Origin: Nocardia altamirensis NBRC 108246
GTDB taxonomy: Bacteria; Actinomycetota; Actinomycetes; Mycobacteriales; Mycobacteriaceae
Assembly: GCF_001612685.1 (NCBI RefSeq)
Contig: NZ_BDAY01000002.1
Span: 55,367-119,366, forward strand
Reading direction: 5' to 3'
DNA: 64,000 nucleotides
A model generated the notes under the pieces. It saw only the letters and a program-made list of their open reading frames with translations, did not search any database and had not been told where the DNA came from. The translations under genes were made by a program, and so were the position numbers. This document shows, in pieces, positions 1 to 64,000 of the stretch. Position 1 is the stretch's first letter. The number at the start of each line of letters is the position of its first letter.

Positions 1-260
1 TGACCAACAAGACCCAGAAATGGACGCGGACCACCGTCGCGAAGACCGACGCACCCGTGCAGACCGCGGAAGTCATTCTCGAAGGCCAGCTCAACAGTTC
101 GCTGCCGTCGTTCAGCCCGGTCGAATTCAGCAATGTGAAGCTCGACGGAAAACCGTTGTCGGCCTACAAGACGGTGGGTTACTCGATCGGTGCGACGAAC
201 GGTGAGGTGCACCCCGGTGCGCTCGCCAAGAACGGGTCCAGTTTCACCATCGCCAAGTAG
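1..260 (+). CDS. 3' end of a peptidase G1 (eqolisin)-like secreted protease, partial
   Basis: The frame is open from base 3 and ends at the stop at 258-260, leaving about 85 residues of a gene that starts outside the window. The segment TAEVILEG, followed about 7 residues later by LPSFSPVEFSNV, resembles the C-terminal beta-sandwich of G1 (glutamic) peptidases, in which an SAEWIVE-like strand precedes a similar LP-F segment. Bacterial members are secreted, acid-active endopeptidases. The catalytic Gln and Glu cannot be verified in this fragment, so the family call is tentative. It converges with the sialidase-like gene three bases later. Confidence 0.5.
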   Translation, partial: TNKTQKWTRTTVAKTDAPVQTAEVILEGQLNSSLPSFSPVEFSNVKLDGKPLSAYKTVGYSIGATNGEVHPGALAKNGSSFTIAK

Positions 261-263
261 GCG

Positions 264-1490
264 CTACTTGCCGGGCGCCGCAGGGCCGATCAGCGGGCCC
301 GACGCGTAATAGGCCATGCAGACCCCGTCGCTGTCGAGATCGGTCGCGGCCTCCAAAACCGAGCTGCCGTCCGGTGCGGGCAACAACGCCGAGCTGTAGT
401 TCTTGCACGGGGCATCGGTGATGTCGTCGATCGTGACAGGTGCGGGGATCTCGTACCAGCGGCCCTTGCCCAAGCTGTCGTTGGCAAGGATGGTTCGGCC
501 GGTGTTCGCCGTCATCGTGCCGTCCACGCTCGACACCATCTGGCCAGACAGCAGGATGGTGCCGTTCGGGCCGGGCCCCGGGCTCCAGGCAGGGAAGGGT
601 GCGTGCTGGGTATAGCCGCCGCCGGCGCCGATACGCACCATCGTGCCGAGGAATCGCGGATCGCCGTAGTTCCAGCCGTCGGTGGAGCGGCGAAAATAGG
701 CCAGGCACTGGTGAATCCGGTCGGTCTTGCAGATCTCGTAACTCATGAAATAGGTGCCGTCCGGCAGCGTGATGACATTCGCCATGCCTGGCCGGACCGT
801 GCGGACGTCGCTCACCACGGTGTCGGTCTGGTTCACCCAGTGCACGGCATCGGGCGAGCGGACCTGCACCAATTTCTGGCTGTGCCTGAGGTTGTCGGTT
901 TCATCGGAGTAGTGGGCGACGAGCTGCCCGTCCGCCGCCATCGACAAGCTCGGCTCCCACGCGCTCGGCAGGATCGGTCCCCAGTCGGTGGGGGAGTACA
1001 CGCTGTTGGATTCGGCGATGGTGGACACGAACTTCCAGTGCGCGCCGTGATCGGTACTTGCCCACAGTCGTTGTTCGACGTGGCGCAGCACGACTTCGAA
1101 CAGGTCGACGAACACCGTGTCGGCCCACAGCAGCGTCCCCGCCGGTAACTCGCCGATCGCCGTCGGCAGCTCGAAGAGTGCCGCACAGCAGAGCTGTCCA
1201 CCCTTGGTCGCCATCGGGTCGGTAATGGTGCCGCGCTGCTGAAAAGTCTTGCCGCCGTCCGTACTCGCCACGATTGCGCCCTGTTGTTGCAGCGTGTTGA
1301 CGCTGGCCACAATGGTGCCGTTGGCCGCGCCGCTGTGCTGCAGCCGAATCAGGCGTGGATAAAAGCTGCTTTCCGGATACAGCAGCTGACGGGTCGGCGC
1401 GACCGCCGAAATCGCAGGCTCGGCAGTGGCCGATGGGGCCGACCCGAGCGCGCACAGCGCAACGATCATCAACGCACCGAGCCGACGCAC
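264..1490 (-). CDS. Secreted sialidase/BNR-repeat family protein
   Basis: This 408-residue protein begins with a signal peptide of about 23 residues (MRRLG start, hydrophobic ALMIVALCAL core, ATA-E cleavage). Two clear Asp-box (BNR) motifs are visible, STDGGKTF at residues 76-83 and STDHGAHW at 145-152, plus a weaker STDGWNYGD later. Asp boxes mark the turns of six-bladed beta-propeller sialidases and related glycosidases. The product is therefore an exported propeller, probably a glycoside hydrolase or carbohydrate-binding protein. The arginine triad of true sialidases was not identified, so enzymatic activity is uncertain. The gene stands alone, with convergent neighbours on its left. Confidence 0.75.
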   Translation of the reverse strand: MRRLGALMIVALCALGSAPSATAEPAISAVAPTRQLLYPESSFYPRLIRLQHSGAANGTIVASVNTLQQQGAIVASTDGGKTFQQRGTITDPMATKGGQLCCAALFELPTAIGELPAGTLLWADTVFVDLFEVVLRHVEQRLWASTDHGAHWKFVSTIAESNSVYSPTDWGPILPSAWEPSLSMAADGQLVAHYSDETDNLRHSQKLVQVRSPDAVHWVNQTDTVVSDVRTVRPGMANVITLPDGTYFMSYEICKTDRIHQCLAYFRRSTDGWNYGDPRFLGTMVRIGAGGGYTQHAPFPAWSPGPGPNGTILLSGQMVSSVDGTMTANTGRTILANDSLGKGRWYEIPAPVTIDDITDAPCKNYSSALLPAPDGSSVLEAATDLDSDGVCMAYYASGPLIGPAAPGK

Positions 1491-1597
1491 GGATACTCCC
1501 CTCGAAGTTCGGCAGAACGATGTCGCTCAGGAATGCACGCGGGGAAACTCGCTGCAGAATACCGAACTCCTGTCCGAATTCAGCGCACCGTCAGGGT

Positions 1598-2071
1598 TCA
1601 CGGCGCGGGTTCGAACCAGGTCGGTCCGTCCACGCATGCGTGCCGGATGCGCAGCAGGTCGGACTCGGGCAGGTGCGGGAGGTCCGACAGGTCGAACCAC
1701 GCGACTTCCAGCGATTCGTCGTCGTTCACCGCGGCCGTGCCGCCGATCGCGCGGCAGCGGAAGGCGATATCCATGAACTGGCAGATGTCGCCGTTCGGGT
1801 AGGTGTGCGGCGGCATGGCCCGGACGAGGACGATGCGTTCGGCGACGCAGCGCACGGCGGTCTCCTCGTAGACCTCGCGTACCGCGCAGGCGGCGGGCTG
1901 TTCGCCGGGTTCGGGCATGCCCGCGATGATCGCCCAGTTGCCGGTGTCGGCGCGGCGCCCGAGCAGCAGCCTGCCGTCGTCATCGAAGACCAGCGCGCTG
2001 ACGCCGGGGAGCCACAGCAGTTGGGGACCGGCGGCGGCGCGGATAGTGTGGATGAAATCAGGGGTCGCCAT
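1598..2071 (-). CDS. Nudix hydrolase
   Basis: This 157-residue protein carries a Nudix box, GMPEPGEQPAACAVREVYEE, matching GX5EX7REXXEE; the glycine normally after EE is replaced (ETAV). Family members hydrolyse nucleoside diphosphates linked to another moiety, using divalent metal bound by the glutamates. The N-terminal MATPDFIHTIRAAAG precedes a LLWLPGVSALVFDDDGRLLL strand typical of small single-domain Nudix enzymes. The ATG at 2071 was chosen because the open frame upstream lacks family-like sequence. The substrate is not predictable. It is a single-gene unit next to the TerD gene. Confidence 0.85.
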   Translation of the reverse strand: MATPDFIHTIRAAAGPQLLWLPGVSALVFDDDGRLLLGRRADTGNWAIIAGMPEPGEQPAACAVREVYEETAVRCVAERIVLVRAMPPHTYPNGDICQFMDIAFRCRAIGGTAAVNDDESLEVAWFDLSDLPHLPESDLLRIRHACVDGPTWFEPAP

Positions 2072-2290
2072 GCCAACGACAGTAGGTTGCCGAGCGTCGG
2101 CCGATTGGAGTGTGCGTCGGCGGGTATGCGGCTGGTGCGGGCTGTTTCGGCTTCGATCGGACAGTTGCCCCGGCATCGTCAACGGCGACGAGTCGCTCGA
2201 CGGTGAGCAGGCGCGGCGGGTGCGGCGGGTGCGGCGGCACCGAAGCAAGCGGCCCGTGTAGATCCGAGAACAAGGCGTTGCGGTAGTCGA

Positions 2291-2881
2291 GTGCCGTGGT
2301 CGCCCCCGAGAAAGGGGACCCCGGTGTCCATGCCGTTGGTCGATTCCGTTGGCACCGCGCTCGAGCAGGTCGCCATGGCGGTGGGGTGGGATGCCGCCGC
2401 GATATGGTCCGAAGTCGACGGCACGATCAACGCGGAGCGCCGGGTCGACTTGAATTCGGCGGCAGTGCTTTTCGCCGGCGACCAGTTGGTGGACGCCGTG
2501 TATCACGAGCAGCTCGGTTCGCGTGACGCGGCGATCAGCCACAGCGGCGACAGCCCGACGGGGGAGGGGCGCGGCGACAACGAGGTGATCAGTCTCGAGC
2601 TGGCGCAGATCGACCCGCAGGTGACGAGCGTGATCCTTCTTGTCACCAGCTACTCGGGACAGAGCCTCGCCCAGATCGACAACGTGTACTACCGGTTGCT
2701 CGACACCATGACCGGCACCGAAATTGCCAGGTGCGCAATCGGTAACGGCCCGCACACCGGGGTAGTGCTCGGCAAACTCGTTCGGGCCCAACCTTGTTGG
2801 CATTTCGTGGGGATAGGCGCAGGCCTGTACGCGCATCATGTGGCCGAAGCTGTTCCGCAGCTCGCGCCCTATTTGCCGTAG
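2291..2881 (+). CDS. TerD family (tellurium/stress) calcium-binding domain protein
   Basis: This 196-residue single-domain protein starts at GTG 2291. The opening RKGTPVSMPLVD, followed by VAMAVGWDAA, matches the LKKG-N-V-L and GLGWD landmarks of the TerD fold. Acidic loops (SGDSPTGEGRGDNE) occupy the usual Ca2+-binding positions, and EVISLELAQIDPQVTSVILLVTSY fits the family core. TerD proteins are cytosolic and are linked to tellurite, phage and envelope stress resistance, but in actinobacteria isolated copies are common and their role is unclear. No other ter genes are adjacent. It converges with the S1 protease gene with an 17-base gap. Confidence 0.85.
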   Translation: MPWSPPRKGTPVSMPLVDSVGTALEQVAMAVGWDAAAIWSEVDGTINAERRVDLNSAAVLFAGDQLVDAVYHEQLGSRDAAISHSGDSPTGEGRGDNEVISLELAQIDPQVTSVILLVTSYSGQSLAQIDNVYYRLLDTMTGTEIARCAIGNGPHTGVVLGKLVRAQPCWHFVGIGAGLYAHHVAEAVPQLAPYLP

Positions 2882-2898
2882 CCTGCGACGAAATCCGG

Positions 2899-3555
2899 TT
2901 ACAGCGGCTGATATCCGGTGCCGATATCGCCGCGGGCGTCCAGGTCGGCCATGATCGCGTTGATGTTGGTGCCGACTTCCGGCCCGAAACAGCCGATGCC
3001 GTAATAGGCGTTGACCATGCCGACCAGAGTGGTGCCGAGTACCACCGGAGCGCCGGAATCGCCCTTCATCACACACATTTGGGTCCAGGTCTCGGTGTTG
3101 GTGGACCGGACATCGCCCCAGACCACGCCACAGCTCGTCCCGGTGGTGCTGCCCCGCTTGCACGTGATCGCGGGAAACTGTGCGGGGCCGCCGATTCCGG
3201 TGATGGTGGTGCCGCCGACGTGGTTCATCGGGGTGACGCGCTGCGGATCGAATTCGATGACCGCGTAATCCAGACGGGAATCGGAGTGGACGATGCGACC
3301 CACTGTCCCATAGCTCGGATATATATCGGCCGCGACGCGTGCGCCCGGCTTGCCGCAGTGTCCTGCGGTCAAGCCGACCAGCCGTTGCTCGCTGTCGCGG
3401 CCGATGGTGGTCAAGGTGCAGCCGACGGCCTCGTCGATCGTGATGCCGGAGCCGCCGCCGATCGCAGGCGGCGCCTCGGCGGTGGCGACAGCGGGTGCGG
3501 CGCCGAGTACGGCGGCAGCGGCGGCGAGAACTAGGGCGCTTCGTGTCACGTGCAT
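2899..3555 (-). CDS. Secreted S1 family (chymotrypsin-like) serine protease
   Basis: This 218-residue protein has a signal peptide (MHVTRSALVLAAAAAVLGAA, cleavage near ATA-EA). The catalytic triad is readable: His in LTAGHC, Asp in SRLDYAVIEF and Ser in KGDSGAPV. It is short, like alpha-lytic/streptogrisin-type proteases, but the N-terminal segment before the protease domain is only about 35 residues, so the usual long pro-region is missing. The Cys pairs around CTL...GHC and TCKRG...SCGVVW suggest structural disulfides. The ATG at 3555 gives the proper signal peptide. Likely an extracellular endopeptidase. Confidence 0.88.
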   Translation of the reverse strand: MHVTRSALVLAAAAAVLGAAPAVATAEAPPAIGGGSGITIDEAVGCTLTTIGRDSEQRLVGLTAGHCGKPGARVAADIYPSYGTVGRIVHSDSRLDYAVIEFDPQRVTPMNHVGGTTITGIGGPAQFPAITCKRGSTTGTSCGVVWGDVRSTNTETWTQMCVMKGDSGAPVVLGTTLVGMVNAYYGIGCFGPEVGTNINAIMADLDARGDIGTGYQPL

Positions 3556-3664
3556 GACTCCTCTGGATCGCTCTCCCGATGCCTGCGCACCGATTGTTCG
3601 CGACATTCCCGGCTCGACCGCAGCCAAACGGTTTATGTGGCAGTCGAATCTACGACGACGACGC

Positions 3665-4540
3665 TCAGGATCCGTCGATCGCCAGCAGCGTTCTCGCGCC
3701 CGCGGCGAACGCTTCGGCGTCCTCGAGTTGTGGATAGTGGCCCAGGCCTGCGAGTTCGAGTACCGGGGCCGCCGGGCGCAACGCGCGAAGACCGTCGAGA
3801 ACCGCGACGGTGGCGACCGGATCCGCAGTCCCCCAGAGGAAGCCGAGCGGCTTGTCCCAGTCGCGGACCGCCCCGTGCCAGCGCGCCGCGTTGGTGACGC
3901 GCTCGTCGAGGTAGGCGGTGAGCAGATGCGCGATCCGATGACCACGTGCGTGCGCGAGCAACGCCCACTGCGCTGCGGCTTCCTCCTTCGTCAAAGGGTG
4001 TCGGGCCGAGAACAATCGCGCGAACTCACGGGTGAACACCGGGCGGTTCGCCAGCCGCGCCGCCGCCGGTCCGAGTGGGCCGCGCAGGATCTGCTGGATC
4101 GGCCGCAAGCTCGCCTTCTCCAGGATGACGCTGCCGTTGCTGAGGACCACGCGGTCGAGGGCGCAGGTCAGCGTCCCGTCGATGTCGCGGGCGATGAGCT
4201 CGGTGGCGACGGAGGTGCCCATGTCGTGTGCGAGCAGCACGATCGGGCCTGCGGTGTTCGCGGCGACGATCTCTTCGACGGTGTCGGCATGCTCGAACAG
4301 GCTGTAGCGGTGTGGCCGCGGTTTGTCGGACAGCCCGAAGCCGAGGAAGTCGATGGTCAGCCAGGCGCGGCCGCCCAGTCGGCCGACGATGTCGCGAAAG
4401 TCGAAGGAGCTCGACGGGTAGCCGTGCAGCAGAACGACAGTCGGCCCCGCGCCCGCGGCGGACCGGACGAACAGCGTGCCCGCCCGCGTGCGCACCTGTC
4501 GCCCGCCCGCGCGCCACTCCTCGACTTCGCTCGGCATCAC
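3665..4540 (-). CDS. Alpha/beta hydrolase, epoxide hydrolase/haloalkane dehalogenase-like
   Basis: This 291-residue alpha/beta-hydrolase has an oxyanion motif VVLLHGYPSSSFDF. Its nucleophile elbow, LLAHDMGTSVA, has Asp rather than Ser, as in epoxide hydrolases, haloalkane dehalogenases and fluoroacetate dehalogenases. The acid is probably the Asp of WGTADPVATV and the base the His of GLGHYPQLED. The cap region between about residues 125 and 205 is helical. These features predict hydrolysis through a covalent aspartyl ester, on an epoxide or halide substrate that cannot be specified. It is cytosolic, with no signal peptide, and forms a single-gene unit. Confidence 0.82.
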   Translation of the reverse strand: MMPSEVEEWRAGGRQVRTRAGTLFVRSAAGAGPTVVLLHGYPSSSFDFRDIVGRLGGRAWLTIDFLGFGLSDKPRPHRYSLFEHADTVEEIVAANTAGPIVLLAHDMGTSVATELIARDIDGTLTCALDRVVLSNGSVILEKASLRPIQQILRGPLGPAAARLANRPVFTREFARLFSARHPLTKEEAAAQWALLAHARGHRIAHLLTAYLDERVTNAARWHGAVRDWDKPLGFLWGTADPVATVAVLDGLRALRPAAPVLELAGLGHYPQLEDAEAFAAGARTLLAIDGS

Positions 4541-4708
4541 AGCGGCGACATTACGGCACGCGCAGCGGGTGCGGGGTCGGCGCGCGACTCAGTCATAGCC
4601 CGCTGACCACGGGTTGTGAGTCGAGTCTCGTTCCCGGCGAATACCGCTCACCGGACAGAAGTCCGCGTTTACCTCCGTTCGCCGCCGCTCGCCGGTATCG
4701 TCCCTGAT

Positions 4709-4725
4709 CAGAGGCAATGCCTCTG
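4709..4725. promoter_or_regulatory. 17-bp perfect palindrome upstream of small ORF
   Basis: CAGAGGCA-A-TGCCTCTG is a perfect inverted repeat with a single central base, ending 33 bp before the start of the small gene at 4759. Its position suits an operator; no regulator can be assigned. It could also fold in RNA. Confidence 0.35.
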
Positions 4726-4758
4726 CTCAGAACCACCTGTCGTGCCGAGGAGGTCGCA

Positions 4759-4953
4759 ATGCGGCGACGCGTATCAATACGCCCCATGTGGCGCCACCTG
4801 GTCCGTGGTCTCATCCTCATCGGCGCGTGCGTCGGCGGCTCCGCTCGCTGCTACGTCGAGTGGGCAGGCGCCAACCCCGCCGACGCCAAGGACGTGGAGT
4901 GCTGGGATTGGTCCGTTCCGCATCAGTGGTACGACGCGGCGCATCGCCGGTGA
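4759..4953 (+). CDS. Small hypothetical exported or membrane protein
   Basis: This 64-residue ORF has an excellent ribosome-binding site (GAGGAGG at 4747-4753, 5 nt before ATG 4759), which fixes this start over the in-frame ATG at 4717. The N-terminus is basic (MRRRVSIRPMWRHLVRG) and runs into a short hydrophobic stretch (LILIGACVGG), then a polar tail rich in Trp and Asp with three cysteines. It could be a single-pass membrane or secreted microprotein. No family was recognised, and support rests on the RBS and composition. Confidence 0.5.
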   Translation: MRRRVSIRPMWRHLVRGLILIGACVGGSARCYVEWAGANPADAKDVECWDWSVPHQWYDAAHRR

Positions 4954-5015
4954 CGCGCTGACCGGTTTTCCTGTGCGGCGGCACCTACCGGTGTCTTGTT
5001 CCTCTGGTCTGGCCG

Positions 5016-6734
5016 TCAAGGGTGGACGTACACGGGGACATCGTCGGCCCACGGTTGCCGAGTGACCATGTCGGCGACCTTCACATAACCGCGCTCGAAC
5101 TCGCCGGTAGCAGCGTCTACCAGGCGATATTCCTGGGTTTGCCGGTGGATCGGCTGGGCGTCGAGCAGGACGACGCGCACCTCGCCCGGTTCGAAGTGGC
5201 AGCGTTGCTGTATCGCGGCGATCAGCTGCTCGTTGTGCATGTGGCCGTCGCCGAAGTTCCAGCCGACGGCGGTGCTGCAGAGGCGCTCGCCCTCGGTGAC
5301 CACGTACTCGTCTTCACGGCTCGCAGGCATCGCCCGGTGCACGAGTGTGAACAGCGCCCGCCCGTGCGTGTTCATGGCGCGGAAGGCATAGCCGAGATAC
5401 ATCGGGATCTGGGCGCGGTCCTTGCCGTAGTACCGCTCCAGCTGCGCCTGCGGCATGCTGGCGATCGCGACGATGCCCGCGTCGATCTTCGCGGCCGCCG
5501 ACGGTTTCACGCACCACAGCGTCGTATCCCAGTTGCCCGCGTAGTAACGCATGCCAGGCAGGAACGAAATCTTGCGCGGGAACAGGTTTCCCGCGATCAC
5601 CGTGCCTGCGACCACCACGAACAGCAGCGCCACCGGCACCGGTCGGGTCAGCTCGCCGAGGCCGAGATCGGCGTGCGCGACGAACAGCGTGCCGACGCCG
5701 AAGATCATGAAGACGTTCCACTCCAACGGAACTCCCATCGGGATGGCGGTGAGGATCCCGAGATGGAAACACACCATCACGAACGCGGCGATCGCCGTCG
5801 GCCAGCCGCCGTGCGCGAAGAACAACACCACCGGAACGGCCAGCTCCACCGCGGTGGCGGCGTGCGCGACGAGACGCGACAGCCTGCCTGGCCGCAGATC
5901 GTCGGGGAAGTTCTCGAAGAACTTGCGCTTGAGCGACTTTCGGCGCACCACCGGGCTGTTGGACATCATCGTGGACACCACGAACGGAAAATGCTTGTTC
6001 AGCTTCGAGATCGCCGCGCCCATCCAGATCACCAGGAAAACGACCTTCGCGGCGATCAGCGGGTCGGCGGCGGTGAACAGGAACGCGATGGTGAGCGGCG
6101 CGTAGACCTCGCCGCGCGCCGCCAGGAAGATCACCTTGTCGCGCAACCCGAGTACCGCGAGCACGCCGAGGATTCCGGCGATCTGCCAGGTCGGCAGGAT
6201 CCCGACCGTCGTGTCCAGCGCCGGTATCGGCCCGGTGCCGTTGGACAGCAACGCGATCGAGGTCAGCACCAGCAGCGCCGCGTACAAGGCGACATCCACC
6301 GGCGTGCGGCTGGATCCCTTTGTCAGCGGCACCCGATTCGGCCACGGCGGTAGCCGAATGGTCTTGGGCCGCAGCCAATACAGGATCGAGCCGAACGGCG
6401 GCACGAACCGGTTGTTCAGCGGCCCGAACCCGCAACCGAGCCCGATCACCTCGAACAGCAGCGTGTACAGCACCACTTTCTCGAAGACGATCGGCTCCGA
6501 CCACCAGTCGCCGACGGCCGTGAACCCGTCGATGCCCTTGGTGGACAGGACGATCAGCCAGCCGCCGAGGATGTAGAGGCCGACCTTGCCGACATAGAAC
6601 AGGTGCAGCACGACCGGGGTGCCGAAGCCGACCTCGGCCCAATGCCTGGCCATCGGCCGGATCCGCTCGCCGCGGGTGCCCTTGCTCCACTCCGCCATGT
6701 CGACCACCGGCAGTTCGGGCTCGCGAAATCCCAT
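5016..6734 (-). CDS. Polytopic membrane protein, DUF3556-like
   Basis: This 572-residue integral membrane protein reads from ATG 6734 (MGFREPELPVVDMAEW). About ten hydrophobic helices span residues 45-400, including LYILGGWLIVL, IPALDTTVG-flanked segments and VPVALLFVVVAGTVIAGNLF. A soluble C-terminal domain of about 170 residues follows (MRYYAGNWDTTLWCVKP, then HMHNEQLIAAIQQRC). The architecture and the N-terminal signature match the actinobacterial DUF3556 family of mycobacteria and nocardiae, whose function is unknown. The longer frame upstream to 6860 is Arg-rich and looks non-coding. The gene is monocistronic. Confidence 0.8.
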   Translation of the reverse strand: MGFREPELPVVDMAEWSKGTRGERIRPMARHWAEVGFGTPVVLHLFYVGKVGLYILGGWLIVLSTKGIDGFTAVGDWWSEPIVFEKVVLYTLLFEVIGLGCGFGPLNNRFVPPFGSILYWLRPKTIRLPPWPNRVPLTKGSSRTPVDVALYAALLVLTSIALLSNGTGPIPALDTTVGILPTWQIAGILGVLAVLGLRDKVIFLAARGEVYAPLTIAFLFTAADPLIAAKVVFLVIWMGAAISKLNKHFPFVVSTMMSNSPVVRRKSLKRKFFENFPDDLRPGRLSRLVAHAATAVELAVPVVLFFAHGGWPTAIAAFVMVCFHLGILTAIPMGVPLEWNVFMIFGVGTLFVAHADLGLGELTRPVPVALLFVVVAGTVIAGNLFPRKISFLPGMRYYAGNWDTTLWCVKPSAAAKIDAGIVAIASMPQAQLERYYGKDRAQIPMYLGYAFRAMNTHGRALFTLVHRAMPASREDEYVVTEGERLCSTAVGWNFGDGHMHNEQLIAAIQQRCHFEPGEVRVVLLDAQPIHRQTQEYRLVDAATGEFERGYVKVADMVTRQPWADDVPVYVHP

Positions 6735-6861
6735 CAGGCGCACTCCGATCCGTGCTGGCGCGCGGGTGCTGACACGACGTGCCTGGCGGGCGCGCGACGC
6801 TGATCTCCGACGATAGCGAGCGAAGCTGCCGCTCAGACCGTTTCCGGCGCAGTGCGACACA

Positions 6862-6882
6862 CGGTCCCGGTCACCGGGACCG
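6862..6882 (-). terminator. Hairpin terminator of the flavin-reductase-like gene
   Basis: CGGTCCCGG-TCA-CCGGGACCG is a perfect 9-bp stem lying 5 nt beyond the stop codon at 6888. It lacks a strong T-run, as is common for actinobacterial terminators. Confidence 0.55.
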
Positions 6883-6887
6883 ACCGT

Positions 6888-7517
6888 TCAGCGACTCGGT
6901 TCCGGATGCGGCATCCGCCACGCTTCGGCCAACCGGGAGGGGTGCACCTGTGCGCCGCCGCCGAAGAATTCGCAGAACTTCATGATCAAGGGATCCCACC
7001 CGACCGGGTCGATGTACTGGGTGCCAGGCAGGACCAGGTCGTCGGCCACGTGGGCGCGCACGACCCGGACGGTGTGTGCGATGGCGTCGGTATCGATGCC
7101 GAACGGCGCGGCCGAGAGCAGCTCGCATTCGAGTTGGATCGGGCACTCGGCCACCCGAGGGGCGGCGACGAGATCGGACGGGACCGGTGTGAGCCCGGCG
7201 GCGCCGAACTTGTCCGGCTCGTGCCGGTAGCCCTTGTTGACCTTATGCGGTGACAGTGTCGGCGAACCGGTCAGCAGGGCGAGCCGGTCGACGGCGGTGA
7301 CCAGGTCCGCGGAGGGCAGGTTCAGCACGCACTCGCGTTCACGGGCCAGGTTGATGGTGGTCTGTGCGCCGGTGTTCATCCCGAGCATGCACTGATCGTC
7401 GAGCCACCACGCCGACGACATCGGTGCCAGGTTCGCCGTCCCGTCCGGGTTGCGGGTACTGATCAACACGACCGGGGTGCCGAAATACAGGACCTTGAGA
7501 TCAACTACGCGATGCAT
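6888..7517 (-). CDS. Flavin reductase-like (FMN-binding split-barrel) protein
   Basis: This 209-residue protein belongs to the flavin-reductase-like split-barrel family. The opening LYFGTPVVLISTRNPDGTANLAPMSS is the typical FMN-binding start, followed by GMNTGAQTTINLARERECVLNLP. Members reduce or bind FMN and either supply reduced flavin to monooxygenases or act as flavoprotein reductases. The nearest downstream gene is DUF3556-like, so no partner is indicated. It might in principle serve the StyA-type enzyme at 55.3 kb, but nothing in the sequence links them. The ATG at 7517 directly begins the conserved domain. Confidence 0.8.
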   Translation of the reverse strand: MHRVVDLKVLYFGTPVVLISTRNPDGTANLAPMSSAWWLDDQCMLGMNTGAQTTINLARERECVLNLPSADLVTAVDRLALLTGSPTLSPHKVNKGYRHEPDKFGAAGLTPVPSDLVAAPRVAECPIQLECELLSAAPFGIDTDAIAHTVRVVRAHVADDLVLPGTQYIDPVGWDPLIMKFCEFFGGGAQVHPSRLAEAWRMPHPEPSR

Positions 7518-7670
7518 AGGGCCACGGTGCCGTCGCCGCGGTGCGGGCGCTGGCGGAAAGCGGACGCGGCGTTGGGCTGACGACGTGGCGTCGCATGGCC
7601 TCTGTTGCTACTCGATGTGGGCGGTGGAGCGCTGGAGGGCGGTCGGGATTGCAGCGTCGAAGGCGCGGAA

Positions 7671-8693
7671 CTACACAGCGCCGATGGCGATCAGGCTGCG
7701 GGCGCAGTCGAGCACCGCCTGCTCGGCGGGGCGCGGCCGCCAGCCGAGGACACGCTCGGCCTTCTCGATGCTGTGCCGATTACGTCGGCCGAGGGCGGGG
7801 GTGATCTCGCGCAGCGACGGGTCGGCCAGGCGGGCGAAGAGCCGGACCGCGAAATCGGGGAGCTGCCGGGTGGCGACGGCGCTGCCCTGCGCGCCGAGCT
7901 TGGTGTGCAAGGTCTGCGCCATATCCCGCATCCAGGTGAACTCGCCTGTCGCCAAGAACCGTTCGCCGCCTGCGCCGGGTGCGGTCATCGCCTTGATATG
8001 GATGTCGGCGAGGTCGCGGACGTCGACGATCTCGAATCCGATGCGCGGCACGCCGCGCATGGTGCCCGAGAGCATCCGCGCGATGATGCTGACCGAGCCG
8101 GTATTGGCGGCGGTGAGGACAGGGCCGAAGACCGCGCCGGGCAGGACCGTGGTGAGCTCGGTGCGACTCTGGTTGTCGCGCATGAAGTCCCACGCCGCCA
8201 GCTCGGCGACGGTCTTGGATCGGCGGTAGGGGATCAGCGTTGGATCTTCGGGATCGGTCCACAGTGTCTCGTCGGTAATGCCTTCTGTCGCATAGGAAGA
8301 CGGGCTTGCCGCGTTTGCCGCCGAGGTCATCACCACCCGGCGCACTCCGGCCGCGGTCGCGGCGCGCAGCACCCGCAGCGCGCCGTCGCGTGCGGTGGCG
8401 ACCAGCGTGTCGGCGCTGCCGGTGCTGGCGATGCCGAGTGGTGAGGCGACGTGCAGCACGTAGTCGACGTCCGCCATCGCGGCGTCCCAGCCGTGGTCGG
8501 AGGTCAGGTCGGCGACCGCGAAGCTCAGCCGTCCGGCCGGGTCGATTTTGGCGGCCACCGCCGAGGTGACCGCGTTCGCCTTGTCTTTGTCCCGCACGGT
8601 GGTGCGCACGTGGTAGCCGCGTCCGAGCAGTTCGACGAGGCACCACCCGGCGACATAGCCGGTTCCTCCGGTTACCAGTACCAGCTCGGCCAT
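7671..8693 (-). CDS. NAD(P)-dependent epimerase/dehydratase (extended SDR, DFR-like)
   Basis: This 340-residue extended SDR has the Rossmann motif LVTGGTGYVAGW at residues 6-17, followed by RTTVRDKDKANAV, which suggests NADP binding. The active-site Tyr-Lys pair is in YRRSKTVAE. The order VLHVASPLG, then VVMTSAANA, then YRRSK is that of dihydroflavonol-4-reductase/aldehyde-reductase-like enzymes that reduce carbonyls. It is divergently transcribed from a TetR gene across a 104-bp region with a symmetric operator, so it is probably that regulator's target. The substrate is unknown. Confidence 0.85.
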   Translation of the reverse strand: MAELVLVTGGTGYVAGWCLVELLGRGYHVRTTVRDKDKANAVTSAVAAKIDPAGRLSFAVADLTSDHGWDAAMADVDYVLHVASPLGIASTGSADTLVATARDGALRVLRAATAAGVRRVVMTSAANAASPSSYATEGITDETLWTDPEDPTLIPYRRSKTVAELAAWDFMRDNQSRTELTTVLPGAVFGPVLTAANTGSVSIIARMLSGTMRGVPRIGFEIVDVRDLADIHIKAMTAPGAGGERFLATGEFTWMRDMAQTLHTKLGAQGSAVATRQLPDFAVRLFARLADPSLREITPALGRRNRHSIEKAERVLGWRPRPAEQAVLDCARSLIAIGAV

Positions 8694-8719
8694 GCGGATT
8701 CACCTCCGTGTGCCAGAAT

Positions 8720-8773
8720 GAAACGGAGGGGCCTCCGGTCCGGTTTCCACGGTAACGGAGCCCCCTCCGTTTC
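8720..8773. promoter_or_regulatory. Operator region between divergent SDR and TetR genes
   Basis: Two 18-bp arms, 8720-8737 (core CGGAGGGGCCTCCG) and 8756-8773 (core ACGGAGCCCCCTCCGT), are inverted copies with one mismatch. Each arm is itself nearly palindromic, giving two probable TetR dimer sites. Their placement between the two divergent start codons suggests coordinated repression of both genes. Confidence 0.7.
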
Positions 8774-8797
8774 GCAAGCGAGGCACGAAGGACCCGA

Positions 8798-9364
8798 ATG
8801 ACGCAGGCAAGACCAGAGCCGACCCGAACCGACGCCCGCAACAATCGCGCGCGGATCCTCGCCGCTGCCCTCGCGGCCTTCGCCGAATCGACCGAGGTCT
8901 CGCTCACCGCGATCGCCAAACGCGCAGGCGTCGGCATCGGCACCCTCTACCGCCACTTCCCGAACCGGGAAGCCCTGATCTTCGCGCTCTATCAGCACCA
9001 GATCGGCGAACTGATCGACCTCGCGCCGACCCTCTTGCGCGCCAACCCACCCCTCGACGCCCTCCGGCTGTGGTGCGCCGAGGTCGCCCGCTACGCCCAG
9101 CGGAAATTCGGTGCCGCCGAGGTCATCCACGCCGCGACCAACGGCGGCCTCGACGACGAGTACTACCGCCCCTTCGTCGCCGCCATCGCCCAATTACTCA
9201 GTGCGGGTGCCGAAGACGGCTCCCTCAAACCAGGTCTCGACCCGGAGGACGTCCTGCTGCAACTCAGCGTCCTGTGGCGGATCGACCCCGCCACCGGCGG
9301 CGCAGCCAGAATCGACCGGATCCTCGACCTCATCATCGACGGACTCCGCGCGAGCACCCACTGA
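8798..9364 (+). CDS. TetR/AcrR family transcriptional regulator
   Basis: This 188-residue protein has a TetR N-terminal HTH. NNRARILAAALAAFAE is followed by VSLTAIAKRAGVGIGTLYRHFPNREALI, including the signature recognition helix GIGTLYRHF. The C-terminal ligand-binding domain (residues 75-188) includes FGAAEVIHAATNGGLDDEYYRPF. It probably represses itself and the divergent SDR gene through the palindromes at 8720-8773. The inducer is unknown. Confidence 0.9.
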   Translation: MTQARPEPTRTDARNNRARILAAALAAFAESTEVSLTAIAKRAGVGIGTLYRHFPNREALIFALYQHQIGELIDLAPTLLRANPPLDALRLWCAEVARYAQRKFGAAEVIHAATNGGLDDEYYRPFVAAIAQLLSAGAEDGSLKPGLDPEDVLLQLSVLWRIDPATGGAARIDRILDLIIDGLRASTH

Positions 9365-9408
9365 CGTAGGATCATGCCTGCAACAACATGATCGGGGGAT
9401 TGCTCATC

Positions 9409-9867
9409 GTGGATGGATCAGACTGGGACGCCCTGCCGCCGGGGGTGGCGCCGCCAACTTCGTCGGAGCCCGGATACGGCATGCCGAATCCAGGAGGCTT
9501 GCCCGAATTGTCCACGGTCGCCGCACTATTGGGCCCGGTGGTCGCGATCTACGGAAAAGCCTTGCTGGAATCGCTTGCCGCGCACACCGCCGACGGCGTC
9601 GTCCAGCTGCCTCGGACGATCCGTAAGCGCTGGTTCGGCCGGACTGGCGCCGAATCGTCAGATCTCGCCGCCATTCTCGACATCGAAGGCGGACCAGGAG
9701 CCGCAGCGATCCTGGTGACCGAGGGTCTGCCCGACGAGGCCCGCCTCGCACTGCTCGACATCGATCCCACCGAATCCGCGCTCCGCGGCAAGGTTCTTGG
9801 CTGGGACGACACACTCCAGCGGTGGATTCCCCGCGCTCATCCCGATACCCAAGGCCGGCCGGGATAG
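9409..9867 (+). CDS. Hypothetical protein
   Basis: This unrecognised protein has 152 residues from GTG 9409, which has GGGGGA at 9393-9398 as ribosome-binding site. An in-frame ATG at 9388 would add 7 residues but has no SD. The N-terminal 40 residues are Pro/Gly-rich (ALPPGVAPPTSSEPGYG). A hydrophobic patch, VAALLGPVVAIYGKALLESLAAH, follows, then a soluble half containing ESSDLAAILDIEGGPGAAAILVTEGLPDEARLALL. There is no signal peptide. It ends 9 bases before the F420-type gene and may be cotranscribed with it. Confidence 0.6.
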   Translation: MDGSDWDALPPGVAPPTSSEPGYGMPNPGGLPELSTVAALLGPVVAIYGKALLESLAAHTADGVVQLPRTIRKRWFGRTGAESSDLAAILDIEGGPGAAAILVTEGLPDEARLALLDIDPTESALRGKVLGWDDTLQRWIPRAHPDTQGRPG

Positions 9868-9875
9868 GGCTGACC

Positions 9876-10280
9876 ATGCCGTTACCTCGGGCATTGGCCA
9901 TATTCAATCGAGCGATTACCAATCGGGCCGCGCGGCCGTTGGTCGGGCGGGCGCGGGATCTGGTGTTGGTTGTGCATCGGGGGCGCAAGTCTGGGCGGGA
10001 GTATCGGACGCCGGTCAGTGTGTTTCGGCGCGGTGAGTGGTACTGCGTCGCGCTGACCTACGGGCGAAGTGCGGACTGGGTGCGGAATGTGCTTGCGGCG
10101 GGGGAATTCGAGATCGAGATGCGGGGTCGGCGGGTGCGGTTGGTCGAGCCGGTGGTGGTCAACGATCCCACCTTGGGGTGGTCTTCGGGGTTCAGTCGGC
10201 GGATCCTGCGCCTTGTCGACGCGCCCGAGTATCTCGAGGCGCGGGCCGAAACATCCAGTGACTCAAGTGAATCTGGCTAG
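9876..10280 (+). CDS. Nitroreductase/deazaflavin (F420)-dependent oxidoreductase family protein
   Basis: This 134-residue protein carries the hallmark VVHRGRKSGREYRTPVSVF of the small split-barrel family that includes the mycobacterial F420-dependent nitroreductase Ddn. WYCVALTYGRSADWVRNVLAAGEFEIEMRGR follows, as expected. Such enzymes use reduced F420 to reduce quinones or other substrates, often at the membrane. ATG 9876 was chosen because the family domain begins there (PLPRALAIFNRAI). Its presence agrees with an F420-producing actinomycete. The actual substrate is unknown. Confidence 0.85.
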   Translation: MPLPRALAIFNRAITNRAARPLVGRARDLVLVVHRGRKSGREYRTPVSVFRRGEWYCVALTYGRSADWVRNVLAAGEFEIEMRGRRVRLVEPVVVNDPTLGWSSGFSRRILRLVDAPEYLEARAETSSDSSESG

Positions 10281-10347
10281 CCGCCGCGTCTCGACTAGGC
10301 CAGGCGAGTGGGTGTCCGGTAGCGAGTGGCGGCACTAGCATCGGGGG

Positions 10348-11277
10348 ATGCGGATTGCTGCGGCTCAGGCGCGACCGGCCTGGCTCGACCCGACGGCCGG
10401 GACGAAGGTTGTTGTCGAATGGTTGACGAAGGCTGCGGCGGCGGGGGTGCAGCTTGTCGCGTTTCCGGAGACGTTTCTGTCCGGCTATCCGATCTGGGTG
10501 GCCGACACCGGCGGGGCGCGATTCGACGATCCGGTTCAGAAGGCCGCCTACGCATGCTATTTGGAGGCCGCAGTCACGCTCGACGGCCCGCAGGTGGCGA
10601 CGGTGCGCGAGGCCGTCGGTGACCTCGGTGTGTTCTGCTACCTCGGGATCACCGAGCGGGTGCGCGGCACGGTGTACTGCACCCTGGTGGCGATCGATCC
10701 GGCTCGGGGTGTGGTCGGCGCGCATCGCAAGCTGATGCCGACGCACGAGGAGCGGATGGTCTGGGGGATCGGGGACGGGCACGGGCTGCGCACGCACGAG
10801 GTCGGCGCTTTCCGGGTGGGCGGGCTGTCCTGCTGGGAGAACTGGATGCCGCAGGCGCGGCATGCGCTCTACGCCGACGGCGAAACCCTGCACATCTCCA
10901 CCTGGCCCGGTTCGAAACGTAATACCAAGGACATCACCAGGTTCGTGGCCATGGAGGGCCGGGTCTACTCCTTGGCCGTCGGCGCCGTGCTCGACTATGC
11001 CGACGTGCCTGCGGGTTTCCCGCTCCGCGACGAGTTGCTCGCACTCGGGAAGCCCGCAGGCTATGACGGTGGCTCTGCGGTCGCAGGCCCGAACGGCGAC
11101 TGGCTGGTCGAGCCGGTGGTCGGCGAGGAGCGCCTCGTCATCGCCGATCTCGATCCTGCGGAAATCGCCAGGGAGCGCCAGAATTTCGACCCGGCCGGTC
11201 ACTACTCCCGCCCCGACGTCTTCGCCGTCACCGTCGACCGCCGCCGCCGCACCCCCGCAACCTTCCTGGACGGCTAG
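10348..11277 (+). CDS. Nitrilase (carbon-nitrogen hydrolase)
   Basis: This 309-residue enzyme has the full nitrilase triad: Glu41 in AFPETFLSGYP, Lys128 in AHRKLMPTHEE and Cys162 in GLSCWENWMP. The CWENWMP elbow and length match true nitrilases, which convert organic nitriles to carboxylates and ammonia through a cysteine thioimidate, rather than amidases. The ATG at 10348 places the domain start (MRIAAAQARP) correctly. It is cytosolic and probably oligomeric, like other nitrilases. A large hairpin lies just after the stop, between it and the convergent transporter gene. Confidence 0.9.
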   Translation: MRIAAAQARPAWLDPTAGTKVVVEWLTKAAAAGVQLVAFPETFLSGYPIWVADTGGARFDDPVQKAAYACYLEAAVTLDGPQVATVREAVGDLGVFCYLGITERVRGTVYCTLVAIDPARGVVGAHRKLMPTHEERMVWGIGDGHGLRTHEVGAFRVGGLSCWENWMPQARHALYADGETLHISTWPGSKRNTKDITRFVAMEGRVYSLAVGAVLDYADVPAGFPLRDELLALGKPAGYDGGSAVAGPNGDWLVEPVVGEERLVIADLDPAEIARERQNFDPAGHYSRPDVFAVTVDRRRRTPATFLDG

Positions 11278-11282
11278 CCGAA

Positions 11283-11358
11283 ATCCGCACCCTCTCTGAG
11301 GATCCGCACTGTTTCCGGGCTGCTGGAACCAGTGCGGATCCACAGAAAGGGTGCGGAT
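11283..11358. terminator. Large nested hairpin between convergent genes
   Basis: The outer arms ATCCGCACCCTCTCTG (11283-11298) and CAGAAAGGGTGCGGAT (11343-11358) pair with one mismatch. The inner arms GATCCGCACTG (11301-11311) and CAGTGCGGATC (11330-11340) pair perfectly around an 18-nt loop. The total stem is about 27 bp. It probably acts as a bidirectional terminator for the nitrilase and EamA genes, but it is longer than needed and the octamer ATCCGCAC occurs twice per arm. Confidence 0.6.
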
Positions 11359-11371
11359 CGGTGGGCGGTCC

Positions 11372-12316
11372 CTAGGCGGGCGAGTCGTCTGGCTCACCGC
11401 GGCGAACGAGGATGACGCCGGTGAGAATCAGTGCGCCGCCGAGCAATTGGATCGCGCGGGGTGCTTCCCCGAGCAAGGCCCACGCGAAGACCAGTGCCGC
11501 AAGGACTTCGAAGAGGCCGACGAACGAGGCGAGGCGGGAGCCGAGGCGACGGGTCGCGGCGATCCCGGAGACGTAGGCGAGCGCCGCGGTCACCGTGCCG
11601 AGCAGCAGCACCGGAATCCACCAGGTCACCGTGAAGCCTTCGAAGACAACGGGGTTCGTGGTCGCGTGCAGTGGAAGGATGCCAACCGCACCGGCCGCGA
11701 GCAGCCCGAGCCCGCCGATGAGCAATCCGCCTGCGGCGAGCACGGTGCCTGGCAGGCTGCCGTCACCGTGTGCGGACAGCACGAAGTAGCCTGCCGCACC
11801 GACCATGGCGGCGAGGGCCCACGCGATGCCGATCCAGCTGGTGGACATTCCCGCGCGCAGGTCGATGACCAGGACCAAGCCGGTGATACCGAGCAGTGCG
11901 CCCGCGACGGTCGCGCTGCCGGGCCGTTGGTGGTGCCGCAACCACAGCCAGCCGACCACGGCGATCGGCGCCGTGTACTCGATGAGCAGCGCCACCCCGA
12001 CTTCCATGTGGGCGACGGCGTTGAAGTACGCGAGCTGGGTGCCGCCGACGGCGACCAGTCCGTACACGGCGATCAGGGATGCGTTGCGGCGCAACAGCCC
12101 CCAGTCGCCGCGCAGTTGCGTCAGCGCGATCGGCAGCACCACAGCGGCGGCGAGCAGGACCCGCACCGCCACCACGGACGCCGAGCTCCAGCCCGCGTTC
12201 ATCAGTCCGCGGGCCAGTGGTCCGGAGAGCCCGAACGACGATGCGGAGAGCACCGCGAAGATCAATCCGGATCGCAGGCGCCGCTGAACGGCTGTGTCAT
12301 GAGTCATCGTCGTCAT
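11372..12316 (-). CDS. EamA/DMT family transporter
   Basis: This 314-residue protein has ten predicted membrane helices in two EamA repeats of five. The first spans about residues 15-140 (SGLIFAVLSASSFGLSGPLARGL) and the second about 160-300 (GIAWALAAMVGAAGYFVLSAHG). A short charged C-terminus follows (VRRGEPDDSPA). Drug/metabolite transporters export amino acids, metabolites or drugs; the substrate here is unknown. It is divergent from the CGNR regulator at 12355, a common pairing in which the regulator controls the exporter. An alternative start is the ATG at 12304, four codons downstream. Confidence 0.85.
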   Translation of the reverse strand: MTTMTHDTAVQRRLRSGLIFAVLSASSFGLSGPLARGLMNAGWSSASVVAVRVLLAAAVVLPIALTQLRGDWGLLRRNASLIAVYGLVAVGGTQLAYFNAVAHMEVGVALLIEYTAPIAVVGWLWLRHHQRPGSATVAGALLGITGLVLVIDLRAGMSTSWIGIAWALAAMVGAAGYFVLSAHGDGSLPGTVLAAGGLLIGGLGLLAAGAVGILPLHATTNPVVFEGFTVTWWIPVLLLGTVTAALAYVSGIAATRRLGSRLASFVGLFEVLAALVFAWALLGEAPRAIQLLGGALILTGVILVRRGEPDDSPA

Positions 12317-12342
12317 GACTAATGACGCTAAGGTCGATCGAG

Positions 12343-12348
12343 TAATAT
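12343..12348 (+). promoter_or_regulatory. -10 element for a leaderless CGNR-regulator transcript
   Basis: TAATAT lies 6 bp before ATG 12355, so a start site 7 bp downstream would coincide with the A of the ATG. No Shine-Dalgarno sequence precedes the gene. A good -35 hexamer is not obvious. Leaderless transcripts are common in mycolata. Confidence 0.4.
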
Positions 12349-12354
12349 GTCAAC

Positions 12355-12885
12355 ATGACTTTTGACCATGACACGGAGGCGTCCCTGGTCGCCGCGGTGG
12401 AGTTGGTGAATTCGGCGGAGGAACCGGACACCTTGACCGAGATCGCCCAACTGGCAGAGTTTTTCGCGCGACACGGCTACACCGGCGTGCACGCGGGCAC
12501 CGCCGAGGAGCTCGCCGCGGTCCGCGCGCTGCGTGAACCCCTGCGCCGGATGCTGACCAGCGACCGCGAATCGGCCGTGCGGCTGGTCAACGAGACACTG
12601 GCCGAGCATCGGGCGGTGCCGCAACTGGCCAGACACGGCGACGTCGACTACCACATTCACGCGACCCCGACCTCGGCGCCGCTGCCGGTGCGGATCGCCG
12701 TCGAGACCGCGATGGCGATGGTCGACGTGATCCGGTTCGACGAGATGAGCAGGCTGTCGCTCTGCGCCGACAGCACGTGTGCCGGGATCGTGCTCGACCT
12801 GTCGCGCAACCGATCTCGCCGCTACTGCAGCACGGCCTGCGGAAACCGCAATGCTGTCGCCGCCTACCGGGCCAGGCAGAAATAG
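12355..12885 (+). CDS. ABATE/CGNR zinc-finger transcriptional regulator
   Basis: This 176-residue protein has an N-terminal ABATE-like region (residues 1-125; LVAAVELVNSAEEPDTL, then ALREPLRRML). It ends in a CGNR zinc finger: LCADSTCAGIVLDLSRNRSRRYCSTACGNR, with four cysteines and the eponymous CGNR. The family is thought to act as transcriptional regulators. Divergence from the EamA exporter suggests it controls that gene. A leaderless start at ATG 12355 is likely. Confidence 0.88.
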   Translation: MTFDHDTEASLVAAVELVNSAEEPDTLTEIAQLAEFFARHGYTGVHAGTAEELAAVRALREPLRRMLTSDRESAVRLVNETLAEHRAVPQLARHGDVDYHIHATPTSAPLPVRIAVETAMAMVDVIRFDEMSRLSLCADSTCAGIVLDLSRNRSRRYCSTACGNRNAVAAYRARQK

Positions 12886-12934
12886 GGTGCACTGACGGTG
12901 CGGGGCAGCGGAATTCAGATCCGCCGATGACGAA

Positions 12935-12957
12935 GGCCCGGTCGCGACGACCGGGCC
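12935..12957. terminator. Bidirectional hairpin terminator
   Basis: GGCCCGGTCG-CGA-CGACCGGGCC is a perfect 10-bp stem placed between the convergent ends of the CGNR gene (12885) and the secreted-protein gene (12984). Confidence 0.7.
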
Positions 12958-12983
12958 CTCGGCATATCGAGTGTCTTGATCGC

Positions 12984-13430
12984 CTAGGCGATCTCGGACA
13001 CCCCTGAGCAATTGACCTCCTGCGGAAGGAGGCCGGAGTTGCGGACCGTGAAATCCGTCCGCACCGGACCACCGCCGGTGGGCGGCCGGAAGTACATCGT
13101 GCTGCCGTTGCCGATCACGAAACCAACGGAGCCACGCTGGGTTTCCGAACCCGAGGCGCCGGTCGCCAGGTTGGTCCAGTTGAGTGTGACCTCGGTGCCG
13201 TATCCGCCCCAGACGCTGCCACCCGCGTGAATGGTGAAGGTCGGCACGCCGGGCGAGTTGTACTGCGCCCCGATGATCTGCCCGGAGTACGGCACGTCGA
13301 CAACATTCGGGCTCATGCCACGGCAGTAGGTGACGATCCAGCTGTCGGCGGCCGACGCGGTGCCTGCACCGGAAAACGCGATGGCTGTCAGCGCGGTGGC
13401 GGCCACGGCAAGTCTGGCGAACGTGAACAT
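12984..13430 (-). CDS. Small secreted protein of unknown function
   Basis: This 148-residue protein has a classical signal peptide (MFTFARLAVAATALTAIAFS, cleavage at ASA-AD around residue 27). The mature 120 residues are Gly/Thr/Ser-rich and predicted to be beta-rich (TEVTLNWTNLATGASGSETQRGSVGFVIGNG), with a Cys in TYCRGM and another in EVNCSG that could form a disulfide. No family is recognised. Such small exported beta-proteins are frequent in Nocardia. The gene is monocistronic and bounded by hairpins on both sides. Confidence 0.7.
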   Translation of the reverse strand: MFTFARLAVAATALTAIAFSGAGTASAADSWIVTYCRGMSPNVVDVPYSGQIIGAQYNSPGVPTFTIHAGGSVWGGYGTEVTLNWTNLATGASGSETQRGSVGFVIGNGSTMYFRPPTGGGPVRTDFTVRNSGLLPQEVNCSGVSEIA

Positions 13431-13539
13431 CAGTCGATCCTCGCCCTCGTCGAAGTGATGGGAGGGCCGACGCTACAGACAGCCGCGCCGTGCCCCTATT
13501 TCAGAGGGCAGCGATTCGGGTCCGTTCCGTAAACCTGAG

Positions 13540-13578
13540 CGGCAGGCCAGATCTGGTGTTTCCAGACCTGGCCTGCCG
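13540..13578 (-). terminator. Hairpin terminator
   Basis: CGGCAGGCCAGATCTGG (13540-13556) and CCAGACCTGGCCTGCCG (13562-13578) pair over 17 bp with one A-C mismatch and a 5-nt loop. It lies downstream of the gene ending at 13633 and before the start of the next minus-strand gene. Confidence 0.7.
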
Positions 13579-13632
13579 TGTTCGGGTGGGGAACTTCTGT
13601 GCACCGGAGCTAGGCGGCTCCGGCGCGGACAC

Positions 13633-14172
13633 TCACGACACCGCGCCGATGAACCCACCGATGGCGGCACCGATGGCGCACCCGAAGATGGCGCCGACCA
13701 GGAAGAACCAGATCCCGATCAGGATGCCGACCACGCAGCCGACCACCGCACCGGCGAGAATGGCTCCGCCGCCGCCGACGGTATGCATGAAGGGCAGGTT
13801 CTGCGAACTGACCGCCGCGGCCGTCGGTCCGCTCGTCGGGGTCAGCGTCAACGACGTGTCGCTGTTCAATGTGGGGCTGACGGTCAATGCCCGGCCCGCG
13901 TCGACGCGCAGCGTGGTCGGGATCGCGCCGACGACCGCGCCGTCGTCCGCGACCACCTGCACCGCGTCCTCGGTCAGGACGAACTTGCCGGAGGCGAGGG
14001 TGATCAGCGCATTCGAGTGGTCTGCCGCGAGGGTGGTCGTGTAGCCGACCGAGCCGTCGATTCCGCTCACGCTGATATCGGCGAGCTGTGCTTCTCCGTG
14101 TGCCGTTGCCATGGTGATGCCCGTGGCCGCAATGGCGAATACTGCTGTCGCCACCAATTTCCTGATGAACAT
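13633..14172 (-). CDS. Exported protein with C-terminal glycine-zipper membrane segment
   Basis: This 179-residue protein starts at ATG 14172 with a signal sequence (MFIRKLVATAVFAIAATGIT). A beta-rich middle follows (VGYTTTLAADHSNALITLASGKF, then VGAIPTTLRVDAGRALTVSP). It ends in a hydrophobic C-terminus with Gly every third or fourth residue (GGGGAILAGAVVGCVVG, then GCAIGAAIGGFIGAVS). That tail resembles glycine-zipper motifs that oligomerise in membranes. No functional family can be named. It could be a cell-envelope protein of the mycolata. The longer frame to 14569 is Arg-rich and not protein-like. Confidence 0.7.
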   Translation of the reverse strand: MFIRKLVATAVFAIAATGITMATAHGEAQLADISVSGIDGSVGYTTTLAADHSNALITLASGKFVLTEDAVQVVADDGAVVGAIPTTLRVDAGRALTVSPTLNSDTSLTLTPTSGPTAAAVSSQNLPFMHTVGGGGAILAGAVVGCVVGILIGIWFFLVGAIFGCAIGAAIGGFIGAVS

Positions 14173-14414
14173 GGGTCTTCCAATCCGTGCGGGTTTCCTT
14201 TGACGTTCCCCCGACAAACGGCACCGGACGTAGTGACCATGATGCGCTAGCCGGTCGTTTGCTGTCCATACGGTGTTTACGCAGCTCAAACCAAATTTTC
14301 GGTATGGTTTTGTCCCTCGGCGGATGGGGGATTTGCCCGAATGCCGGCTGGTGCGGAACCGCAGGGGCAAGAAATGACGCGACTCGGCGGCGGTGGGCTG
14401 GATAGGCTCGCGGC

Positions 14415-15428
14415 ATGTCCACCCCTGTGCAGCCGGAGGAGAAGTCGGACGTCGCGCCGTCGCGGCGCAGGTGGCCGCGCAGGCTGCTGGCCGGCGGCGC
14501 CGCGATCGTTGCGGTCGGCTTGGTGGGGTGGCTCGCGATTCGCGACACCTCGCCGGTCGGCCACTTCACCTCGGCGGCCGGGCACGATCGGTTCTTCGCG
14601 GCCTATGACCGTGCGATGCGGGCGATGCCTGCGCCGGACGCGACGCTGGATCTGCGGACCGACTACGGCGTGGTTCGGATGTATCGCTTCGACGGCGCGA
14701 ATCCGACTGCGGCGCCGCTCATTCTGTTGCCAGGGCGCTCGGCGGCCACGCCGATGTGGGCGGATAACCTGCCCGCGCTGCGGAAGCTGCGCACCGTTTA
14801 CACCATCGACCTGCTCGGTGAACCGGGAAAGAGCATCCAGACCTGCCCCATCGAGGACGACCGAGATCAGGCCCGCTGGCTGCATCAGGCCCTGAAGCAG
14901 TTGCCGGACAAGCAATTACATCTGTTCGGCGTCTCGATCGGCGGCTGGACCGCCACCAATCTCGCGATCCACGAACCGGAGAAGATCGCAGGCCTCACCG
15001 TGCTCGACCCGGTGCTGACGTTCGCGCCCATGTCTTTTCAGGCCATACTGCGTTCGATCCCCGCCTCGGTGCGCTGGTTTCCGAAGAGCTGGCGCGACAG
15101 CTTCAACAGCTGGACCGCAGGCGGCGCCCCGGTCGAAGACGTCCCCGTCGCCGACATGATCGAATCCGGCATGCAGACCTACGCACTACACCTGCCGACC
15201 CCCACCGAATTCAGCACCGACCAACTGCGCTCCCTCCCCATGCCCGTCCTCGCCATCCTCGCAGGCAAGTCCGTCATGCACGACACCACCGCAGCCGCCG
15301 ACCGCGCCCGCACCACCCTCAGCACAGCCACTGTCCGCGTCTACGACAACGCCTCCCACGCCATCAACGGCGAATACCCCACCGAAATAGCCGCCGACAC
15401 CGCCACCTTCCTCGACACCATCCGCTGA
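14415..15428 (+). CDS. Membrane-anchored alpha/beta hydrolase
   Basis: This 337-residue protein has an N-terminal membrane anchor (residues 22-42, RRLLAGGAAIVAVGLVGWLA) after a basic cytoplasmic stretch. The alpha/beta-hydrolase domain starts around residue 85. An oxyanion loop, LILLPGRSAATPMW, precedes the nucleophile elbow FGVSIGGWTA (Ser) and a likely catalytic His in NASHAINGEYP; the acid is probably in LAGKSVMHD. The catalytic domain likely faces the cell wall. The substrate is unknown; lipid or ester hydrolysis is plausible. Codon use near the 3' end is extremely C-rich. Confidence 0.8.
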   Translation: MSTPVQPEEKSDVAPSRRRWPRRLLAGGAAIVAVGLVGWLAIRDTSPVGHFTSAAGHDRFFAAYDRAMRAMPAPDATLDLRTDYGVVRMYRFDGANPTAAPLILLPGRSAATPMWADNLPALRKLRTVYTIDLLGEPGKSIQTCPIEDDRDQARWLHQALKQLPDKQLHLFGVSIGGWTATNLAIHEPEKIAGLTVLDPVLTFAPMSFQAILRSIPASVRWFPKSWRDSFNSWTAGGAPVEDVPVADMIESGMQTYALHLPTPTEFSTDQLRSLPMPVLAILAGKSVMHDTTAAADRARTTLSTATVRVYDNASHAINGEYPTEIAADTATFLDTIR

Positions 15429-15464
15429 ACACCTCGGGCCATCCGGATCGTGCAGATGAGGTGA

Positions 15465-15484
15465 ATGTTATGGATCCATAACAT
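15465..15484. promoter_or_regulatory. hipBA operator copy 1 (perfect palindrome)
   Basis: ATGTTATGGATCCATAACAT is a perfect 20-bp palindrome and the first of three copies upstream of the hipB-like gene. Distal to the promoter, it may allow cooperative HipB binding. Confidence 0.8.
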
Positions 15485-15489
15485 GGTGC

Positions 15490-15513
15490 CGATGTTATGG
15501 ATCCATAACATCG
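15490..15513. promoter_or_regulatory. hipBA operator copy 2 (perfect 24-bp palindrome)
   Basis: The same 20-bp core occurs at 15492-15511, extended by CG on each side to a 24-bp perfect palindrome. The cores of copies 1 and 2 are offset by 27 bp. Confidence 0.8.
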
Positions 15514-15565
15514 TTCCTAGATTTCCCACCTCATCAGTGCTTTATCGGAAGTCTTCGATCCATCG

Positions 15566-15585
15566 ATGTTATGGATCCATGACAT
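15566..15585. promoter_or_regulatory. hipBA operator copy 3, overlapping the -35
   Basis: ATGTTATGGATCCATGACAT differs from the perfect palindrome only at 15581 (A to G). That change creates the -35-like hexamer ATGACA at 15579-15584, so repressor binding here should exclude RNA polymerase. The offset from copy 2 is 74 bp, about seven helical turns. Confidence 0.8.
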
Positions 15586-15607
15586 GGTGGCTAGGTTGCA
15601 GTACTAT
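15579..15607 (+). promoter_or_regulatory. Predicted hipBA promoter
   Basis: The -35 ATGACA (15579-15584), a 17-bp spacer and the -10 TACTAT (15602-15607) form a near-consensus vegetative promoter. The expected start site is about 15614, the second of the two adjacent ATGs, implying a leaderless hipBA mRNA. The -35 sits inside operator copy 3. Confidence 0.65.
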
Positions 15608-15610
15608 GAC

Positions 15611-15943
15611 ATGATGACCCAGCCGCGGACCCGGCGTCAGCTGGTGCAACTCGGCGCGATGCTCCGTAAGGCTCGTGTCGAAGCCGGGTTGACCCAGGAA
15701 CAACTCGGCGAGTTGGCCGGTGTCTCTCGACAGCTCGTGAGTCGCGTCGAGGACGGCAGTGCGCGCGGAGAAATCGGCCGGGTAGCCCAGATTGCGACCG
15801 CGCTGGGATTGCGGCTGGTAGCAGTACCCGCGTCACAGCGCACTGCGCCTTCCGCGGACCAGCTGGCCATTCAGGACATGCTCAGCCGGATCCGGCGCAC
15901 TGAACCAGCACCCAACCCCCAGGCTTCGGAGTCAGATGACTGA
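15611..15943 (+). CDS. hipB: HipB-like antitoxin, XRE family DNA-binding protein
   Basis: This protein of 110 residues (109 if translation starts at ATG 15614) has an XRE helix-turn-helix. LGAMLRKARVEAGLTQEQLGELAGVSRQLVSRVEDG spans residues 14-49, followed by an arginine- and proline-rich tail (IRRTEPAPNPQASESDD). It overlaps the hipA-like gene by 8 nt, so the two are translationally coupled. As in other HipBA systems it should bind the upstream palindromes as a dimer, neutralise HipA and repress the operon. The three operator copies and the promoter overlap described nearby support autoregulation. Confidence 0.88.
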   Translation: MMTQPRTRRQLVQLGAMLRKARVEAGLTQEQLGELAGVSRQLVSRVEDGSARGEIGRVAQIATALGLRLVAVPASQRTAPSADQLAIQDMLSRIRRTEPAPNPQASESDD

Positions 15944-17228
15944 TCTCGTCGTCGTCTTGAACGGATCGCTGATCGGGGCGGTAACCCATGAAGCCGGTCG
16001 GTCCCGCTTCACGTATCTCGACGACTACGCCGAGGACGTCGAGGCAACCCCACTGTCGCTGTCGATGCCACTGGTGGCCGGACGCACCTACGACCAACGT
16101 GTGGTCGCACCATGGTTGATGAACCTGCTCCCCGATGACGCCAACGTCCTGGACAGCCTCGCTCGCGAGTTCGATGCGCAGATCGGAAGTGCCACCGCAC
16201 TGTTGGAACACGTCGGCCGCGATTGTGCAGGCGCCGTGCAGCTGATGCTTCCGCAGGATGTCGAGGATGTACTGACCAGGCCCGGCACCTTGGAGATCGT
16301 CACCGATGCGCAAATCGGGCAGCGATTGCGGGCGCTGCACACCGCACCGCAGGCATGGACGCGCGCCGATGAACGATGGAGCTTGGCGGGAGCGCAGTCC
16401 AAGTTTGCCGTGGTGCGCACTGTGGACGGACAGTGGGCGTACGCGCACGGCAACGCCGCGAGTACCCACATCGTCAAACCGGGGATTGCTCACTTCTCCG
16501 GGCAGGCATTCAACGAGCACCTATGCCTGCGCGCGCTGGATGCCGTCGGAATCGCCACTGCCGCATCGGAGTTCATCGAGTTCGATGGGGTCGCCGCGAT
16601 TGTCGTCGAGCGGTACGACCGATTGCGCCGCACCGATGGCAGTGTGCTGCGGCTGCATCAGGAGGACATGTGCCAAGCACTCTCGGTGCGGCCCGAGCGC
16701 AAGTACGCCGCCGATGGCGGACCGTCGGCCACTGAGATCGCGCACTTGCTTGCCAAGGAGGCGACACAGGGCGACGTCGATCGATTCGCCGATGCCGTTG
16801 TCGCGCAATACTTGCTCGGCGCGCCCGATGCCCACGCCAAGAATTATTCGGTCATCCTGAACGGCGTCGATGTCACGCTCGCGCCGGTCTACGACGTCGC
16901 GAGTTCACTACCCTACCTTCGGAATTCGAGGTCGGGTCTGAGTCGCGTGGCGATGCCGATCGGTGGTCGCGCGAGGTTCGGCGAAGTCACTCTCCATCAT
17001 GTGGCGAAGTTCGCGCAGAAGGCCGGTACGGACCCTGATCGATTGATCGCCCGAACTCGTGAGCTGGTCTCCGCGTTGCCCGACGCGTTGGCCGAGGCAG
17101 GCGGGGCTGTCGGTGACGCGTCGTTGGCATTGCTCCGCACCCGACTCGTCGACGCCGTTGCCGCGCACGCCACGACCATCGACACCACGGACGTCCGCAA
17201 GGTCATCGGACGGCCAGGTTCCGACTAG
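15936..17228 (+). CDS. hipA: HipA-like serine/threonine kinase toxin
   Basis: This 430-residue protein has the HipA N1/N2 domain (residues 1-110, VVLNGSLIGAVTHE to SMPLVAGRTY) and kinase core. SLAGAQSKFAV holds Ser149, equivalent to the inhibitory autophosphorylation Ser of E. coli HipA. The catalytic Asp298 is in GAPDAHAKNYS and the metal-binding Asp320 in VYDVAS. All key residues are present, so the kinase is predicted active. E. coli HipA phosphorylates glutamyl-tRNA synthetase, triggering dormancy; the target here is not known. A perfect terminator follows the gene. Confidence 0.9.
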   Translation: MTDLVVVLNGSLIGAVTHEAGRSRFTYLDDYAEDVEATPLSLSMPLVAGRTYDQRVVAPWLMNLLPDDANVLDSLAREFDAQIGSATALLEHVGRDCAGAVQLMLPQDVEDVLTRPGTLEIVTDAQIGQRLRALHTAPQAWTRADERWSLAGAQSKFAVVRTVDGQWAYAHGNAASTHIVKPGIAHFSGQAFNEHLCLRALDAVGIATAASEFIEFDGVAAIVVERYDRLRRTDGSVLRLHQEDMCQALSVRPERKYAADGGPSATEIAHLLAKEATQGDVDRFADAVVAQYLLGAPDAHAKNYSVILNGVDVTLAPVYDVASSLPYLRNSRSGLSRVAMPIGGRARFGEVTLHHVAKFAQKAGTDPDRLIARTRELVSALPDALAEAGGAVGDASLALLRTRLVDAVAAHATTIDTTDVRKVIGRPGSD

Positions 17229-17329
17229 CGAGACGTCGCGGTCGAGGGCTGGCCGCCACCATTGTCGAACAGTTTCGGGTGCGGTCGCCAGACCGTGGCA
17301 CCAGCTCTGTCTTCGATGAAGAAGGGAAA

Positions 17330-17356
17330 CGCCCCCGAAGAGTTCCTTCGGGGGCG
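17330..17356. terminator. Bidirectional terminator between hipA and mycolyltransferase genes
   Basis: CGCCCCCGAAG-AGTTC-CTTCGGGGGCG is a perfect 11-bp stem with a 5-nt loop, between convergent stop codons at 17228 and 17403. Confidence 0.75.
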
Positions 17357-17402
17357 CGACCGCCACGGTGTGGCTGTTGTGGCAGTGGGGAACCGGCGAT
17401 GC

Positions 17403-18431
17403 TCAGCTCAGGCCCATTCCTTCGGCGAGCAGCGGCCAGGACTTGTGCAGCGCTTCCTCCCAGTACGGCCAGTAGTGGGTGCCGACCGGGTTGAACTGGT
17501 AGGTCGCCGGGATGCCCAGCGAATCGAGCCGGTTCTTCAGGTTGGCCGTGCATCCGTTGACGGCCGCCTCGATACCGACACCGAGCCCGAGGTTGACGGC
17601 GCCCATCGGGCCGGGGGCGGTCTTCAGGTAGTACTCGACGTCCTCCAGCATCGGGATGCCGCTGCCGCTCGAGATGTAGAGCAGGGTGCCGCGCAGCTTC
17701 TCCGCGTTGATGACCGGATCGTTCTCCGCCCACAGCGGGCTGTCGTCGGGACCGTACATGTTCTCGGTGTTGCCGCCTGCCCACAGCCCGGCCGCCATCT
17801 TGACGAACTGCTTACCCATCGGGTCGGCGATCTGCGCACAACCGCTGTAGGCGGCGACGGACTTCCACAGGCCGGGCTTGGCCTCGGCCAACTGCAGCAC
17901 CGACGTGCCGGAGGTCGACAAGCCGACCAACGCATTCTGACCGGTTGACTGCAGCGCCTTGTCCAGCAGCGGCGGCAGCTCCTCGGTGAAGAAGGTCTTC
18001 CACTTGTTCAGGCCGAGGTTCGGGTCCGGCTTCTGCCAGTCGGTGTAGTAGGTGCCGCGCCCGCCGATCGGCTGCACCACGTTGACCGGCTTGTCGGCCA
18101 GCCACGCCAGCGCGTTGGTCTGTGCGTTCCAGCTGGCCGTGCCCTCGCCACCGTCGAGACCGTTGAGCATGTAGAGGTTCGGCGCAGGCTTCGACTCGTC
18201 GGCCGGACGCTGCACCTCGACCTTGAACTCTTTGTCCATCGATGCCGAGTACACCTTCAGCTGCCAGTTGCGCCCGGCCTTCGTGATGGAGGTCACGGCC
18301 GACGGCTTCGTTGGCTTTGCCGGTTCCGCGTGGGCGGTGCCGCCGAGCAACGTCACCGACACCATGGTGGTGAGCGCTACCGCGGTGGCCCGCATTGCCC
18401 ATGCCGACTGTCCCGGCAATCGAAAACGCAT
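17403..18431 (-). CDS. Antigen 85-type mycolyltransferase (esterase family)
   Basis: This 342-residue exported protein has a signal peptide (MRFRLPGQSAWAMRATAVAL, cleavage at AHA-EP). Its fold has Ag85 hallmarks: SITKAGRNWQLKVYSASMDKEFKVEVQRP, LNGLDGG, a nucleophile elbow VGLSTSGTS (second Ser), and the base His in NPVGTHYWPYWEEAL, almost identical to antigen 85. Such enzymes transfer mycolic acids onto trehalose and arabinogalactan in the cell envelope. The gene therefore indicates a mycolic-acid-containing host. It is monocistronic here. It could also be a corynomycolyl-type paralogue of low activity. Confidence 0.88.
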   Translation of the reverse strand: MRFRLPGQSAWAMRATAVALTTMVSVTLLGGTAHAEPAKPTKPSAVTSITKAGRNWQLKVYSASMDKEFKVEVQRPADESKPAPNLYMLNGLDGGEGTASWNAQTNALAWLADKPVNVVQPIGGRGTYYTDWQKPDPNLGLNKWKTFFTEELPPLLDKALQSTGQNALVGLSTSGTSVLQLAEAKPGLWKSVAAYSGCAQIADPMGKQFVKMAAGLWAGGNTENMYGPDDSPLWAENDPVINAEKLRGTLLYISSGSGIPMLEDVEYYLKTAPGPMGAVNLGLGVGIEAAVNGCTANLKNRLDSLGIPATYQFNPVGTHYWPYWEEALHKSWPLLAEGMGLS

Positions 18432-18598
18432 CTGTCTACTACTCCCTTTGCTGACTGTGCCTCGACCGGCACACTGCCGCCCCAGTTCCCCACCACTCCG
18501 TCTGTCCGCGAGGTGAAACTGTTACACCTCAGTTTCTCCCAGAGAGCAGCGTCACCAAAACCGGGAAAGACGGGGGCGGCCTGAGGTAAGGAAGACCC

Positions 18599-18823
18599 AT
18601 GGCACTCGGGCGCGTACTCGTCATCGGACTGGACCCCACCACACTGACCGAGTGGGATCCCGAGCCGGTGCTTGCGGCGACAACAGTCCGGACGACACCG
18701 CGGCTGCCGCCCTGCGGTGGTTGCGGTAGCCGTCGGTTGTTCAAGTGGGAATTCGGCGACCAGCTGGTTCGCCGAAAGAACCACACATTGTTCCTGCGCG
18801 ATGCGAAGAATTTACGGTCGTAG
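18599..18823 (+). pseudogene. Chimeric gene remnant (RVLVIGLDP-type N-terminus)
   Basis: This 74-codon ORF opens with MALGRVLVIGLDPTTLTEWDPEPV. That resembles the start of a common actinobacterial hypothetical family (RVLVLGLDP followed by a D-P motif) of about 100-130 residues. After about 28 codons the similarity ends and the frame runs into PPCGGCGSRRLFKWEFGDQL, which carries the repeated 19-mer also found near 25.3 kb. It is read as a truncated gene fused to an unrelated repeat. It might instead be expressed as a small zinc-ribbon-like protein (CGGCG). No good SD is visible. Confidence 0.35.
18736..18754 (+). repeat. 19-nt dispersed repeat, copy A
   Basis: GTTGTTCAAGTGGGAATTC matches 25346-25364 with a single difference (A/G). 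In one frame both copies encode LFKWEF. The function is unknown. Confidence 0.6.
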
Positions 18824-18838
18824 TGCAGACTAGCCGCC

Positions 18839-20227
18839 ATGTCCGGTGCTTCCAGCCCTACTGTTGCCCTTCCCCATCCCAAGGATCGTCATCCGCTGTT
18901 CGGTGATGCCAAAGCCATCGATCCGTCGCGTCCCACGCAGACCGAGTACCAGCTCGCGCAGGAACTCGGACCGATCTATGAGTTGATGTTCGGGCCCGAC
19001 TATCGATTGCTCGTGGTGACCGGAACTGAACTCGCGCAAGAGGTTTGGGACGAGACGCGGTTCGAGAAGCATGTTGCTGCGCCGTTGGAGCGGTTACGTG
19101 AGGTGACGGGCGATGGACTGTTCATGGCCTACAGCTCCGAGCCGGTCTGGGGTATCGCCCATCGGATTCTGACCCCTGGCTTCGTCAAGCCCGCGATGGC
19201 GATCTATCACGACGCCATGGTCGCGTCGATCGAGTCGATGTTCGAGTACTGGCAGGGTGCCGGGGCACGGCCTCGGGTCAACCTGACTCAGGATCTGAAC
19301 AGTCTGACCTTCGAGTTGATCGGCCGTGCCGGTTTCTCGACCTCGTTCTCGGCCTTCGCCCACGGCGGGGATGCTGATCTGCATCCATTCCTGACGCAGC
19401 TGAACCGGGCCATGTGGTGGATCTCGACGGTGTCGAATTCCACTCCGATGGAACGGGTTCGGCTCGAACGCCAGCACGGCCAGCAGTACAAGGACGATCT
19501 CGTTGCCCTACACGAGTACGGTCTCGAACTGGCCGGCACCCGCGCCGCTGAGCCGCGTCAGGGGTCGAAAGACCTGCTCGACCTGATGCTGACCACCGTC
19601 GATCCGGACACCGGCGAGAAGCTGCCTGCGGAGAACATCGCCTACCAGGTGGTGTCGTTCCTATTGGCAGGACAGGAGACGACCGCGGGCACCCTCGGAT
19701 TCGCTTTGCACTATCTGATGCAGCAGCCGGAGATCGCCGACCGGGTGCGCGCGGAAGTACAAGAGGTCTGCGGGGATTCGCCGATCGCCTATGAGCAGGT
19801 CGCGAAACTGCGCTACACCCGCTGCGTCGTCGACGAGACGTTGCGCCTGTGGCCAAGTGCCCCAGGCTATTTCCGCGCTGCCAGGGCCGACACCGAGCTC
19901 GGTGGTTGCTGGCCGGTTCGCGAGGGTGAACCGATCTTCGTGCTCACGCTCGGGTTGCATCGCAACGAGGACTGGCACGATCCGCTGACCTTCGACCCGG
20001 ATCGGTTTCTGCCCGGCCGTGACAAAGGCCCCTACCGGCCGTTCGGGGTCGGTCCACGCGCATGTATCGGCCGCCAGTTCGCGCTGCACGAAGCCGTACT
20101 CACGCTCGCGTTGGCGACTCGGCGATACAACTTCGTTCCCGACTCCGACTACACCCTCGCGGTGCATGAGCAACTGACACTCAAGCCCGAAAACCTGTAC
20201 GCCACACTGGAACATCGCGTCAGCTGA
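18839..20227 (+). CDS. Cytochrome P450, CYP102 heme-domain-like, without fused reductase
   Basis: This 462-residue P450 has sequence landmarks close to the P450 BM3 heme domain: ELGPIYELMFGPDYRLLVVTG, DETRFEKHV, and GDGLFMAYSSEPVWGIAHRILTPGF. The I-helix is FLLAGQETTAGTL, the ExxR motif is in VVDETLRLWP, and the heme loop is FGVGPRACIGRQFAL with the Cys ligand. CYP102 enzymes are self-sufficient fatty-acid hydroxylases with a C-terminal CPR domain. Here the ORF ends right after the heme domain and a terminator follows, so electrons must come from a separate partner. A fatty-acid or lipid substrate is a reasonable guess. Confidence 0.92.
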   Translation: MSGASSPTVALPHPKDRHPLFGDAKAIDPSRPTQTEYQLAQELGPIYELMFGPDYRLLVVTGTELAQEVWDETRFEKHVAAPLERLREVTGDGLFMAYSSEPVWGIAHRILTPGFVKPAMAIYHDAMVASIESMFEYWQGAGARPRVNLTQDLNSLTFELIGRAGFSTSFSAFAHGGDADLHPFLTQLNRAMWWISTVSNSTPMERVRLERQHGQQYKDDLVALHEYGLELAGTRAAEPRQGSKDLLDLMLTTVDPDTGEKLPAENIAYQVVSFLLAGQETTAGTLGFALHYLMQQPEIADRVRAEVQEVCGDSPIAYEQVAKLRYTRCVVDETLRLWPSAPGYFRAARADTELGGCWPVREGEPIFVLTLGLHRNEDWHDPLTFDPDRFLPGRDKGPYRPFGVGPRACIGRQFALHEAVLTLALATRRYNFVPDSDYTLAVHEQLTLKPENLYATLEHRVS

Positions 20228-20238
20228 CGAACGATACG

Positions 20239-20274
20239 GCAGGCGGGTCGTAGTCGTCGCTACGACCCGCCTGC
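20239..20274 (+). terminator. Hairpin terminator after the P450 gene
   Basis: GCAGGCGGGTCGTAG (20239-20253) and CTACGACCCGCCTGC (20260-20274) form a perfect 15-bp stem with a 6-nt loop, 12 nt past the stop. It separates the P450 from the metallopeptidase unit. Confidence 0.8.
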
Positions 20275-20316
20275 TGTCGTCGCAGTATCGGTACGGATCT
20301 GGAGGTATGGCCGCAG

Positions 20317-20805
20317 GTGGACGAGAGTCGAGTACGCGGCATCCTGGACAACATCCCGCTGACACCGCCATGGACTGTCCGGGAGTTCCTCGGCTGGTTG
20401 TCTGAGCGCGTTGGCAAGACGATTGTGCTGGATCCCTGGCGGATGCATGTCCCGGCAGCGACTCGGTGCGGGGCGCTGTGGGTGCTGGACGATCGGATGA
20501 TCATCAAGTTCGATCCGAACAGGTCATCGCGCGGACAGCGGCAGGAGATCATGCACGAGGTAGGTCACGTCCTGCTGGACCACCGGGGCAGCAGCACCTA
20601 CGAGGTATCGGAATCGCTGTTGACCGAGGGCCTGGATCCGACCTGGGTCCGAGAGATCATGCTGCGCAGCAGCTTCGACACGGATGCGGAGGCCGCGGCG
20701 GAGTGGCTCGGGACGCACCTGGCTGGCCTGAGCCGAGGGCGGCCCGATGACACCGACGGCGCGGCGCATCGCGCGGCCTCGCTGTTCGAGCTGATGCGGC
20801 GCTGA
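20317..20805 (+). CDS. ImmA/IrrE-like zinc metallopeptidase
   Basis: This 162-residue protein has an HExxH zinc motif, IMHEVGHVLLDH, at about residues 79-90. The rest is helical (VREFLGWLSERVGKTIVLDP before it; DAEAAAEWLGTHLAGLSRG after it), as in the ImmA/IrrE family. ImmA-type proteases cleave XRE-family repressors to switch on mobile-element or stress genes. Two HTH regulators lie within 2 kb. The start is GTG 20317, with GGAGG at 20301-20305. The next gene begins 2 nt after its stop, so they are cotranscribed. Confidence 0.85.
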   Translation: MDESRVRGILDNIPLTPPWTVREFLGWLSERVGKTIVLDPWRMHVPAATRCGALWVLDDRMIIKFDPNRSSRGQRQEIMHEVGHVLLDHRGSSTYEVSESLLTEGLDPTWVREIMLRSSFDTDAEAAAEWLGTHLAGLSRGRPDDTDGAAHRAASLFELMRR

Positions 20806-20807
20806 TC

Positions 20808-21938
20808 GTGGAACCGAGCCCGTTACTGGCGACGGTGGCGACCTCGCTCGTGCCCGGCGCCGCCGCCGCGGCGCTGATGGGGTGGATCGCGGCCGCGCTG
20901 GTGTTGCGAATGGTGTTGCTGCTGGAGCGAAGTCGATTGGATTGGGCGGTCGCGATATTGGTCTCGGCCATGCTGGCCACAGCCGTATTGCGGGACCGCG
21001 CAGCACAAGCCGTCCTCACGCCGTGGCTGTCACTGGCGGATATCCGGTTGGCGACACACATAGCCGCGCTCTCCATGGCGGGGGCGCTGCTCTGGGTCGG
21101 TCTGCTGTGGCAAGGGCAGAAGCCGGTGTCGTGGCGTACGGCGGCGTGGATCATCGCCTGCGTCGCGGTGCTCGGTGCAACGCTGGCATGGCTGTCGGTG
21201 TCGGCCAGGTCCGCGAACATCGCGATCGAGGAGTTGCACGACTGGCGGACGCCCGCGTACATGATGGTGTACAGCTTGCCGACCCCGCTGGCCGAAGTCC
21301 CGATGTTGGTCACCTTTGTCGGCTTGCTGCGGTGCTGGCGTCAGAGTCTGCCGCGCGCCGTTTTCGGAGGCGTTGCGACAGTGTGCATTACATTGAGCAT
21401 GGTCGACAGTGGTAGCCGAGTGCTTTCGGCCTGGCTACATTTCGCGGGCGTCCACAACAGTTTCACCACCGGTCGCGCGGCCAGCAACGATTGGCTGTTT
21501 CTGGTGCCGGTCGCCGGATTCATGCTGATGACGATTCCGTCCATCGTTGTCTCTGCCACCATCCGCCTGCGGCGCGATCGAGCGAGCCGGAACATCCGGA
21601 TCCTGTCGCCGATGTGGGCGGACATGATGGCAGCCCGCCCGGAGACCAGATTGCATGTGCACGTACGCAATTCGCTGCCGCAGGTGACCGAGCACCGGAT
21701 GTGGATCGAAATCGAGGACGTGACGATCTCGGCTGCCCCATGGCTGACCTGTCTGGGTACCCAGCCGACGCCTGCGCAGGTGTGCGCGGCTTTGCGGTCC
21801 GCGTTGTCCGATGGTGCCGTCGGTGGTGGTGACCGAGACGCCAGGGCGCCGGAGTGGATCGACGACGAGAAATTCATCCTCGAGGTAGCACGTGAGTGGC
21901 AGCAGGGTGTGCCGAGCTCGCCGCTGAGCGTGGTGTGA
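20808..21938 (+). CDS. Seven-helix membrane protein, MAB_1171c-like putative transporter
   Basis: This 376-residue protein has about seven membrane helices in residues 5-250 (GAAAAALMGWIAAALVLRMVL; AVAILVSAMLATAVL; WIIACVAVLGATLAWLSV; VPVAGFMLMTIPSIVVSATI) and a soluble C-terminal domain of about 120 residues. The layout and the ImmA-like gene upstream match a mycobacterial/nocardial family annotated as MAB_1171c-like, for which no biochemical role is established. The start is GTG 20808. A sensor or transporter role beside the protease is plausible but unproven. Confidence 0.72.
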   Translation: MEPSPLLATVATSLVPGAAAAALMGWIAAALVLRMVLLLERSRLDWAVAILVSAMLATAVLRDRAAQAVLTPWLSLADIRLATHIAALSMAGALLWVGLLWQGQKPVSWRTAAWIIACVAVLGATLAWLSVSARSANIAIEELHDWRTPAYMMVYSLPTPLAEVPMLVTFVGLLRCWRQSLPRAVFGGVATVCITLSMVDSGSRVLSAWLHFAGVHNSFTTGRAASNDWLFLVPVAGFMLMTIPSIVVSATIRLRRDRASRNIRILSPMWADMMAARPETRLHVHVRNSLPQVTEHRMWIEIEDVTISAAPWLTCLGTQPTPAQVCAALRSALSDGAVGGGDRDARAPEWIDDEKFILEVAREWQQGVPSSPLSVV

Positions 21939-21971
21939 GTCCAGTGCTGAATGTTGTTGTCCGACAGGACA

Positions 21972-22379
21972 CTAGGCACGGAGTGGCAGTGCTCCGATGT
22001 CCGCGATCAACTCCTCCATCATCTCGCGAGTCATCGCACCGGGGGCGCGGGCAGCGAGATGCTTCAGTCCGCGGTCCCGTGCGAGGGTCCACAGCCTGAG
22101 TCGTTGGTCTATGTCCACGTCCTCGTCCCGGGCAGGCGTCAAATAAGCAGGGTCGGGACATCGGCACAGTGCGCACAGTTCCGCGGCGAGATCCTTCGGG
22201 ATGTCGCTGGTCGAGCCGTCGCGCAGCGCCGCGATGAACGCCGAGGTCACTGTGCGGCCGAGTCGTTCGGTCAACGCGTCAGCGATTTGGGGGTTGGTCA
22301 TGGCGGGTTCGCCATACCGATGCGAGTATTCGACGAGCCGGTCGATCTTGGCGGGTAGCGGCAACGGCATTCGGTTCAT
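21972..22379 (-). CDS. EspR-like HTH regulator
   Basis: This 135-residue protein opens with KIDRLVEYSHRYGEPAMTNPQIADALTERLGRTVTSAFIAALRDG. This parallels the N-terminus of M. tuberculosis EspR, including the atypical HTH and the ALRDG/QLRSG recognition region. A helical C-terminus also aligns in pattern: RLRLWTLARDRGLKHLAARAPG resembles EspR's C-terminal dimerisation region. EspR is a nucleoid-associated activator of ESX-1 genes. Here the ATG overlaps the stop of the upstream XRE gene by ATGA, giving translational coupling. It converges with the membrane-protein gene. Confidence 0.75.
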   Translation of the reverse strand: MNRMPLPLPAKIDRLVEYSHRYGEPAMTNPQIADALTERLGRTVTSAFIAALRDGSTSDIPKDLAAELCALCRCPDPAYLTPARDEDVDIDQRLRLWTLARDRGLKHLAARAPGAMTREMMEELIADIGALPLRA

Positions 22380-23074
22380 CCTCGGTCGGGCGCAGGGAGA
22401 TTGGCGAGCATGCGCTGCACCGCTGCCCAGCGTGCGGCGAACCGCGAAACCTGTTCGGGTGATGTGGTTTCCGGAGCGCGGTCGAGCAGCCAGCGCATGT
22501 ACATGAGTTCCTCTTGGTCCTGCGGATTCGGGGCTTGGGGAGTCCGCCGCCAGTAGTGGCCGAGCAGCATTTCGATCATCGACGTGGTGAGGGTGCCCGC
22601 CACCCGCATCCGTTCTATTTCGGCGATTGTCCAAGCGCGCAGGATCCGGTCCGCGACCTCGTCCAACCCTTCGGAGACCTCGGCCAGCCGCGCATCGTCC
22701 GCCGCGAGTGCCTCGAGGCGCTTCGCGAGACCGACTACTTCGTCGATGACACCGGGCGGAAACGCCACATAGTGCACGTTGGGCGGCGGCACTGTCAGCA
22801 CGTCCGATGTGTGCGCGGGCACCTCGGCCGAGAGCGGTATCGGCACCGCGCCGGAGTCGTACGCGGCGGTGGCGCCGCCCGGCTGCCACTGCAGGGCATG
22901 GTCGAGCTTGGCGAAGGTCTCCAGGTGAAGCTTTCCCGCAGTACCGGATTCGATCTTGCCGAGGGTGACCAAACCGGGACCGCCCGCGTCGCGCACCTGC
23001 TGGGACGTGAGCCCGAGCTCGCGTCGTCGTGCGGTGACCAGGCGTCCGAAACGCACCACATCTGTCGTCGCCAT
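22376..23074 (-). CDS. XRE family transcriptional regulator
   Basis: This 232-residue protein has an N-terminal helix-turn-helix: FGRLVTARRRELGLTSQQVRDAGGPGLVTLGKIESG at about residues 8-44. A proline-rich linker and a helical C-terminal domain without recognised ligand motifs follow. ATG 23074 was chosen because TTGAGGACG directly upstream supplies an SD. The frame extends to a TTG at 23083. It is the first gene of a two-gene operon with the EspR-like gene. As an XRE protein it is a natural substrate candidate for the nearby ImmA-like peptidase. Confidence 0.82.
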   Translation of the reverse strand: MATTDVVRFGRLVTARRRELGLTSQQVRDAGGPGLVTLGKIESGTAGKLHLETFAKLDHALQWQPGGATAAYDSGAVPIPLSAEVPAHTSDVLTVPPPNVHYVAFPPGVIDEVVGLAKRLEALAADDARLAEVSEGLDEVADRILRAWTIAEIERMRVAGTLTTSMIEMLLGHYWRRTPQAPNPQDQEELMYMRWLLDRAPETTSPEQVSRFAARWAAVQRMLANLPAPDRG

Positions 23075-23420
23075 CGTCCTCAACCCTGTCGTCTGATCGC
23101 CTCGAGTCTATGCAGAAACAACCTCAAAACGCGGCAAGCCTACCTGGTTGTTGACATCTTTTGAACGGAGATCGTGAACATTAATACCAAAATTATGGTT
23201 TGTTTGTGCCATCTCTTGCGTGAGGTGTGCGGATGATGTGGGGATTGTGGGCAATCTATATGGGTTCTGTGATGGGATTGTGTAACATTCGCCGCATGAT
23301 CCCCTGCTGCTGTCGCCACACAGCCTCGTCGGGGGATGTACCGATCTCCATTGAGTGGAGGGGAGAGATCGGTGCATCCCCCGAAAAGGCTGGCGCGTGC
23401 AGACCGGGCGGGCGGTTCGG
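23075..23420. other. 346-bp intergenic region, relatively AT-rich
   Basis: This contains the upstream region of the XRE/EspR operon. Near it is a weak inverted repeat, AACAACC at 23117-23123 with GGTTGTT at 23146-23152. It also contains the terminator hairpin at 23331-23382. Bases 23160-23300 have noticeably lower GC than the surroundings. No convincing gene was found; short ORFs here are shadows or Cys/Met-rich chance frames. Confidence 0.5.
23331..23382 (-). terminator. Hairpin terminator after alpha/beta-hydrolase gene
   Basis: GGGGGATGTACCGATCTC (23331-23348) pairs with GAGATCGGTGCATCCCCC (23365-23382). The only mismatch can form a wobble pair in RNA. The stem of 18 bp lies 38 nt beyond the stop codon at 23421. 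Confidence 0.7.
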
Positions 23421-24212
23421 TCAGGGTTCGAGGAACTTGCGGATTTCTGGAGCGAAGGTCTCGGCGAGCTCCTCGGGTGAGTGCAGTTCGTCCGAGACGG
23501 TCGCTGTTGCCAGCGTGGCGTGCGGGATGGTCGCGGCGACGCGTTCGGCGAGGGCGGTGGGATGGCGGGGGTCGGTGCCCGCGAAAATGAGTGTGGGGGC
23601 GGCGATTTCGGCAAGCTCGGCGACGTCACGAAAAGAGCGGTCGCGGCCGATGGCGGCTGCGGCGGCGATGCTGGCCTGATCGGAGCGGGGGATGGCGTCG
23701 CGGACCATCGCGCCGACGACCGGAGGCATCGCGGCGAGAATGGGCGCCCAGGCGGCCTCGATGCCGTCGGTGGCGACGCGTTCGGCGAAGGCATCGAGGA
23801 ACGCGACTTCGGCGTCGACCGCCGCGTCGTCCTGGATGTCCTCGACGCCCATCAGGATCGCCGCCGACACCAGCTCGGGAAAGGCGATCGCAGCGCGCGC
23901 GGTGATGGTCGAGCCGAGGCCTGCACCGCCGAGCGTGATGCTGGACAGGCCGAGGTGATCGGCCAAATCCTTGACGTCCTCGGCATATCGGCGCCAGGTG
24001 TGGCGCTGCGGATCCCGGCAGACGGACCGGCCGTAGCCGCGAACGTCGGGCAGGATGACGGTGTACCGATCGCTGAGCCGGTCCGCCAGCGGCAGCAGAC
24101 TGTGATGGTCGGGCCCGCCGGCATGCAGCAGCACCAGCGGGCGCTCGTCCCCGCTCCCGACGACCTCGGCGTACAACGAAAACCCTGCACCGTCCCGGTA
24201 AGTCAGCTGCAT
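23421..24212 (-). CDS. Alpha/beta hydrolase-fold protein with degenerate nucleophile elbow
   Basis: This 263-residue protein has an alpha/beta-hydrolase core: oxyanion loop LVLLHAGGPDHHSLLPL, then VILPDVRGYGRS, with a late acid candidate in LIFAGTDPRHPTAL and a His in SDELHSPEEL. At the expected GxSxG elbow the sequence is LGGAGLGSTITAR. Gly replaces the nucleophilic Ser when aligned as G-A-G-L-G. It may be a catalytically inactive binding protein or use a shifted residue. ATG 24212 (MQLTYRDG) begins the fold; the ORF extension upstream is Cys-rich. It is a single gene with a terminator. Confidence 0.8.
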   Translation of the reverse strand: MQLTYRDGAGFSLYAEVVGSGDERPLVLLHAGGPDHHSLLPLADRLSDRYTVILPDVRGYGRSVCRDPQRHTWRRYAEDVKDLADHLGLSSITLGGAGLGSTITARAAIAFPELVSAAILMGVEDIQDDAAVDAEVAFLDAFAERVATDGIEAAWAPILAAMPPVVGAMVRDAIPRSDQASIAAAAAIGRDRSFRDVAELAEIAAPTLIFAGTDPRHPTALAERVAATIPHATLATATVSDELHSPEELAETFAPEIRKFLEP

Positions 24213-24318
24213 GCACCGAAACGTATTGCAGCACCGCACCGGTCACAACCACACCAGCTGCCACGTGATATCGCGAAAAGGTCGCCATGCGCCGGCCATC
24301 GGCGTCCTCGTCCGCGTA

Positions 24319-24343
24319 CCCGGTCGCCGGGAAGGCGACCGGG
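24319..24343 (-). terminator. Hairpin terminator after phosphodiesterase gene
   Basis: CCCGGTCGCC-GGGAA-GGCGACCGGG is a perfect 10-bp stem, 14 nt downstream of the stop at 24358. Confidence 0.7.
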
Positions 24344-24357
24344 CGCGCGATCCTTGG

Positions 24358-25308
24358 TCAGCTCACCGAGCCGGTCTTGGCGACGGACTTGCCGTCGAAT
24401 TCGGGGCTCAGCGGCACGCCGAGCAGATCGAGTGCGGTCGGGGTGATATCGACGAGCGAGTTGCTGGAGTTGGTGGCTCCGGCCTTGAACGCGGGTCCGC
24501 GGGCGATCAGGAAATTGGCTGTCTCGTCGGCGGATTGGCCGCCGTGGCCGCCGAGCGGGCGGTGCCCGTGATCAGCGGTGACCAGGATGTGCCACCGTTC
24601 CTTGGGCTGTGCTTTGGCGCGTGCGTCGACGGCGGCGACGATCTTGCCGACCTGGGTGTCGACGCTCCGGACGGCGGCGAGGTATGCCGCTGAGGCGCCG
24701 CCGTGGTTGTGGCCTGCCGCGTCGACCTGGTCGAGGTGGGTGAACAGGAAGTCGGGTCCTGCTTTCGCGATGGTGGCCGCACTCGAGTCGGCGGTGACGG
24801 CGTCGATCTTCGCTTCCGTCGGGTCGTTGGGCTGCTGTGGGCTGCGGACGTTCACATCCGCGTGCGGGTCACCGGCCCCCGCGATGATGCCGATGGTCGG
24901 CCACGTGGCGATCGACTCGGTCCGCAGGGCAGGCTTGGCCTTCTCCAGCCGGGTGAACACCGTCGGATACTTCGCGAACGGCGCGGTGGTGACGTTGTTG
25001 TCCTTGATGCCGTGCTTGGTGTCCCACACGCCGGTCAGCACCGTCGACCACGACGGTCCGGAAATGGTGATGTGCGGTGCGATGGACGTTCGCCCGAGGG
25101 TGCCCTCGGCAGCGAGTTTCAATAGATTCGGGGCCTTGGCTTCCTGAATCTTCTTGTACATCACCCCATCCAGTCCGATGACCACCACTTTGTTCACCGT
25201 GGTGTCGGCATGGGCAGGTGCGGTGGTCGCCAGACCCGCGGTCACCGGCAGCGCCGTGACCAGTGCGATCGCGAGGTGGCTCAGAAATTTCCCTTGCGGT
25301 GATCTCAT
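24358..25308 (-). CDS. Secreted type I phosphodiesterase/nucleotide pyrophosphatase-like (alkaline phosphatase superfamily)
   Basis: This 316-residue exported enzyme has a signal peptide of about 34 residues ending AHA-DT. The fold begins VVVIGLDGVMY (metal Asp). A likely nucleophile region is HITISGPSWSTVLTG. Metal ligands are in THLDQVDAAGHNHGG and the C-terminal ligand in VTADHGHRPLGGHGG. This set is that of the alkaline phosphatase superfamily branch that hydrolyses phosphodiesters or pyrophosphates. It is probably extracellular and may scavenge phosphate or nucleotides; the substrate is unproven. The 19-nt repeat copy B lies just upstream of its start. Confidence 0.85.
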   Translation of the reverse strand: MRSPQGKFLSHLAIALVTALPVTAGLATTAPAHADTTVNKVVVIGLDGVMYKKIQEAKAPNLLKLAAEGTLGRTSIAPHITISGPSWSTVLTGVWDTKHGIKDNNVTTAPFAKYPTVFTRLEKAKPALRTESIATWPTIGIIAGAGDPHADVNVRSPQQPNDPTEAKIDAVTADSSAATIAKAGPDFLFTHLDQVDAAGHNHGGASAAYLAAVRSVDTQVGKIVAAVDARAKAQPKERWHILVTADHGHRPLGGHGGQSADETANFLIARGPAFKAGATNSSNSLVDITPTALDLLGVPLSPEFDGKSVAKTGSVS

Positions 25309-25345
25309 GGTCTAGACCATTGCAAGAGGTCCGGTTCCCACGCCA

Positions 25346-25364
25346 GTTGTTCAAGTGGGAGTTC
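25346..25364 (+). repeat. 19-nt dispersed repeat, copy B
   Basis: GTTGTTCAAGTGGGAGTTC is the second copy of the element at 18736-18754 and lies in the 103-bp gap between the phosphodiesterase and hemerythrin genes. In one frame it reads RQLFKWEFIDPSFDQRNPF, similar to RRLFKWEFGDQLVRRKN at copy A. Confidence 0.6.
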
Positions 25365-25411
25365 ATCGACCCTTCATTCGACCAACGAAATCCGTTCGCC
25401 CCGTGCGTTGT

Positions 25412-26104
25412 TCAGGTTTGATCTCCCGGGAACAACGCTCGCCCATAGAGTCTGCGGGCGTAGCGTGCGTAACTCGTTCTCGCGGTGGCGCGGAGCACGA
25501 TGCGTGGCACGACGGGTATCGCCGCGAGCATGATCCGCACGGCTGCTGGGTCGGCGTCGTACGTGAGCAGGCCGAAGATCAGGGGCAGTCGGTGTTTCGG
25601 CAGCGCCGAGACCGCGGCCGCGCCGACCGCGTGCCATTCGTCGGAAGTCAGATGCACAGCGGCCAGGGGCAGCAGGTGCTCCTCCTCGGTGTGCAGATGC
25701 TCGGCCAGCCCCGCGTGGAGATCTGCCAAGGCATTTCGCAGCGCCGGACCTGTTGTTCGAGCGGCGTCCTCGGCCCACGCGGTCAGCGCACGCTCGACCC
25801 GGTCGACGAGGACGGCGATCCGGTCGTGCTGGGCGATGACGTCGTCCAAGTAGTGGGTGGCAGCAGCGGGTATGCGGGGTGCCAGCGCGGGCCACAATCG
25901 CCGATCCTCACCCTCGTGGTGATGGTGCAGCAGCGCGAGGACCAGGAAGAGGTGGCGTGCCACCCGCATTCGCTGCTTTCCCTCGGCACCTTCGACCAGC
26001 GCCGGAGCCTGGTGGAGCTCGCGCAACAGGGCGGTGTGCACGACGATCATGTCGGTGGTATCGACGAGGTCGTCGAATTCGTAGGCATTCGACTCGGTCT
26101 TCAC
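25412..26104 (-). CDS. Hemerythrin-like (HHE domain) protein
   Basis: This 230-residue protein has a four-helix hemerythrin-type di-iron domain. The His/Glu ligands are visible in MIVVHTALLRELHQAP, LALLHHHHEGEDRRLWPAL, DVIAQHDRIAVLVDRV and LAEHLHTEEEHLLPL. The C-terminal 60 residues form an extra helical region (LPLIFGLLTYDADPAAV, then IPVVPRIVLRATA). Bacterial HHE proteins sense or store O2 or NO and resist oxidative stress. It is divergent from the LuxR gene, with about 90 bp between starts. Confidence 0.88.
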   Translation of the reverse strand: MKTESNAYEFDDLVDTTDMIVVHTALLRELHQAPALVEGAEGKQRMRVARHLFLVLALLHHHHEGEDRRLWPALAPRIPAAATHYLDDVIAQHDRIAVLVDRVERALTAWAEDAARTTGPALRNALADLHAGLAEHLHTEEEHLLPLAAVHLTSDEWHAVGAAAVSALPKHRLPLIFGLLTYDADPAAVRIMLAAIPVVPRIVLRATARTSYARYARRLYGRALFPGDQT

Positions 26105-26191
26105 CGCTTCACCGTCGCAGTGACCTGCGGCGGCGGTCTATCCCAGAAACTGGGGCTGTGCCTGCGCACCCGGCTGCGGGACGATGGCGAG

Positions 26192-27241
26192 GTGCGATCG
26201 AGCCGAGGTGATCGAGTCCGTTCGCGCCTCGACGTCCTGGCCGAGGCGGGGTTGAGCGCAACGGAGTTCCTCGGTGCGGTGTGTGAGCACCTGGCCGAGG
26301 CGGTGCCCTACGAATCCGTGTGTGCCGGAACGACGGATCCGGCGAGTGGGCTGGTGACGGCCACGGTCAAACGTCCCGATGTCGACATGCACGATGCCGA
26401 GTTCGCCCGGCTGGAATACGATCCCGCGATCGCCGACGTCAACCGGTTTGCCGAGCTGACCCGGCGATCGGTGCCGATCGGGATACTGCACGCGAGCACG
26501 TCCGGCGACCCGTCCCGCAGCTACCGATATCGCGAGTTCCTGTGCCCACTCTTCGATTTCAGGCACGAACTGCGATCCGTGTTCCGCGATGCCAGCGGGG
26601 TGTGGGGCGCGATCGGAATCTATCGCGCGGGCGGTGCGACCGGATTCAGCGACGACGAGGCCGCATTCGTCGCAGGCCTGACGGGTGTGCTTGCTCGAGG
26701 TATCCGCCGGGGACTCCTCGTCGGAGTGGCCCGCCTGACGGACTCGGATACCGATCGATCCGGGGTGCTGATCGTCGACCACGCCAACACGGTCGTGCAG
26801 ACCACCGCGGTAGCCGAGGAGTGCCTGCACGGCCTGGCCGACCTCGGCAGGGGCTCATTGCCCGCCTCGATCCTGGCGGTGGTGGCAGCGGCGCGGGCGC
26901 GCAATTCCGTTCCGGCGACCGCGCGAATCCCCAATGCCGACGGCGGGTGGACCACGGTGCGCGCGGGTCTGCTGTCCGGAGCGACCAACAATGTCGTGGT
27001 CACCTTGGATCGCCCGCATCCGAAGGACATGGTGCCTCTGCTGGCTGCCGCTTACGGACTGACGCCCCGCGAACGCGACGTTTTGGCGCGAGTATTGCGG
27101 GGCCAGGGGACCGCGACGATCGCCCGCCAGCTCTATTTGTCGGCGTACACGGTCCAGGACCACCTCAAAGCCATCTTCGCCAAGACCGGCGTCAGCAGCC
27201 GTGGTGAGCTGATCGGCCGCCTGGCCTTCTTCGGCGCTTGA
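26192..27241 (+). CDS. LuxR-family regulator with N-terminal GAF-like sensor
   Basis: This protein has about 349 residues from GTG 26192. An in-frame GTG at 26120 would add 24. The first 200 residues look like a GAF-type sensor: LSATEFLGAVCEHLAEAVPYESVCAGTTDPASGLVTA, then VFRDASGVWGAIGIYRAGGATGFSDDEAAFV. The C-terminal LuxR HTH is LTPRERDVLARVLRGQGTATIARQLYLSAYTVQDHLKAIFAKTGVSSRGELIG. Such proteins activate genes in response to small molecules. The target is not obvious; the divergent hemerythrin gene is the closest candidate. Confidence 0.82.
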   Translation: MRSSRGDRVRSRLDVLAEAGLSATEFLGAVCEHLAEAVPYESVCAGTTDPASGLVTATVKRPDVDMHDAEFARLEYDPAIADVNRFAELTRRSVPIGILHASTSGDPSRSYRYREFLCPLFDFRHELRSVFRDASGVWGAIGIYRAGGATGFSDDEAAFVAGLTGVLARGIRRGLLVGVARLTDSDTDRSGVLIVDHANTVVQTTAVAEECLHGLADLGRGSLPASILAVVAAARARNSVPATARIPNADGGWTTVRAGLLSGATNNVVVTLDRPHPKDMVPLLAAAYGLTPRERDVLARVLRGQGTATIARQLYLSAYTVQDHLKAIFAKTGVSSRGELIGRLAFFGA

Positions 27242-27291
27242 GCTTGCGCTGCTGAGGCGATTCGCGGGCAACCCTGGCTGGTAGCTGAGCG

Positions 27292-27996
27292 CTACGAGTG
27301 TGCGGCGATCCGCTGTAGCCATTCGTGCAAAAGCGCTGTCTCGGTGGTGCTCAGTGGGTGGGCGTTATCGTCGAGGGTGGCGTCGAGTGCGAGGGCCCGG
27401 CTGGCCAGTGTGGCCGCGGTGGTGTCGGTGGGTTCGGGTCCTGTGCTGATCGCGGCAAGGACGATATCGCGTGTGCGAGCGGACAATTCGGGGTCGCGGT
27501 CGGCCGAGGGGGTGGCGATGAGGCTGAGGGTGACGCCGGTGTTGGTGGCGAGGATCAGGCGGGCCGCGGCATCGGCGGGCGTCCGAAGTCGTCCGGCGGC
27601 GGCCGCCTGCTCGAGCAGGCCCATCAGCAGTTGGTGCGCCTCCTCGGCGGCGGCGGGGCGCCGTTCGGGTTGGGGCACGCCGTACATCAGGACGTAGAAC
27701 GCCGGATGGGTCAGGCCGAACTCGACGTGGCTGTCCCACCCTCTGGCCAGATCCGCGATCGCGTCGCCGGTGGGGGCGAGCGTCTTCTTGGCGGCGAGGT
27801 AGCTGGCGAAGCCGTGCGCCGTCACCGCGTCGAGGAGTCCCTGTTTGTCGCCGAACAGGCGGTAGAGGGTTGGCGCCTGGACGTTGGCGGCGGCGGCGAC
27901 CGCACGGGTGGACACCGCCTCGGTACCGCCGGTGGCCAGCAGGTCGGCGGCGGCATTGAGGATGCGTTCCCGGGTGGAGGCTGTCACAGCAGGCAT
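27292..27996 (-). CDS. TetR/AcrR family transcriptional regulator
   Basis: This 234-residue TetR protein has an HTH made of STRERILNAAADLLATGG and AVSTRAVAAAANVQAPTLYRLFGDKQGLL, including the APTLYRLF recognition helix. The larger C-terminal domain binds an unknown ligand. It is divergent from the aldo-keto reductase/SDR pair across a 107-bp region containing a 15-bp palindrome, and is thus predicted to repress those genes and itself. Confidence 0.9.
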   Translation of the reverse strand: MPAVTASTRERILNAAADLLATGGTEAVSTRAVAAAANVQAPTLYRLFGDKQGLLDAVTAHGFASYLAAKKTLAPTGDAIADLARGWDSHVEFGLTHPAFYVLMYGVPQPERRPAAAEEAHQLLMGLLEQAAAAGRLRTPADAAARLILATNTGVTLSLIATPSADRDPELSARTRDIVLAAISTGPEPTDTTAATLASRALALDATLDDNAHPLSTTETALLHEWLQRIAAHS

Positions 27997-28055
27997 GTAT
28001 CGACGATAACAGAATGGGGCTAGCGCTGATATCGAACCAGTGCTACCTTGATGTC

Positions 28056-28070
28056 GTTATCAGTGATAAC
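28056..28070. promoter_or_regulatory. TetR operator palindrome
   Basis: GTTATCA-G-TGATAAC is a 15-bp palindrome with one central base, 33 bp upstream of the aldo-keto reductase start. A GATAAC half-site occurs again near 28004, next to the TetR start codon, suggesting two sites controlling both directions. Confidence 0.7.
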
Positions 28071-28103
28071 CGCTGGTATCGGACACGGAAACGGAGTATT
28101 TCG

Positions 28104-29132
28104 ATGACCACGACCAACAGCGCACCGACCACACCCGTGAGCCACCGCATCCTTGGCCGCACCGGGCCGACCGTGTCGGCACTCGGCCTCGGCATGATGG
28201 GCATGTCGGACCTGTACGGCCCCGCCGACGACGTCGAATCCATCGCCACCGTCCACGCCGCCCTCGACGCGGGGATCACCCTGCTCGACACCGGCGACTT
28301 CTACGGGATGGGCCACAACGAACTCCTGGTGCGGCAGGCCTTGCGCGGCCGCGATCGGGACAACGCGGTGATCAGCGTGAAATTCGGCGCCCTTCGCGAT
28401 CCGGACGGCGGCTGGAGCGGTTACGACGGCCGTCCACAGGCGGTGAAGAACTTCGTCGCCTACAGCCTGCGCAGGCTCGGCACCGACCACATCGACATCT
28501 ACCGCCCGGCCCGCCTGGATCCGGCCGTGCCGATCGAGGACACCATCGGCGCCATCGCCGAACTCGTGCAGGCCGGTCACGTCCGTCACATCGGTCTGTC
28601 CGAGGTCGGCGCCGACACGCTGCGCCGTGCGGCGGCCGTGCACCCGATCTCCGACCTGCAGATCGAGTACTCCCTGCTCTCCCGCGGCATCGAAGCCGAG
28701 ATCCTGCCGGTCGCAAGGGAATTGGGGATCGGGATCACCGCATACGGCGTGCTGTCCCGTGGTCTGCTTTCCGGGCACTGGACCGGGGACCGCACCTTGA
28801 ACGGCCACGACTTCCGCGGAATCAGTCCGCGATTCCAAGGCCCGAACCTGGCGCACAACCTGGCGCTGGTCGACGCGCTGCGCACCGTCGCGCAGACCAT
28901 GGATCGCAGCGTCGCGCAGGTCGCCATCGCCTGGGTCGCCGCTCAGGGCGTCGATATCGTGCCGCTGGTCGGCGCCCGCCGTCGCGGCCGCCTGGCCGAA
29001 GCGCTCGGCGCGGCCGACCTGACGCTCAGCCCGCAGGACCTGGCCACCATCGAGCAGGCCGTTCCCGTCGGCGCCGCCGCGGGCGACCGCTACGCGGCTC
29101 CGTTGATGACCGAACTCGACAGTGAACGCTGA
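28104..29132 (+). CDS. Aldo/keto reductase
   Basis: This 342-residue AKR has a TIM barrel opening RILGRTGPTVSALGLGMMGMS. The catalytic Asp/Tyr are in LLDTGDFYGMGHNE and Lys in VISVKFG. Instead of the usual His after the fourth strand it has IDIYRPARLDP, as in several bacterial AKRs of the pyridoxal-reductase-like group. NADPH binding is suggested by GARRRGRLAEALGA. The start is ATG 28104, with ACGGAG as SD. It forms a likely two-gene unit with the SDR 84 bp downstream, under the divergent TetR. Confidence 0.88.
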   Translation: MTTTNSAPTTPVSHRILGRTGPTVSALGLGMMGMSDLYGPADDVESIATVHAALDAGITLLDTGDFYGMGHNELLVRQALRGRDRDNAVISVKFGALRDPDGGWSGYDGRPQAVKNFVAYSLRRLGTDHIDIYRPARLDPAVPIEDTIGAIAELVQAGHVRHIGLSEVGADTLRRAAAVHPISDLQIEYSLLSRGIEAEILPVARELGIGITAYGVLSRGLLSGHWTGDRTLNGHDFRGISPRFQGPNLAHNLALVDALRTVAQTMDRSVAQVAIAWVAAQGVDIVPLVGARRRGRLAEALGAADLTLSPQDLATIEQAVPVGAAAGDRYAAPLMTELDSER

Positions 29133-29215
29133 TCTCTGCCCATCCTGTGGTCCGGCGGGGCCAGGTGTTCCTGTCCCCGCCCTGGCCAAATCTCTTCCAC
29201 AGCAAGGAATCCGAT

Positions 29216-29965
29216 ATGTCTCTGCACGGAAAAGTCGCTCTCGTCACCGGCTCCTCCCGCGGCATCGGCCGCGCGATCGCCCTGCGCTACGCCGAGCGCG
29301 GCGCCGATCTCGTCATCAACTACGCCCGTGACGCCGCCGCCGCGGCCGAGGTGCAGGCCATCGCCAGCGCGGCAGGCGGCAAAGCCATCACGGTCAAAGC
29401 CGATGTCTCCGACGTCGACCAGATCGACCAGCTGTTCACCACCGCCATCGAGACGTTCGGGAAGGTCGACATCGTGGTGGCCAACGCAGGCATCGAGAAG
29501 GTCGACATCCCGGTCACCGAGATCACCGAGGAGGACTTCGACCTGCTGTTCCGCATCAACACCAAGGGACCGTTCTTCGTGATGCGGGCCGCGGCCCGTC
29601 ACATCGCCGACGGCGGCCGCATCATCAACATCTCCTCCAGCTCCACCGCCAGACCGCACCCGGGACTCGGGCTGTACGGCACCAGCAAAACCGCACCCAA
29701 GTACCTGGTTCGGGTGCTGGCGCAAGAGATCGGCCACCGCAAGGTCACCGTGAACTCCTTGGTCCCAGGGCCTATTGCGGGCGCGGGCATCTTCACCGAT
29801 GTCAACGACACCGATCCCTACCAGAAGGCGCTGCTGGACTCGGTACCGCTCGGCCGCCTCGCCACCCCTGGCGACGTCGCCGATATCGCCGAATTCCTCG
29901 CAGGGGACCAGTCGTTCTTCATCACCGGCGAGGAAATCCTCATGAACGGCGGGTCCAGCAACTGA
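29216..29965 (+). CDS. Short-chain dehydrogenase/reductase (classical SDR)
   Basis: This 249-residue classical SDR has the cofactor motif VTGSSRGIGRA, ADVSDVDQ, VANAG, catalytic Ser in NISSSSTA and YGTSK for Tyr/Lys, and the ending NGGSSN. It is likely an NADP-dependent alcohol/ketone reductase. The RBS is weak (AGCAAGGAATCCGAT before ATG 29216). Its position behind the aldo-keto reductase suggests the pair detoxifies or modifies carbonyl compounds sensed by TetR. It converges with the PKS operon 15 nt downstream. Confidence 0.88.
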   Translation: MSLHGKVALVTGSSRGIGRAIALRYAERGADLVINYARDAAAAAEVQAIASAAGGKAITVKADVSDVDQIDQLFTTAIETFGKVDIVVANAGIEKVDIPVTEITEEDFDLLFRINTKGPFFVMRAAARHIADGGRIINISSSSTARPHPGLGLYGTSKTAPKYLVRVLAQEIGHRKVTVNSLVPGPIAGAGIFTDVNDTDPYQKALLDSVPLGRLATPGDVADIAEFLAGDQSFFITGEEILMNGGSSN

Positions 29966-29980
29966 CCAAGTGAACCCTGG

Positions 29981-31372
29981 CTATCGCGGTGTGGACCCGA
30001 CCGGAGTGACCGCGAGTTGCTTTGCCAACTTGCGCAACCGCTTCCGGTACGACACGTGCTCGACCTGTAACCAGTGGCGTTCGGACCGGTAGAAGTCGAT
30101 GCCTCCGTTCAACTCCGGCCCGTGCACCGGATTCGCTTTCGCGGCGCGGAACCGCGCGGCCCGCCGTGGATCGGTCTTCAGCAGATACAGGTACCTGCCC
30201 ATGATCTGCGACTGATAGTCCATGATCGGCCAAGTGCCGGTGGAGATTTGGACATAGCCGATGACGAAGAGGTTGTCGTACTCCGGGTGGAAGGCGTGCA
30301 GGTGCAGTTCCGGGATCGGGCCGTCGGACCAGTTCAGGTGCTTGCGGTCGATGAAAGGGAACTCGGCCTGACGGTAGCCGGTGGCGTACACGATGACATC
30401 GACCTGCTCGGTTGAGCCGTCCGCGAAACGCACACGGTCACCACATAATTCGACGATGTCCGGCTTGACGCCGATCTCGCCGTGGCCGAGGTGGTAGAGC
30501 AGCGTGGAGTTCATCACGAAATGCTCTTCCAGCAGCTTGTGTTCGGGTCGGGGCAGGCCGAAGCGAAGTGGATTGCCCGGGCTGTTCAACCGCAGCAGCG
30601 GTTTGCCCATGGCGCGGACGAGCGGCCGCGGCATGCGAAACTTCAGGATGAGTTCGTAGTAGGCATCGGTCGGGATGCCGAACATGTACTTCGGCCAGAT
30701 GTAGTTGCCGCGCCGGACGCTCAGGAAGGTCTGCGCGGCGCTCTGGCTGCTCTCCACCGCGATATCGCATCCGGAGGTGCCCGCGCCGACGACGAGTACC
30801 CGCTTGCCGCGCAACACATCCTGGCCCTTGTAGTCCGCCGAATGCATCGTCAGTCCGTGGAAGACGCCCGGTATTTCCGGTCGGCGTGGCGACCAGTTGT
30901 GCCCGTTCGCGATGACCAGGCCGCCGTACCTGCGTTCCGAGACGCCGTCGGCGGTGCGGACCCGAACGATCCAGTCCGGCCCGCCGTCGACCCGGTCCGC
31001 CGATTCGACCGAGCTGTCGAACTCGATGTGCTCGCGCACGCCGAAATGTGCTGCGTAGGAACGCAGGTAGGACATGATGTGACGCTGGCCGAGGTAGGTC
31101 GGGTAGTCGTCCGGGATCGGGAAGTCCGTGTACCGGATGAACGGCTTCGAGGTGATCAGGTGAATCGACGGGTACGCGGCGCTGGTCGGGCAGCCCGGAT
31201 TCCAGGTGCCGCCGACATCTGACGCCCGTTCGATCACATCGACCGCAATGCCGTACTCCAGCAGGTTCTTCGCCGCGGTCAGGCCTGCGGCGCCCGCGCC
31301 GATGACGCAGTAGCGATCGGAGCGGTCCTCGCACGCGGTGTTGGCCACCGTCGGCTCGAGTAGTGTTTCCAC
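29981..31372 (-). CDS. Flavin-containing monooxygenase (class B), last gene of PKS operon
   Basis: This 463-residue enzyme has an FAD motif VIGAGAAGLTAAKNL near residue 25 and an NADPH motif VLVVGAGTSGCDIAVE. Between them is FHGLTMHSADY, matching FxGxxxHxxxY. The Tyr version favours N/S-oxygenating FMOs over Baeyer-Villiger enzymes, which carry Trp. A YATGYRQ motif follows. It starts 3 nt after the stop of the KR-DH gene, so it is cotranscribed with the synthase and probably oxygenates its product. No signal peptide. Confidence 0.88.
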   Translation of the reverse strand: METLLEPTVANTACEDRSDRYCVIGAGAAGLTAAKNLLEYGIAVDVIERASDVGGTWNPGCPTSAAYPSIHLITSKPFIRYTDFPIPDDYPTYLGQRHIMSYLRSYAAHFGVREHIEFDSSVESADRVDGGPDWIVRVRTADGVSERRYGGLVIANGHNWSPRRPEIPGVFHGLTMHSADYKGQDVLRGKRVLVVGAGTSGCDIAVESSQSAAQTFLSVRRGNYIWPKYMFGIPTDAYYELILKFRMPRPLVRAMGKPLLRLNSPGNPLRFGLPRPEHKLLEEHFVMNSTLLYHLGHGEIGVKPDIVELCGDRVRFADGSTEQVDVIVYATGYRQAEFPFIDRKHLNWSDGPIPELHLHAFHPEYDNLFVIGYVQISTGTWPIMDYQSQIMGRYLYLLKTDPRRAARFRAAKANPVHGPELNGGIDFYRSERHWLQVEHVSYRKRLRKLAKQLAVTPVGSTPR

Positions 31373-31375
31373 GGT

Positions 31376-33832
31376 CTAATCGTCCTTTCCGTAGCGAATT
31401 CCATGGGCGACCAGCCGGACCCTTCCCTCCGGGGTGTACGCGGTCGAGGTGTCGCCGTAGGCCGTGACCTGGCCTGCGGAGCCGACCAGTGGGCCGGGAA
31501 TATCGATCGAGTCGATCGTGAGCAAGCGCGCCGAATCGCCGATCCGGCGCGAATATGCCTCGCGCAGCATCGTTTCCAGTTGGTTCAGCGGCAGTTCGGG
31601 CAGCGGCGACGGCACGCCGAGCACCAGATCACGCATCCGGTCGGCGTCCACCTCGACAGACCGGGCGCCCGGTGTCCACCGGCCGAGACGGAAGACCTGG
31701 CCGTGCCAGCCGAGCCTGCGCACCGCGCGGCCCGGTTCTACACGTCCGTCGGTCACGAGAGCCAGCGGCGCGGAGGATATTTCGGGTCCGTCTCCGTAGC
31801 GCAGGGTCGCCGTCGCGACCAGGTCCGTGTCACGGCGGATCTCGACGCGGACTTCCCAGGTGCGGTCGGCGGCCCACCGGCCCTGCGCGCTTGCCTGGAA
31901 CCGGGCGCCGTTGCTGTGCGCGCGGGTGGCGGTGAGATCGATGCTGACGTCCCGGATAGCCGACAGCGGCTGCTCTTCGCCGTCCGGCTGCACCCAATCG
32001 CCCAGTGAGCGCAGGAATTCGAGTAGCACGCTGAGCGGAACGGCGGGGCTGGCATCCACGCGGAAGTCGCCACAGGCGAGCAGCTGGTCCGCGGTGAATT
32101 CGACCTCGGTCTCCAACAGTGCTCCGCTGACGAACCGGATCGGATTGCCGAGGAAGAGCAGGCGGTTGGCGAGGCGCTCGATCCCGGCCAGGTCGGTCGC
32201 AGGCGGATATCCGCGCAGTAGTGTCGGCAGCATGGCCTTACCGAACTCGCCGACAAAGGTGAGTTCGCCCGTGCTGCCCGCCAGGACCTCGCTTTCCCAA
32301 TGCTGCAACCCTTCGTCGACCCGCATCGCCGACATGTAGGCCAGGGTCGCTTCGTAATTGGTGATGATGCCGAGGCGTTCCCACGTCGGCCAGCACATCG
32401 TGGCCACCGGAACCCGGACGGGGCGACCCGGCTGGTCGGCCGCGCTGGCCGCCCACAACCCGATCCGGCTCAGCGCGTCGTTGGCCGCGCCGTATTCGAG
32501 CTGGCCGACCATCCCGCCCCAGCGCCCGGCGAGCGATCCGGCCGTGCTGACGAACCGAATTGCCGGGTAATCCGCCAGCGCGGCAAGGATATTCATTAAC
32601 CCGGTGACCTTCGCGCCGACCGTCCCGCTGATCACCTCCGGTGACTTGGACGGCAGCCGGACCGGTGCGTCCACGCCTGCGTTGTGCACCACACCGGCCA
32701 GTCCAGGCCCGGCCGCCGCGAGCAACGCGCGCACCTGCTCCGGGTCGGTGACATCGCATCGGTGATAGCTGATGTCGAGCCCTTCGGCCCGTGCGGCAGC
32801 CAACCTGGCCGCGAGCTGCCGGTTCCATTCGGCGCGTGCCAGCACTGCGCGGGTCCGGCCGAGCGTGCGCAGCCGGGCCGCCTCGATCAGCATGCGATCG
32901 CGATGCTGGCGGAAGTCGTTGTCCGACAACAGCACAATCGGGTCGTCCGGATCCGGCATGGGACTTCTGCCGCTGATGATCACCCGGCAGCGGTGCTGCT
33001 GCGCCAGGCGACGCGCCAGTGCGAAACCGATGCCTCGGCCGCCGCCGGACATCACGACCACATCGCCGGGGCCGAGATCGACCACCGGACCTGGCACGTC
33101 CACCTGATCGGCCGCCAGGGTGTAGCGCCTGCCTGCGTGGTGGCCGATCTCGAAGTAGCCCCACCGATACAGTTCGCGGCAGATCAGGCCTGCCATCTCG
33201 TCGTCGAGTGGTGCGATCCGCGCGCCGTCGGCCGGAAAGTCAAGCACCCGGACGTTCACGTTGTCGAATTCCCGTGGCAGCCCCTTCGCCAAACCCGCCC
33301 ACAACCCGCCGAGTGGTTGGGCGATGCTGCCGTCCGCATAGCCGTGCCGCCCGTCCATCCTGGTCACGGCGACATAGAACAGGCGCTGCGCATCCGATTC
33401 GGTGCGCCAGTCGTCGTAGGTGTGCTGCAACAGCTCGATCGTCTGCAGCAGCTGGGCATTCCAGTCACCGGTCGGCGAAAGATCGAAGGGCCGTTCGTAA
33501 TTCAGATCGATGATGCCGTCGATGCGCCCGACCGTCCGGGAGAACTCGGCAACGTCGGCGCCCTCGTGCGGCGGTGCCAGCCGCGACGGTGCCGCACCGG
33601 CGCCGGTCAAGGCAGCCATGACTCGCTCGGCCGATGCGTCGCTCCCGCCGAGCACCACGATCCGACGGCCGCGCAGCTGCGCGCTCGGCTCGGGTGGCGC
33701 CGCGGCGATTTCCCTTGGGTGCCAGACGAATCGGCGCACGGGGAGTACCGAACGATCGGCGGGCACATCGATGTCGGCGGGTTCGCGGTCGTGCGTCGGC
33801 GCGATCGAGCCGTTCGATCGTCCGCGTGTCAT
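31376..33832 (-). CDS. Polyketide synthase-type ketoreductase with degenerate dehydratase domain
   Basis: This 818-residue protein begins at ATG 33832, overlapping the P450 stop by ATGA. Residues 50-240 are the structural KR subdomain (RIVVLGGSDAS; FYVAVTRMDGRHGYADG). Residues 245-540 are the catalytic KR (VVMSGGGRGIGFALARRL), with Tyr447 in LEYGAANDAL. A hot-dog DH-like region follows from about 570. Where HxxxGxxxxP should stand it has GDFRVDASPAVP, with Phe590 replacing the catalytic His. KR activity is predicted; the DH is probably structural. It belongs to the PUFA-type synthase operon and supplies a second KR. Confidence 0.82.
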   Translation of the reverse strand: MTRGRSNGSIAPTHDREPADIDVPADRSVLPVRRFVWHPREIAAAPPEPSAQLRGRRIVVLGGSDASAERVMAALTGAGAAPSRLAPPHEGADVAEFSRTVGRIDGIIDLNYERPFDLSPTGDWNAQLLQTIELLQHTYDDWRTESDAQRLFYVAVTRMDGRHGYADGSIAQPLGGLWAGLAKGLPREFDNVNVRVLDFPADGARIAPLDDEMAGLICRELYRWGYFEIGHHAGRRYTLAADQVDVPGPVVDLGPGDVVVMSGGGRGIGFALARRLAQQHRCRVIISGRSPMPDPDDPIVLLSDNDFRQHRDRMLIEAARLRTLGRTRAVLARAEWNRQLAARLAAARAEGLDISYHRCDVTDPEQVRALLAAAGPGLAGVVHNAGVDAPVRLPSKSPEVISGTVGAKVTGLMNILAALADYPAIRFVSTAGSLAGRWGGMVGQLEYGAANDALSRIGLWAASAADQPGRPVRVPVATMCWPTWERLGIITNYEATLAYMSAMRVDEGLQHWESEVLAGSTGELTFVGEFGKAMLPTLLRGYPPATDLAGIERLANRLLFLGNPIRFVSGALLETEVEFTADQLLACGDFRVDASPAVPLSVLLEFLRSLGDWVQPDGEEQPLSAIRDVSIDLTATRAHSNGARFQASAQGRWAADRTWEVRVEIRRDTDLVATATLRYGDGPEISSAPLALVTDGRVEPGRAVRRLGWHGQVFRLGRWTPGARSVEVDADRMRDLVLGVPSPLPELPLNQLETMLREAYSRRIGDSARLLTIDSIDIPGPLVGSAGQVTAYGDTSTAYTPEGRVRLVAHGIRYGKDD

Positions 33833-35208
33833 GGATTCCTCGGTATGAGGCGCAGCGGGATGCCGCCGACCGGGCGCAGCGACACCGCCGTCGACAAGTG
33901 CACGTCGCCGCCTGCGGCGGGGTGGATCGTGAAGCGAGACACCAGCATTGCCAGCGTGAGGTGCAGCTGGGTCAAGGCCATCGATTCCCCGACGCATTTG
34001 CGCTGACCGCCGCCGAAGGGGAAGAAGGTGTACTTCGGCCGGTTCTTCTTGGCGGCCTCGGTGAATCGCTCAGGATCGAAGCGCTCGGGCGCCTGCCAGA
34101 AATCCGGATGCCGATGCGTCACATACGGACTCACGAAAACGCAGTCGCCCGCCGGGACGTGCCACCCGGAGATCTCGTCGTCGGCCAGCGCCGCACGGGG
34201 GTAGACCCAGATGGGCGGGTTGAGCCGCAGCGACTCGTCGACCACCATCTTCGTGTAGGTCAGCTCGGCGAGATCCGCGGTCACCGGGGTCCGGCCGCCG
34301 AACACGCGCTGGGTTTCCTCGAAGAGTCGTTGCTGGATCTCGGGCGCGCGAGCCAGCTCGTACAGCGCCCACGCCAGTCCCATTCCGGTGGTCTCGTGAC
34401 CGGCCATGAAGATGGTCATCAGCTCGTCACGCACCTCCTCGTGCGACAGCGGCGCGCCGCCCTCGCCCTCGGTGCTCGCCAACAACAGGTTGACCAGATC
34501 CGGCCGTTCGGCGTGGGCTCCGGTCTGATGCGCTTCGATGATCCGCTCGATCACGTCGTGCATGGCATCCCTGGCGCGGGTGGTGCGCAGGTTGGACGGG
34601 AACGGCAGCCACGGGGGCAGCAGCTCCGGCAGGGTGCCGCGGAACACCATCGCCTTGACGGCCGTGTCCATGGCCACCCCGATCCGCTCCCGGTCGCCGT
34701 CCAGATCCGTGTCGAACATGATCAAGCCCAACGCGCCCATGGTGATTCGCATCATCTCCGGAATCACGTCACCGCGGTATCCGTCCGGCCCGCGCCGCTC
34801 CCAGTCCTCGAGCACGCGCGCGGTGGTGGACACCATCAGGTCGACCATCGTGTCGATCGCCATCCGATGGAGCATCGGATTCATCGCCCTGCGCCGCTGC
34901 CGCCACGGCTCCCCGTCGGCAGTCAGCAGTCCGTTGCCCATGAAGATCTTGAATCGTTCGTAGCCGATGCCGCGGATGTAGTTGGCGTTGTTGTCCTGCA
35001 GCACATGCTTGATGCCGTCCGGGTGGCACACCAGCGTGGCCGTCATCAACCCGAGCGGCAAGCGGACCGTGTGACCGTAGGTCCGGCACAGCGATTCGAA
35101 CAAGCCGGGGGCGTTGGTGCGCAGCGCTGTCACGTTCTGCGGAATCCGGCGGGCCCCGAGCGGGCCAGGCGGCAGTCGGAGCGAGGTAGCGGTGTCGATG
35201 GCGACCAT
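33829..35208 (-). CDS. Cytochrome P450 embedded in the PKS operon
   Basis: This 459-residue P450 has N-terminal LRLPPGPLGARRIPQNV, the I-helix MTIFMAGHETTGMGL, an ExxR in VVDESLRLNPPIWVYPR, and the heme loop FFPFGGGQRKCVGESMAL with the Cys ligand. It resembles CYP4/CYP110-like bacterial P450s that act on fatty chains. It starts 1 nt after the stop of the giant synthase gene and overlaps the next gene by 4 nt, so it is an integral tailoring enzyme. It is soluble, with no anchor. Redox partners are not in the window. Confidence 0.92.
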   Translation of the reverse strand: MVAIDTATSLRLPPGPLGARRIPQNVTALRTNAPGLFESLCRTYGHTVRLPLGLMTATLVCHPDGIKHVLQDNNANYIRGIGYERFKIFMGNGLLTADGEPWRQRRRAMNPMLHRMAIDTMVDLMVSTTARVLEDWERRGPDGYRGDVIPEMMRITMGALGLIMFDTDLDGDRERIGVAMDTAVKAMVFRGTLPELLPPWLPFPSNLRTTRARDAMHDVIERIIEAHQTGAHAERPDLVNLLLASTEGEGGAPLSHEEVRDELMTIFMAGHETTGMGLAWALYELARAPEIQQRLFEETQRVFGGRTPVTADLAELTYTKMVVDESLRLNPPIWVYPRAALADDEISGWHVPAGDCVFVSPYVTHRHPDFWQAPERFDPERFTEAAKKNRPKYTFFPFGGGQRKCVGESMALTQLHLTLAMLVSRFTIHPAAGGDVHLSTAVSLRPVGGIPLRLIPRNP

Positions 35209-35209
35209 A

Positions 35210-38200
35210 TCAATCGACCTCTTTCAGATAGTCGGTGACGATCCAGTGAATGCCTTTGAGCGCCAATATGATTTGACCGTTTGGCCGGGTGGCGACGAAC
35301 AGATTCTCCGCCGCGTCGCGCCCAGGAACCACGGCATACAGCTCGACCGGCCCTGAGCCGGCGACGAGCGCGTCGTTGGTGTGCTCATAGAGATCAAGCC
35401 GATCGATCCGCAGCGGCGCCGCGACCGGCAGCCCCCGGTCGTCGCCCGCGGACAACACCCCGGTCCGCAGCAGGCCGTCGAGCAGCACGACCGGAACGCG
35501 GAAGTGCGAGAAGGTCGGGTCGCCAGGGGCGAGCTGCAGACAGTAGGTGGCACGCTTGCCGAGCGGATGCAGCCTGGTGTCGGAGGTCGATTCGAAGACT
35601 CCGGTCAGCAGGACCGGGGAGCCACTCAGGTGATAGGGGTCGACCACGGGACGCTCCGCCGCCGCATACCAGGGCGTCCAGCGCGGTGCCGCGGGTAGCG
35701 CGGCCGCCATCAGAACGGTGGTGCTGAAGTGCACCCGGTCCTGCACCAGCATGGCGCCGTTGGGCGCGACGACATCGGAGGTCACCTCGATGCCGACCGA
35801 CACCTGGCCGAGGTCGGCGCACTCGTCGAGCACCTCGGCCCTGATCCGCGTCAGGACAGGCCGATCGGCCGCGTACACCTTGAGGAAGCGATGAAATACC
35901 AAGTCCTCCAAGGCATACACCTGCATCGTCGGCACCAGTGCACGCGCCGCCTCCAGCGCCAGCTCCGCGACGAACGCGCCTGGCAGCGTCGGCACACCGT
36001 TGACCCGATGATCGGCCAGATAATCGTCTCGGCCCAGATCGAAGGTGCGCTCGTATACGGCCCACGAACGCCCGTCCATGACACCGCCCGCGGTCTGGCG
36101 ATCGAGGTAGAACGGGCGCGGTGTCGGCCCGAGGAAGCCGGGCAACAGCGCGTCGACCGCACCGTATTCCGCGGTACCCAGGTGCGCCACATAGGGACTG
36201 CGCTGGACCGCCTGCAACTGACGGATGAAATGGTGCGCACCCTCGTCTGTCGACATGTTCGAGTACTGACCGGTCCGGTCGAAGTAGGCCTTCGTCAATT
36301 CGTTTGCGGCGAGCCCGACTTCGTTCCAGAGCGTCCACCCGATGGTGAACTCGTCCCGGCCCGCGCTCGCCGCCAGCGCCGCGGTGCCGAGGAAATCATT
36401 GGCCGACGCGTAGTCCACCTCGCCGATCTGGCCGGTGGCCCCGAGCAGCGACCCGAAGTTGCACCACATGCGCGGTGGGCGGGTCGCAAGCGCCGTGACG
36501 AGGTTGGTGTAGCCGAGCAGTTTGATATCGCGAATGCTGCGGAACTCGCCGAAATCCTTGGCCGAGATCGGCGCCGACCGATTCAAGCCTGCCGCGTTGA
36601 TCAGCAGGTCGATCCGGCCCATCGACGCGTGGATGTGCGCCATCGTGCGCTCGACCGCGGCACGATCCCTGACGTCGCAGACGAGATACTCGACGGTGGC
36701 GGCGCCCGCTTCCCTGATGCGCTGAAGATTGTGGATCGTCTTGCGCACGTTGGCCATTCGCTCGAACTCGGCGTTCAGCTCGCGTGCGGTCGCCGCGGGG
36801 TCCTCGGTGCGCCGCCGTCGCATGTATTCCCGTTTCGTCGCGGCGAATTCGGCGTCGCTGAGCCGGAGATACTGCGCTGGAATCGAATCGAGTGCGCTGG
36901 TGCCGAGCACCTGGATCCGGCCGCCGAAATTCTCGGCAACGGCAACAAGCAGCTCGGCCGTGATGCCTCGGCCGCCGCCGACGGCGACCACCACCGAATT
37001 CCGTTCCAGCCGTGGGGTTTCGTCCAACACGTCGTCGAGCACGGTCAGCGCGCTGCGGTAGCGGACGCCGTCGGCGTAGTAGGCGATCGGCATCGAACGA
37101 TCGAGCATCGACTCCGCCTCGACCACCGCGCAGCCCTGTCCGAAGTCGCCGTCGGTCACCACGGCGAACGTGGTGCCGAGCGGCCGTTCGAGCGCGGCGA
37201 CCTTGACCGCTCCGGTGAACAGGCCGACGTAGGGGGCCGGCGTGGTTTCCGCGAGCGCGCGAGTCAGCAGCACCACGGTGGACGCATCGGGTTCGGCCAG
37301 TACGTCCGAGAGCTGCTGCGCCACCAGGAACCACAGATCGTGCAGCGCGCGAAGCGTATTCGTGCGATCGGTACCCACTGCATCCGGCAGGTCGGCGACC
37401 AGCCGCAGGTGCCGAGGCCTACCGCACTCCGCCAGCAGATCGGCAACCGCCGCCTGCGTCAACTCCGGCACGTGCCGGACACCCGCACCGGGTCGCAGTG
37501 ACAGCACGGTGGTCTGCGCCGGTATTGCGGTGCTGTGCAGCAGCTGCGGATCCTCGACGAGTAGCAGCGTTGGCTCGTCAGGCAGGAAGCGGGTCGACGG
37601 GTGTACCGCAACCCCGGCGTCAGGCACCAGGCCCCAACCGTGGCTGTCGACGACCGTGGGGGCGAGGGCGCCGTTCTCGTCCCGGAACTGCGCCGGGTCG
37701 AGGAAATCCGCAGCAAGCGTGGAACTTTCGACAGGACGCGGAACGACAATGCCCGGCGCGACCGCAGCGCCGATGGCTCCGGAGCGCCGATCGACGCCGG
37801 CCTCCGGACCGCTTACGCGGATCGCGGCGTCCGGCGCGCCTTCCTCGCCGCGGCACCGCACGACCACCGCGCCGTCGGCCGCGACGGTACGCAGGGCCGA
37901 GATGATGCCGAAGGCACCCTCACCACCGAGGAAGTTCGGTCGCCCCGAGTCATTGCGCGCACCGCATTCGACGTCGGCGCCGACCGCAGCGGCGACCGGT
38001 TCCAGGAAGCCGATGACCGGCAGCCCGGCCGCGGCCGCGGTCTCCTCGGTGGTCAGCGCGAGCAGGAAGGCACCTTCCGCGAGGCAGGCCCCGGCGGGCA
38101 GCAGCCCATCGAGCAGAGTCCGCTGTTCGTCGGTGGTGTTGCCGTTGATCCCGCCGACCAAAGCCATGCGCAGCTCGCCGGTGCGCAGATACCGCGATGC

Positions 38201-41134
38201 CACATCGATCGCGCTCATCGCGGCGGTGAAGCCGGTGTCGACGGTCATGTTCAAGCCGTTGAGCCCGAAGTAGTTCGCCACCCGTGCGGGAATGACGTTC
38301 GGCATCATGCCGGGAAAAGTGTTCTCGGTCGCCGGTGGCACGAGCGCCCGGATATCCGCCGCGACATCGTCGAGCACCTGGTCGAGCCATGATTCGCAGG
38401 CCAAGCCGGGATCGGCGCGCAATGCGGTCGCGGCATCGTCGAGGTAGCAGCGCGTCGCATAGAGGACGGCATTGCGAGTTTCCCCGAAATGGCCGAGTAT
38501 CACGCCGGTTTCGGCTTGCTGCTCGGTCCAGAATGCGCCGAGGTCAGCGTGGATGGCGCGGGCGCAGGCGAGGATCATCAGTTGGCAGCGATCGATCGCG
38601 CGCATCAGCGCAGGCGGCAGCTTGACCTCCTCGATGGTCGGCAGCGGGTACTGGTCGCCGAAGGTGGTCGCGGGATGCGCCGCGGCCGACCACTCGTCCG
38701 GGTCGGTCGCACCGGGCAAGCTGGACGCGACAGCCACCACGGCGAGCCGTCCCGGTGTTGGCAGCGTGCGCGCCGCACCGACAGCTCCCGCGGTGCCACT
38801 TCCGCCGACCCGCTGGTCGGACACCGGCGGTTCCTCGAGCACCAGATGCGCGTTGGTGCCGCCGAAGCCGAAGCCGGACACGGCCGCGGTGCGCGGCTGC
38901 TGGCCACCAGCGGGCCAGCGCAGCGCGGTCTTCGGAATCTCCAGATTGCTCGCATCGATCATGAATTCCGCTGGCGTCTGGACGAACCGGTGCTGCGGTG
39001 GAATCAGCTCGTTCGAGAACCCGAGCAACACCTGCACCAGCGACGTGGTCCCCGCCGCCCATCCGGTATGACCGATGACCGACTTGTTCGACGTCACCCG
39101 CACCGGCTCGGGACCCGCCATGGTGGCCCGCAGTGTGGCGAACTCTGCGGCGTCCCCGGCAGGCGTGCCCGTGGCGTGGGCGACGATCCAGTCCGGGATC
39201 ACCCCTGCCATCTGCGGCTGCGCCTGTGCACGCCGGACGGCGAGCTCCTGGCCCGCGGCAGCGGGCGCGTAGATCGCCTTGCCCTTGCCGTCGGAGGCGG
39301 CGCCGAAAGACTTGACGACGCCGAGGATTCGGTCGCCGTCGGCGCGCGCCCGGCGCAGGGACTTGAGCACCACCGTCGCCGCGCCGTCGGAAAACAGGAC
39401 GCCGTCGCTGGTCTCGTCGAAGCTGCGCACCGCGCCGCGCTCCGACAGGCCGTTCAGCTTCGCGAAGAGCACCGACCCGCGCGGGCCGACCGCGAACGCG
39501 CCGCCGCACACCGCGATGTCGTAGCGCCCCTCCAGCAAGCCCTTGATGCCGAGATCCACGGCGTACAGCGAGGACGAGCACGCGGTGTCCACCATCATCA
39601 TCTCGGTGTCGTCGGGCAGCAGGCCCGCCATCGCACCGGCGCCGACCTGATGCGGGAACACCCGATTCTGATCGATGACACTGCGGGGATACCGCTGGCG
39701 CAACCGCGCCCGGATGGCCGCAAGCTTGCCGTCCGGATCATCGATCCCCATCCGTCGCAGTGCTTTTCGTGCACGCTGGAGGAAGCCTGCGACGACGACG
39801 GCCTCCTCGGCGTGCTGATTGCCGTCCGCGGTGTACCCGACCAGGAAGCCGAACTTGTCCGACGGCCGCCGGACCACCGAATCCATTGCCTGCAGGACCG
39901 AGTTGCGCAACCACAGCGTGGTGGATTCGATATCGCCGGGCGTCTCACCTGCGGCGGCCAGCTCCGCCGCCAAGGCAGGATGCGGAACGAAATCGGTGAT
40001 GAACGCCGAATGTTGGGAATAGGACTTGTCTTCGGCGGTCCGATCCGATGCGTAGAAGGCGCTGTTGTCCCATCGATCGGACGGGACACGGGTGAAACGA
40101 TCGTCGCCGTCGACGAGTTCGCGCCAGAACTCGTCCGGGTTGTTGGCGCCGGACACCGTGATGCCCATGCCGACAACGACAATGGCGTCCGCCTGGTCGA
40201 GGTCGTCTGCGTGGTTCAGGTCGTCTGCCGCGTTCGCACCGTCCGTCGCGTCGTCGGCCGGGGTCGTCGCGACGGGTTGCGCGACGACCGATTCCGAGAC
40301 GACGGGTTGCGCGCCGACCGGTTGGGTGACGACCGGTTGGGCGGCAGCGTCTCGCGGCGGCGACAGCAGCGCGGCGCCGGTGGACAAACCACCGTCGGCC
40401 AGCAGGACCTGCCCGGTCACCCAGCTCGCATCCGACGAGGCCAGGAAGGAGACGATAGCGGCGAGCTCGTCCGGCGTGCCGAGCCGCTGCAGCGGTGTTG
40501 CGGCGATGGTCGCCCGCTGCATCGCCACCGCGTCCGGAAACTGGTCAACCACAGGGCTTTCCAACATCCCGGCGGCGGCGGTGTTCACTCGGACACCGAA
40601 TTCGGCGAACTCGACGGCCAGATAGCGGGTCATCGCCTCGACCGCGGCCTTGGCAGGCCCGCAGGCCAGATAATTGGCCATCACGAGCTGACCGCCGCCG
40701 AGCGTCGAGACATTCACGATGCTCGCACCTGGCCGGTGCTGCATCAGCGGCAGCGCTCTGCGCGCACACCCGAGTCCGCCTTTGAGATTCGTGTCGATCG
40801 CCCGATCGATCATCGCCTCGTCGACGTCGGCATAGCCGGCGAGGCGGCCGTCGGCGGCGCTGTTCACCAGAATGTCGAGCGCCCCGAATTCCGTGGCGAT
40901 CTCGTCGAACATCCGATCCCGCTGGGCCGCGTCCGCGACCGAGGCGCGGATGATGTGTGCCCATCCGCCCGCGGCTTCGATGTCGGCCTTGGTGGCCCGA
41001 GCCTCGGCGGGCGAGCGAAAGTGGTTGATGATGACCAGTGCGCCATCGGCGGCCAGCCGTAAGGCGATGGCCCGTCCCACATTTCGCGCGCCGCCGGTGA
41101 CCAGCGCGATCTTCCCTTCGAATTTGCCTGCCAT
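35210..41134 (-). CDS. Multidomain iterative synthase: FabL-type ER - KS - chain-length factor - KR - DH
   Basis: This 1974-residue protein opens with an SDR (residues 1-255) carrying GGARNVGRAIA. Its active site has Ser143 and Tyr155-X6-Lys162, the spacing of FabL enoyl-ACP reductases rather than YxxxK. A Pro/Gln/Asp-rich linker (260-315) leads to a ketosynthase with Cys519 (DTACSSS), His653 (AHATGTP) and His689 (IGHTGW). A chain-length-factor-like second KS follows, with Phe969 in place of Cys. A KR comes next (GGGRGITAELLV, Tyr1575), then a DH with intact HRVNGVPTLP (His1709). KS-CLF-DH arrangement is typical of PUFA and secondary-lipid synthases. It probably builds a partly reduced chain iteratively on the ACP of the upstream gene. 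Confidence 0.85.
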   Translation of the reverse strand: MAGKFEGKIALVTGGARNVGRAIALRLAADGALVIINHFRSPAEARATKADIEAAGGWAHIIRASVADAAQRDRMFDEIATEFGALDILVNSAADGRLAGYADVDEAMIDRAIDTNLKGGLGCARRALPLMQHRPGASIVNVSTLGGGQLVMANYLACGPAKAAVEAMTRYLAVEFAEFGVRVNTAAAGMLESPVVDQFPDAVAMQRATIAATPLQRLGTPDELAAIVSFLASSDASWVTGQVLLADGGLSTGAALLSPPRDAAAQPVVTQPVGAQPVVSESVVAQPVATTPADDATDGANAADDLNHADDLDQADAIVVVGMGITVSGANNPDEFWRELVDGDDRFTRVPSDRWDNSAFYASDRTAEDKSYSQHSAFITDFVPHPALAAELAAAGETPGDIESTTLWLRNSVLQAMDSVVRRPSDKFGFLVGYTADGNQHAEEAVVVAGFLQRARKALRRMGIDDPDGKLAAIRARLRQRYPRSVIDQNRVFPHQVGAGAMAGLLPDDTEMMMVDTACSSSLYAVDLGIKGLLEGRYDIAVCGGAFAVGPRGSVLFAKLNGLSERGAVRSFDETSDGVLFSDGAATVVLKSLRRARADGDRILGVVKSFGAASDGKGKAIYAPAAAGQELAVRRAQAQPQMAGVIPDWIVAHATGTPAGDAAEFATLRATMAGPEPVRVTSNKSVIGHTGWAAGTTSLVQVLLGFSNELIPPQHRFVQTPAEFMIDASNLEIPKTALRWPAGGQQPRTAAVSGFGFGGTNAHLVLEEPPVSDQRVGGSGTAGAVGAARTLPTPGRLAVVAVASSLPGATDPDEWSAAAHPATTFGDQYPLPTIEEVKLPPALMRAIDRCQLMILACARAIHADLGAFWTEQQAETGVILGHFGETRNAVLYATRCYLDDAATALRADPGLACESWLDQVLDDVAADIRALVPPATENTFPGMMPNVIPARVANYFGLNGLNMTVDTGFTAAMSAIDVASRYLRTGELRMALVGGINGNTTDEQRTLLDGLLPAGACLAEGAFLLALTTEETAAAAGLPVIGFLEPVAAAVGADVECGARNDSGRPNFLGGEGAFGIISALRTVAADGAVVVRCRGEEGAPDAAIRVSGPEAGVDRRSGAIGAAVAPGIVVPRPVESSTLAADFLDPAQFRDENGALAPTVVDSHGWGLVPDAGVAVHPSTRFLPDEPTLLLVEDPQLLHSTAIPAQTTVLSLRPGAGVRHVPELTQAAVADLLAECGRPRHLRLVADLPDAVGTDRTNTLRALHDLWFLVAQQLSDVLAEPDASTVVLLTRALAETTPAPYVGLFTGAVKVAALERPLGTTFAVVTDGDFGQGCAVVEAESMLDRSMPIAYYADGVRYRSALTVLDDVLDETPRLERNSVVVAVGGGRGITAELLVAVAENFGGRIQVLGTSALDSIPAQYLRLSDAEFAATKREYMRRRRTEDPAATARELNAEFERMANVRKTIHNLQRIREAGAATVEYLVCDVRDRAAVERTMAHIHASMGRIDLLINAAGLNRSAPISAKDFGEFRSIRDIKLLGYTNLVTALATRPPRMWCNFGSLLGATGQIGEVDYASANDFLGTAALAASAGRDEFTIGWTLWNEVGLAANELTKAYFDRTGQYSNMSTDEGAHHFIRQLQAVQRSPYVAHLGTAEYGAVDALLPGFLGPTPRPFYLDRQTAGGVMDGRSWAVYERTFDLGRDDYLADHRVNGVPTLPGAFVAELALEAARALVPTMQVYALEDLVFHRFLKVYAADRPVLTRIRAEVLDECADLGQVSVGIEVTSDVVAPNGAMLVQDRVHFSTTVLMAAALPAAPRWTPWYAAAERPVVDPYHLSGSPVLLTGVFESTSDTRLHPLGKRATYCLQLAPGDPTFSHFRVPVVLLDGLLRTGVLSAGDDRGLPVAAPLRIDRLDLYEHTNDALVAGSGPVELYAVVPGRDAAENLFVATRPNGQIILALKGIHWIVTDYLKEVD
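40190..40350. repeat. Low-complexity repeats encoding the ER-KS linker
   Basis: Short imperfect repeats (GACGACCGG/TTGGGCG-like and GGTCGTCTG units) encode the linker QPVVTQPVGAQPVV and ADDLNHADDLDQAD. Such sequence can vary in length by slippage without breaking flanking domains, because the units are multiples of three. Confidence 0.5.
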
Positions 41135-41143
41135 GTCCGCTGC

Positions 41144-42631
41144 CTATGCCGCACTGATCAGGTCGGCGATCCGCCCGAGCGTGTTGTGCTCACCGATCTT
41201 GAAATCCGCGGGCAGCGGCCCGAGTTGATAGGTCTCGCCGATCTTGCGCAGCAACTCGGTCTGCTTCACCGAATCGACGCCGAGCTCCGCCTCCAGGTCG
41301 GCGTGCTCGTCGAAAACCTCCGGCGGATACTCCAGTGCTTCCGCGTAGATGCCGACCAGTTGCTGAAAGAGCTCGTCGCGAGCAGGCACTGCGCGCGCTT
41401 GCTCGGCGCTATCGGCCGGAGCGGAGCGACCGGATTCGACGGGTGGCGGGTCAGGTGCCCGATCGAGCACGAAATCGGTTGCCGGAGTTGGTAGCTCGAC
41501 AGGCAGCTCGGCCCGAGCTGACCCGGAGGTGTCAGCGGTGGCCGAGAATTCACTGATCACGAGCCGCGCGATGCGGTCGACACGTGCGGTCCACAGTCGT
41601 TCGAACTCGGCGTTGCCCAGCCCGGGAGCCAGTGCCAGCCGCACCTGCTCGGACTGGGTCGACGACCGGGCTCGGTCCTCGCCGAGTGACGCGAGCGTTT
41701 CCATCAGCGATGTACCAGGCAACAGCAACGGGACAACGTCCGGTCCGTCGCCGAGCACCCGTCGGGTGATCTTGGTCAACGCATCGAGCGAACCACACTC
41801 GACGAACGTGCCGACGCCGGTGTCGCGGACTGCCCGCACCGCGGTGGCGAAATGCACCCGGCGGGTCAGATGACCGGCCAGCGCGGTGACCAGGTTGTCG
41901 CTGTTGCGATATGCGCGACCCAGGATCGGCGAGTAGACCTCGACCTCCATCCGGTACTGCGGGATATGCCGTATCCGGCTGGCGAAATCGAAGGCCGCGT
42001 CGCGCAGCATCGGACTGTGGAACGGGTACGGCGACTTCAGTGTCACCGCACCGATCCGGAGCGCACCGGCGATGGTGCGCGCGGTGTCGAGCGACGCGCG
42101 CGGGCCTGCGATGACCGTCTGGCCCTCGTGATTCTCCACTGCCGCAACGGCATCCGGGTCGCCGATCAACTGCAGAATCCGCTCTGACCTGAGCAGATCG
42201 GTACCCAACGCGAGCTGATATCCGTCCAGCTCACCCACCGAGCGCAGCGCCGCGCACCGGTGACAGATCATCTCCGCGCCGTCGGCGACGGAGAACGCGC
42301 CCGCGCAGACGAGCGCGGCGATTTCGCCGAAGCTGTGGCCGACCAACACATCCGGCCGCAGCCCGCGCGAGAGCAGCACGCGATGGGCGAGCACCGAGGT
42401 GCTGTAGATCGCCAACTGCAGCAGGTCCGGATTCGACGCTAAGAGTTCGTCGATGGCTGGGGCATCCGGCGAGAACAACAGGTCCGAGACAGTCTCGCCG
42501 GTCGATCGCTGCGCGACCGCGTCGATCTCCCTGAGCACCTGATCGGCCTCGGGCAGCTGCCGCGCAGCCGTCAACGCACCCGGAAAATATGCCCCTTGCC
42601 CTGGAAAGAGCGCGGTCATTCTCTGCACCAT
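41144..42631 (-). CDS. Acyltransferase - acyl carrier protein didomain, first gene of PKS operon
   Basis: This 495-residue protein begins at ATG 42631 with AAAGGA as SD. The acyltransferase (residues 5-310) has TALFPGQGAYFPG, nucleophile Ser100 in VGHSFGEIAAL, and the specificity/His region KSPYPFHSPMLR. After a proline-rich linker (about 345-400) comes one acyl carrier domain with the phosphopantetheine Ser454 in LGVDSVKQTELLRKI. The DSVK context is closest to PUFA/enediyne-type ACPs, but there is only one copy. It loads malonyl-type extenders and carries the chain for the giant synthase 9 nt downstream. No phosphopantetheinyl transferase is nearby. Confidence 0.88.
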   Translation of the reverse strand: MVQRMTALFPGQGAYFPGALTAARQLPEADQVLREIDAVAQRSTGETVSDLLFSPDAPAIDELLASNPDLLQLAIYSTSVLAHRVLLSRGLRPDVLVGHSFGEIAALVCAGAFSVADGAEMICHRCAALRSVGELDGYQLALGTDLLRSERILQLIGDPDAVAAVENHEGQTVIAGPRASLDTARTIAGALRIGAVTLKSPYPFHSPMLRDAAFDFASRIRHIPQYRMEVEVYSPILGRAYRNSDNLVTALAGHLTRRVHFATAVRAVRDTGVGTFVECGSLDALTKITRRVLGDGPDVVPLLLPGTSLMETLASLGEDRARSSTQSEQVRLALAPGLGNAEFERLWTARVDRIARLVISEFSATADTSGSARAELPVELPTPATDFVLDRAPDPPPVESGRSAPADSAEQARAVPARDELFQQLVGIYAEALEYPPEVFDEHADLEAELGVDSVKQTELLRKIGETYQLGPLPADFKIGEHNTLGRIADLISAA

Positions 42632-42695
42632 GATCGAATCCTTTCCAGCGTCGAAAAACGCACTGTCGCAAAAGAAGTCGGAGATGAGACCCGCA

Positions 42696-42723
42696 GTCGG
42701 CCCACCCGAGCGGGTGGGCCGAC
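42696..42723 (-). terminator. Terminator between hydrophobic giant and PKS operon
   Basis: GTCGGCCCACCC-GAGC-GGGTGGGCCGAC is a perfect 12-bp stem, 20 nt after the stop at 42744. It implies that the synthase operon has its own promoter in 42632-42695, although read-through is possible. Confidence 0.7.
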
Positions 42724-42743
42724 CACGGGCTGCGGTCAAGAAA

Positions 42744-45700
42744 TCACAGCGACACCGCCACCAGGCGGTTGGTCGAGGCTTGGACCGGACCTTCGGCCAC
42801 ACCTGCTCCGACGGTCGGCAGCTCGGCCTTGGGCGCAACCGCCGCTGGCGCAACTGCCTCGGCCGCAACCGGCTTGGGACTCAACACGTCCTGCAGCCCG
42901 GCCACGAGCTCCGAGGTGCTGAGATCCCCGCTGACACTGCGCCTGCCGCCGCGCAAGGTCCGCGTGGACCCGCCGCCCATCGGCTTCGAGACCAGCAGCA
43001 ACGGCAGCGCGAACGCACCGCCACCGAGGAAGATGCCACCGGCGGCCAGCAGCGAAACCACCGCAATGCCAACGGCGATCACCGGCACCCCGACGACGGC
43101 CGCGGCCAGGATGGCCGTTACCAGGCCTGCGCCCGCGAGCGCGACCAGGGACACCAGGCCGAGCACCGCGGCGAGCGCGATCGCCACCAACGGGAACGCG
43201 AACACCGCGACCGGCAGGAACACCGCGTACACGACCGAAAGCGCTCCGGCGATCGCCATACCGGCCACCGCGACGATCGCCGTTGCGACCACCGCGACCG
43301 CGGCGAACGCGAGGCCGACCACAATGCCGACCGCGACCATCGCCCCGAGCAGCACCAGTGCCGCACCGATCCCGAGGGCGGTAGCCAACCAGAAGGCCGC
43401 GACGATCGCGATCGCGACCGGAATCGTCACCACCCACAGCGGCGGGAACAGCACCGAGACGAAGAGCAAGGCCGCGGCGAACGCGAGAATCGACACCGCC
43501 CAGAGGAAGCCGAGGCCGAGGAACGCGGCCGCGACACCCAGGGCGACCACGACGCCGGTGACCACCGTCGTCGCGATCGTGGCCAACAGGCTCGCCCCGA
43601 TCACACCGAAGATGAGCGGTGCTGCCAGCAGTGCCAGCGGCGGGCAGAAGATGATCGCGACGATCGCGGCAAGCACGAAGCCGACGAAGGCGACCGCCGT
43701 CAGCACGAAGCCACTGGCGAAGAGCAGGCCGACGGCGGCGACCGCCACCACGGCCATCGCCAGCATGAAGGCACCGCCTTCACCCAGCGTGAGCGCGGTG
43801 GCGCCCAAGGTGATCGCGGCCAGCGTCACCGCAACGATCGCGGCGAAGACGATGTCCGCGAGCAGGATGAACGGAATGGCCCACGGCATGAGCACCATCA
43901 GGAGCACCGAGCCGGCCAAGACCAGTCCGGCCATGCCGACCACGATCCCGAGACCGACGACAACACCGATCACTGTGGCGATCGTGCCAAGCGCGAACCC
44001 GGCGAACATGAAGCCGAGCCCGAGGACCACCGGAAGTGCGACCAGTCCGAGGAACAGCAGCGGAGCAATCAACGGACCGATGACCGGAAGGCCGAGGATC
44101 GCCAGTGCCGCCGCGACCGTGCCGAGGCCCAAGCCGAGGACGACAACGACGATCCCGGCGATCGCGAGCAACTTCGCGATGCCACCGAGGATGTAGCCCA
44201 TCACGACACCGGCGACGATGGCGACCGCAATCCCCACCAGCGACAGCGCCAGATGAACGATGAAGGTGGCACCGGTCACCACCGACAGGATCGCCAAACC
44301 GGCGACTCCCACCACGCCGAGCGCCACGAGCGCCACCACACCGAGCGCGACGGCGACCACGCCCAAGGCGACGACGAGGACGGCCAGGATCGGCAGTGCC
44401 AGCAGGCCGAACGGCGTGAACAGCGAGAGCACACCGGTGATCACCGCGAGCGCGCCGACCGCGAGCGCGCCGAGCAAGAGCAGGCCGAACGTCGCCGCGG
44501 CGGTCAGCAACAGCCCGCCGACGAGGATGACGAGGGCGCCGCCGAACAGCAGCGGCAGCAGGATCGGCGCCAGCGGCGCAAGCACCGTGCTTATGATCGC
44601 CGCCGCGACCGTGGCCAGCACGAACGCGACTGCGGTCAGGGCAATTCCGATCACGAGCGCGACGGCCGCGGCGACGATCGCGGCGACGCCCACCACCGCG
44701 ATGCCGACGAGCAGGGCGGTCAGGATGAACGGAGCAGCGATCTGGAAGAGCACGAAAGCGGCCACCAGCAGCGGCAACCCGATGAACACCACACCGGCGA
44801 CCACCGCGGCCAACGCCGCCAGGCCGAGCAGTGCGATGAGGCCCGCACCCAACAGAATCGGCCCGAGGAAGATCGCGCCGAGCACGAGCGCGCCGATCCC
44901 GAGTGCGAGCGCGATGCCACCCAGCACCACCGCACCGATCGCCAGTGCGCCGAGCACGAGCGGGGCCAGCACGATAGCGCCGAGCACCAACGCACCGATC
45001 ACAAAGGGCGCGAGCACGATTGCGCCGAGCACGAGTGCACCGATCCCGAGCGCGAGTGCGATGCCACCCAGCACGGCCGCACCGATTCCCAATGCGCCGA
45101 GTACGAAGGGCGCGAGCACAATTGCGCCGATCGCCAATGCTCCCAGCACGAAGGGGGCGAGCACGATGGCGCCGATCGCCAGCGCACCGAGCACGAACGG
45201 CGCCAGTACGACGGCACCGATCGCCAACGCACCCAAGACGAAGGGCGCAAGCACGATCGCGCCGACAACCAAGGCGCCCAAGATAACTGGCGACAGCACG
45301 ATGGCGCCGATCACCAAGCCCGCGATGATGAGCCCAACGGGCACGATTGCCACGCCGACCACCACGAAGCTGTTGTGGGTCGGCAGCAGCGCACGCACCG
45401 ACTGCAGCAAGGTGTCGCGCACCGGCGCGAATACCGCGCCGAGTGCCGTGCCAGGAGCGATCGCACTCAGCAGCGGCGTCAGGAAGCCGGTGAAGGGTGC
45501 GAGCGAGGCCGCCAGCGTCCCGGACTGCACCACCTGTTCGAACGCGCCGATCAGCGCGGTCATCGGCAGCGTCCCCGCGGAGACGGCGGTCAGTGTCGGC
45601 GCCACTTCCCGTAGCGCGGGCGCGAACTGCATGATGACCGGACGGATGGCGTCGGCCAGCGGTCCGGACTGCAGCAGCGGCGTCAGGCGCTCGGTGAGGA

Positions 45701-46619
45701 CTTTGGTGATGTCGGCGCCGGCTGCGACGTCGCGCAGCGCCGGAGCGATCTGTGCGAGCACCGGCGACCAATCGGCACCGGCGGCGGGCGCGAGCATCTC
45801 GCGCAGGGCCTTGGTCGGATCGTCACCCTTGGTCGGGAATTCGAAGACTTCGCGCGCGCGAGCAACGAGCGTGTCGATCGCGTTGGCCGCCGGATCGGTG
45901 CGCTTGGCGCCCGCCATCTCGGTGGCGTTCTTGACGAAGCTCAGCAGGTCCTGCACCGGCTGCTCCAGCGGCCCGGCAGGCACCTGTTCGGCCCACGTGC
46001 TGATCTGCGTGAGATTCAATCCCGAGGACGCGATCTGACCGACCGCGCCCGCGATCTCCTCGACGAACGTCGGCGCACGACCGATCTCGCCGTTGGCGGC
46101 GACTGTCTCGTTCTCGACCACGGCCGGACGTACGGCCTGACGGACAACAGGCATGGCCGGACTGACAACGGGCATCGTCGCCGTCGGCGCGGAGAATGCT
46201 TCCGGAACGGGCGGCACGGCAGGCGCCGCCTGCTCCTGCGGCCCGTGCACGACGTCGGCGAAGGTGCCGATCGGGTGGGCCAGCGGGGTTCCCTGTGCCA
46301 ACGACTCGGCCCCATCCACCGTCGCCGCCAGTTGCGCGCGGACGGCGGGGTCCAGATTCGCCGTGACAGACGTCCCGAACTGGGTGAGCAGCCCGCCGAC
46401 CCCGGGGGTCGGCGCGGTCGGCGCGGTGTCGGTATGGGCGACGCCGCCGACATCAGCCTGCGCGGCACCGGCCGCGCCGACCGAGGCCGTTGCGACCGAG
46501 GCGAACGCGGCGGCCGCGTACAGGCCTCGCCAGTTGCTCGCGGTCTTCTTCCGGTGCCTGCCACCTGCCTTGGTGGATCGGGTCTTCATGCCGGGTGTGT
46601 GGTCGTTTGCTGACTGCAT
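42744..46619 (-). CDS. Giant repetitive hydrophobic membrane protein
   Basis: This protein has about 1291 residues from ATG 46619; an ATG at 46643 would add 8. A basic N-terminus and signal-like segment (LYAAAAFASVATASVGAAGAAQA) precede about 310 soluble residues rich in Ala/Pro, with VRALLPTHN at the end. Then come about 800 residues that are almost uncharged and Ala/Gly/Val/Leu/Ile-rich. The early part is a 15-residue repeat (consensus PFVLGALAIGAIVLA). The C-terminal 70 residues are soluble. No known family is recognised. It is presumably an unusually large integral membrane or envelope protein. Confidence 0.7.
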   Translation of the reverse strand: MQSANDHTPGMKTRSTKAGGRHRKKTASNWRGLYAAAAFASVATASVGAAGAAQADVGGVAHTDTAPTAPTPGVGGLLTQFGTSVTANLDPAVRAQLAATVDGAESLAQGTPLAHPIGTFADVVHGPQEQAAPAVPPVPEAFSAPTATMPVVSPAMPVVRQAVRPAVVENETVAANGEIGRAPTFVEEIAGAVGQIASSGLNLTQISTWAEQVPAGPLEQPVQDLLSFVKNATEMAGAKRTDPAANAIDTLVARAREVFEFPTKGDDPTKALREMLAPAAGADWSPVLAQIAPALRDVAAGADITKVLTERLTPLLQSGPLADAIRPVIMQFAPALREVAPTLTAVSAGTLPMTALIGAFEQVVQSGTLAASLAPFTGFLTPLLSAIAPGTALGAVFAPVRDTLLQSVRALLPTHNSFVVVGVAIVPVGLIIAGLVIGAIVLSPVILGALVVGAIVLAPFVLGALAIGAVVLAPFVLGALAIGAIVLAPFVLGALAIGAIVLAPFVLGALGIGAAVLGGIALALGIGALVLGAIVLAPFVIGALVLGAIVLAPLVLGALAIGAVVLGGIALALGIGALVLGAIFLGPILLGAGLIALLGLAALAAVVAGVVFIGLPLLVAAFVLFQIAAPFILTALLVGIAVVGVAAIVAAAVALVIGIALTAVAFVLATVAAAIISTVLAPLAPILLPLLFGGALVILVGGLLLTAAATFGLLLLGALAVGALAVITGVLSLFTPFGLLALPILAVLVVALGVVAVALGVVALVALGVVGVAGLAILSVVTGATFIVHLALSLVGIAVAIVAGVVMGYILGGIAKLLAIAGIVVVVLGLGLGTVAAALAILGLPVIGPLIAPLLFLGLVALPVVLGLGFMFAGFALGTIATVIGVVVGLGIVVGMAGLVLAGSVLLMVLMPWAIPFILLADIVFAAIVAVTLAAITLGATALTLGEGGAFMLAMAVVAVAAVGLLFASGFVLTAVAFVGFVLAAIVAIIFCPPLALLAAPLIFGVIGASLLATIATTVVTGVVVALGVAAAFLGLGFLWAVSILAFAAALLFVSVLFPPLWVVTIPVAIAIVAAFWLATALGIGAALVLLGAMVAVGIVVGLAFAAVAVVATAIVAVAGMAIAGALSVVYAVFLPVAVFAFPLVAIALAAVLGLVSLVALAGAGLVTAILAAAVVGVPVIAVGIAVVSLLAAGGIFLGGGAFALPLLLVSKPMGGGSTRTLRGGRRSVSGDLSTSELVAGLQDVLSPKPVAAEAVAPAAVAPKAELPTVGAGVAEGPVQASTNRLVAVSL
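44871..45330. repeat. 45-nt imperfect tandem repeats within the hydrophobic protein gene
   Basis: About nine imperfect 45-nt units encode VLGALAIGAIVLAPF-type segments on the minus strand. Two longer insertions encode LGGIALALGIGALVLGAI. They are in frame and diverged at third positions, so they are protein repeats rather than a CRISPR or a recent expansion. Confidence 0.75.
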
Positions 46620-47113
46620 GTCTCGCCTATGCCTTTCGATCATGCTGACCCGTACTGCGTGAGCAACCCCGGGACCTGAAGGTGTGGGGCAGGCCAACGA
46701 GTACTGGGGGAGCGCGTGACAGCGGACGGTCAAGGTCGTTGAGGAACACTGAGCGCTCCCTGCAGGAGCAGATAGCTACAGATTTGCCATGCGGGTAGAT
46801 CGGATGACGCAAGCATCATGATTCGCACGGCTCACTAGCGCAGACAAGTCCCTTTTGGAACACATTCGACATAACCGCAGGTAGAAGACCTGGGGAGAGG
46901 TTCCGCTGCGGATAGTTGTTATCGTTTTGCGTCAGAAACCCTCTGGACGCCTCGAAATTCGTCAGGTATGGGAGATTGCCAAAAAATTGCCGGAATCTTG
47001 ACGCCGTCACTGTTGAATGCGTAGATTTGCCGAGTTCCGCACTGCGGATACCGCGACCTCAGCCAATGCCGAAGCCCGCGTTCTGATATTTGCTGTGCCG
47101 TCGATCAGAGGGT
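46620..47113. other. 494-bp intergenic region
   Basis: This gap holds the promoter side of the hydrophobic-protein gene (minus strand) and the 3' flank of the kinase gene. GC is lower than in flanking genes, especially 46840-47000. Short frames here (for example 46816-47010) lack SD and codon bias. No RNA gene, terminator with a strong stem, or mobile element was recognised. Confidence 0.5.
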
Positions 47114-48202
47114 TCAGCGCGGGCACGGGTCGGCAGGCGAGCCGAGCGGAGGTGCCGTCGGAAGCGCCGGGCTGGTGACCGCTGTCGGCGGTGTCCGCAC
47201 GCAGGTGACCGAGGTCGGATGCGCAGGCGGCGAGTCGTCCTGTTTCCCGGCACTGAGCGCCCACCAGGCGATCGCCGCGACAGCCGCGACCACGACGACC
47301 AGCAGCAACCCGGAGCGATTGCGGCTCGACGGTTGCGAAGCCGGATTGAGCTGGGTGGTGGCCAGCCTGGCCGGGTTCGGGGTGGCGGCGGGTGTCGCCC
47401 CGAGCGCGGCGACGGCCGCCGCGGCGAGGTCCCCCGCGCTGCGATAGCGGTCGCCCGGGTTCTTCGCCATCCCGCGCGCGATCACGGCGTCGAAGGCCGA
47501 CGGCACCCTGCCCGATTCGGCGGGCCGCGGCGGCGGCGTGTGCAGATGCGCGGCGATCTGCTGCTCGACGCTGGCGCCGGGGAACGGCTGGGCACCCGTC
47601 AGGCATTGATGCAGGACACAGGTCAGCGAGTACACATCCGATCGGGCATCGCAGGTGCCGCGCAAGAGCCGTTCCGGCGCCAAGTAGGCGAAGCTGCCGA
47701 TGGTCGCGCCCGTGGTGGTCAAACTGGCGTCGCCACTGCTCACGGCGATCCCGAAATCGATGAGATACGCGAAGTCATCCGCGGTGACCAGGATGTTCGA
47801 CGGCTTCACGTCGCGATGCACGAGCCCGGCCCGATGTGCCGCGTCGAGGGCGGCGCCGATCTGCCGGATGTAGGCCACCGCGGTCTCGACCGCGATCGGC
47901 CCGGCGGCGAGCAGCGCGGTGATATCCCGGCCCTCGACCAATCGCATATCCAAGTACAGGTATCCATCGATCTCACCGAAATCGTGGATCGGGATGACGT
48001 GCGGTTCGCTCAACCTGGCCGCGGCGTGCGCCTCACGCCGGAATCGCTCGCGATATTTCGGATCCTGCGCCAGTTGCTGCGACAACACCTTGAGCGCGAC
48101 CACGCGATCGGTCCCGGTGTCGTAGGCCCGATAGACCTGCCCCATCCCGCCGGCGCCGAGTAGTTCGAGGAGCCGGTACCGCCCGAAGGGCTTGCCATCC
48201 AC
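47114..48202 (-). CDS. Membrane-anchored Ser/Thr protein kinase (PknB-like, no PASTA)
   Basis: This 362-residue protein starts at GTG 48202. Its Hanks kinase domain (residues 8-265) has the glycine loop [12 protein letters not shown], Lys in [19 protein letters not shown] as LIDFGIA and APE as LAPERLL. It continues with a 30-residue linker, a membrane helix ([19 protein letters not shown], about 300-318) and an extracellular tail of only about 43 residues with two cysteines (SVTCVRTPP, then DPCPR). It is an envelope-signalling kinase whose ligand is unknown. Position upstream of the giant hydrophobic gene may be coincidental. Confidence 0.9.
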
Positions 48203-48348
48203 GCTGTACGACTACCACAGCGCAGTCCTGCGCTCCTGGCGATCAGCCTTCCTGTGCCGACACTCGCGCCGCCGCCGGAGAAAGTTCGGATTCCGACCCT
48301 CGGCGCCGCGCATCGAGCAGTGCCGCGACAACTGCCGCCGGACGGAGC

Positions 48349-49752
48349 TCAACGGGGAAACAGCACACCAGGGTTGAGGATGCGGCGTGGGTCGAGTGCG
48401 AATTTGATTCTGTTCATCGTGTGCACGTCGATGGGCGTGCGGCCGAGATGGACCCAGGAGTTCTTCGCGCGGCCGATGCCGTGTTCGGCGCTGATGCTGC
48501 CCTCGTGGTCGGCGACGAGGCTGAAGACGCCGTCGGTGAGCGAGTCCACGTCGTCCTTGGCGACGTCGAGCAGGTTGACGTGGATGTTGCCGTCGACGAA
48601 ATGGCCGAACAGGATCGCGCGGACAGCGGGATGGTGTTGTGCGAGTGATGATTCGAGATCGCGCACGAAGGAGGTCATCGATCCGAGGGGGATCGAGACA
48701 TCCAATTTGACCACGGGCGTGCTGGATTCGCGGCCGATGCTTTCGGTGTGGCTTTCCCGCAGCTGCCACAGTCGGCGGGCAGGCGGCGGATCCATGACCG
48801 CGTTGTCGATCAGATCCTCGCTCGCGGAAAGGATTTCGACGACAGCCGCTTCGGTGTCGCGGTGTGCGGATACTTCGAACAGTGCGAGCACGGGGGAGTG
48901 GGTATCGAAGGGGCGTTTGGCGCCGGTGTGCGTGCACACCAGATCGATGCCGTCCTCGGTCATCAGCTCGGCTGCTTCGACCGTCAATCCGCTGCGGACG
49001 ACCCGGTCGTACAGGCGCAGCGCGGCATCGATGGTCGCGACACCGGCAAGGAACACGTGCGCGTCGGCAGGCGGCGTGCTCAGTTTCATCAGCACCCTGG
49101 TGATCACGGCCAGCGTTCCTTCGCTGCCGGTGAGCAGGCCGGGTAGGTCGTAACCGACGTTGTCTTTGCACAGCGAGGTCCAGCGCGACAGCACGAAACC
49201 GTCGGCGAGGACGGCCTCGATGCCGAGTAGCTGAGATCGGGTGTCGCCGTTGCGAATCATCCGTGCGCCGCCCGCGTTGGTGGCGACGATGCCGCCGAGC
49301 GTCGCCGAGGTCTTCGACGCCAGATCGACGCCGAAACGGAGTCCGTGCACCGAGGCCGCCTGATCGGCGCCGGCCACCGTGACGCCTGCTCCCGCGGCAA
49401 TGGTGCGGCCGATCGGGTCGACGGCTTCGACGCGGTCGAGTCGCCGGGTGCTGAGCACGATCGATCCGGATTCGGGGATGCCGCCGCCGACGAGTCCGGT
49501 GTTCCCGCCTTGCGCGGTGATCGGCACGAGCGCCTTGAAACACGCGGCGGTCACGTCCGACACTTCGGCGGTGCTCGCCGGGCGCACGACCGCGACAGCG
49601 GATCCGGCCCAGCGGCCGGTCCAGTCGGTGGTGTATCCACGCGTGGTGGCCGGATCGGTGAGGACATGGGCGGGGCCGACGATATCGCGGAGGGTGTCGA
49701 GGAACGGGCCTGGCTCGCGTTCACCGCGCAATCGCAGAATCCGGCTGTTCAC
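48349..49752 (-). CDS. FAD-linked oxidoreductase, D-2-hydroxyacid dehydrogenase-like
   Basis: This 467-residue flavoenzyme of the FAD_binding_4/GlcD family has a PP-loop ITAQGGNTGLVGGG, VDLASKTSATLGGIVATNAGG, and the C-terminal FGHFVDGNIHVNLL (metal/His motif) and AEHGIGRAK ending in LDPRRILNPGVLFP. Homologues oxidise D-lactate, D-2-hydroxyglutarate or glycolate and pass electrons to quinone or a cytochrome. The gene is divergent from the small membrane-protein gene at 50176, separated by 423 bp. Substrate assignment is not possible. Confidence 0.9.
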   Translation of the reverse strand: MNSRILRLRGEREPGPFLDTLRDIVGPAHVLTDPATTRGYTTDWTGRWAGSAVAVVRPASTAEVSDVTAACFKALVPITAQGGNTGLVGGGIPESGSIVLSTRRLDRVEAVDPIGRTIAAGAGVTVAGADQAASVHGLRFGVDLASKTSATLGGIVATNAGGARMIRNGDTRSQLLGIEAVLADGFVLSRWTSLCKDNVGYDLPGLLTGSEGTLAVITRVLMKLSTPPADAHVFLAGVATIDAALRLYDRVVRSGLTVEAAELMTEDGIDLVCTHTGAKRPFDTHSPVLALFEVSAHRDTEAAVVEILSASEDLIDNAVMDPPPARRLWQLRESHTESIGRESSTPVVKLDVSIPLGSMTSFVRDLESSLAQHHPAVRAILFGHFVDGNIHVNLLDVAKDDVDSLTDGVFSLVADHEGSISAEHGIGRAKNSWVHLGRTPIDVHTMNRIKFALDPRRILNPGVLFPR

Positions 49753-49867
49753 GGTCGAGCCTTCCTGTCGTCGCCGTCGGCGTGCTGCGGGTCAGGCGTT
49801 GTGAAAGGGCGGTCTTCCAGTGGCGGCACGCGGTCCACAGGTTAGTGTGTTTCCGCTATCAGGTCGC

Positions 49868-49919
49868 TTCCCATCGTCGGGAAAGCGCGGCGGATGCAGC
49901 AGCTTCCCATCGATGGGAA
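49868..49919. promoter_or_regulatory. Paired palindromic operator sites
   Basis: TTCCCATCGTCGGGAA (49868-49883, one mismatched pair) and TTCCCATCGATGGGAA (49904-49919, perfect) are spaced 36 bp apart. They are probably binding sites for a dimeric regulator controlling the oxidoreductase and/or the membrane protein. Confidence 0.5.
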
Positions 49920-50100
49920 AAGGCGAATCGACGCACCGGATTGATCCGAGTACGGTTCGCGCCGAACGCAATCCACTGAAGATCTTCACGAATGGCCACC
50001 CGGCGAATCGCAGTGACCACGGGATCCCCAAACCTCTTCCCTGTGGTCCGAGTCGAGCGTGTACGGCAGCACGCGGCAGCGGGTCGGCGATTCGTGATAT

Positions 50101-50160
50101 CCCGCCCCTGGGTCCCCTGTACCCACACACCTGGGGAACCAGGGGCGGGTCTTTTCCTCT
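50101..50160 (+). terminator. Terminator-like hairpin in the 5' leader of the 50176 gene (possible attenuator)
   Basis: CCCGCCCCTGG (50101-50111) pairs perfectly with CCAGGGGCGGG (50139-50149), followed by TCTTTTCCTCT. An inner TCCCC/GGGGA pairing is possible. The T-rich tail then pairs locally with the SD (TTTCC with GGAAA). There is no gene upstream on this strand, so a transcript reaching 50176 would have to pass this structure. Confidence 0.55.
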
Positions 50161-50175
50161 CGGAAAGGAGATCGC

Positions 50176-50703
50176 GTGCCGCAAGACAACGGCGACACCT
50201 ATCGCTCGGCACATAGTTTCGCCACGAATTGGGCTGCGTTACTCGTTATTGCGCTCGGCGTGCTCGCCTTTGTCGGGATGATCCCAGGCCTCCTGGTGCT
50301 CGACGAACTCGACGGTGCGGCGAAAGTCTTTGTGCAAGTGGATATCACAGTGTCCATGGCGGCCACTTTCCTGGCGGCTACCCTGGCCGGATCGGCGGCG
50401 GGCATCACCGCAGATGCGGACGACTGGCGCGTCGAGGTGATCCACCGTCGCCAGCAGTGGTCGATCGTTTTCGGTGTGCTCGCGGCCCTCACCTTGGTGG
50501 TCGCGGCTCTTTCGGTGGCTTTCGCGGATAAACCGACACCTGCGGTGAAACCCTCTTCGGTCATCGCCGTATTCGACGGCAAGGCCTACTGCGGACCGCT
50601 AGTGCTCGCGCCGGACGGCACCGTCGCCGTTCGCGGCTTTCCGCTCCATCAAGCCACTTCGGTGGTCACGGTCGACAGCTGCCCCACTTACCGCACTCGG
50701 TGA
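50176..50703 (+). CDS. Hypothetical membrane protein with three helices
   Basis: This 175-residue protein starts at GTG 50176 with a strong SD (GGAAAGGAG). Three membrane helices are predicted: ALLVIALGVLAFVGMIPGLLVL, SMAATFLAATLAGSAAGI and WSIVFGVLAALTLVVAALSVAF. A C-terminal extracytoplasmic domain of about 55 residues with two cysteines follows (VFDGKAYCGPLVLAPDG, then VDSCPTY). No family is recognised. The leader hairpin suggests regulated expression. Confidence 0.65.
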   Translation: MPQDNGDTYRSAHSFATNWAALLVIALGVLAFVGMIPGLLVLDELDGAAKVFVQVDITVSMAATFLAATLAGSAAGITADADDWRVEVIHRRQQWSIVFGVLAALTLVVAALSVAFADKPTPAVKPSSVIAVFDGKAYCGPLVLAPDGTVAVRGFPLHQATSVVTVDSCPTYRTR

Positions 50704-50788
50704 GGCATAGCGCAGCAATCCGGAAATGGCAGATACCGGAATTGCAGGTCGCGGCGAATAGGCGGTCATCGGGCTAGGATTCGAAAGC

Positions 50789-53386
50789 ATGACGGGCCTC
50801 CGAACTGGATCTTTCGGTCATATGCCCGCGACCGTGAACCGTTTCATCGGTCGCAGCAGCGAACTGGACCAGATCAGTGGCTTATTACTCGACGGAGCGC
50901 GCCTCATCACCCTGGTCGGCTCGGGCGGCATCGGCAAGACCAGGCTGGCCGCCGAGGCTGCGCACCGGTACGGCAAGGGCACCGGGATTCCGGTCTTCTG
51001 GGTCCGGTTGGCCAGGCTGCCCAAGGATTCCGGCGGCGGCGCGATCGAGGAAGAGATCGTGCAGTCGGTGCTCGATGTCAACTTCTCCAACCGGTCGGCC
51101 TGGAATGTGTTGGTAGACACTCTTACTCGCACCGACGCGGTGGGCAGGAATCTGCAGACGGTGCTGGTGATGGACAACTGCGAGCATGTGCTCGTCGACG
51201 CCGGTGATCTGATCGCCGAATTGCTGGATGTGGTGCCAGGACTGACGATTCTGGCGACGAGTAGAGAAGCGATCGGCTGGGTCGACGAACGTCTGGTCGC
51301 GGTGCCTCCGCTGACCAAGCGGGAGGCCGAGACCTTGTTCGAATGGCGAGCCAGACTGGTCGGCTATCCGGCGACCGACCGTCAATACGCGGACACCGTC
51401 GGCGCGATCTGCCGGCAGGTGCACAACAATCCGCTCTATATCCAGTTGGCCGCGGCCAGGCTGCGCTACCAGCCGCTGTCGGTGGTGTTGCGCGAATTGA
51501 GCGGTACCGCCGACGACCGGCGGATGCGCTGGTCGAATCGAATGCGGGCCGAGACCGAAACGCGGCACCAGGGCGTTGCCGATGTCATCACCTGGTCCTA
51601 CGACCTCTGCAGCGACAAGCAGCGCTTGCTGCTCGACCGCATGTCGGTGTTCGCCGCAGGACACGATGTGAACCCGGACGACGAGGACGGCGTCCACCCC
51701 GAGGTGGGCGCCGAGCTGGAGGCCATCGAAATCGTCTGTGCCGAAGAGGATTCCGTGTCCGGCGCGGTGGTGTCCGGCCCGACGCTGGTGCGCGAGGAGA
51801 TCTCGGCCCTGCTGGAACGGCTCGCGGATCAGTCGTTGGTCATCGTGCACATCGCGCCGACGACGGTGCGGTACTCGCTCCTGGAGAGCATCCGACTGTT
51901 CGCGGCGCAGCGCCTGCGCGAACGCGGCGTTGCCGAGCCTGCGCGGCTGGCGTATCGGCATCGCCGGTACTACCGGGACAAGGTGGTCGCACTCGGCAAA
52001 AGTTGGTTCGGGCCTTCGGAATTGGCGCATTTGGACTGGGCGCGGGCCGGTTGGGGCAACCTGCGGGTCGCGGTGGAGAGCAGCCTGGCGACACCGGATG
52101 CGGCCGCGACGGGGCTGGAGATCGCGGTCGGTCTGCTGACCATGCGGGCGCCGCTGCTCCGCGGCACGCTGCGCGAGATGCGCTCCTGGATCGACCGCAC
52201 GCTGGCGGCGACCAGCGATGCGGGGCCGGAGCTCGCCGCTTTGCGGATCGACGCCATGGCATTCGGGTGCTATATCGCGCACAACCAGGGCCGCACCGCC
52301 GACGCCAAGCAGTGGCTGGAAGAGTGCGTCGCCGCCACCATCCCGGATCCGGCGGCGCGGCAGGGCTGGCGGCAGCGCTGGGCGGACGATCTGGGACTGC
52401 CCCCGGTCGTCGAGTACGCGTGGGGCATGGAGCTGATGATGCTCGATCGCGATCCCCATGCCATCACGGTGCTGGCTCGCGGACGCGAAAAGTTCACGCG
52501 CGCAGGCTATCCCGGTGGTGCGGCGATGTGTGAAATCGTCGAGTCGCTGGCCGCGGGGCTGTTCGGCTCCGCGGAGCAGGCCATGGCGACGACGCGCAGG
52601 CACCGCGAACGCCTGCGTTCGGTCGGCGCCAAATGGGCGATCGCCTGGTCCGAACTCGCCTGGGCGATCGCGCTCGCGCGCCACGGTGATCCGGTCGCCT
52701 CGTTGGCCTCGTCGCGGACCGCCTTGGCGGGCCAGCTGGAGTTCCACGACCCGTGGGGCGAGATGTGCGCCGTGCAGATCCGCATGTGGGCGTTGGCGCG
52801 CATCATCGATCAGCTCAACGCGGCCCCCGAACCCGACACCGATCGGGTGCTTGCGCTTGCCACCGAAATAGCGTGGCTGGCCGGCGGGATTTCCACCCTG
52901 CGTTCCGCCGTCGGCGTCGAGCTCGCGGAACCGAGCCCGTTCACCGAGGAAAGCGGGCGGGTGATCGCCCTCTGCCGTCAGGTGCTCGGTGCGGAGACCT
53001 TCACGGCGGTGCTGCGGCAAGGCACGCGGTTGCGTCCGGAGGCGCAGGAGGTGCAGCGGCTCGCCCTCGGCACCCTGCCGACCGAGGCGATCCCCGCGAT
53101 CCCGGTGCCCGCGGCCGCCTCGGGTTCGCCATGGCACAACTTGACGACGGCCGAGCAGGAGGTCGCGTTGCTCGCGGCGGCGGGCTTCGCCAATACCGCG
53201 ATCGCCGCGCGACGGGGGAGTTCGTTCCGGACCGTCGACGCTCAGATCACCGCGATTCTGCAGAAGCTGATGATCACCTCGCGCACCGGCATTCTCGGAT
53301 TCGTCCCGCAGGACAAGCTCGACCGGGTGCGCACCGAGGCAGCGCAGCGCCCCGGCCGCAAGTCCGTCGGACCGCGTCGGCCTTGA
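50789..53386 (+). CDS. STAND NTPase - LuxR family regulator (paralogue A)
   Basis: This 865-residue protein has a P-loop GSGGIGKT at residues 44-51, Walker B VLVMDNCEH, and a sensor motif LATSREAIGW, typical of AfsR/LuxR-type STAND ATPases. A TPR-like helical region of about 400 residues follows. A C-terminal LuxR HTH is WHNLTTAEQEVALLAAAGFANTAIAARRGSSFRTVDAQITAILQKL. Its closest relative in the window is the minus-strand regulator ending at 57953, with the same organisation. These are candidate pathway activators for the oxidase cluster between and beyond them. The gene ends exactly one base before the convergent WXG100-like gene. Confidence 0.88.
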   Translation: MTGLRTGSFGHMPATVNRFIGRSSELDQISGLLLDGARLITLVGSGGIGKTRLAAEAAHRYGKGTGIPVFWVRLARLPKDSGGGAIEEEIVQSVLDVNFSNRSAWNVLVDTLTRTDAVGRNLQTVLVMDNCEHVLVDAGDLIAELLDVVPGLTILATSREAIGWVDERLVAVPPLTKREAETLFEWRARLVGYPATDRQYADTVGAICRQVHNNPLYIQLAAARLRYQPLSVVLRELSGTADDRRMRWSNRMRAETETRHQGVADVITWSYDLCSDKQRLLLDRMSVFAAGHDVNPDDEDGVHPEVGAELEAIEIVCAEEDSVSGAVVSGPTLVREEISALLERLADQSLVIVHIAPTTVRYSLLESIRLFAAQRLRERGVAEPARLAYRHRRYYRDKVVALGKSWFGPSELAHLDWARAGWGNLRVAVESSLATPDAAATGLEIAVGLLTMRAPLLRGTLREMRSWIDRTLAATSDAGPELAALRIDAMAFGCYIAHNQGRTADAKQWLEECVAATIPDPAARQGWRQRWADDLGLPPVVEYAWGMELMMLDRDPHAITVLARGREKFTRAGYPGGAAMCEIVESLAAGLFGSAEQAMATTRRHRERLRSVGAKWAIAWSELAWAIALARHGDPVASLASSRTALAGQLEFHDPWGEMCAVQIRMWALARIIDQLNAAPEPDTDRVLALATEIAWLAGGISTLRSAVGVELAEPSPFTEESGRVIALCRQVLGAETFTAVLRQGTRLRPEAQEVQRLALGTLPTEAIPAIPVPAAASGSPWHNLTTAEQEVALLAAAGFANTAIAARRGSSFRTVDAQITAILQKLMITSRTGILGFVPQDKLDRVRTEAAQRPGRKSVGPRRP

Positions 53387-55078
53387 TCAACCGACCTTGC
53401 CGAGCGAGCGGTCGGCAGCACTCGCGTCGCGGCGCATCGCCGCCATCATCCGTGCCGCGTCGACGACGAGCCGGTGCAGCACCTCGGCCGGTTCGGTCGC
53501 GCGCGGTCCGTTCGCGACGACATCGGTGAACGCCCAGGCCAGCGCCTTGGGCGGGTCGAAACAACCGCGGTCGAAGCTGTGGCCGCACAGCTGGTCGCGC
53601 CATCGCTTGTAGCCGTGCACCACGGTGCCGAGGGTGGTGCGCCGGTAATCGGTGTTGCCGTGCAGGTATTCGGCGATCAGTCCGCGTTGGGCCATCCGGC
53701 GGGCCAGGCGGTTGCCGGAGATATCGAGGGCGGCGCCGAGTTCGCGCAAGGTCATCGCGTACACCGGGCGTTCGGCCGCACCCGGCACAGTGGACCCCGA
53801 CGTCATCTCCGTGTTGACGAGGTCGGCGATGCGGCGCGGCGCGGTCGCCAGGTCATGGTTGAGCACGATCGACCAGGTGAAGGGCCGTCGCACGTCGTCG
53901 GTGCGCTGTCGCTGTGCGCGCACCACCTCGTTGGCGGCGAGCTGGTCGAGCGTGACGCGGCGCAGCTCGAGGACCGGATAGTCCGACAGCACGGTGTCGA
54001 CGGCGGTGACGAATTCGCGGACGACGGTTTCGTCGAGTCCGGGAGTGTCGAATCCCGCCGACGTCAGGCGGTGCCGATCGACAAGGTCGCGGACGAGCGG
54101 ATGGCAGTCCTTGGTCGATCTGGCGAGCCACGGCGTGGTGGCCGGCGCGGTCACCGTGGGTCTGCGGTTTCCGGTCTTGGCACGGTCGGCCGCGCCGGGT
54201 TCGACCGGCCGCCCGCCTGGCCGCAACCACGGCGCACCGCCGTAGGGACTGTTCGACCATGGAGTGTTCGGTGGCCTGCGGTCCATTGCCGCGCTGATGG
54301 TCGGCCGCGCCCCGGCTTGCCACGGCGTCGCCGCGGTGGTGGTGCCGGGACCGATCGTCCTCGGGGGCGTCGGCGTGGTGCGTGGCGCGAAGGCGGTGGC
54401 GGGCGCGGTGTTTCGCGCGGCGGGTGGGCCGGCGACAGTCACAGTGCCCGGGGCGGTCACTGTGCCTGGGGCGGAGGCCGGTGCGGTGCTGTGGCGGGTG
54501 GCTCGCGGATCGGAGCGCGGTCCGGTGCCGTCGCCGGGTTGCCTGCTGGATATCGGTGCGGCGACCGGGTTGGGGTTGGCCGTGGCGGGGTCGGCCACTG
54601 GACTCGACGGGAAGCGCTGATCGGTCGGCACGGCCTGGCTCGGCTGGGTATCGGTGCGCTGCGGCGCGAACATCGTCGACGTATTGTCAACGGCCGGTGC
54701 GGCATTGATCAGCGGCGCGGCGGCCGATCGCCCATCGGGGAGCCAGCTGACCGGTGTGTTGTCGGTGCCGGGTGCGGCCGCAGTGTTGATGATCTCGGCA
54801 CCGCGTGCGTCCTGCGCCTCGAAACTGTCGGCCGCGGCGCTGAGCTGCTCCCCGAAGGTTTGCAGGGCGGTTGCGAGCTGTTGCAGTGCGTCGAGGCCGC
54901 GCTCGGCATCGGGCAGATAGTTCTGCTCGAATGCCTTTCCCGGCTCGTCGTCACCCCAGCAGCGGCCCTCCCGCGCCAGGGCCGCGCGTAGCTCTTCGAA
55001 TGTCTGCGCGGCTTGCGCGCCGAGGTCGTGAAACTCTGCTCCATTGGCGCGCAAGCCATCCGGATCGATCCACAACAT
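53387..55078 (-). CDS. WXG100-like secreted protein with degenerate zincin-like C-terminal domain
   Basis: This 563-residue protein has an N-terminal helical hairpin of about 95 residues with CWGDDEPGKAFEQNY, characteristic of WXG100/ESX-secreted polymorphic proteins. A Pro/Ala/Thr-rich linker covers residues 100-330. The C-terminal domain (about 335-563) includes RPVYAMTLRELGAALDISGN, where related nocardial toxins carry an HExxH metallopeptidase motif. Here the histidines are replaced (RELGA), so protease activity is doubtful. It is probably exported by a type VII system. No immunity gene is evident. Only the N-terminal assignment is firm. Confidence 0.7.
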   Translation of the reverse strand: MLWIDPDGLRANGAEFHDLGAQAAQTFEELRAALAREGRCWGDDEPGKAFEQNYLPDAERGLDALQQLATALQTFGEQLSAAADSFEAQDARGAEIINTAAAPGTDNTPVSWLPDGRSAAAPLINAAPAVDNTSTMFAPQRTDTQPSQAVPTDQRFPSSPVADPATANPNPVAAPISSRQPGDGTGPRSDPRATRHSTAPASAPGTVTAPGTVTVAGPPAARNTAPATAFAPRTTPTPPRTIGPGTTTAATPWQAGARPTISAAMDRRPPNTPWSNSPYGGAPWLRPGGRPVEPGAADRAKTGNRRPTVTAPATTPWLARSTKDCHPLVRDLVDRHRLTSAGFDTPGLDETVVREFVTAVDTVLSDYPVLELRRVTLDQLAANEVVRAQRQRTDDVRRPFTWSIVLNHDLATAPRRIADLVNTEMTSGSTVPGAAERPVYAMTLRELGAALDISGNRLARRMAQRGLIAEYLHGNTDYRRTTLGTVVHGYKRWRDQLCGHSFDRGCFDPPKALAWAFTDVVANGPRATEPAEVLHRLVVDAARMMAAMRRDASAADRSLGKVG

Positions 55079-55220
55079 GCGCTATTCCTGGGGAATGTCG
55101 AGCCTCGGGTGCGTGGCCACTTCGGGATGGTGTCACAGGTGCGGCCGCTTCCCAGTGCTGGTGGCGGCTGCCGTGGGACGCGACATACCGTCAGTGAACC
55201 ATCCGGTTGGGTTGGACGCC

Positions 55221-55240
55221 GCGGACATCGTCATGTCCGC
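55221..55240. promoter_or_regulatory. Inverted repeat upstream of StyA-type gene
   Basis: GCGGACAT-CGTC-ATGTCCGC is a perfect 8-bp inverted repeat in the 248-bp divergent region, 87 bp before the GTG of the monooxygenase gene. It could be a regulator site. Confidence 0.5.
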
Positions 55241-55326
55241 TTCGGATATACCGATGTGGCCGACACACCTATAGGTCGATGATTCTTCCAGTGCCACAAG
55301 AGAATTCGTGATTGGGAGGGCCAGAA

Positions 55327-56541
55327 GTGGGACAGGTGCTTATTCTCGGTGCTGGTGAGTGCGGGCTGCCATTGGCGCATCGACTCTTGCGCGGCGGAGT
55401 TGCGGTCACGTTGCTGACCGCTCGTGACGCGGAAGCCATCTTGGCAGGCGGGGTCACCAGCACCCAAGTCAAGTTCGCACCGACGCTCGATCTCGAGTCC
55501 GATGCCGGAATCGGCATGTGGCACACGAGCGCGCCGAAGATCAACGGGATCCGCTTCACCATGGTGGTCGACCGGCAGCCGGTGGTGCAGTGGACGGGCA
55601 AGCTGAGCCGCCCGGCGCAGAGCGTCGATCAGCGCACGGTCTTCGCCAGATGGCTTGCCGAGGTCGAGGCCGCGGGCGGCGAGCTGCGGATCGCGGATCC
55701 GAGCATGGAGCAGCTCGACCGATACGCCGCCGCGCACGAACTGACGATCGTGACCAGGGCGACCGGCATGCTCGCCGACCGCTTCGCGCCCGATCCAGCA
55801 TGGGTCACGCCGTCGACGCCACAGCGGCGGTTGGCGGTGCTGTACCTGTTCGGTGTTGCGGCGGATCCGGACGATTTCGGCGGCTACACAGTGCTGCCTG
55901 GACACGGGGAAGTGGTCTCCTATCGGGGATTGACCGGACTGCCCGGTCGCGAACAGCAGTGCGAGATGCTGCTTTTCGAGGCGGTGCCTGGCGGATGCCT
56001 CGACGTCTTCGGTCCCGAGCTCAGTGCGGGCGAACGACTAGGGCATGCCATGCGACTACTGGCAACACACCTACCGCCGGGCACGGCCGAGCGCTACGCG
56101 ACCGCCGAGCTCACCGACAGCGGCGCCACCCTGGTCGGGGCGGTGACGCCGTCGATGCGCAGGCCGATCGGGTCGCTGCCGTCGGGCCGTCCGATCCTCG
56201 GCGGTGGCGACGTGGTGTGCCGCATGGATCCCGGCGGCGCGCAGGGCGCGAACAATGCCGCGCACTGCGCTGCCAACTACGCCGCGGCGATACTGGGTCA
56301 TCGCGACGGACCCTTCGATCGGCAGTGGATGGACGCCGTTGCGGCACAGTGGCTTACCGACATCGCCCACCCTGCGGCCCGATGGACCGAGGCGTTGCTC
56401 GACCCGCCCCCGCCGCTACAGCAACTCGCGCTCGCCGCCCAGCAGGATCCCGTGCTGGCGAACGCGTTCGCCGATACCTTCGCCAGGCCTGCGGCCATGG
56501 GCGATCTCGCCGCGCGGCTCGGCCATGAGGTTGCGGATTGA
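55327..56541 (+). CDS. StyA-type (styrene/indole) flavin monooxygenase
   Basis: This 404-residue protein starts at GTG 55327 with GGGAGGG as SD. The FAD motif is VLILGAGECGLPLAHRLL and the conserved active-site segments fit the styrene/indole monooxygenase oxygenase component, including MWHTSAPKINGIRF, GLTGLPGREQQCEMLLFEAVPGG and GGGDVVCRMDPGGAQGANNAAHCA. Such enzymes epoxidise or hydroxylate using reduced FAD from a separate reductase (StyB), which is not next to it. It faces the P450 at 56572, converging with a 30-nt gap. Involvement in secondary metabolism is likely. Confidence 0.88.
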   Translation: MGQVLILGAGECGLPLAHRLLRGGVAVTLLTARDAEAILAGGVTSTQVKFAPTLDLESDAGIGMWHTSAPKINGIRFTMVVDRQPVVQWTGKLSRPAQSVDQRTVFARWLAEVEAAGGELRIADPSMEQLDRYAAAHELTIVTRATGMLADRFAPDPAWVTPSTPQRRLAVLYLFGVAADPDDFGGYTVLPGHGEVVSYRGLTGLPGREQQCEMLLFEAVPGGCLDVFGPELSAGERLGHAMRLLATHLPPGTAERYATAELTDSGATLVGAVTPSMRRPIGSLPSGRPILGGGDVVCRMDPGGAQGANNAAHCAANYAAAILGHRDGPFDRQWMDAVAAQWLTDIAHPAARWTEALLDPPPPLQQLALAAQQDPVLANAFADTFARPAAMGDLAARLGHEVAD

Positions 56542-56571
56542 CGAAGGCGACAACGCATTGGGACACCGGAC

Positions 56572-57807
56572 CTACGGCGTCGGCGGCGCTATCGGGGCAG
56601 TAGGTGGAAAGGTCACCGGCAGCGCGGCCAACGCACGGTGGAACGGGCCGGGGCGCCATGTCAACTCGTGCTTCGGGGTGCCCAATCGGAGGTCGGGCAG
56701 CGCGTCGAGCAGCTGGTCGATGGCGACCTCGGCCATCAAGTAGGCCGTAGACCGCGCGGGGCACACGTGCGGACCTGCGCCCCACGCCAGATGCGATCTG
56801 TTCCCGACTCGATCGCCCGAATTGATCGCGGGGTCGTTGTTGCACCCGGTCAGGCTGATGACGACCGGCTGATGGGCGGGCAACCAGATCTCGTCGATCA
56901 GGATCGGCTGGCGCGGATAGGTGACGCTGAAGTTCGCGATCGGCGGATCGTTGAACAACACCTCGTCGAGCGCGTCGCGCGTCGAGAGGCTCCCATCGAG
57001 CACGCCGCCGGCGAATCGATCATCGGTGAGGATCAACACCACCGTGTTGACGATCAGATTGAGCAGCGGCTCGATGCCTGCCCCGTACAAGACCACGAGC
57101 TGATTGGCGAGTTCGGCCTCGTTCAATTCGGCAGGGTGCCGCAGCAACCGGGAGGTGATGTCGTCGCCGGGCTGCGCGCGTTTCAGCTCGACCAGCTCGC
57201 CGATCGCGGCACCGAGCAGCCGGTTGCCCTGTTCGGCGTCGACACCGTCGAAGAGCGCGATCGTCGCGGCCGTCACCCGTTGCCCGATGTCGGCGGGACA
57301 CCCGAGCATGGCGTTGATGGCATCGAAGGCGAGCGGAAAGGCGTACTGGGCGACCAGATCCGCCACCCCCACGGCGCAGAAGCCGTTGATCAGCGCTACC
57401 GCGCTCTGCTCCACCGAGTCGTGCAGCTGGTTCAGATCGACACCGTCGATGGCCGCGGTGTTGGCTTGCCGGTAGCGGGTGTGCTCGCCGCCCGCGCTGC
57501 GCAGCGCATTGGGCCGCCATTCGAGGACGGGAAGCACCGGGCAGTCACTGGGGATCCTCTGCTGCCAGGTCCTCGGGTCGGCCGGAAAGTGCGACTCGTC
57601 GTGCATGATGCGCACCGCGGTCCGATGGTCGATCACCAAAGTGGCGGGCACACCGGGGGCCAGCTCGACCGGAACCAGCGCGCCGTACTGCGCGCGCATC
57701 TCGCGGTAGGCGCGGTGCGGGTCGGCAGCGAACTCGGCGCCGTAGAGGCAGACGCGTGGACCGTCGGTGCCGCCCGGTGAGATGGTGTGCGACGCCGTTG
57801 ATCCCAT
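56572..57807 (-). CDS. Cytochrome P450 lacking the ExxR arginine (CYP157-like)
   Basis: This 411-residue P450 reads from ATG 57807 (MGSTASHTISPGG). The longer frame to 57918 or 57966 cannot be excluded. The heme loop is LAWGAGPHVCPARSTA with the Cys ligand. The ExxR helix reads LDEVLFNDPPIANF, with Phe instead of Arg, as in CYP156/157-type actinobacterial P450s that have EVLW there. An I-helix AGxxT is also weak (LVVLYGAGIEPLLNL). It is probably a functional specialist enzyme. It follows the LuxR gene on the same strand with a gap of 145 bp. Confidence 0.85.
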   Translation of the reverse strand: MGSTASHTISPGGTDGPRVCLYGAEFAADPHRAYREMRAQYGALVPVELAPGVPATLVIDHRTAVRIMHDESHFPADPRTWQQRIPSDCPVLPVLEWRPNALRSAGGEHTRYRQANTAAIDGVDLNQLHDSVEQSAVALINGFCAVGVADLVAQYAFPLAFDAINAMLGCPADIGQRVTAATIALFDGVDAEQGNRLLGAAIGELVELKRAQPGDDITSRLLRHPAELNEAELANQLVVLYGAGIEPLLNLIVNTVVLILTDDRFAGGVLDGSLSTRDALDEVLFNDPPIANFSVTYPRQPILIDEIWLPAHQPVVISLTGCNNDPAINSGDRVGNRSHLAWGAGPHVCPARSTAYLMAEVAIDQLLDALPDLRLGTPKHELTWRPGPFHRALAALPVTFPPTAPIAPPTP

Positions 57808-57952
57808 GGATGGCGTGGTCTTCTGGGGCGAGTTCAATGAGGTGACTCCAACGCAGGTAACGGGATTCGGTACAGAGCAGAAACCCCGATGCTCGACGTC
57901 TAGGTAGTCGATCCGCATCGGGGGGTGGCGTAGACAGTGCTCGAGATTCGCG

Positions 57953-60553
57953 TCACGAGGCCTCACCGGTCAGCGCGCGGCTCGGCCGTTCCGGCTTGCG
58001 CGCTGATTCGGTTCGGACATGCTGGATTTCGTGTTCGGGCACGAAGCGCATGATGTCTTCGCGTGAGGTGATGGTGAGCTTGCGGAAAATGGACGTCATC
58101 TGGGTGTCGACCGTTTTGGCCGCACTACCCCGGCGCGCCGCGATGGCGGTGTTGGTCCAGCCCGCCGCGGCCAGAATCGCGACCTGCTGTTCGGCGGTGG
58201 ACAGGTCGGTCCAGTGCGTCGTGCTGTTGCGGCGTCCGTTGTGCAACGGAACCGCGTTGATGGTCAACGTACCCAACGCAAGTCGCTGGACCTCGGCGAA
58301 CTCGGGCCGCAGCGCGGCGCCCTCGGCCGCCGCGGTGTCGTAGCGTTCCGCGCCGAGCACGCCGCGCGCGGTGGCGATCGCCCGCCGGGTTTCGTCGGCG
58401 AACGGAACGAGCTTGTCGACATCGGCCTCGATGTCCGCGCTCGACGTCGTCGCGCCGCCGACGAGGTGCGCGATTTCGGTGGCCAGCGTCCGTGATCGGT
58501 CGCGGTGCTGGGTCGCACCCGCGACGAGATCGGCCAGGATGCGCGCCAGCGCCCACGCGCGCACGTGCACCGACAGCAGCGCACCCCATGAGTCGAGTTG
58601 CCGCATCTGATAGGCCAGCGCCGAACGGCTCAGTGCCAGTGCCTGATTAGGGTCGCCGTGCCTGGTGAGCGCGATGGCGAGGGTGAGTTCCGCGGCGGCC
58701 TGTGCCCCGGTCGCACCGGAGGCCTTCGCGTTGTCGAGGTGACGGCGTGCGGTGTCGACGGCCTGCGGCGGCGCGCCGAGCAGACCCGCCGCCTGCGCCT
58801 GGCACATCTCGGCGAGCAACGCGCAGGTCCGATCGCCGAGCAGGTGCCATTTTCGGTTGGCGTCCGCCAATATCTCGATGGCCCGCGAATCCCGGTGCAC
58901 CAGTAAGAGTTCGACACCCCAGGCGAAGTCGACCGCCGCGGGCAACTCGAGATCCGAGCGCTCCGCGTGCCGCCATGCCTGGTCGGTGCGCCCGGTCGCC
59001 GCCGCGACACAGTCGTCGAGCAGTCGCGCCGCGGTGTCATTGCTGCCCTGGCACAGGCACATCCAGGAGACCATCGCACCCGCGGTGATGCCGAGATCGT
59101 TCGGTAGTCCGCTGACGCCACCGGCTGCGTTGAGCGCTCGCTCGGCCAATCGCCGCATCTCCCAGGGCGTCCCACGAAAGAACGGTGCGCGCAACGTGAT
59201 GAGCCCGGTGGCGATCTCCACGCCGAGGACAGCCGAATCCGGTGTGGCGAGGCTGCTTTCGATCGCGGCGACAATGTTGTCCCACTCGGCGCGTGCCCAG
59301 TCGAGCAGTTCTTGCTCCGCAGGGCCCGCCCAGTGGGTCGCGGCATAGACGACCCGATCACGGAAGTACTTGCGATGGCGGGCGGCAAGCACGTCCGGCT
59401 CGGTGCGCGAACGCCGGCGCAGCCGCTGCTGGGCGAAGACCCTGGTGGTCTCCAGCAGAAAGTAGCGGACGGTGTCAGCGGTGCGCTCGACCGAGACCAG
59501 TGACTGGTCGACCAGCCGGAACAGCAGGTCTTCGATGTCCTCGTCCGCCAGCAGCACCGCGGTGTCTGCGTCCGGGTCGTCCGCGCAGATCGCGCGCACC
59601 GCTGGCAGGTCGACGCCGCCGCTGATGGTCCGAAAGCCGGTCGCCTCCACTGGATTCGAGTCGGATCCCGGGGTGAATATCGACATCCGTTCCAGCAGCA
59701 GGCGTTCCTGCTCCTGGCACAGGTCATAGGACCACGCGATGGCCTCCTCGACACTGCGGTGGCGCGGGTCGGCCCCGACGCGCGGGCCGTGGGCCCAGCG
59801 CATCCGCTGGTCGTCGACGGTGCCGGTCAACTCGCGCAGGATGGCGGGCAACGGCTGTCTGATCAACCGGCCCGCCGCCAACTGGACGAACAGCGGGTTG
59901 CGATGCACCCGCTCGCAGATCCGGCTGGCCAGTGCGGTCTCGCTGCCGTCGACAGTGTGCCCGGTCAGCTCGGCACGTTTGTGAAACAGCTCCAGGGCTT
60001 GATGTTTCGACAGCGGTGGCACGGTGACCAGGCGCTCGTCGGTCCAGGCGATCGGCTCCCTGCTTGTCGCCAGGACGGTTAGGCCGCGTACTTCGTCGAG
60101 CAACTCCGCGGTCACCTCGCCCGCGGCGGCGAGCACGTGCTCGCAGTTGTCGAGCACCAGAACGGTTTGCAATTGGCGACCGACCGCGTCGGCGCGCGTC
60201 AGCATGTCGAGCAGGGCCTGCCAGGTGGGGTGTTCGGTGGATTCGGTGGCTACCACGGTACGCACGAGTTCCTCGGCCACTGCGCCCGTCGCCGAACCGC
60301 CGGGCAGGTGCGCGAGCCGGACCCAGAAAATCGGGGTGCGGCGGGCCTTTTGGATCCGCTGCACGGCCTCTGAGGCCAGTCGCGTCTTGCCGATCCCGCC
60401 GGGGCCGGTCAGGGTGATCAGCCGCGCCGGGCCCAGGAGGAAGCTGCACAGTTCATCCAGCTCACGTTCACGTCCTACGAATCCGTATTTCGCGACGGGG
60501 GGAGCGCCGATTCTTTGTACGCCCCACGTCCCTGAGTCAGCACTGGTAACCAT
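57953..60553 (-). CDS. STAND NTPase - LuxR family regulator (paralogue B)
   Basis: This 866-residue protein has a P-loop GPGGIGKT at residues 50-57, Walker B VLVLDNCEH, LATSREPIAW, TPR-like repeats, and a C-terminal HTH WTDLSTAEQQVAILAAAGWTNTAIAARRGSAAKTVDTQMTSIFRKL. It aligns throughout with the regulator at 50789-53386, so the two arose by duplication. Its stop lies 145 bp before the P450 start on the same strand, and it is divergent from the P450 at 60756. It may activate this oxidative cluster in response to ATP and a ligand. Confidence 0.9.
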   Translation of the reverse strand: MVTSADSGTWGVQRIGAPPVAKYGFVGRERELDELCSFLLGPARLITLTGPGGIGKTRLASEAVQRIQKARRTPIFWVRLAHLPGGSATGAVAEELVRTVVATESTEHPTWQALLDMLTRADAVGRQLQTVLVLDNCEHVLAAAGEVTAELLDEVRGLTVLATSREPIAWTDERLVTVPPLSKHQALELFHKRAELTGHTVDGSETALASRICERVHRNPLFVQLAAGRLIRQPLPAILRELTGTVDDQRMRWAHGPRVGADPRHRSVEEAIAWSYDLCQEQERLLLERMSIFTPGSDSNPVEATGFRTISGGVDLPAVRAICADDPDADTAVLLADEDIEDLLFRLVDQSLVSVERTADTVRYFLLETTRVFAQQRLRRRSRTEPDVLAARHRKYFRDRVVYAATHWAGPAEQELLDWARAEWDNIVAAIESSLATPDSAVLGVEIATGLITLRAPFFRGTPWEMRRLAERALNAAGGVSGLPNDLGITAGAMVSWMCLCQGSNDTAARLLDDCVAAATGRTDQAWRHAERSDLELPAAVDFAWGVELLLVHRDSRAIEILADANRKWHLLGDRTCALLAEMCQAQAAGLLGAPPQAVDTARRHLDNAKASGATGAQAAAELTLAIALTRHGDPNQALALSRSALAYQMRQLDSWGALLSVHVRAWALARILADLVAGATQHRDRSRTLATEIAHLVGGATTSSADIEADVDKLVPFADETRRAIATARGVLGAERYDTAAAEGAALRPEFAEVQRLALGTLTINAVPLHNGRRNSTTHWTDLSTAEQQVAILAAAGWTNTAIAARRGSAAKTVDTQMTSIFRKLTITSREDIMRFVPEHEIQHVRTESARKPERPSRALTGEAS

Positions 60554-60755
60554 GTCATGACCTCCAATGCCATAAGGGTGCAGCGTAGGTCTGAAAACCG
60601 GGTCCCCAGTACGGAGAACACTGGACCGCTGGTCTGCCCCCTATCAGCTACCTAAGTATGTGGTCGGCTGATCGGCGCCGGAGCCACCGATGCCGCGGCG
60701 GGCGGGCACAGGTGATCATGGGGAGCTACCCGGTGCGCGCGAGAGTGAGATCCCC

Positions 60756-61943
60756 ATGGTCGGAACCGAGCCGAGTGCTCGCAAGGTCGATCGCGGCGAG
60801 CTCGACGCGGCCTGTCCGGTAGCGCGCGGCGCGGACGGCGTGTGGCGGATCAACGGATACGCGCCTGCGGTCGCGCTGCTGCGCGCCGGTCACACCGTGC
60901 AGGACGGGCTCGGCATCGAAACAGTCGCCATGCTGCCCAAGCGCATTCGCAAGCCGGTGGTCTTCCAGGACGGCGCCGAGCATCGGGACCATCGACGCGA
61001 GACCGCGCGCTACTTCGCCCCGCGCTGGGTCGACGAGCACTATCGCGACCTGATGGTCCGGGTCGCCGATGCGCAGATCGACACGCTGCGCAAGGCTGGG
61101 GCGTGCGTGCTGTCGGATCTCAGCTTCAGCATGGCCATCGAGGTGGCGGCGGCCGTGGTCGGGGTGCGTGGCGGCACCGGAATTCAGCGGCGGCTCGAAC
61201 GATTCTTTCCCGAACGGGTCGGTATGCCCGGGCTGACCAGCCTGCACGGCCTCTACTGGCTGTGCAGGCTTGGTTCGAATTGGCTGCGCGTCTACTGGTT
61301 CGATGTCCGGCCCGCGGTCCGGCTGCGGCGCAAGCAGCCGCGCGACGATCTGATCTCGCACCTGCTGGCCGAGGGCTGGACCGAGACCGAGATGCTGGGT
61401 GAGTGCCTGACCTATGCGTCGGCCGGGATGATCACAACCAGAGAATTCGTCAATGTCGCTGCCTGGCACCTGTTTACCGACGAGTCGTTGCGGCAGCGGT
61501 ATCGCGCAGCGGCCGAACCGGAACGGATCGCGTTGCTGCACGAGATCCTTCGCCTCGAACCCGTCGTCGGTTCGTTGCGGCGCCGCACCACCGCGGCGGT
61601 CGAAGTGCCCGGTCCGGACGGGCCGGTCGTCATTCCGCCTGGTGCGCGGGTCGACGTCGTGGTCGGCTCGGTCAACGTCGATCCCTCGGTGATGGGGGAG
61701 CGGCCGATGACCGTCTGCCCGGGCCGGGCCGTGGCTCCCGGCACCGCGGAAGCAGGCCTCTCGTTCGGTGCGGGCGCGCACCGCTGCCCTGGCGGACACA
61801 TCGCGATCCTGGAGACCGACGTCTTTCTCAGCAAACTGTTCGCCATCGACGGCGTCTATATGAAGACGGCGCCGCGGGTGACCTTCGACGAGGTGATCAC
61901 CGGTTATGTCCTGCGCGAGATGGTGATCGCGCTGCCTGGCTAG
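60756..61943 (+). CDS. Cytochrome P450
   Basis: This 395-residue P450 starts at ATG 60756, preferred over 60690. It has an EHRDHRRETARYFAPRW segment, an I-helix TYASAGMITTREFV, an ExxR in LLHEILRLEPVV and the heme loop LSFGAGAHRCPGGHIAI with the Cys ligand. The overall length is typical of soluble class I bacterial P450s needing ferredoxin and reductase. It is divergent from the LuxR regulator and converges with the SRPBCC gene four bases later. The substrate is unknown. Confidence 0.9.
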   Translation: MVGTEPSARKVDRGELDAACPVARGADGVWRINGYAPAVALLRAGHTVQDGLGIETVAMLPKRIRKPVVFQDGAEHRDHRRETARYFAPRWVDEHYRDLMVRVADAQIDTLRKAGACVLSDLSFSMAIEVAAAVVGVRGGTGIQRRLERFFPERVGMPGLTSLHGLYWLCRLGSNWLRVYWFDVRPAVRLRRKQPRDDLISHLLAEGWTETEMLGECLTYASAGMITTREFVNVAAWHLFTDESLRQRYRAAAEPERIALLHEILRLEPVVGSLRRRTTAAVEVPGPDGPVVIPPGARVDVVVGSVNVDPSVMGERPMTVCPGRAVAPGTAEAGLSFGAGAHRCPGGHIAILETDVFLSKLFAIDGVYMKTAPRVTFDEVITGYVLREMVIALPG

Positions 61944-61946
61944 GGA

Positions 61947-62378
61947 CTACCCCGATTCGGCTCGCTCCTTGAGGGCCTGGTTGAGCTGGTGGTAGCGCCG
62001 CTCGAGCATGGCGAGCAGTGCTCCGGCGAGCGGGATGACGATGCCGGAGAGGTGCTCGTAATGCCGCAGGTGCGTGCCTGTTTCGGTCGGGGTCAAGAGG
62101 AAGCCGTGCTTGCCGTCGGCGAGGCGTGGGACGGCGAGCCCGCCGCCCCAGCGCAGGTGTCGCTGGTCGTCCACGATGTCGACGGTCACCGGAAAAACCT
62201 TGGCGGCGAACCGATCCGAGAACTTCGTGTGCAGCGCCAACGCGGCGCCCGGCTCGGCGATGCCGTCGACGGCGACGAAGAAGGGATTCCAGGCGGGATA
62301 GGCGGCGAAATCGGTGAGCACTGCCCATACCCGGTCGGGGGTGGCCGCGATGGTTGTCGCGGTGTCGATCGTCCGCAT
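61947..62378 (-). CDS. SRPBCC/polyketide-cyclase-like protein
   Basis: This 143-residue protein has the SRPBCC fold: start MRTIDTATTIAATPDRVWAVLTDFAAYPAWNPF, central VTVDIVDDQRHLRWGG, C-terminal helix LLAMLERRYHQLNQALKERAE. The fold binds hydrophobic ligands and includes polyketide cyclases, lipid-transfer proteins and aromatase-like enzymes. It starts 12 nt after the P450 stop and is the last gene of the operon. A role in binding or cyclising the pathway intermediate is possible, but there is no catalytic proof. Confidence 0.85.
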   Translation of the reverse strand: MRTIDTATTIAATPDRVWAVLTDFAAYPAWNPFFVAVDGIAEPGAALALHTKFSDRFAAKVFPVTVDIVDDQRHLRWGGGLAVPRLADGKHGFLLTPTETGTHLRHYEHLSGIVIPLAGALLAMLERRYHQLNQALKERAESG

Positions 62379-62390
62379 TCGAGCCCCCGG

Positions 62391-63794
62391 CTACCGGCCG
62401 GCCAGCTCGGCAAGCGTCGGGCTGCCCGGATACGTCTGATGCACTCTGGTCCGGCGCGCGGGCAGCACGTCGGGCAGCCGCACGGAATAGCGCTGGAGCA
62501 CCTCGTCGAGCACCGCGGCGGTGACGGTCTCACTGAAACGCTGTGCGACGCAGCCGAATGCGCCGCGCCCGAAGGTCGCGACCTTGGGCGACGGCTCGCG
62601 CAGGTAGCGGTCGGGATCGTAGGCGTCCGGGTCGTCGGGCACCCGGCGCGGGTCCCGGTTCATGGTGCCGGGGAACAGGCCGACGGCCTGTCCGGCCGGG
62701 ATGTGGTACGTGGTGCCGTTGTGCTCGAACTCGTAGGGTTTGTCGAGGTATCGGATGAGCGACGACACTGGGTACAGTCGCACCGTTTCGTTCAGGCAGC
62801 GGCTGAGCAGTTCGTGACGGGCCGCCGGATCGGGCATCGATCGCAGCCGCGCGGCCAACTCGGGCCTGGTCAGAATGTCGACCAGGGTCCAGTAAGTGTA
62901 GGTGCCGGGATAGGCCATGGCGTTCCATAGCACGTACATGAACATCCAGCGCCGGTCCGCCGGAGTCAGCGGTCGACCGCCGAGCCGCGCGCGGTCGATG
63001 GCCTGCAGCAGCGGCGATTTCGACGCCTCGAAGGCGGGCAGCTCGTCGCGGATCAGGCGATAGAGCTTGCGGGTGGCCCGGTATTCCGGCATCAGGTAGT
63101 GAAACGGCGTGATGGACAGGGTGGTTCGCGGAATGTCGATGCCGTCGCTGATGGGGCGGTAGTACTCGGTGAGGCGCGCGCCGAAGGTGTCCCACAGCTC
63201 GTCGCCGACGAAGTAGCGACCCGTCACCTCGTAGACGATCGGGTGGATGGCCTCGGTCAGATCGACGTACCGCGGCCAGTCCACCGCGTGGCGTTTGACG
63301 ATGTCGGGGACGGTGTCCGGCGTGCGCCGCACGCTGGTCCCCGGCAGCATCTCGGCCATCAGCTTGCGGCCGAGCAGGATCAGCTCCTGCAGCGTTTCCG
63401 GGCCGGCCTGTTCGCGTGGGAACCAGTAGCCGACCGTCGGCACCCGGTGCAGCACCTCGCCGACGCCGGCATGGTCGGTGGGCAGGCTCATGACCCGCCG
63501 GTAGTGCTCGCCGTCGAGCAGGAAGGTGAAGTCGTAGATGCTCGGCACCCGCAGCGTGAACGCGTCGCCGTAGCGCGCCCGGTTGCGGACGACCAGGCCG
63601 ATCGGATCGGTGATCACCGACCGCAGTCGGGTGATCACACCGACGACCGGAAGCCGATCCGCGCCTGCCCAGGCGAGCGGAACAGCCTGGGTGCCAGGCG
63701 GAGTCTGCACGGGCCTGCGGAACCAGTACTCGGTCGCTGCGGCCACGCCGGTGACGGCGGCCGCCGCGATTGCCCAGCGTTTCGTCGCACTCAT
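62391..63794 (-). CDS. Membrane-anchored cytochrome P450 with atypical I-helix
   Basis: This 467-residue P450 has an N-terminal helix (RWAIAAAAVTGVAAATEYWF), so it is probably membrane-tethered. ExxR is present in CLNETVRLYPVSS. The heme loop is FGRGAFGCVAQRF, with Ala where CxG usually has Gly. The I-helix region MYVLWNAMAYPGTYTYWTL lacks the AGxxT acid-alcohol pair; similar replacements occur in CYP7/CYP8-type enzymes. It overlaps the upstream gene by ATGA and precedes the SRPBCC gene, forming an operon. A sterol- or steroid-like or isomerising activity is conceivable but unproven. Confidence 0.88.
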   Translation of the reverse strand: MSATKRWAIAAAAVTGVAAATEYWFRRPVQTPPGTQAVPLAWAGADRLPVVGVITRLRSVITDPIGLVVRNRARYGDAFTLRVPSIYDFTFLLDGEHYRRVMSLPTDHAGVGEVLHRVPTVGYWFPREQAGPETLQELILLGRKLMAEMLPGTSVRRTPDTVPDIVKRHAVDWPRYVDLTEAIHPIVYEVTGRYFVGDELWDTFGARLTEYYRPISDGIDIPRTTLSITPFHYLMPEYRATRKLYRLIRDELPAFEASKSPLLQAIDRARLGGRPLTPADRRWMFMYVLWNAMAYPGTYTYWTLVDILTRPELAARLRSMPDPAARHELLSRCLNETVRLYPVSSLIRYLDKPYEFEHNGTTYHIPAGQAVGLFPGTMNRDPRRVPDDPDAYDPDRYLREPSPKVATFGRGAFGCVAQRFSETVTAAVLDEVLQRYSVRLPDVLPARRTRVHQTYPGSPTLAELAGR

Positions 63795-64000
63795 CGTGAT
63801 GTCTCCTCGGGATAGAACTGCCGTGCCCAGGTTCGATAGGCGGCGATGGGGCCGTCGCCCGCGGCGATGGCGGGCTTGCCCAAATACTTTTTGTGATCCC
63901 AGATCTGGCGATCCCGCAGCAATTCGACGACGACCATCCGCAGCACGCCGCGCTCGATCAGCATTTCCAGCGGCGTCAACGCGGCCTTGCTGATCGGCCC
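63791..64000 (-). CDS. C-terminus of a probable Rieske-type oxygenase, partial
   Basis: The frame is open to the right edge and ends at 63791, overlapping the P450 start. About 69 residues are visible: LLRDRQIWDHKKYLGKPA, then AAGDGPIAAYRTWARQFYPEE. This resembles the C-termini of KshA-like Rieske monooxygenases and related actinobacterial Rieske proteins, which end with a similar IWxxKxY...GDGPIxxxRxWxRQFY motif. The Rieske centre itself lies outside the window, so the call is an inference from the tail only. Confidence 0.45.
   Translation of the reverse strand, partial: GPISKAALTPLEMLIERGVLRMVVVELLRDRQIWDHKKYLGKPAIAAGDGPIAAYRTWARQFYPEETSR

Follow-up and report, generated by a model that had tools for sequence, protein, structure and literature searches.

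Among described systems, the Pfa synthases are iterative type I enzymes whose KS, CLF, AT, ACP, KR, DH and ER domains are split across several proteins. In the sections of Shulse and Allen (2011; PMC3098273) consulted here, 20 types of PUFA/secondary-lipid synthase (types A-T) are distinguished, and tandem ACPs are not strictly demanded of Pfa synthases. The heterocyst glycolipid (Hgl) synthases (type F in the same sections of PMC3098273) also use KS-CLF secondary-lipid machinery, with KS-CLF-AT on hglC and without DH/I. The zeamine, fabclavine, megapolipeptin and chitinimine hybrids, as treated in part of the main text of a 2026 survey of PUFA hybrids (PMC13291983), are PUFA-like synthases with recruited tailoring domains that work together with NRPS and modular PKS partners. 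Two reports, each represented here by excerpts, concern Nocardia itself: pfaA cluster 11 is a Pfa-type PKS that encodes KS/AT/ACP/ACP/KR in one protein (PMC4035055), and the excerpted N. seriolae genomics describes hglE-KS clusters with domain detail absent (PMC13391507).

The window analyzed here is a stretch of 64,000 nucleotides on contig 2 of the Nocardia altamirensis genome (9.83 Mb, 167 contigs). The ORF coordinates showed five minus-strand genes running from position 42631 down to 29981, with intergenic gaps of 9, 1, -4 and 3 nt, exactly as the original prediction had stated. Our Pfam and NCBIfam searches gave the domain order AT-ACP; SDR-KS-CLF-KR-DH; cytochrome P450; a second ketoreductase protein (KR2) composed of a KR and a dead DH; and a class B flavin monooxygenase (FMO). 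The domain calls made earlier for the five genes therefore stand, as do the duplicated KR, the single ACP and the two oxygenases within the operon, and the pseudo-DH was confirmed by its fold and its missing His. Neither a thioesterase nor a PPTase was found within the five genes by these searches, in agreement with the same prediction; three PPTase matches lie elsewhere in the genome. No exporter or thioesterase was recognized beside the operon in the part of the window's ORFs that was covered, and a simple scan found no sigma-70-like promoter. Among the matches listed, the nearest homologs of the KS protein that bear a name are from Nocardia, the best being 94% identical. Because its Pfam set recurs in most of the 120 listed homologs, at identities from 94% to approximately 42%, the architecture goes beyond chance; judged from the sequence, the five genes are a real operon.

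The comparison with Pfa synthases revealed several differences: the window synthase has no tandem ACPs, its KR is duplicated and accompanied by a dead DH, a P450 and an FMO lie in the operon, and its likely ER is of the SDR type rather than the PfaD type. The text of the consulted sections of PMC3098273 describes no order like that of the window, and the words P450 and oxygenase are absent; some orders, including those of types M and Q with their actinobacterial members, appear there in a figure only, and the window's order could coincide with one of these, which slightly lowers the odds that the family is undescribed. The window synthase differs from type F in having a DH, an ER and a P450, and from the hybrids of PMC13291983 in their reliance on NRPS and modular PKS partners; the word P450 is absent from that survey's main text, and the part of it covered does not describe the window's order. 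Passages of PMC7413640 searched by word likewise contained no cluster of this type. Although Nocardia pfaA cluster 11 comes from the same genus, its single-protein layout differs, and it probably corresponds to a PfaA locus on contig 45 and not to the window operon. Literature text searches, which covered mostly titles and the beginnings of abstracts and few subscription papers, found no characterized cluster with the window's order, consistent with the earlier statement that it does not match the standard PfaABCD or enediyne arrangements. Enediyne PKSEs are also iterative type I synthases of actinobacteria; they carry KS-AT-ACP-KR-DH-PPTase in one protein and are not known to have a CLF. That layout is not seen here, where the AT-ACP is encoded by a separate gene and the operon has no PPTase.

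The AT-ACP gene (41144..42631, minus strand) starts with an ATG at 42631, preceded by AAAGGA, and encodes an acyltransferase (GHSFG; PF00698, 2e-24) followed by one ACP (LGVDSVK; PF00550, 1e-10). Its NCBIfam matches were all below their cut-offs, with the MdcH malonyl transferase ranked first, PfaA third and FabD fourth, and the AT is likely of the malonyl type. With an ACP count of one, tandem ACPs are absent from the window; among 62 AT-ACP ORFs of the family, the ACP motif occurs once in 50, twice in 11 and not at all in one.

The KS protein (1974 aa; 35210..41134, minus strand) was delimited as ER-KS-CLF-KR-DH by Pfam and NCBIfam searches and by homolog alignment. Residues were counted in 120 listed homologs of at least 1517, the window's own protein included, and the KS residues C519/H653/H689, the KR residues K1538/S1562/Y1575/N1579 and the DH residues H1709/D1886 were identical in all 120. 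On the same strand, the KS domain was mapped to 38804..40183 (HMM envelope 318-777, with support from the tree), the first KR to 36110..37597 (PF08659 and conserved residues) and the DH, with His and Asp intact in 120/120 listed homologs, to 35213..36109 (PF21089, 9.2e-13). A KS-like domain lacking the active Cys (VDTGF), at 37805..38767 on the minus strand, was assigned as the CLF; it is divergent, and KS models match it weakly. In the 120 listed homologs, its Cys slot is occupied by F (82), L (27), Y (5) or V (4), and by Cys in at most two.

The N-terminal part of the KS protein (40370..41134, minus strand) is an SDR of the FabL enoyl-reductase type with the residues Y155-x6-K162, the Tyr being kept in 114/114 and the Lys in 113/114 of the listed homologs that have this part. 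Its best PDB match was 3oic, the B. subtilis FabL (9.7e-44, 153 bits), followed by SiaM (146 bits) and a 3-oxoacyl-ACP reductase (141 bits). The active site of the enoyl-ACP reductase FabL is Y-x6-K and that of FabG is Y-x3-K; the SDR encoded downstream of the operon (29147-29965) has Y-GTS-K and thus provides an internal contrast. FabL was also the best SDR model listed in NCBIfam (209.4 bits, below its cut-off of 328), with the FabG model near it at 200 bits. Because of the Y-x6-K arrangement and FabL as the top solved match, the N-terminal enoyl reductase that had been proposed is the best reading of this SDR and a likely one; a plain ketoreductase is disfavored on the same two grounds, the score margin being narrow. 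The SDR is the sole ER candidate in the five genes, which encode no PfaD-type ER protein. The fold of PfaD-type ERs differs from that of SDRs.

To place the KS, we used a tree of 43 KSs, comprising 22 chosen family members and 21 references, a set without characterized PfaC, HglE, Ars or enediyne KSs. All 22 family members, which span four phyla, fell into their own clade (100/100, stem 1.13). A separate clade held nine Pfa-type KSs and grouped with ordinary PKS KSs (95/86), and FabF and type II KSs lay outside. The original prediction had named a KS outside the PUFA/secondary-lipid KSs as evidence against its Pfa-like reading. The separate 100/100 clade goes halfway to such a placement; however, forced sisterhood of the family and the Pfa KSs of this set cost 8.6 log units and was not rejected (AU p 0.062). 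With the PfaA model TIGR02813, the whole KS protein scored 291.8 bits against a cut-off of 1010.1, whereas a separate PfaA synthase on contig 45 of the same genome passed with 1540.6 bits. The KS part alone matched PKS_plus_SDR (217.8 bits) and Pks2 (208.3 bits) ahead of TIGR02813 (199.4 bits), which was the leading NCBIfam model for the KR part (65.3 bits) and the KR2 part (72.0 bits) and was about tied for first place with the CLF part (32.1 bits). The Pfa-like reading thus survived in part: a KS followed by a CLF, plus a DH, is present, the CLF match being weak, but in this tree the KS lies outside the PfaA-type clade, with sisterhood left unrejected, and the PfaA cut-off was missed by a wide margin. 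On these sequence comparisons, we regard the synthase as a distinct family of iterative KS-CLF enzymes that would work in a secondary-lipid-like manner while failing several features of membership.

KR2 (818 aa; 31376..33832, minus strand) combines the second ketoreductase with a C-terminal dead dehydratase, as assigned by the Pfam KR match and the fold, and its ATG overlaps the P450 stop codon as ATGA. The pseudo-DH part (31379..32200, minus strand) has the double-hotdog DH fold, and a Phe occupies the site of the catalytic His, as judged from fold and alignment. When KR2 was aligned with 120 listed homologs of at least 161, the Lys-Ser-Tyr-Asn set was complete in 121/121 sequences, and the catalytic His of the pseudo-DH (HxxxGxxxxP) was found at the aligned position in 0/121; a His lies a few positions from that slot in 8/121, which is a caveat to the dead-DH reading. 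Since a fused DH without its catalytic His cannot eliminate water, KR2 would leave a hydroxyl. Five of the 120 listed homologs, three of them bearing an Umezawaea name, are fused to a glycosyltransferase, which fits a hydroxyl that is retained and sugared. The KR parts of the KS protein and KR2 align at 28%, and their DH parts gave no sequence alignment; an origin of KR2 by copying of the KR-DH of the KS protein was considered and set aside as no more than a candidate. Presence of KR2 mapped on the KS tree with two changes among the 22 family members. KR2 is carried by 11 of the 148 Nocardia genomes searched, and so scattered a distribution fits an accessory cluster. A phage search returned zero KR2 matches.

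The P450 (33829..35208, minus strand; PF00067, 1.5e-90) has the heme loop FGGGQRKCVG and the motifs AGHETT and ESLR; its top PDB matches were the putative P450 7wzl, followed by LUTEIN DEFICIENT 5, P450 4B1 and P450 102, among others. The FMO (29981..31372, minus strand; PF00743, 6.5e-56) contains GAGAAG and GAGTSG, which we take to be nucleotide-binding motifs, and FHGLTMHSADY, presumably the FxGxxxHxxxY motif.

Our genome scan confirmed at least 276 relatives, and 80 of these loci were examined. An AT-ACP gene lies upstream of the KS gene in 74 of 76 loci, four loci with under 2.5 kb of upstream sequence having been dropped from this count. Downstream of the KS gene, in 74 loci (six with under 5.5 kb were dropped), a P450 is present in 59, KR2 in 61, both in 59 and neither in 13, so that all 59 P450 loci have KR2 and 59 of the 61 KR2 loci have a P450. 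The 13 loci with neither suggest that the core functions without them. Behind the KS gene, 20 loci have the order P450-KR2-FMO (8 Actinomycetota, 12 Pseudomonadota), 19 have P450-KR2, 15 have KR2-P450, 5 have P450-P450-KR2 and 2 have only KR2. The KS-P450-KR2 core also occurs in Bacillota and Chloroflexota (L013, L017, L034). In the loci examined, the FMO occurs only together with P450 and KR2 (20/20). The implication that this order is unusual was upheld as far as described clusters go, since the text searches found no match; the neighborhood scan, however, revealed a widespread conserved family in which 20 loci share the order. At the end of the KS protein, a fused P450 was seen in 2/80 loci and in 12/120 listed KS homologs. 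A P450 fused ahead of KR2 was seen in 12/80 loci, namely the 12 proteobacterial P450-KR2-FMO loci; among 120 listed KR2 homologs, the P450-KR2 fusion was detected in 13 by Pfam and in 12 by motif and length. Because its fusion partner is the KS protein in some relatives and KR2 in others, the P450 behaves as part of the synthase. This argues that it works on the carrier-bound chain, which we infer to be its substrate.

The flanks of the 80 loci contain MMPL genes in 10, FtsX and LolA-like genes in 10, a PPTase gene in 8 and a FAD_binding_3 oxygenase gene in 19. SnoaL-like genes occur in 23 loci (two families, 14 and 11), and a second P450 occurs in 21, a count that includes weak matches to the first P450. 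Fourteen of the 20 FMO loci are flanked by MMPL (4) or FtsX and LolA (10) genes, compared with MMPL in 6 of the 60 others; 10 of these 14 loci come from a single lineage (Burkholderia/Paraburkholderia), and the ABC exporters in the tally are limited to the FtsX and LolA type. In one subgroup the cluster is accompanied by FAD_binding_3 oxygenase, SnoaL and MFS genes, a set that suits a small polyketide equally with a lipid, and in N. puris a SnoaL_2 gene follows the FMO gene. We lean toward an exported lipid as the product of the FMO type; that of the SnoaL/MFS type may be different.

We consider it about an even call that the operon specifies an iterative fatty-acid/polyketide synthase making an oxygenated acyl chain, in which the P450 acts on the carrier, KR2 sets the pattern and the FMO finishes the product. 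A PPTase encoded elsewhere in the genome would prime the ACP, and the AT, to judge from its relatives, would load malonyl. The KS-CLF would condense, and the KR, DH and FabL-type ER, whose catalytic residues are in place, would finish ordinary cycles. Chosen cycles would instead use KR2, with its complete KR residues, and the hydroxyl would be left in place. The P450, as the fusions in relatives suggest, would oxidize the chain before it leaves the carrier, and the FMO would likely add the last oxidation to the product. Release would follow a route not recognized in the operon; relatives often have MMPL or FtsX/LolA-type exporters alongside. The predicted product is a hydroxylated or otherwise oxygenated lipid. 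More tentatively, and with somewhat less confidence than in the scheme itself, we suggest that these loci represent an undescribed cross-phylum lipid-synthase family in which the P450 is an integral subunit that oxidizes the carrier-bound chain and KR2, with its fossil dehydratase, picks the surviving hydroxyls, which are sometimes sugared by a fused glycosyltransferase. If so, oxygenation would belong to chain building and not to a later step, and one synthase family would be common to actinobacteria, Burkholderia relatives, Bacillota and Chloroflexota. The system would also make it possible to ask, by simple genetics, how an iterative synthase chooses the hydroxyls to retain, and it flags a large set of uncharacterized clusters, including those of Nocardia and the Burkholderia cepacia group.

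The locus could instead encode a true variant of the Pfa synthases, whose KS, CLF and DH would give a polyunsaturated chain and whose oxygenases would be late additions. Such a variant would explain the Pfa-like order of KS-CLF and KR-DH, the leading position of TIGR02813 for the KR, KR2 and, about tied, CLF parts, and the sisterhood with Pfa KSs that the AU test left unrejected. We nevertheless consider it unlikely in view of the 100/100 clade formed by the family KSs, the third rank of TIGR02813 for the KS part, the 291.8 bits of the whole protein against the required 1010.1 and the 1540.6 of the separate PfaA, the single ACP, and the SDR-type ER in place of PfaD.

Slightly less probable still is a small cyclized polyketide instead of a lipid, with the P450, FMO, FAD oxygenase and a SnoaL cyclase tailoring a polyene. 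The full KR-DH-ER set with its conserved catalytic residues and the MMPL or FtsX/LolA exporters at 14/20 FMO-type loci are at odds with this product, although SnoaL-like genes (23/80 loci), FAD_binding_3 oxygenases (19/80) and MFS exporters among the relatives, and the SnoaL_2 gene after the FMO in N. puris, would suit it. It is very improbable that the P450 and FMO are independent genes present in the operon by accident: KR2 does occur without the P450 in two loci, and 13/74 loci have neither, but the 59/59 co-occurrence of P450 with KR2, the fusion of the P450 in two different ways and the restriction of the FMO to loci with P450 and KR2 (20/20) all speak against it.

A 19-bp stem with a 4-nt loop (42689..42730, minus strand; folding energy -53.4 kcal/mol for 42640-42745, z -5.2) lies between the AT-ACP gene and the gene upstream of it and is a possible transcript boundary. 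The upstream gene (42744-46733) encodes a hydrophobic protein of 1329 aa and also adjoins the cluster in N. seriolae, N. pseudobrasiliensis and genome G041; its family is found in 8 of the 11 KR2-bearing Nocardia genomes versus 9 of the 137 that lack KR2, a comparison that ignores kinship within the genus. This gene was set aside as an operon member: in other KR2 genomes the matches are distant or sit on different contigs, the family also occurs in nine genomes that lack KR2, and the strong hairpin divides the gene from AT-ACP here.

Among 72,556 plasmid records searched, five match the KS protein at E 1e-60. One of the five covers most of the protein's length; it is a Paraburkholderia ginsengisoli plasmid, which is also the one record that matches KR2. 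The genes there are annotated in turn as an acyltransferase, an SDR protein, a P450 (corresponding to the P450-KR2 fusion) and an NAD(P)-binding protein (corresponding to the FMO). The FMO gene is followed by genes for ABC, FtsX-like and outer-membrane lipoprotein-sorting proteins and, after two intervening genes, by a PPTase gene.

The gene upstream of the synthase operon (42744-46733, minus strand) encodes a 1329-aa protein that, by sequence composition, is repetitive and rich in Ala, Val, Leu, and Gly; its start resembles a signal peptide, and a Pfam search of the protein returned no match. In N. seriolae and N. pseudobrasiliensis, the gene of the 1329-aa protein adjoins the synthase cluster. 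Among 148 Nocardia genomes, 17 contain relatives of the protein's N-terminal part; these comprise 8 of the 11 genomes that carry KR2, the second ketoreductase with a C-terminal dead dehydratase (31376-33832, minus strand), as against 9 of the 137 without it.

At the Nocardia bovistercoris locus L012, the KS gene is followed directly by KR2, and neither P450 nor FMO was found at this locus, which may represent a natural double loss. The Pfam lists for 120 of the 161 KR2 homologs revealed a glycosyltransferase fused to KR2 in P0177, P0178, P0190, P0191, and P0204; the Umezawaea endophytica locus L028, whose KR2 frame is 1364 aa long, is grouped with these. In Paraburkholderia ginsengisoli, the cluster is carried by a plasmid (L089), with IS110 and IS6 transposase genes immediately upstream.

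The source genome (G000) also encodes, separately from the window operon, a PfaA-type synthase on contig 45 (about 57495-63845; L103, L104, L130) that scored 1540.6 bits, above the curated cut-off of 1010.1 bits (TIGR02813). KS-like genes were mapped to contig 8 (about 28350-31090 and 52010-60760; L131, L132), where a 913-aa protein contains a weak KS-like part and then a KS. Approximately 20 kb from it lies a group of four KS-like genes that also includes a PPTase match. Within the window, a HipA-like kinase with a HipA N-terminal domain is encoded at 15936-17228 on the plus strand.
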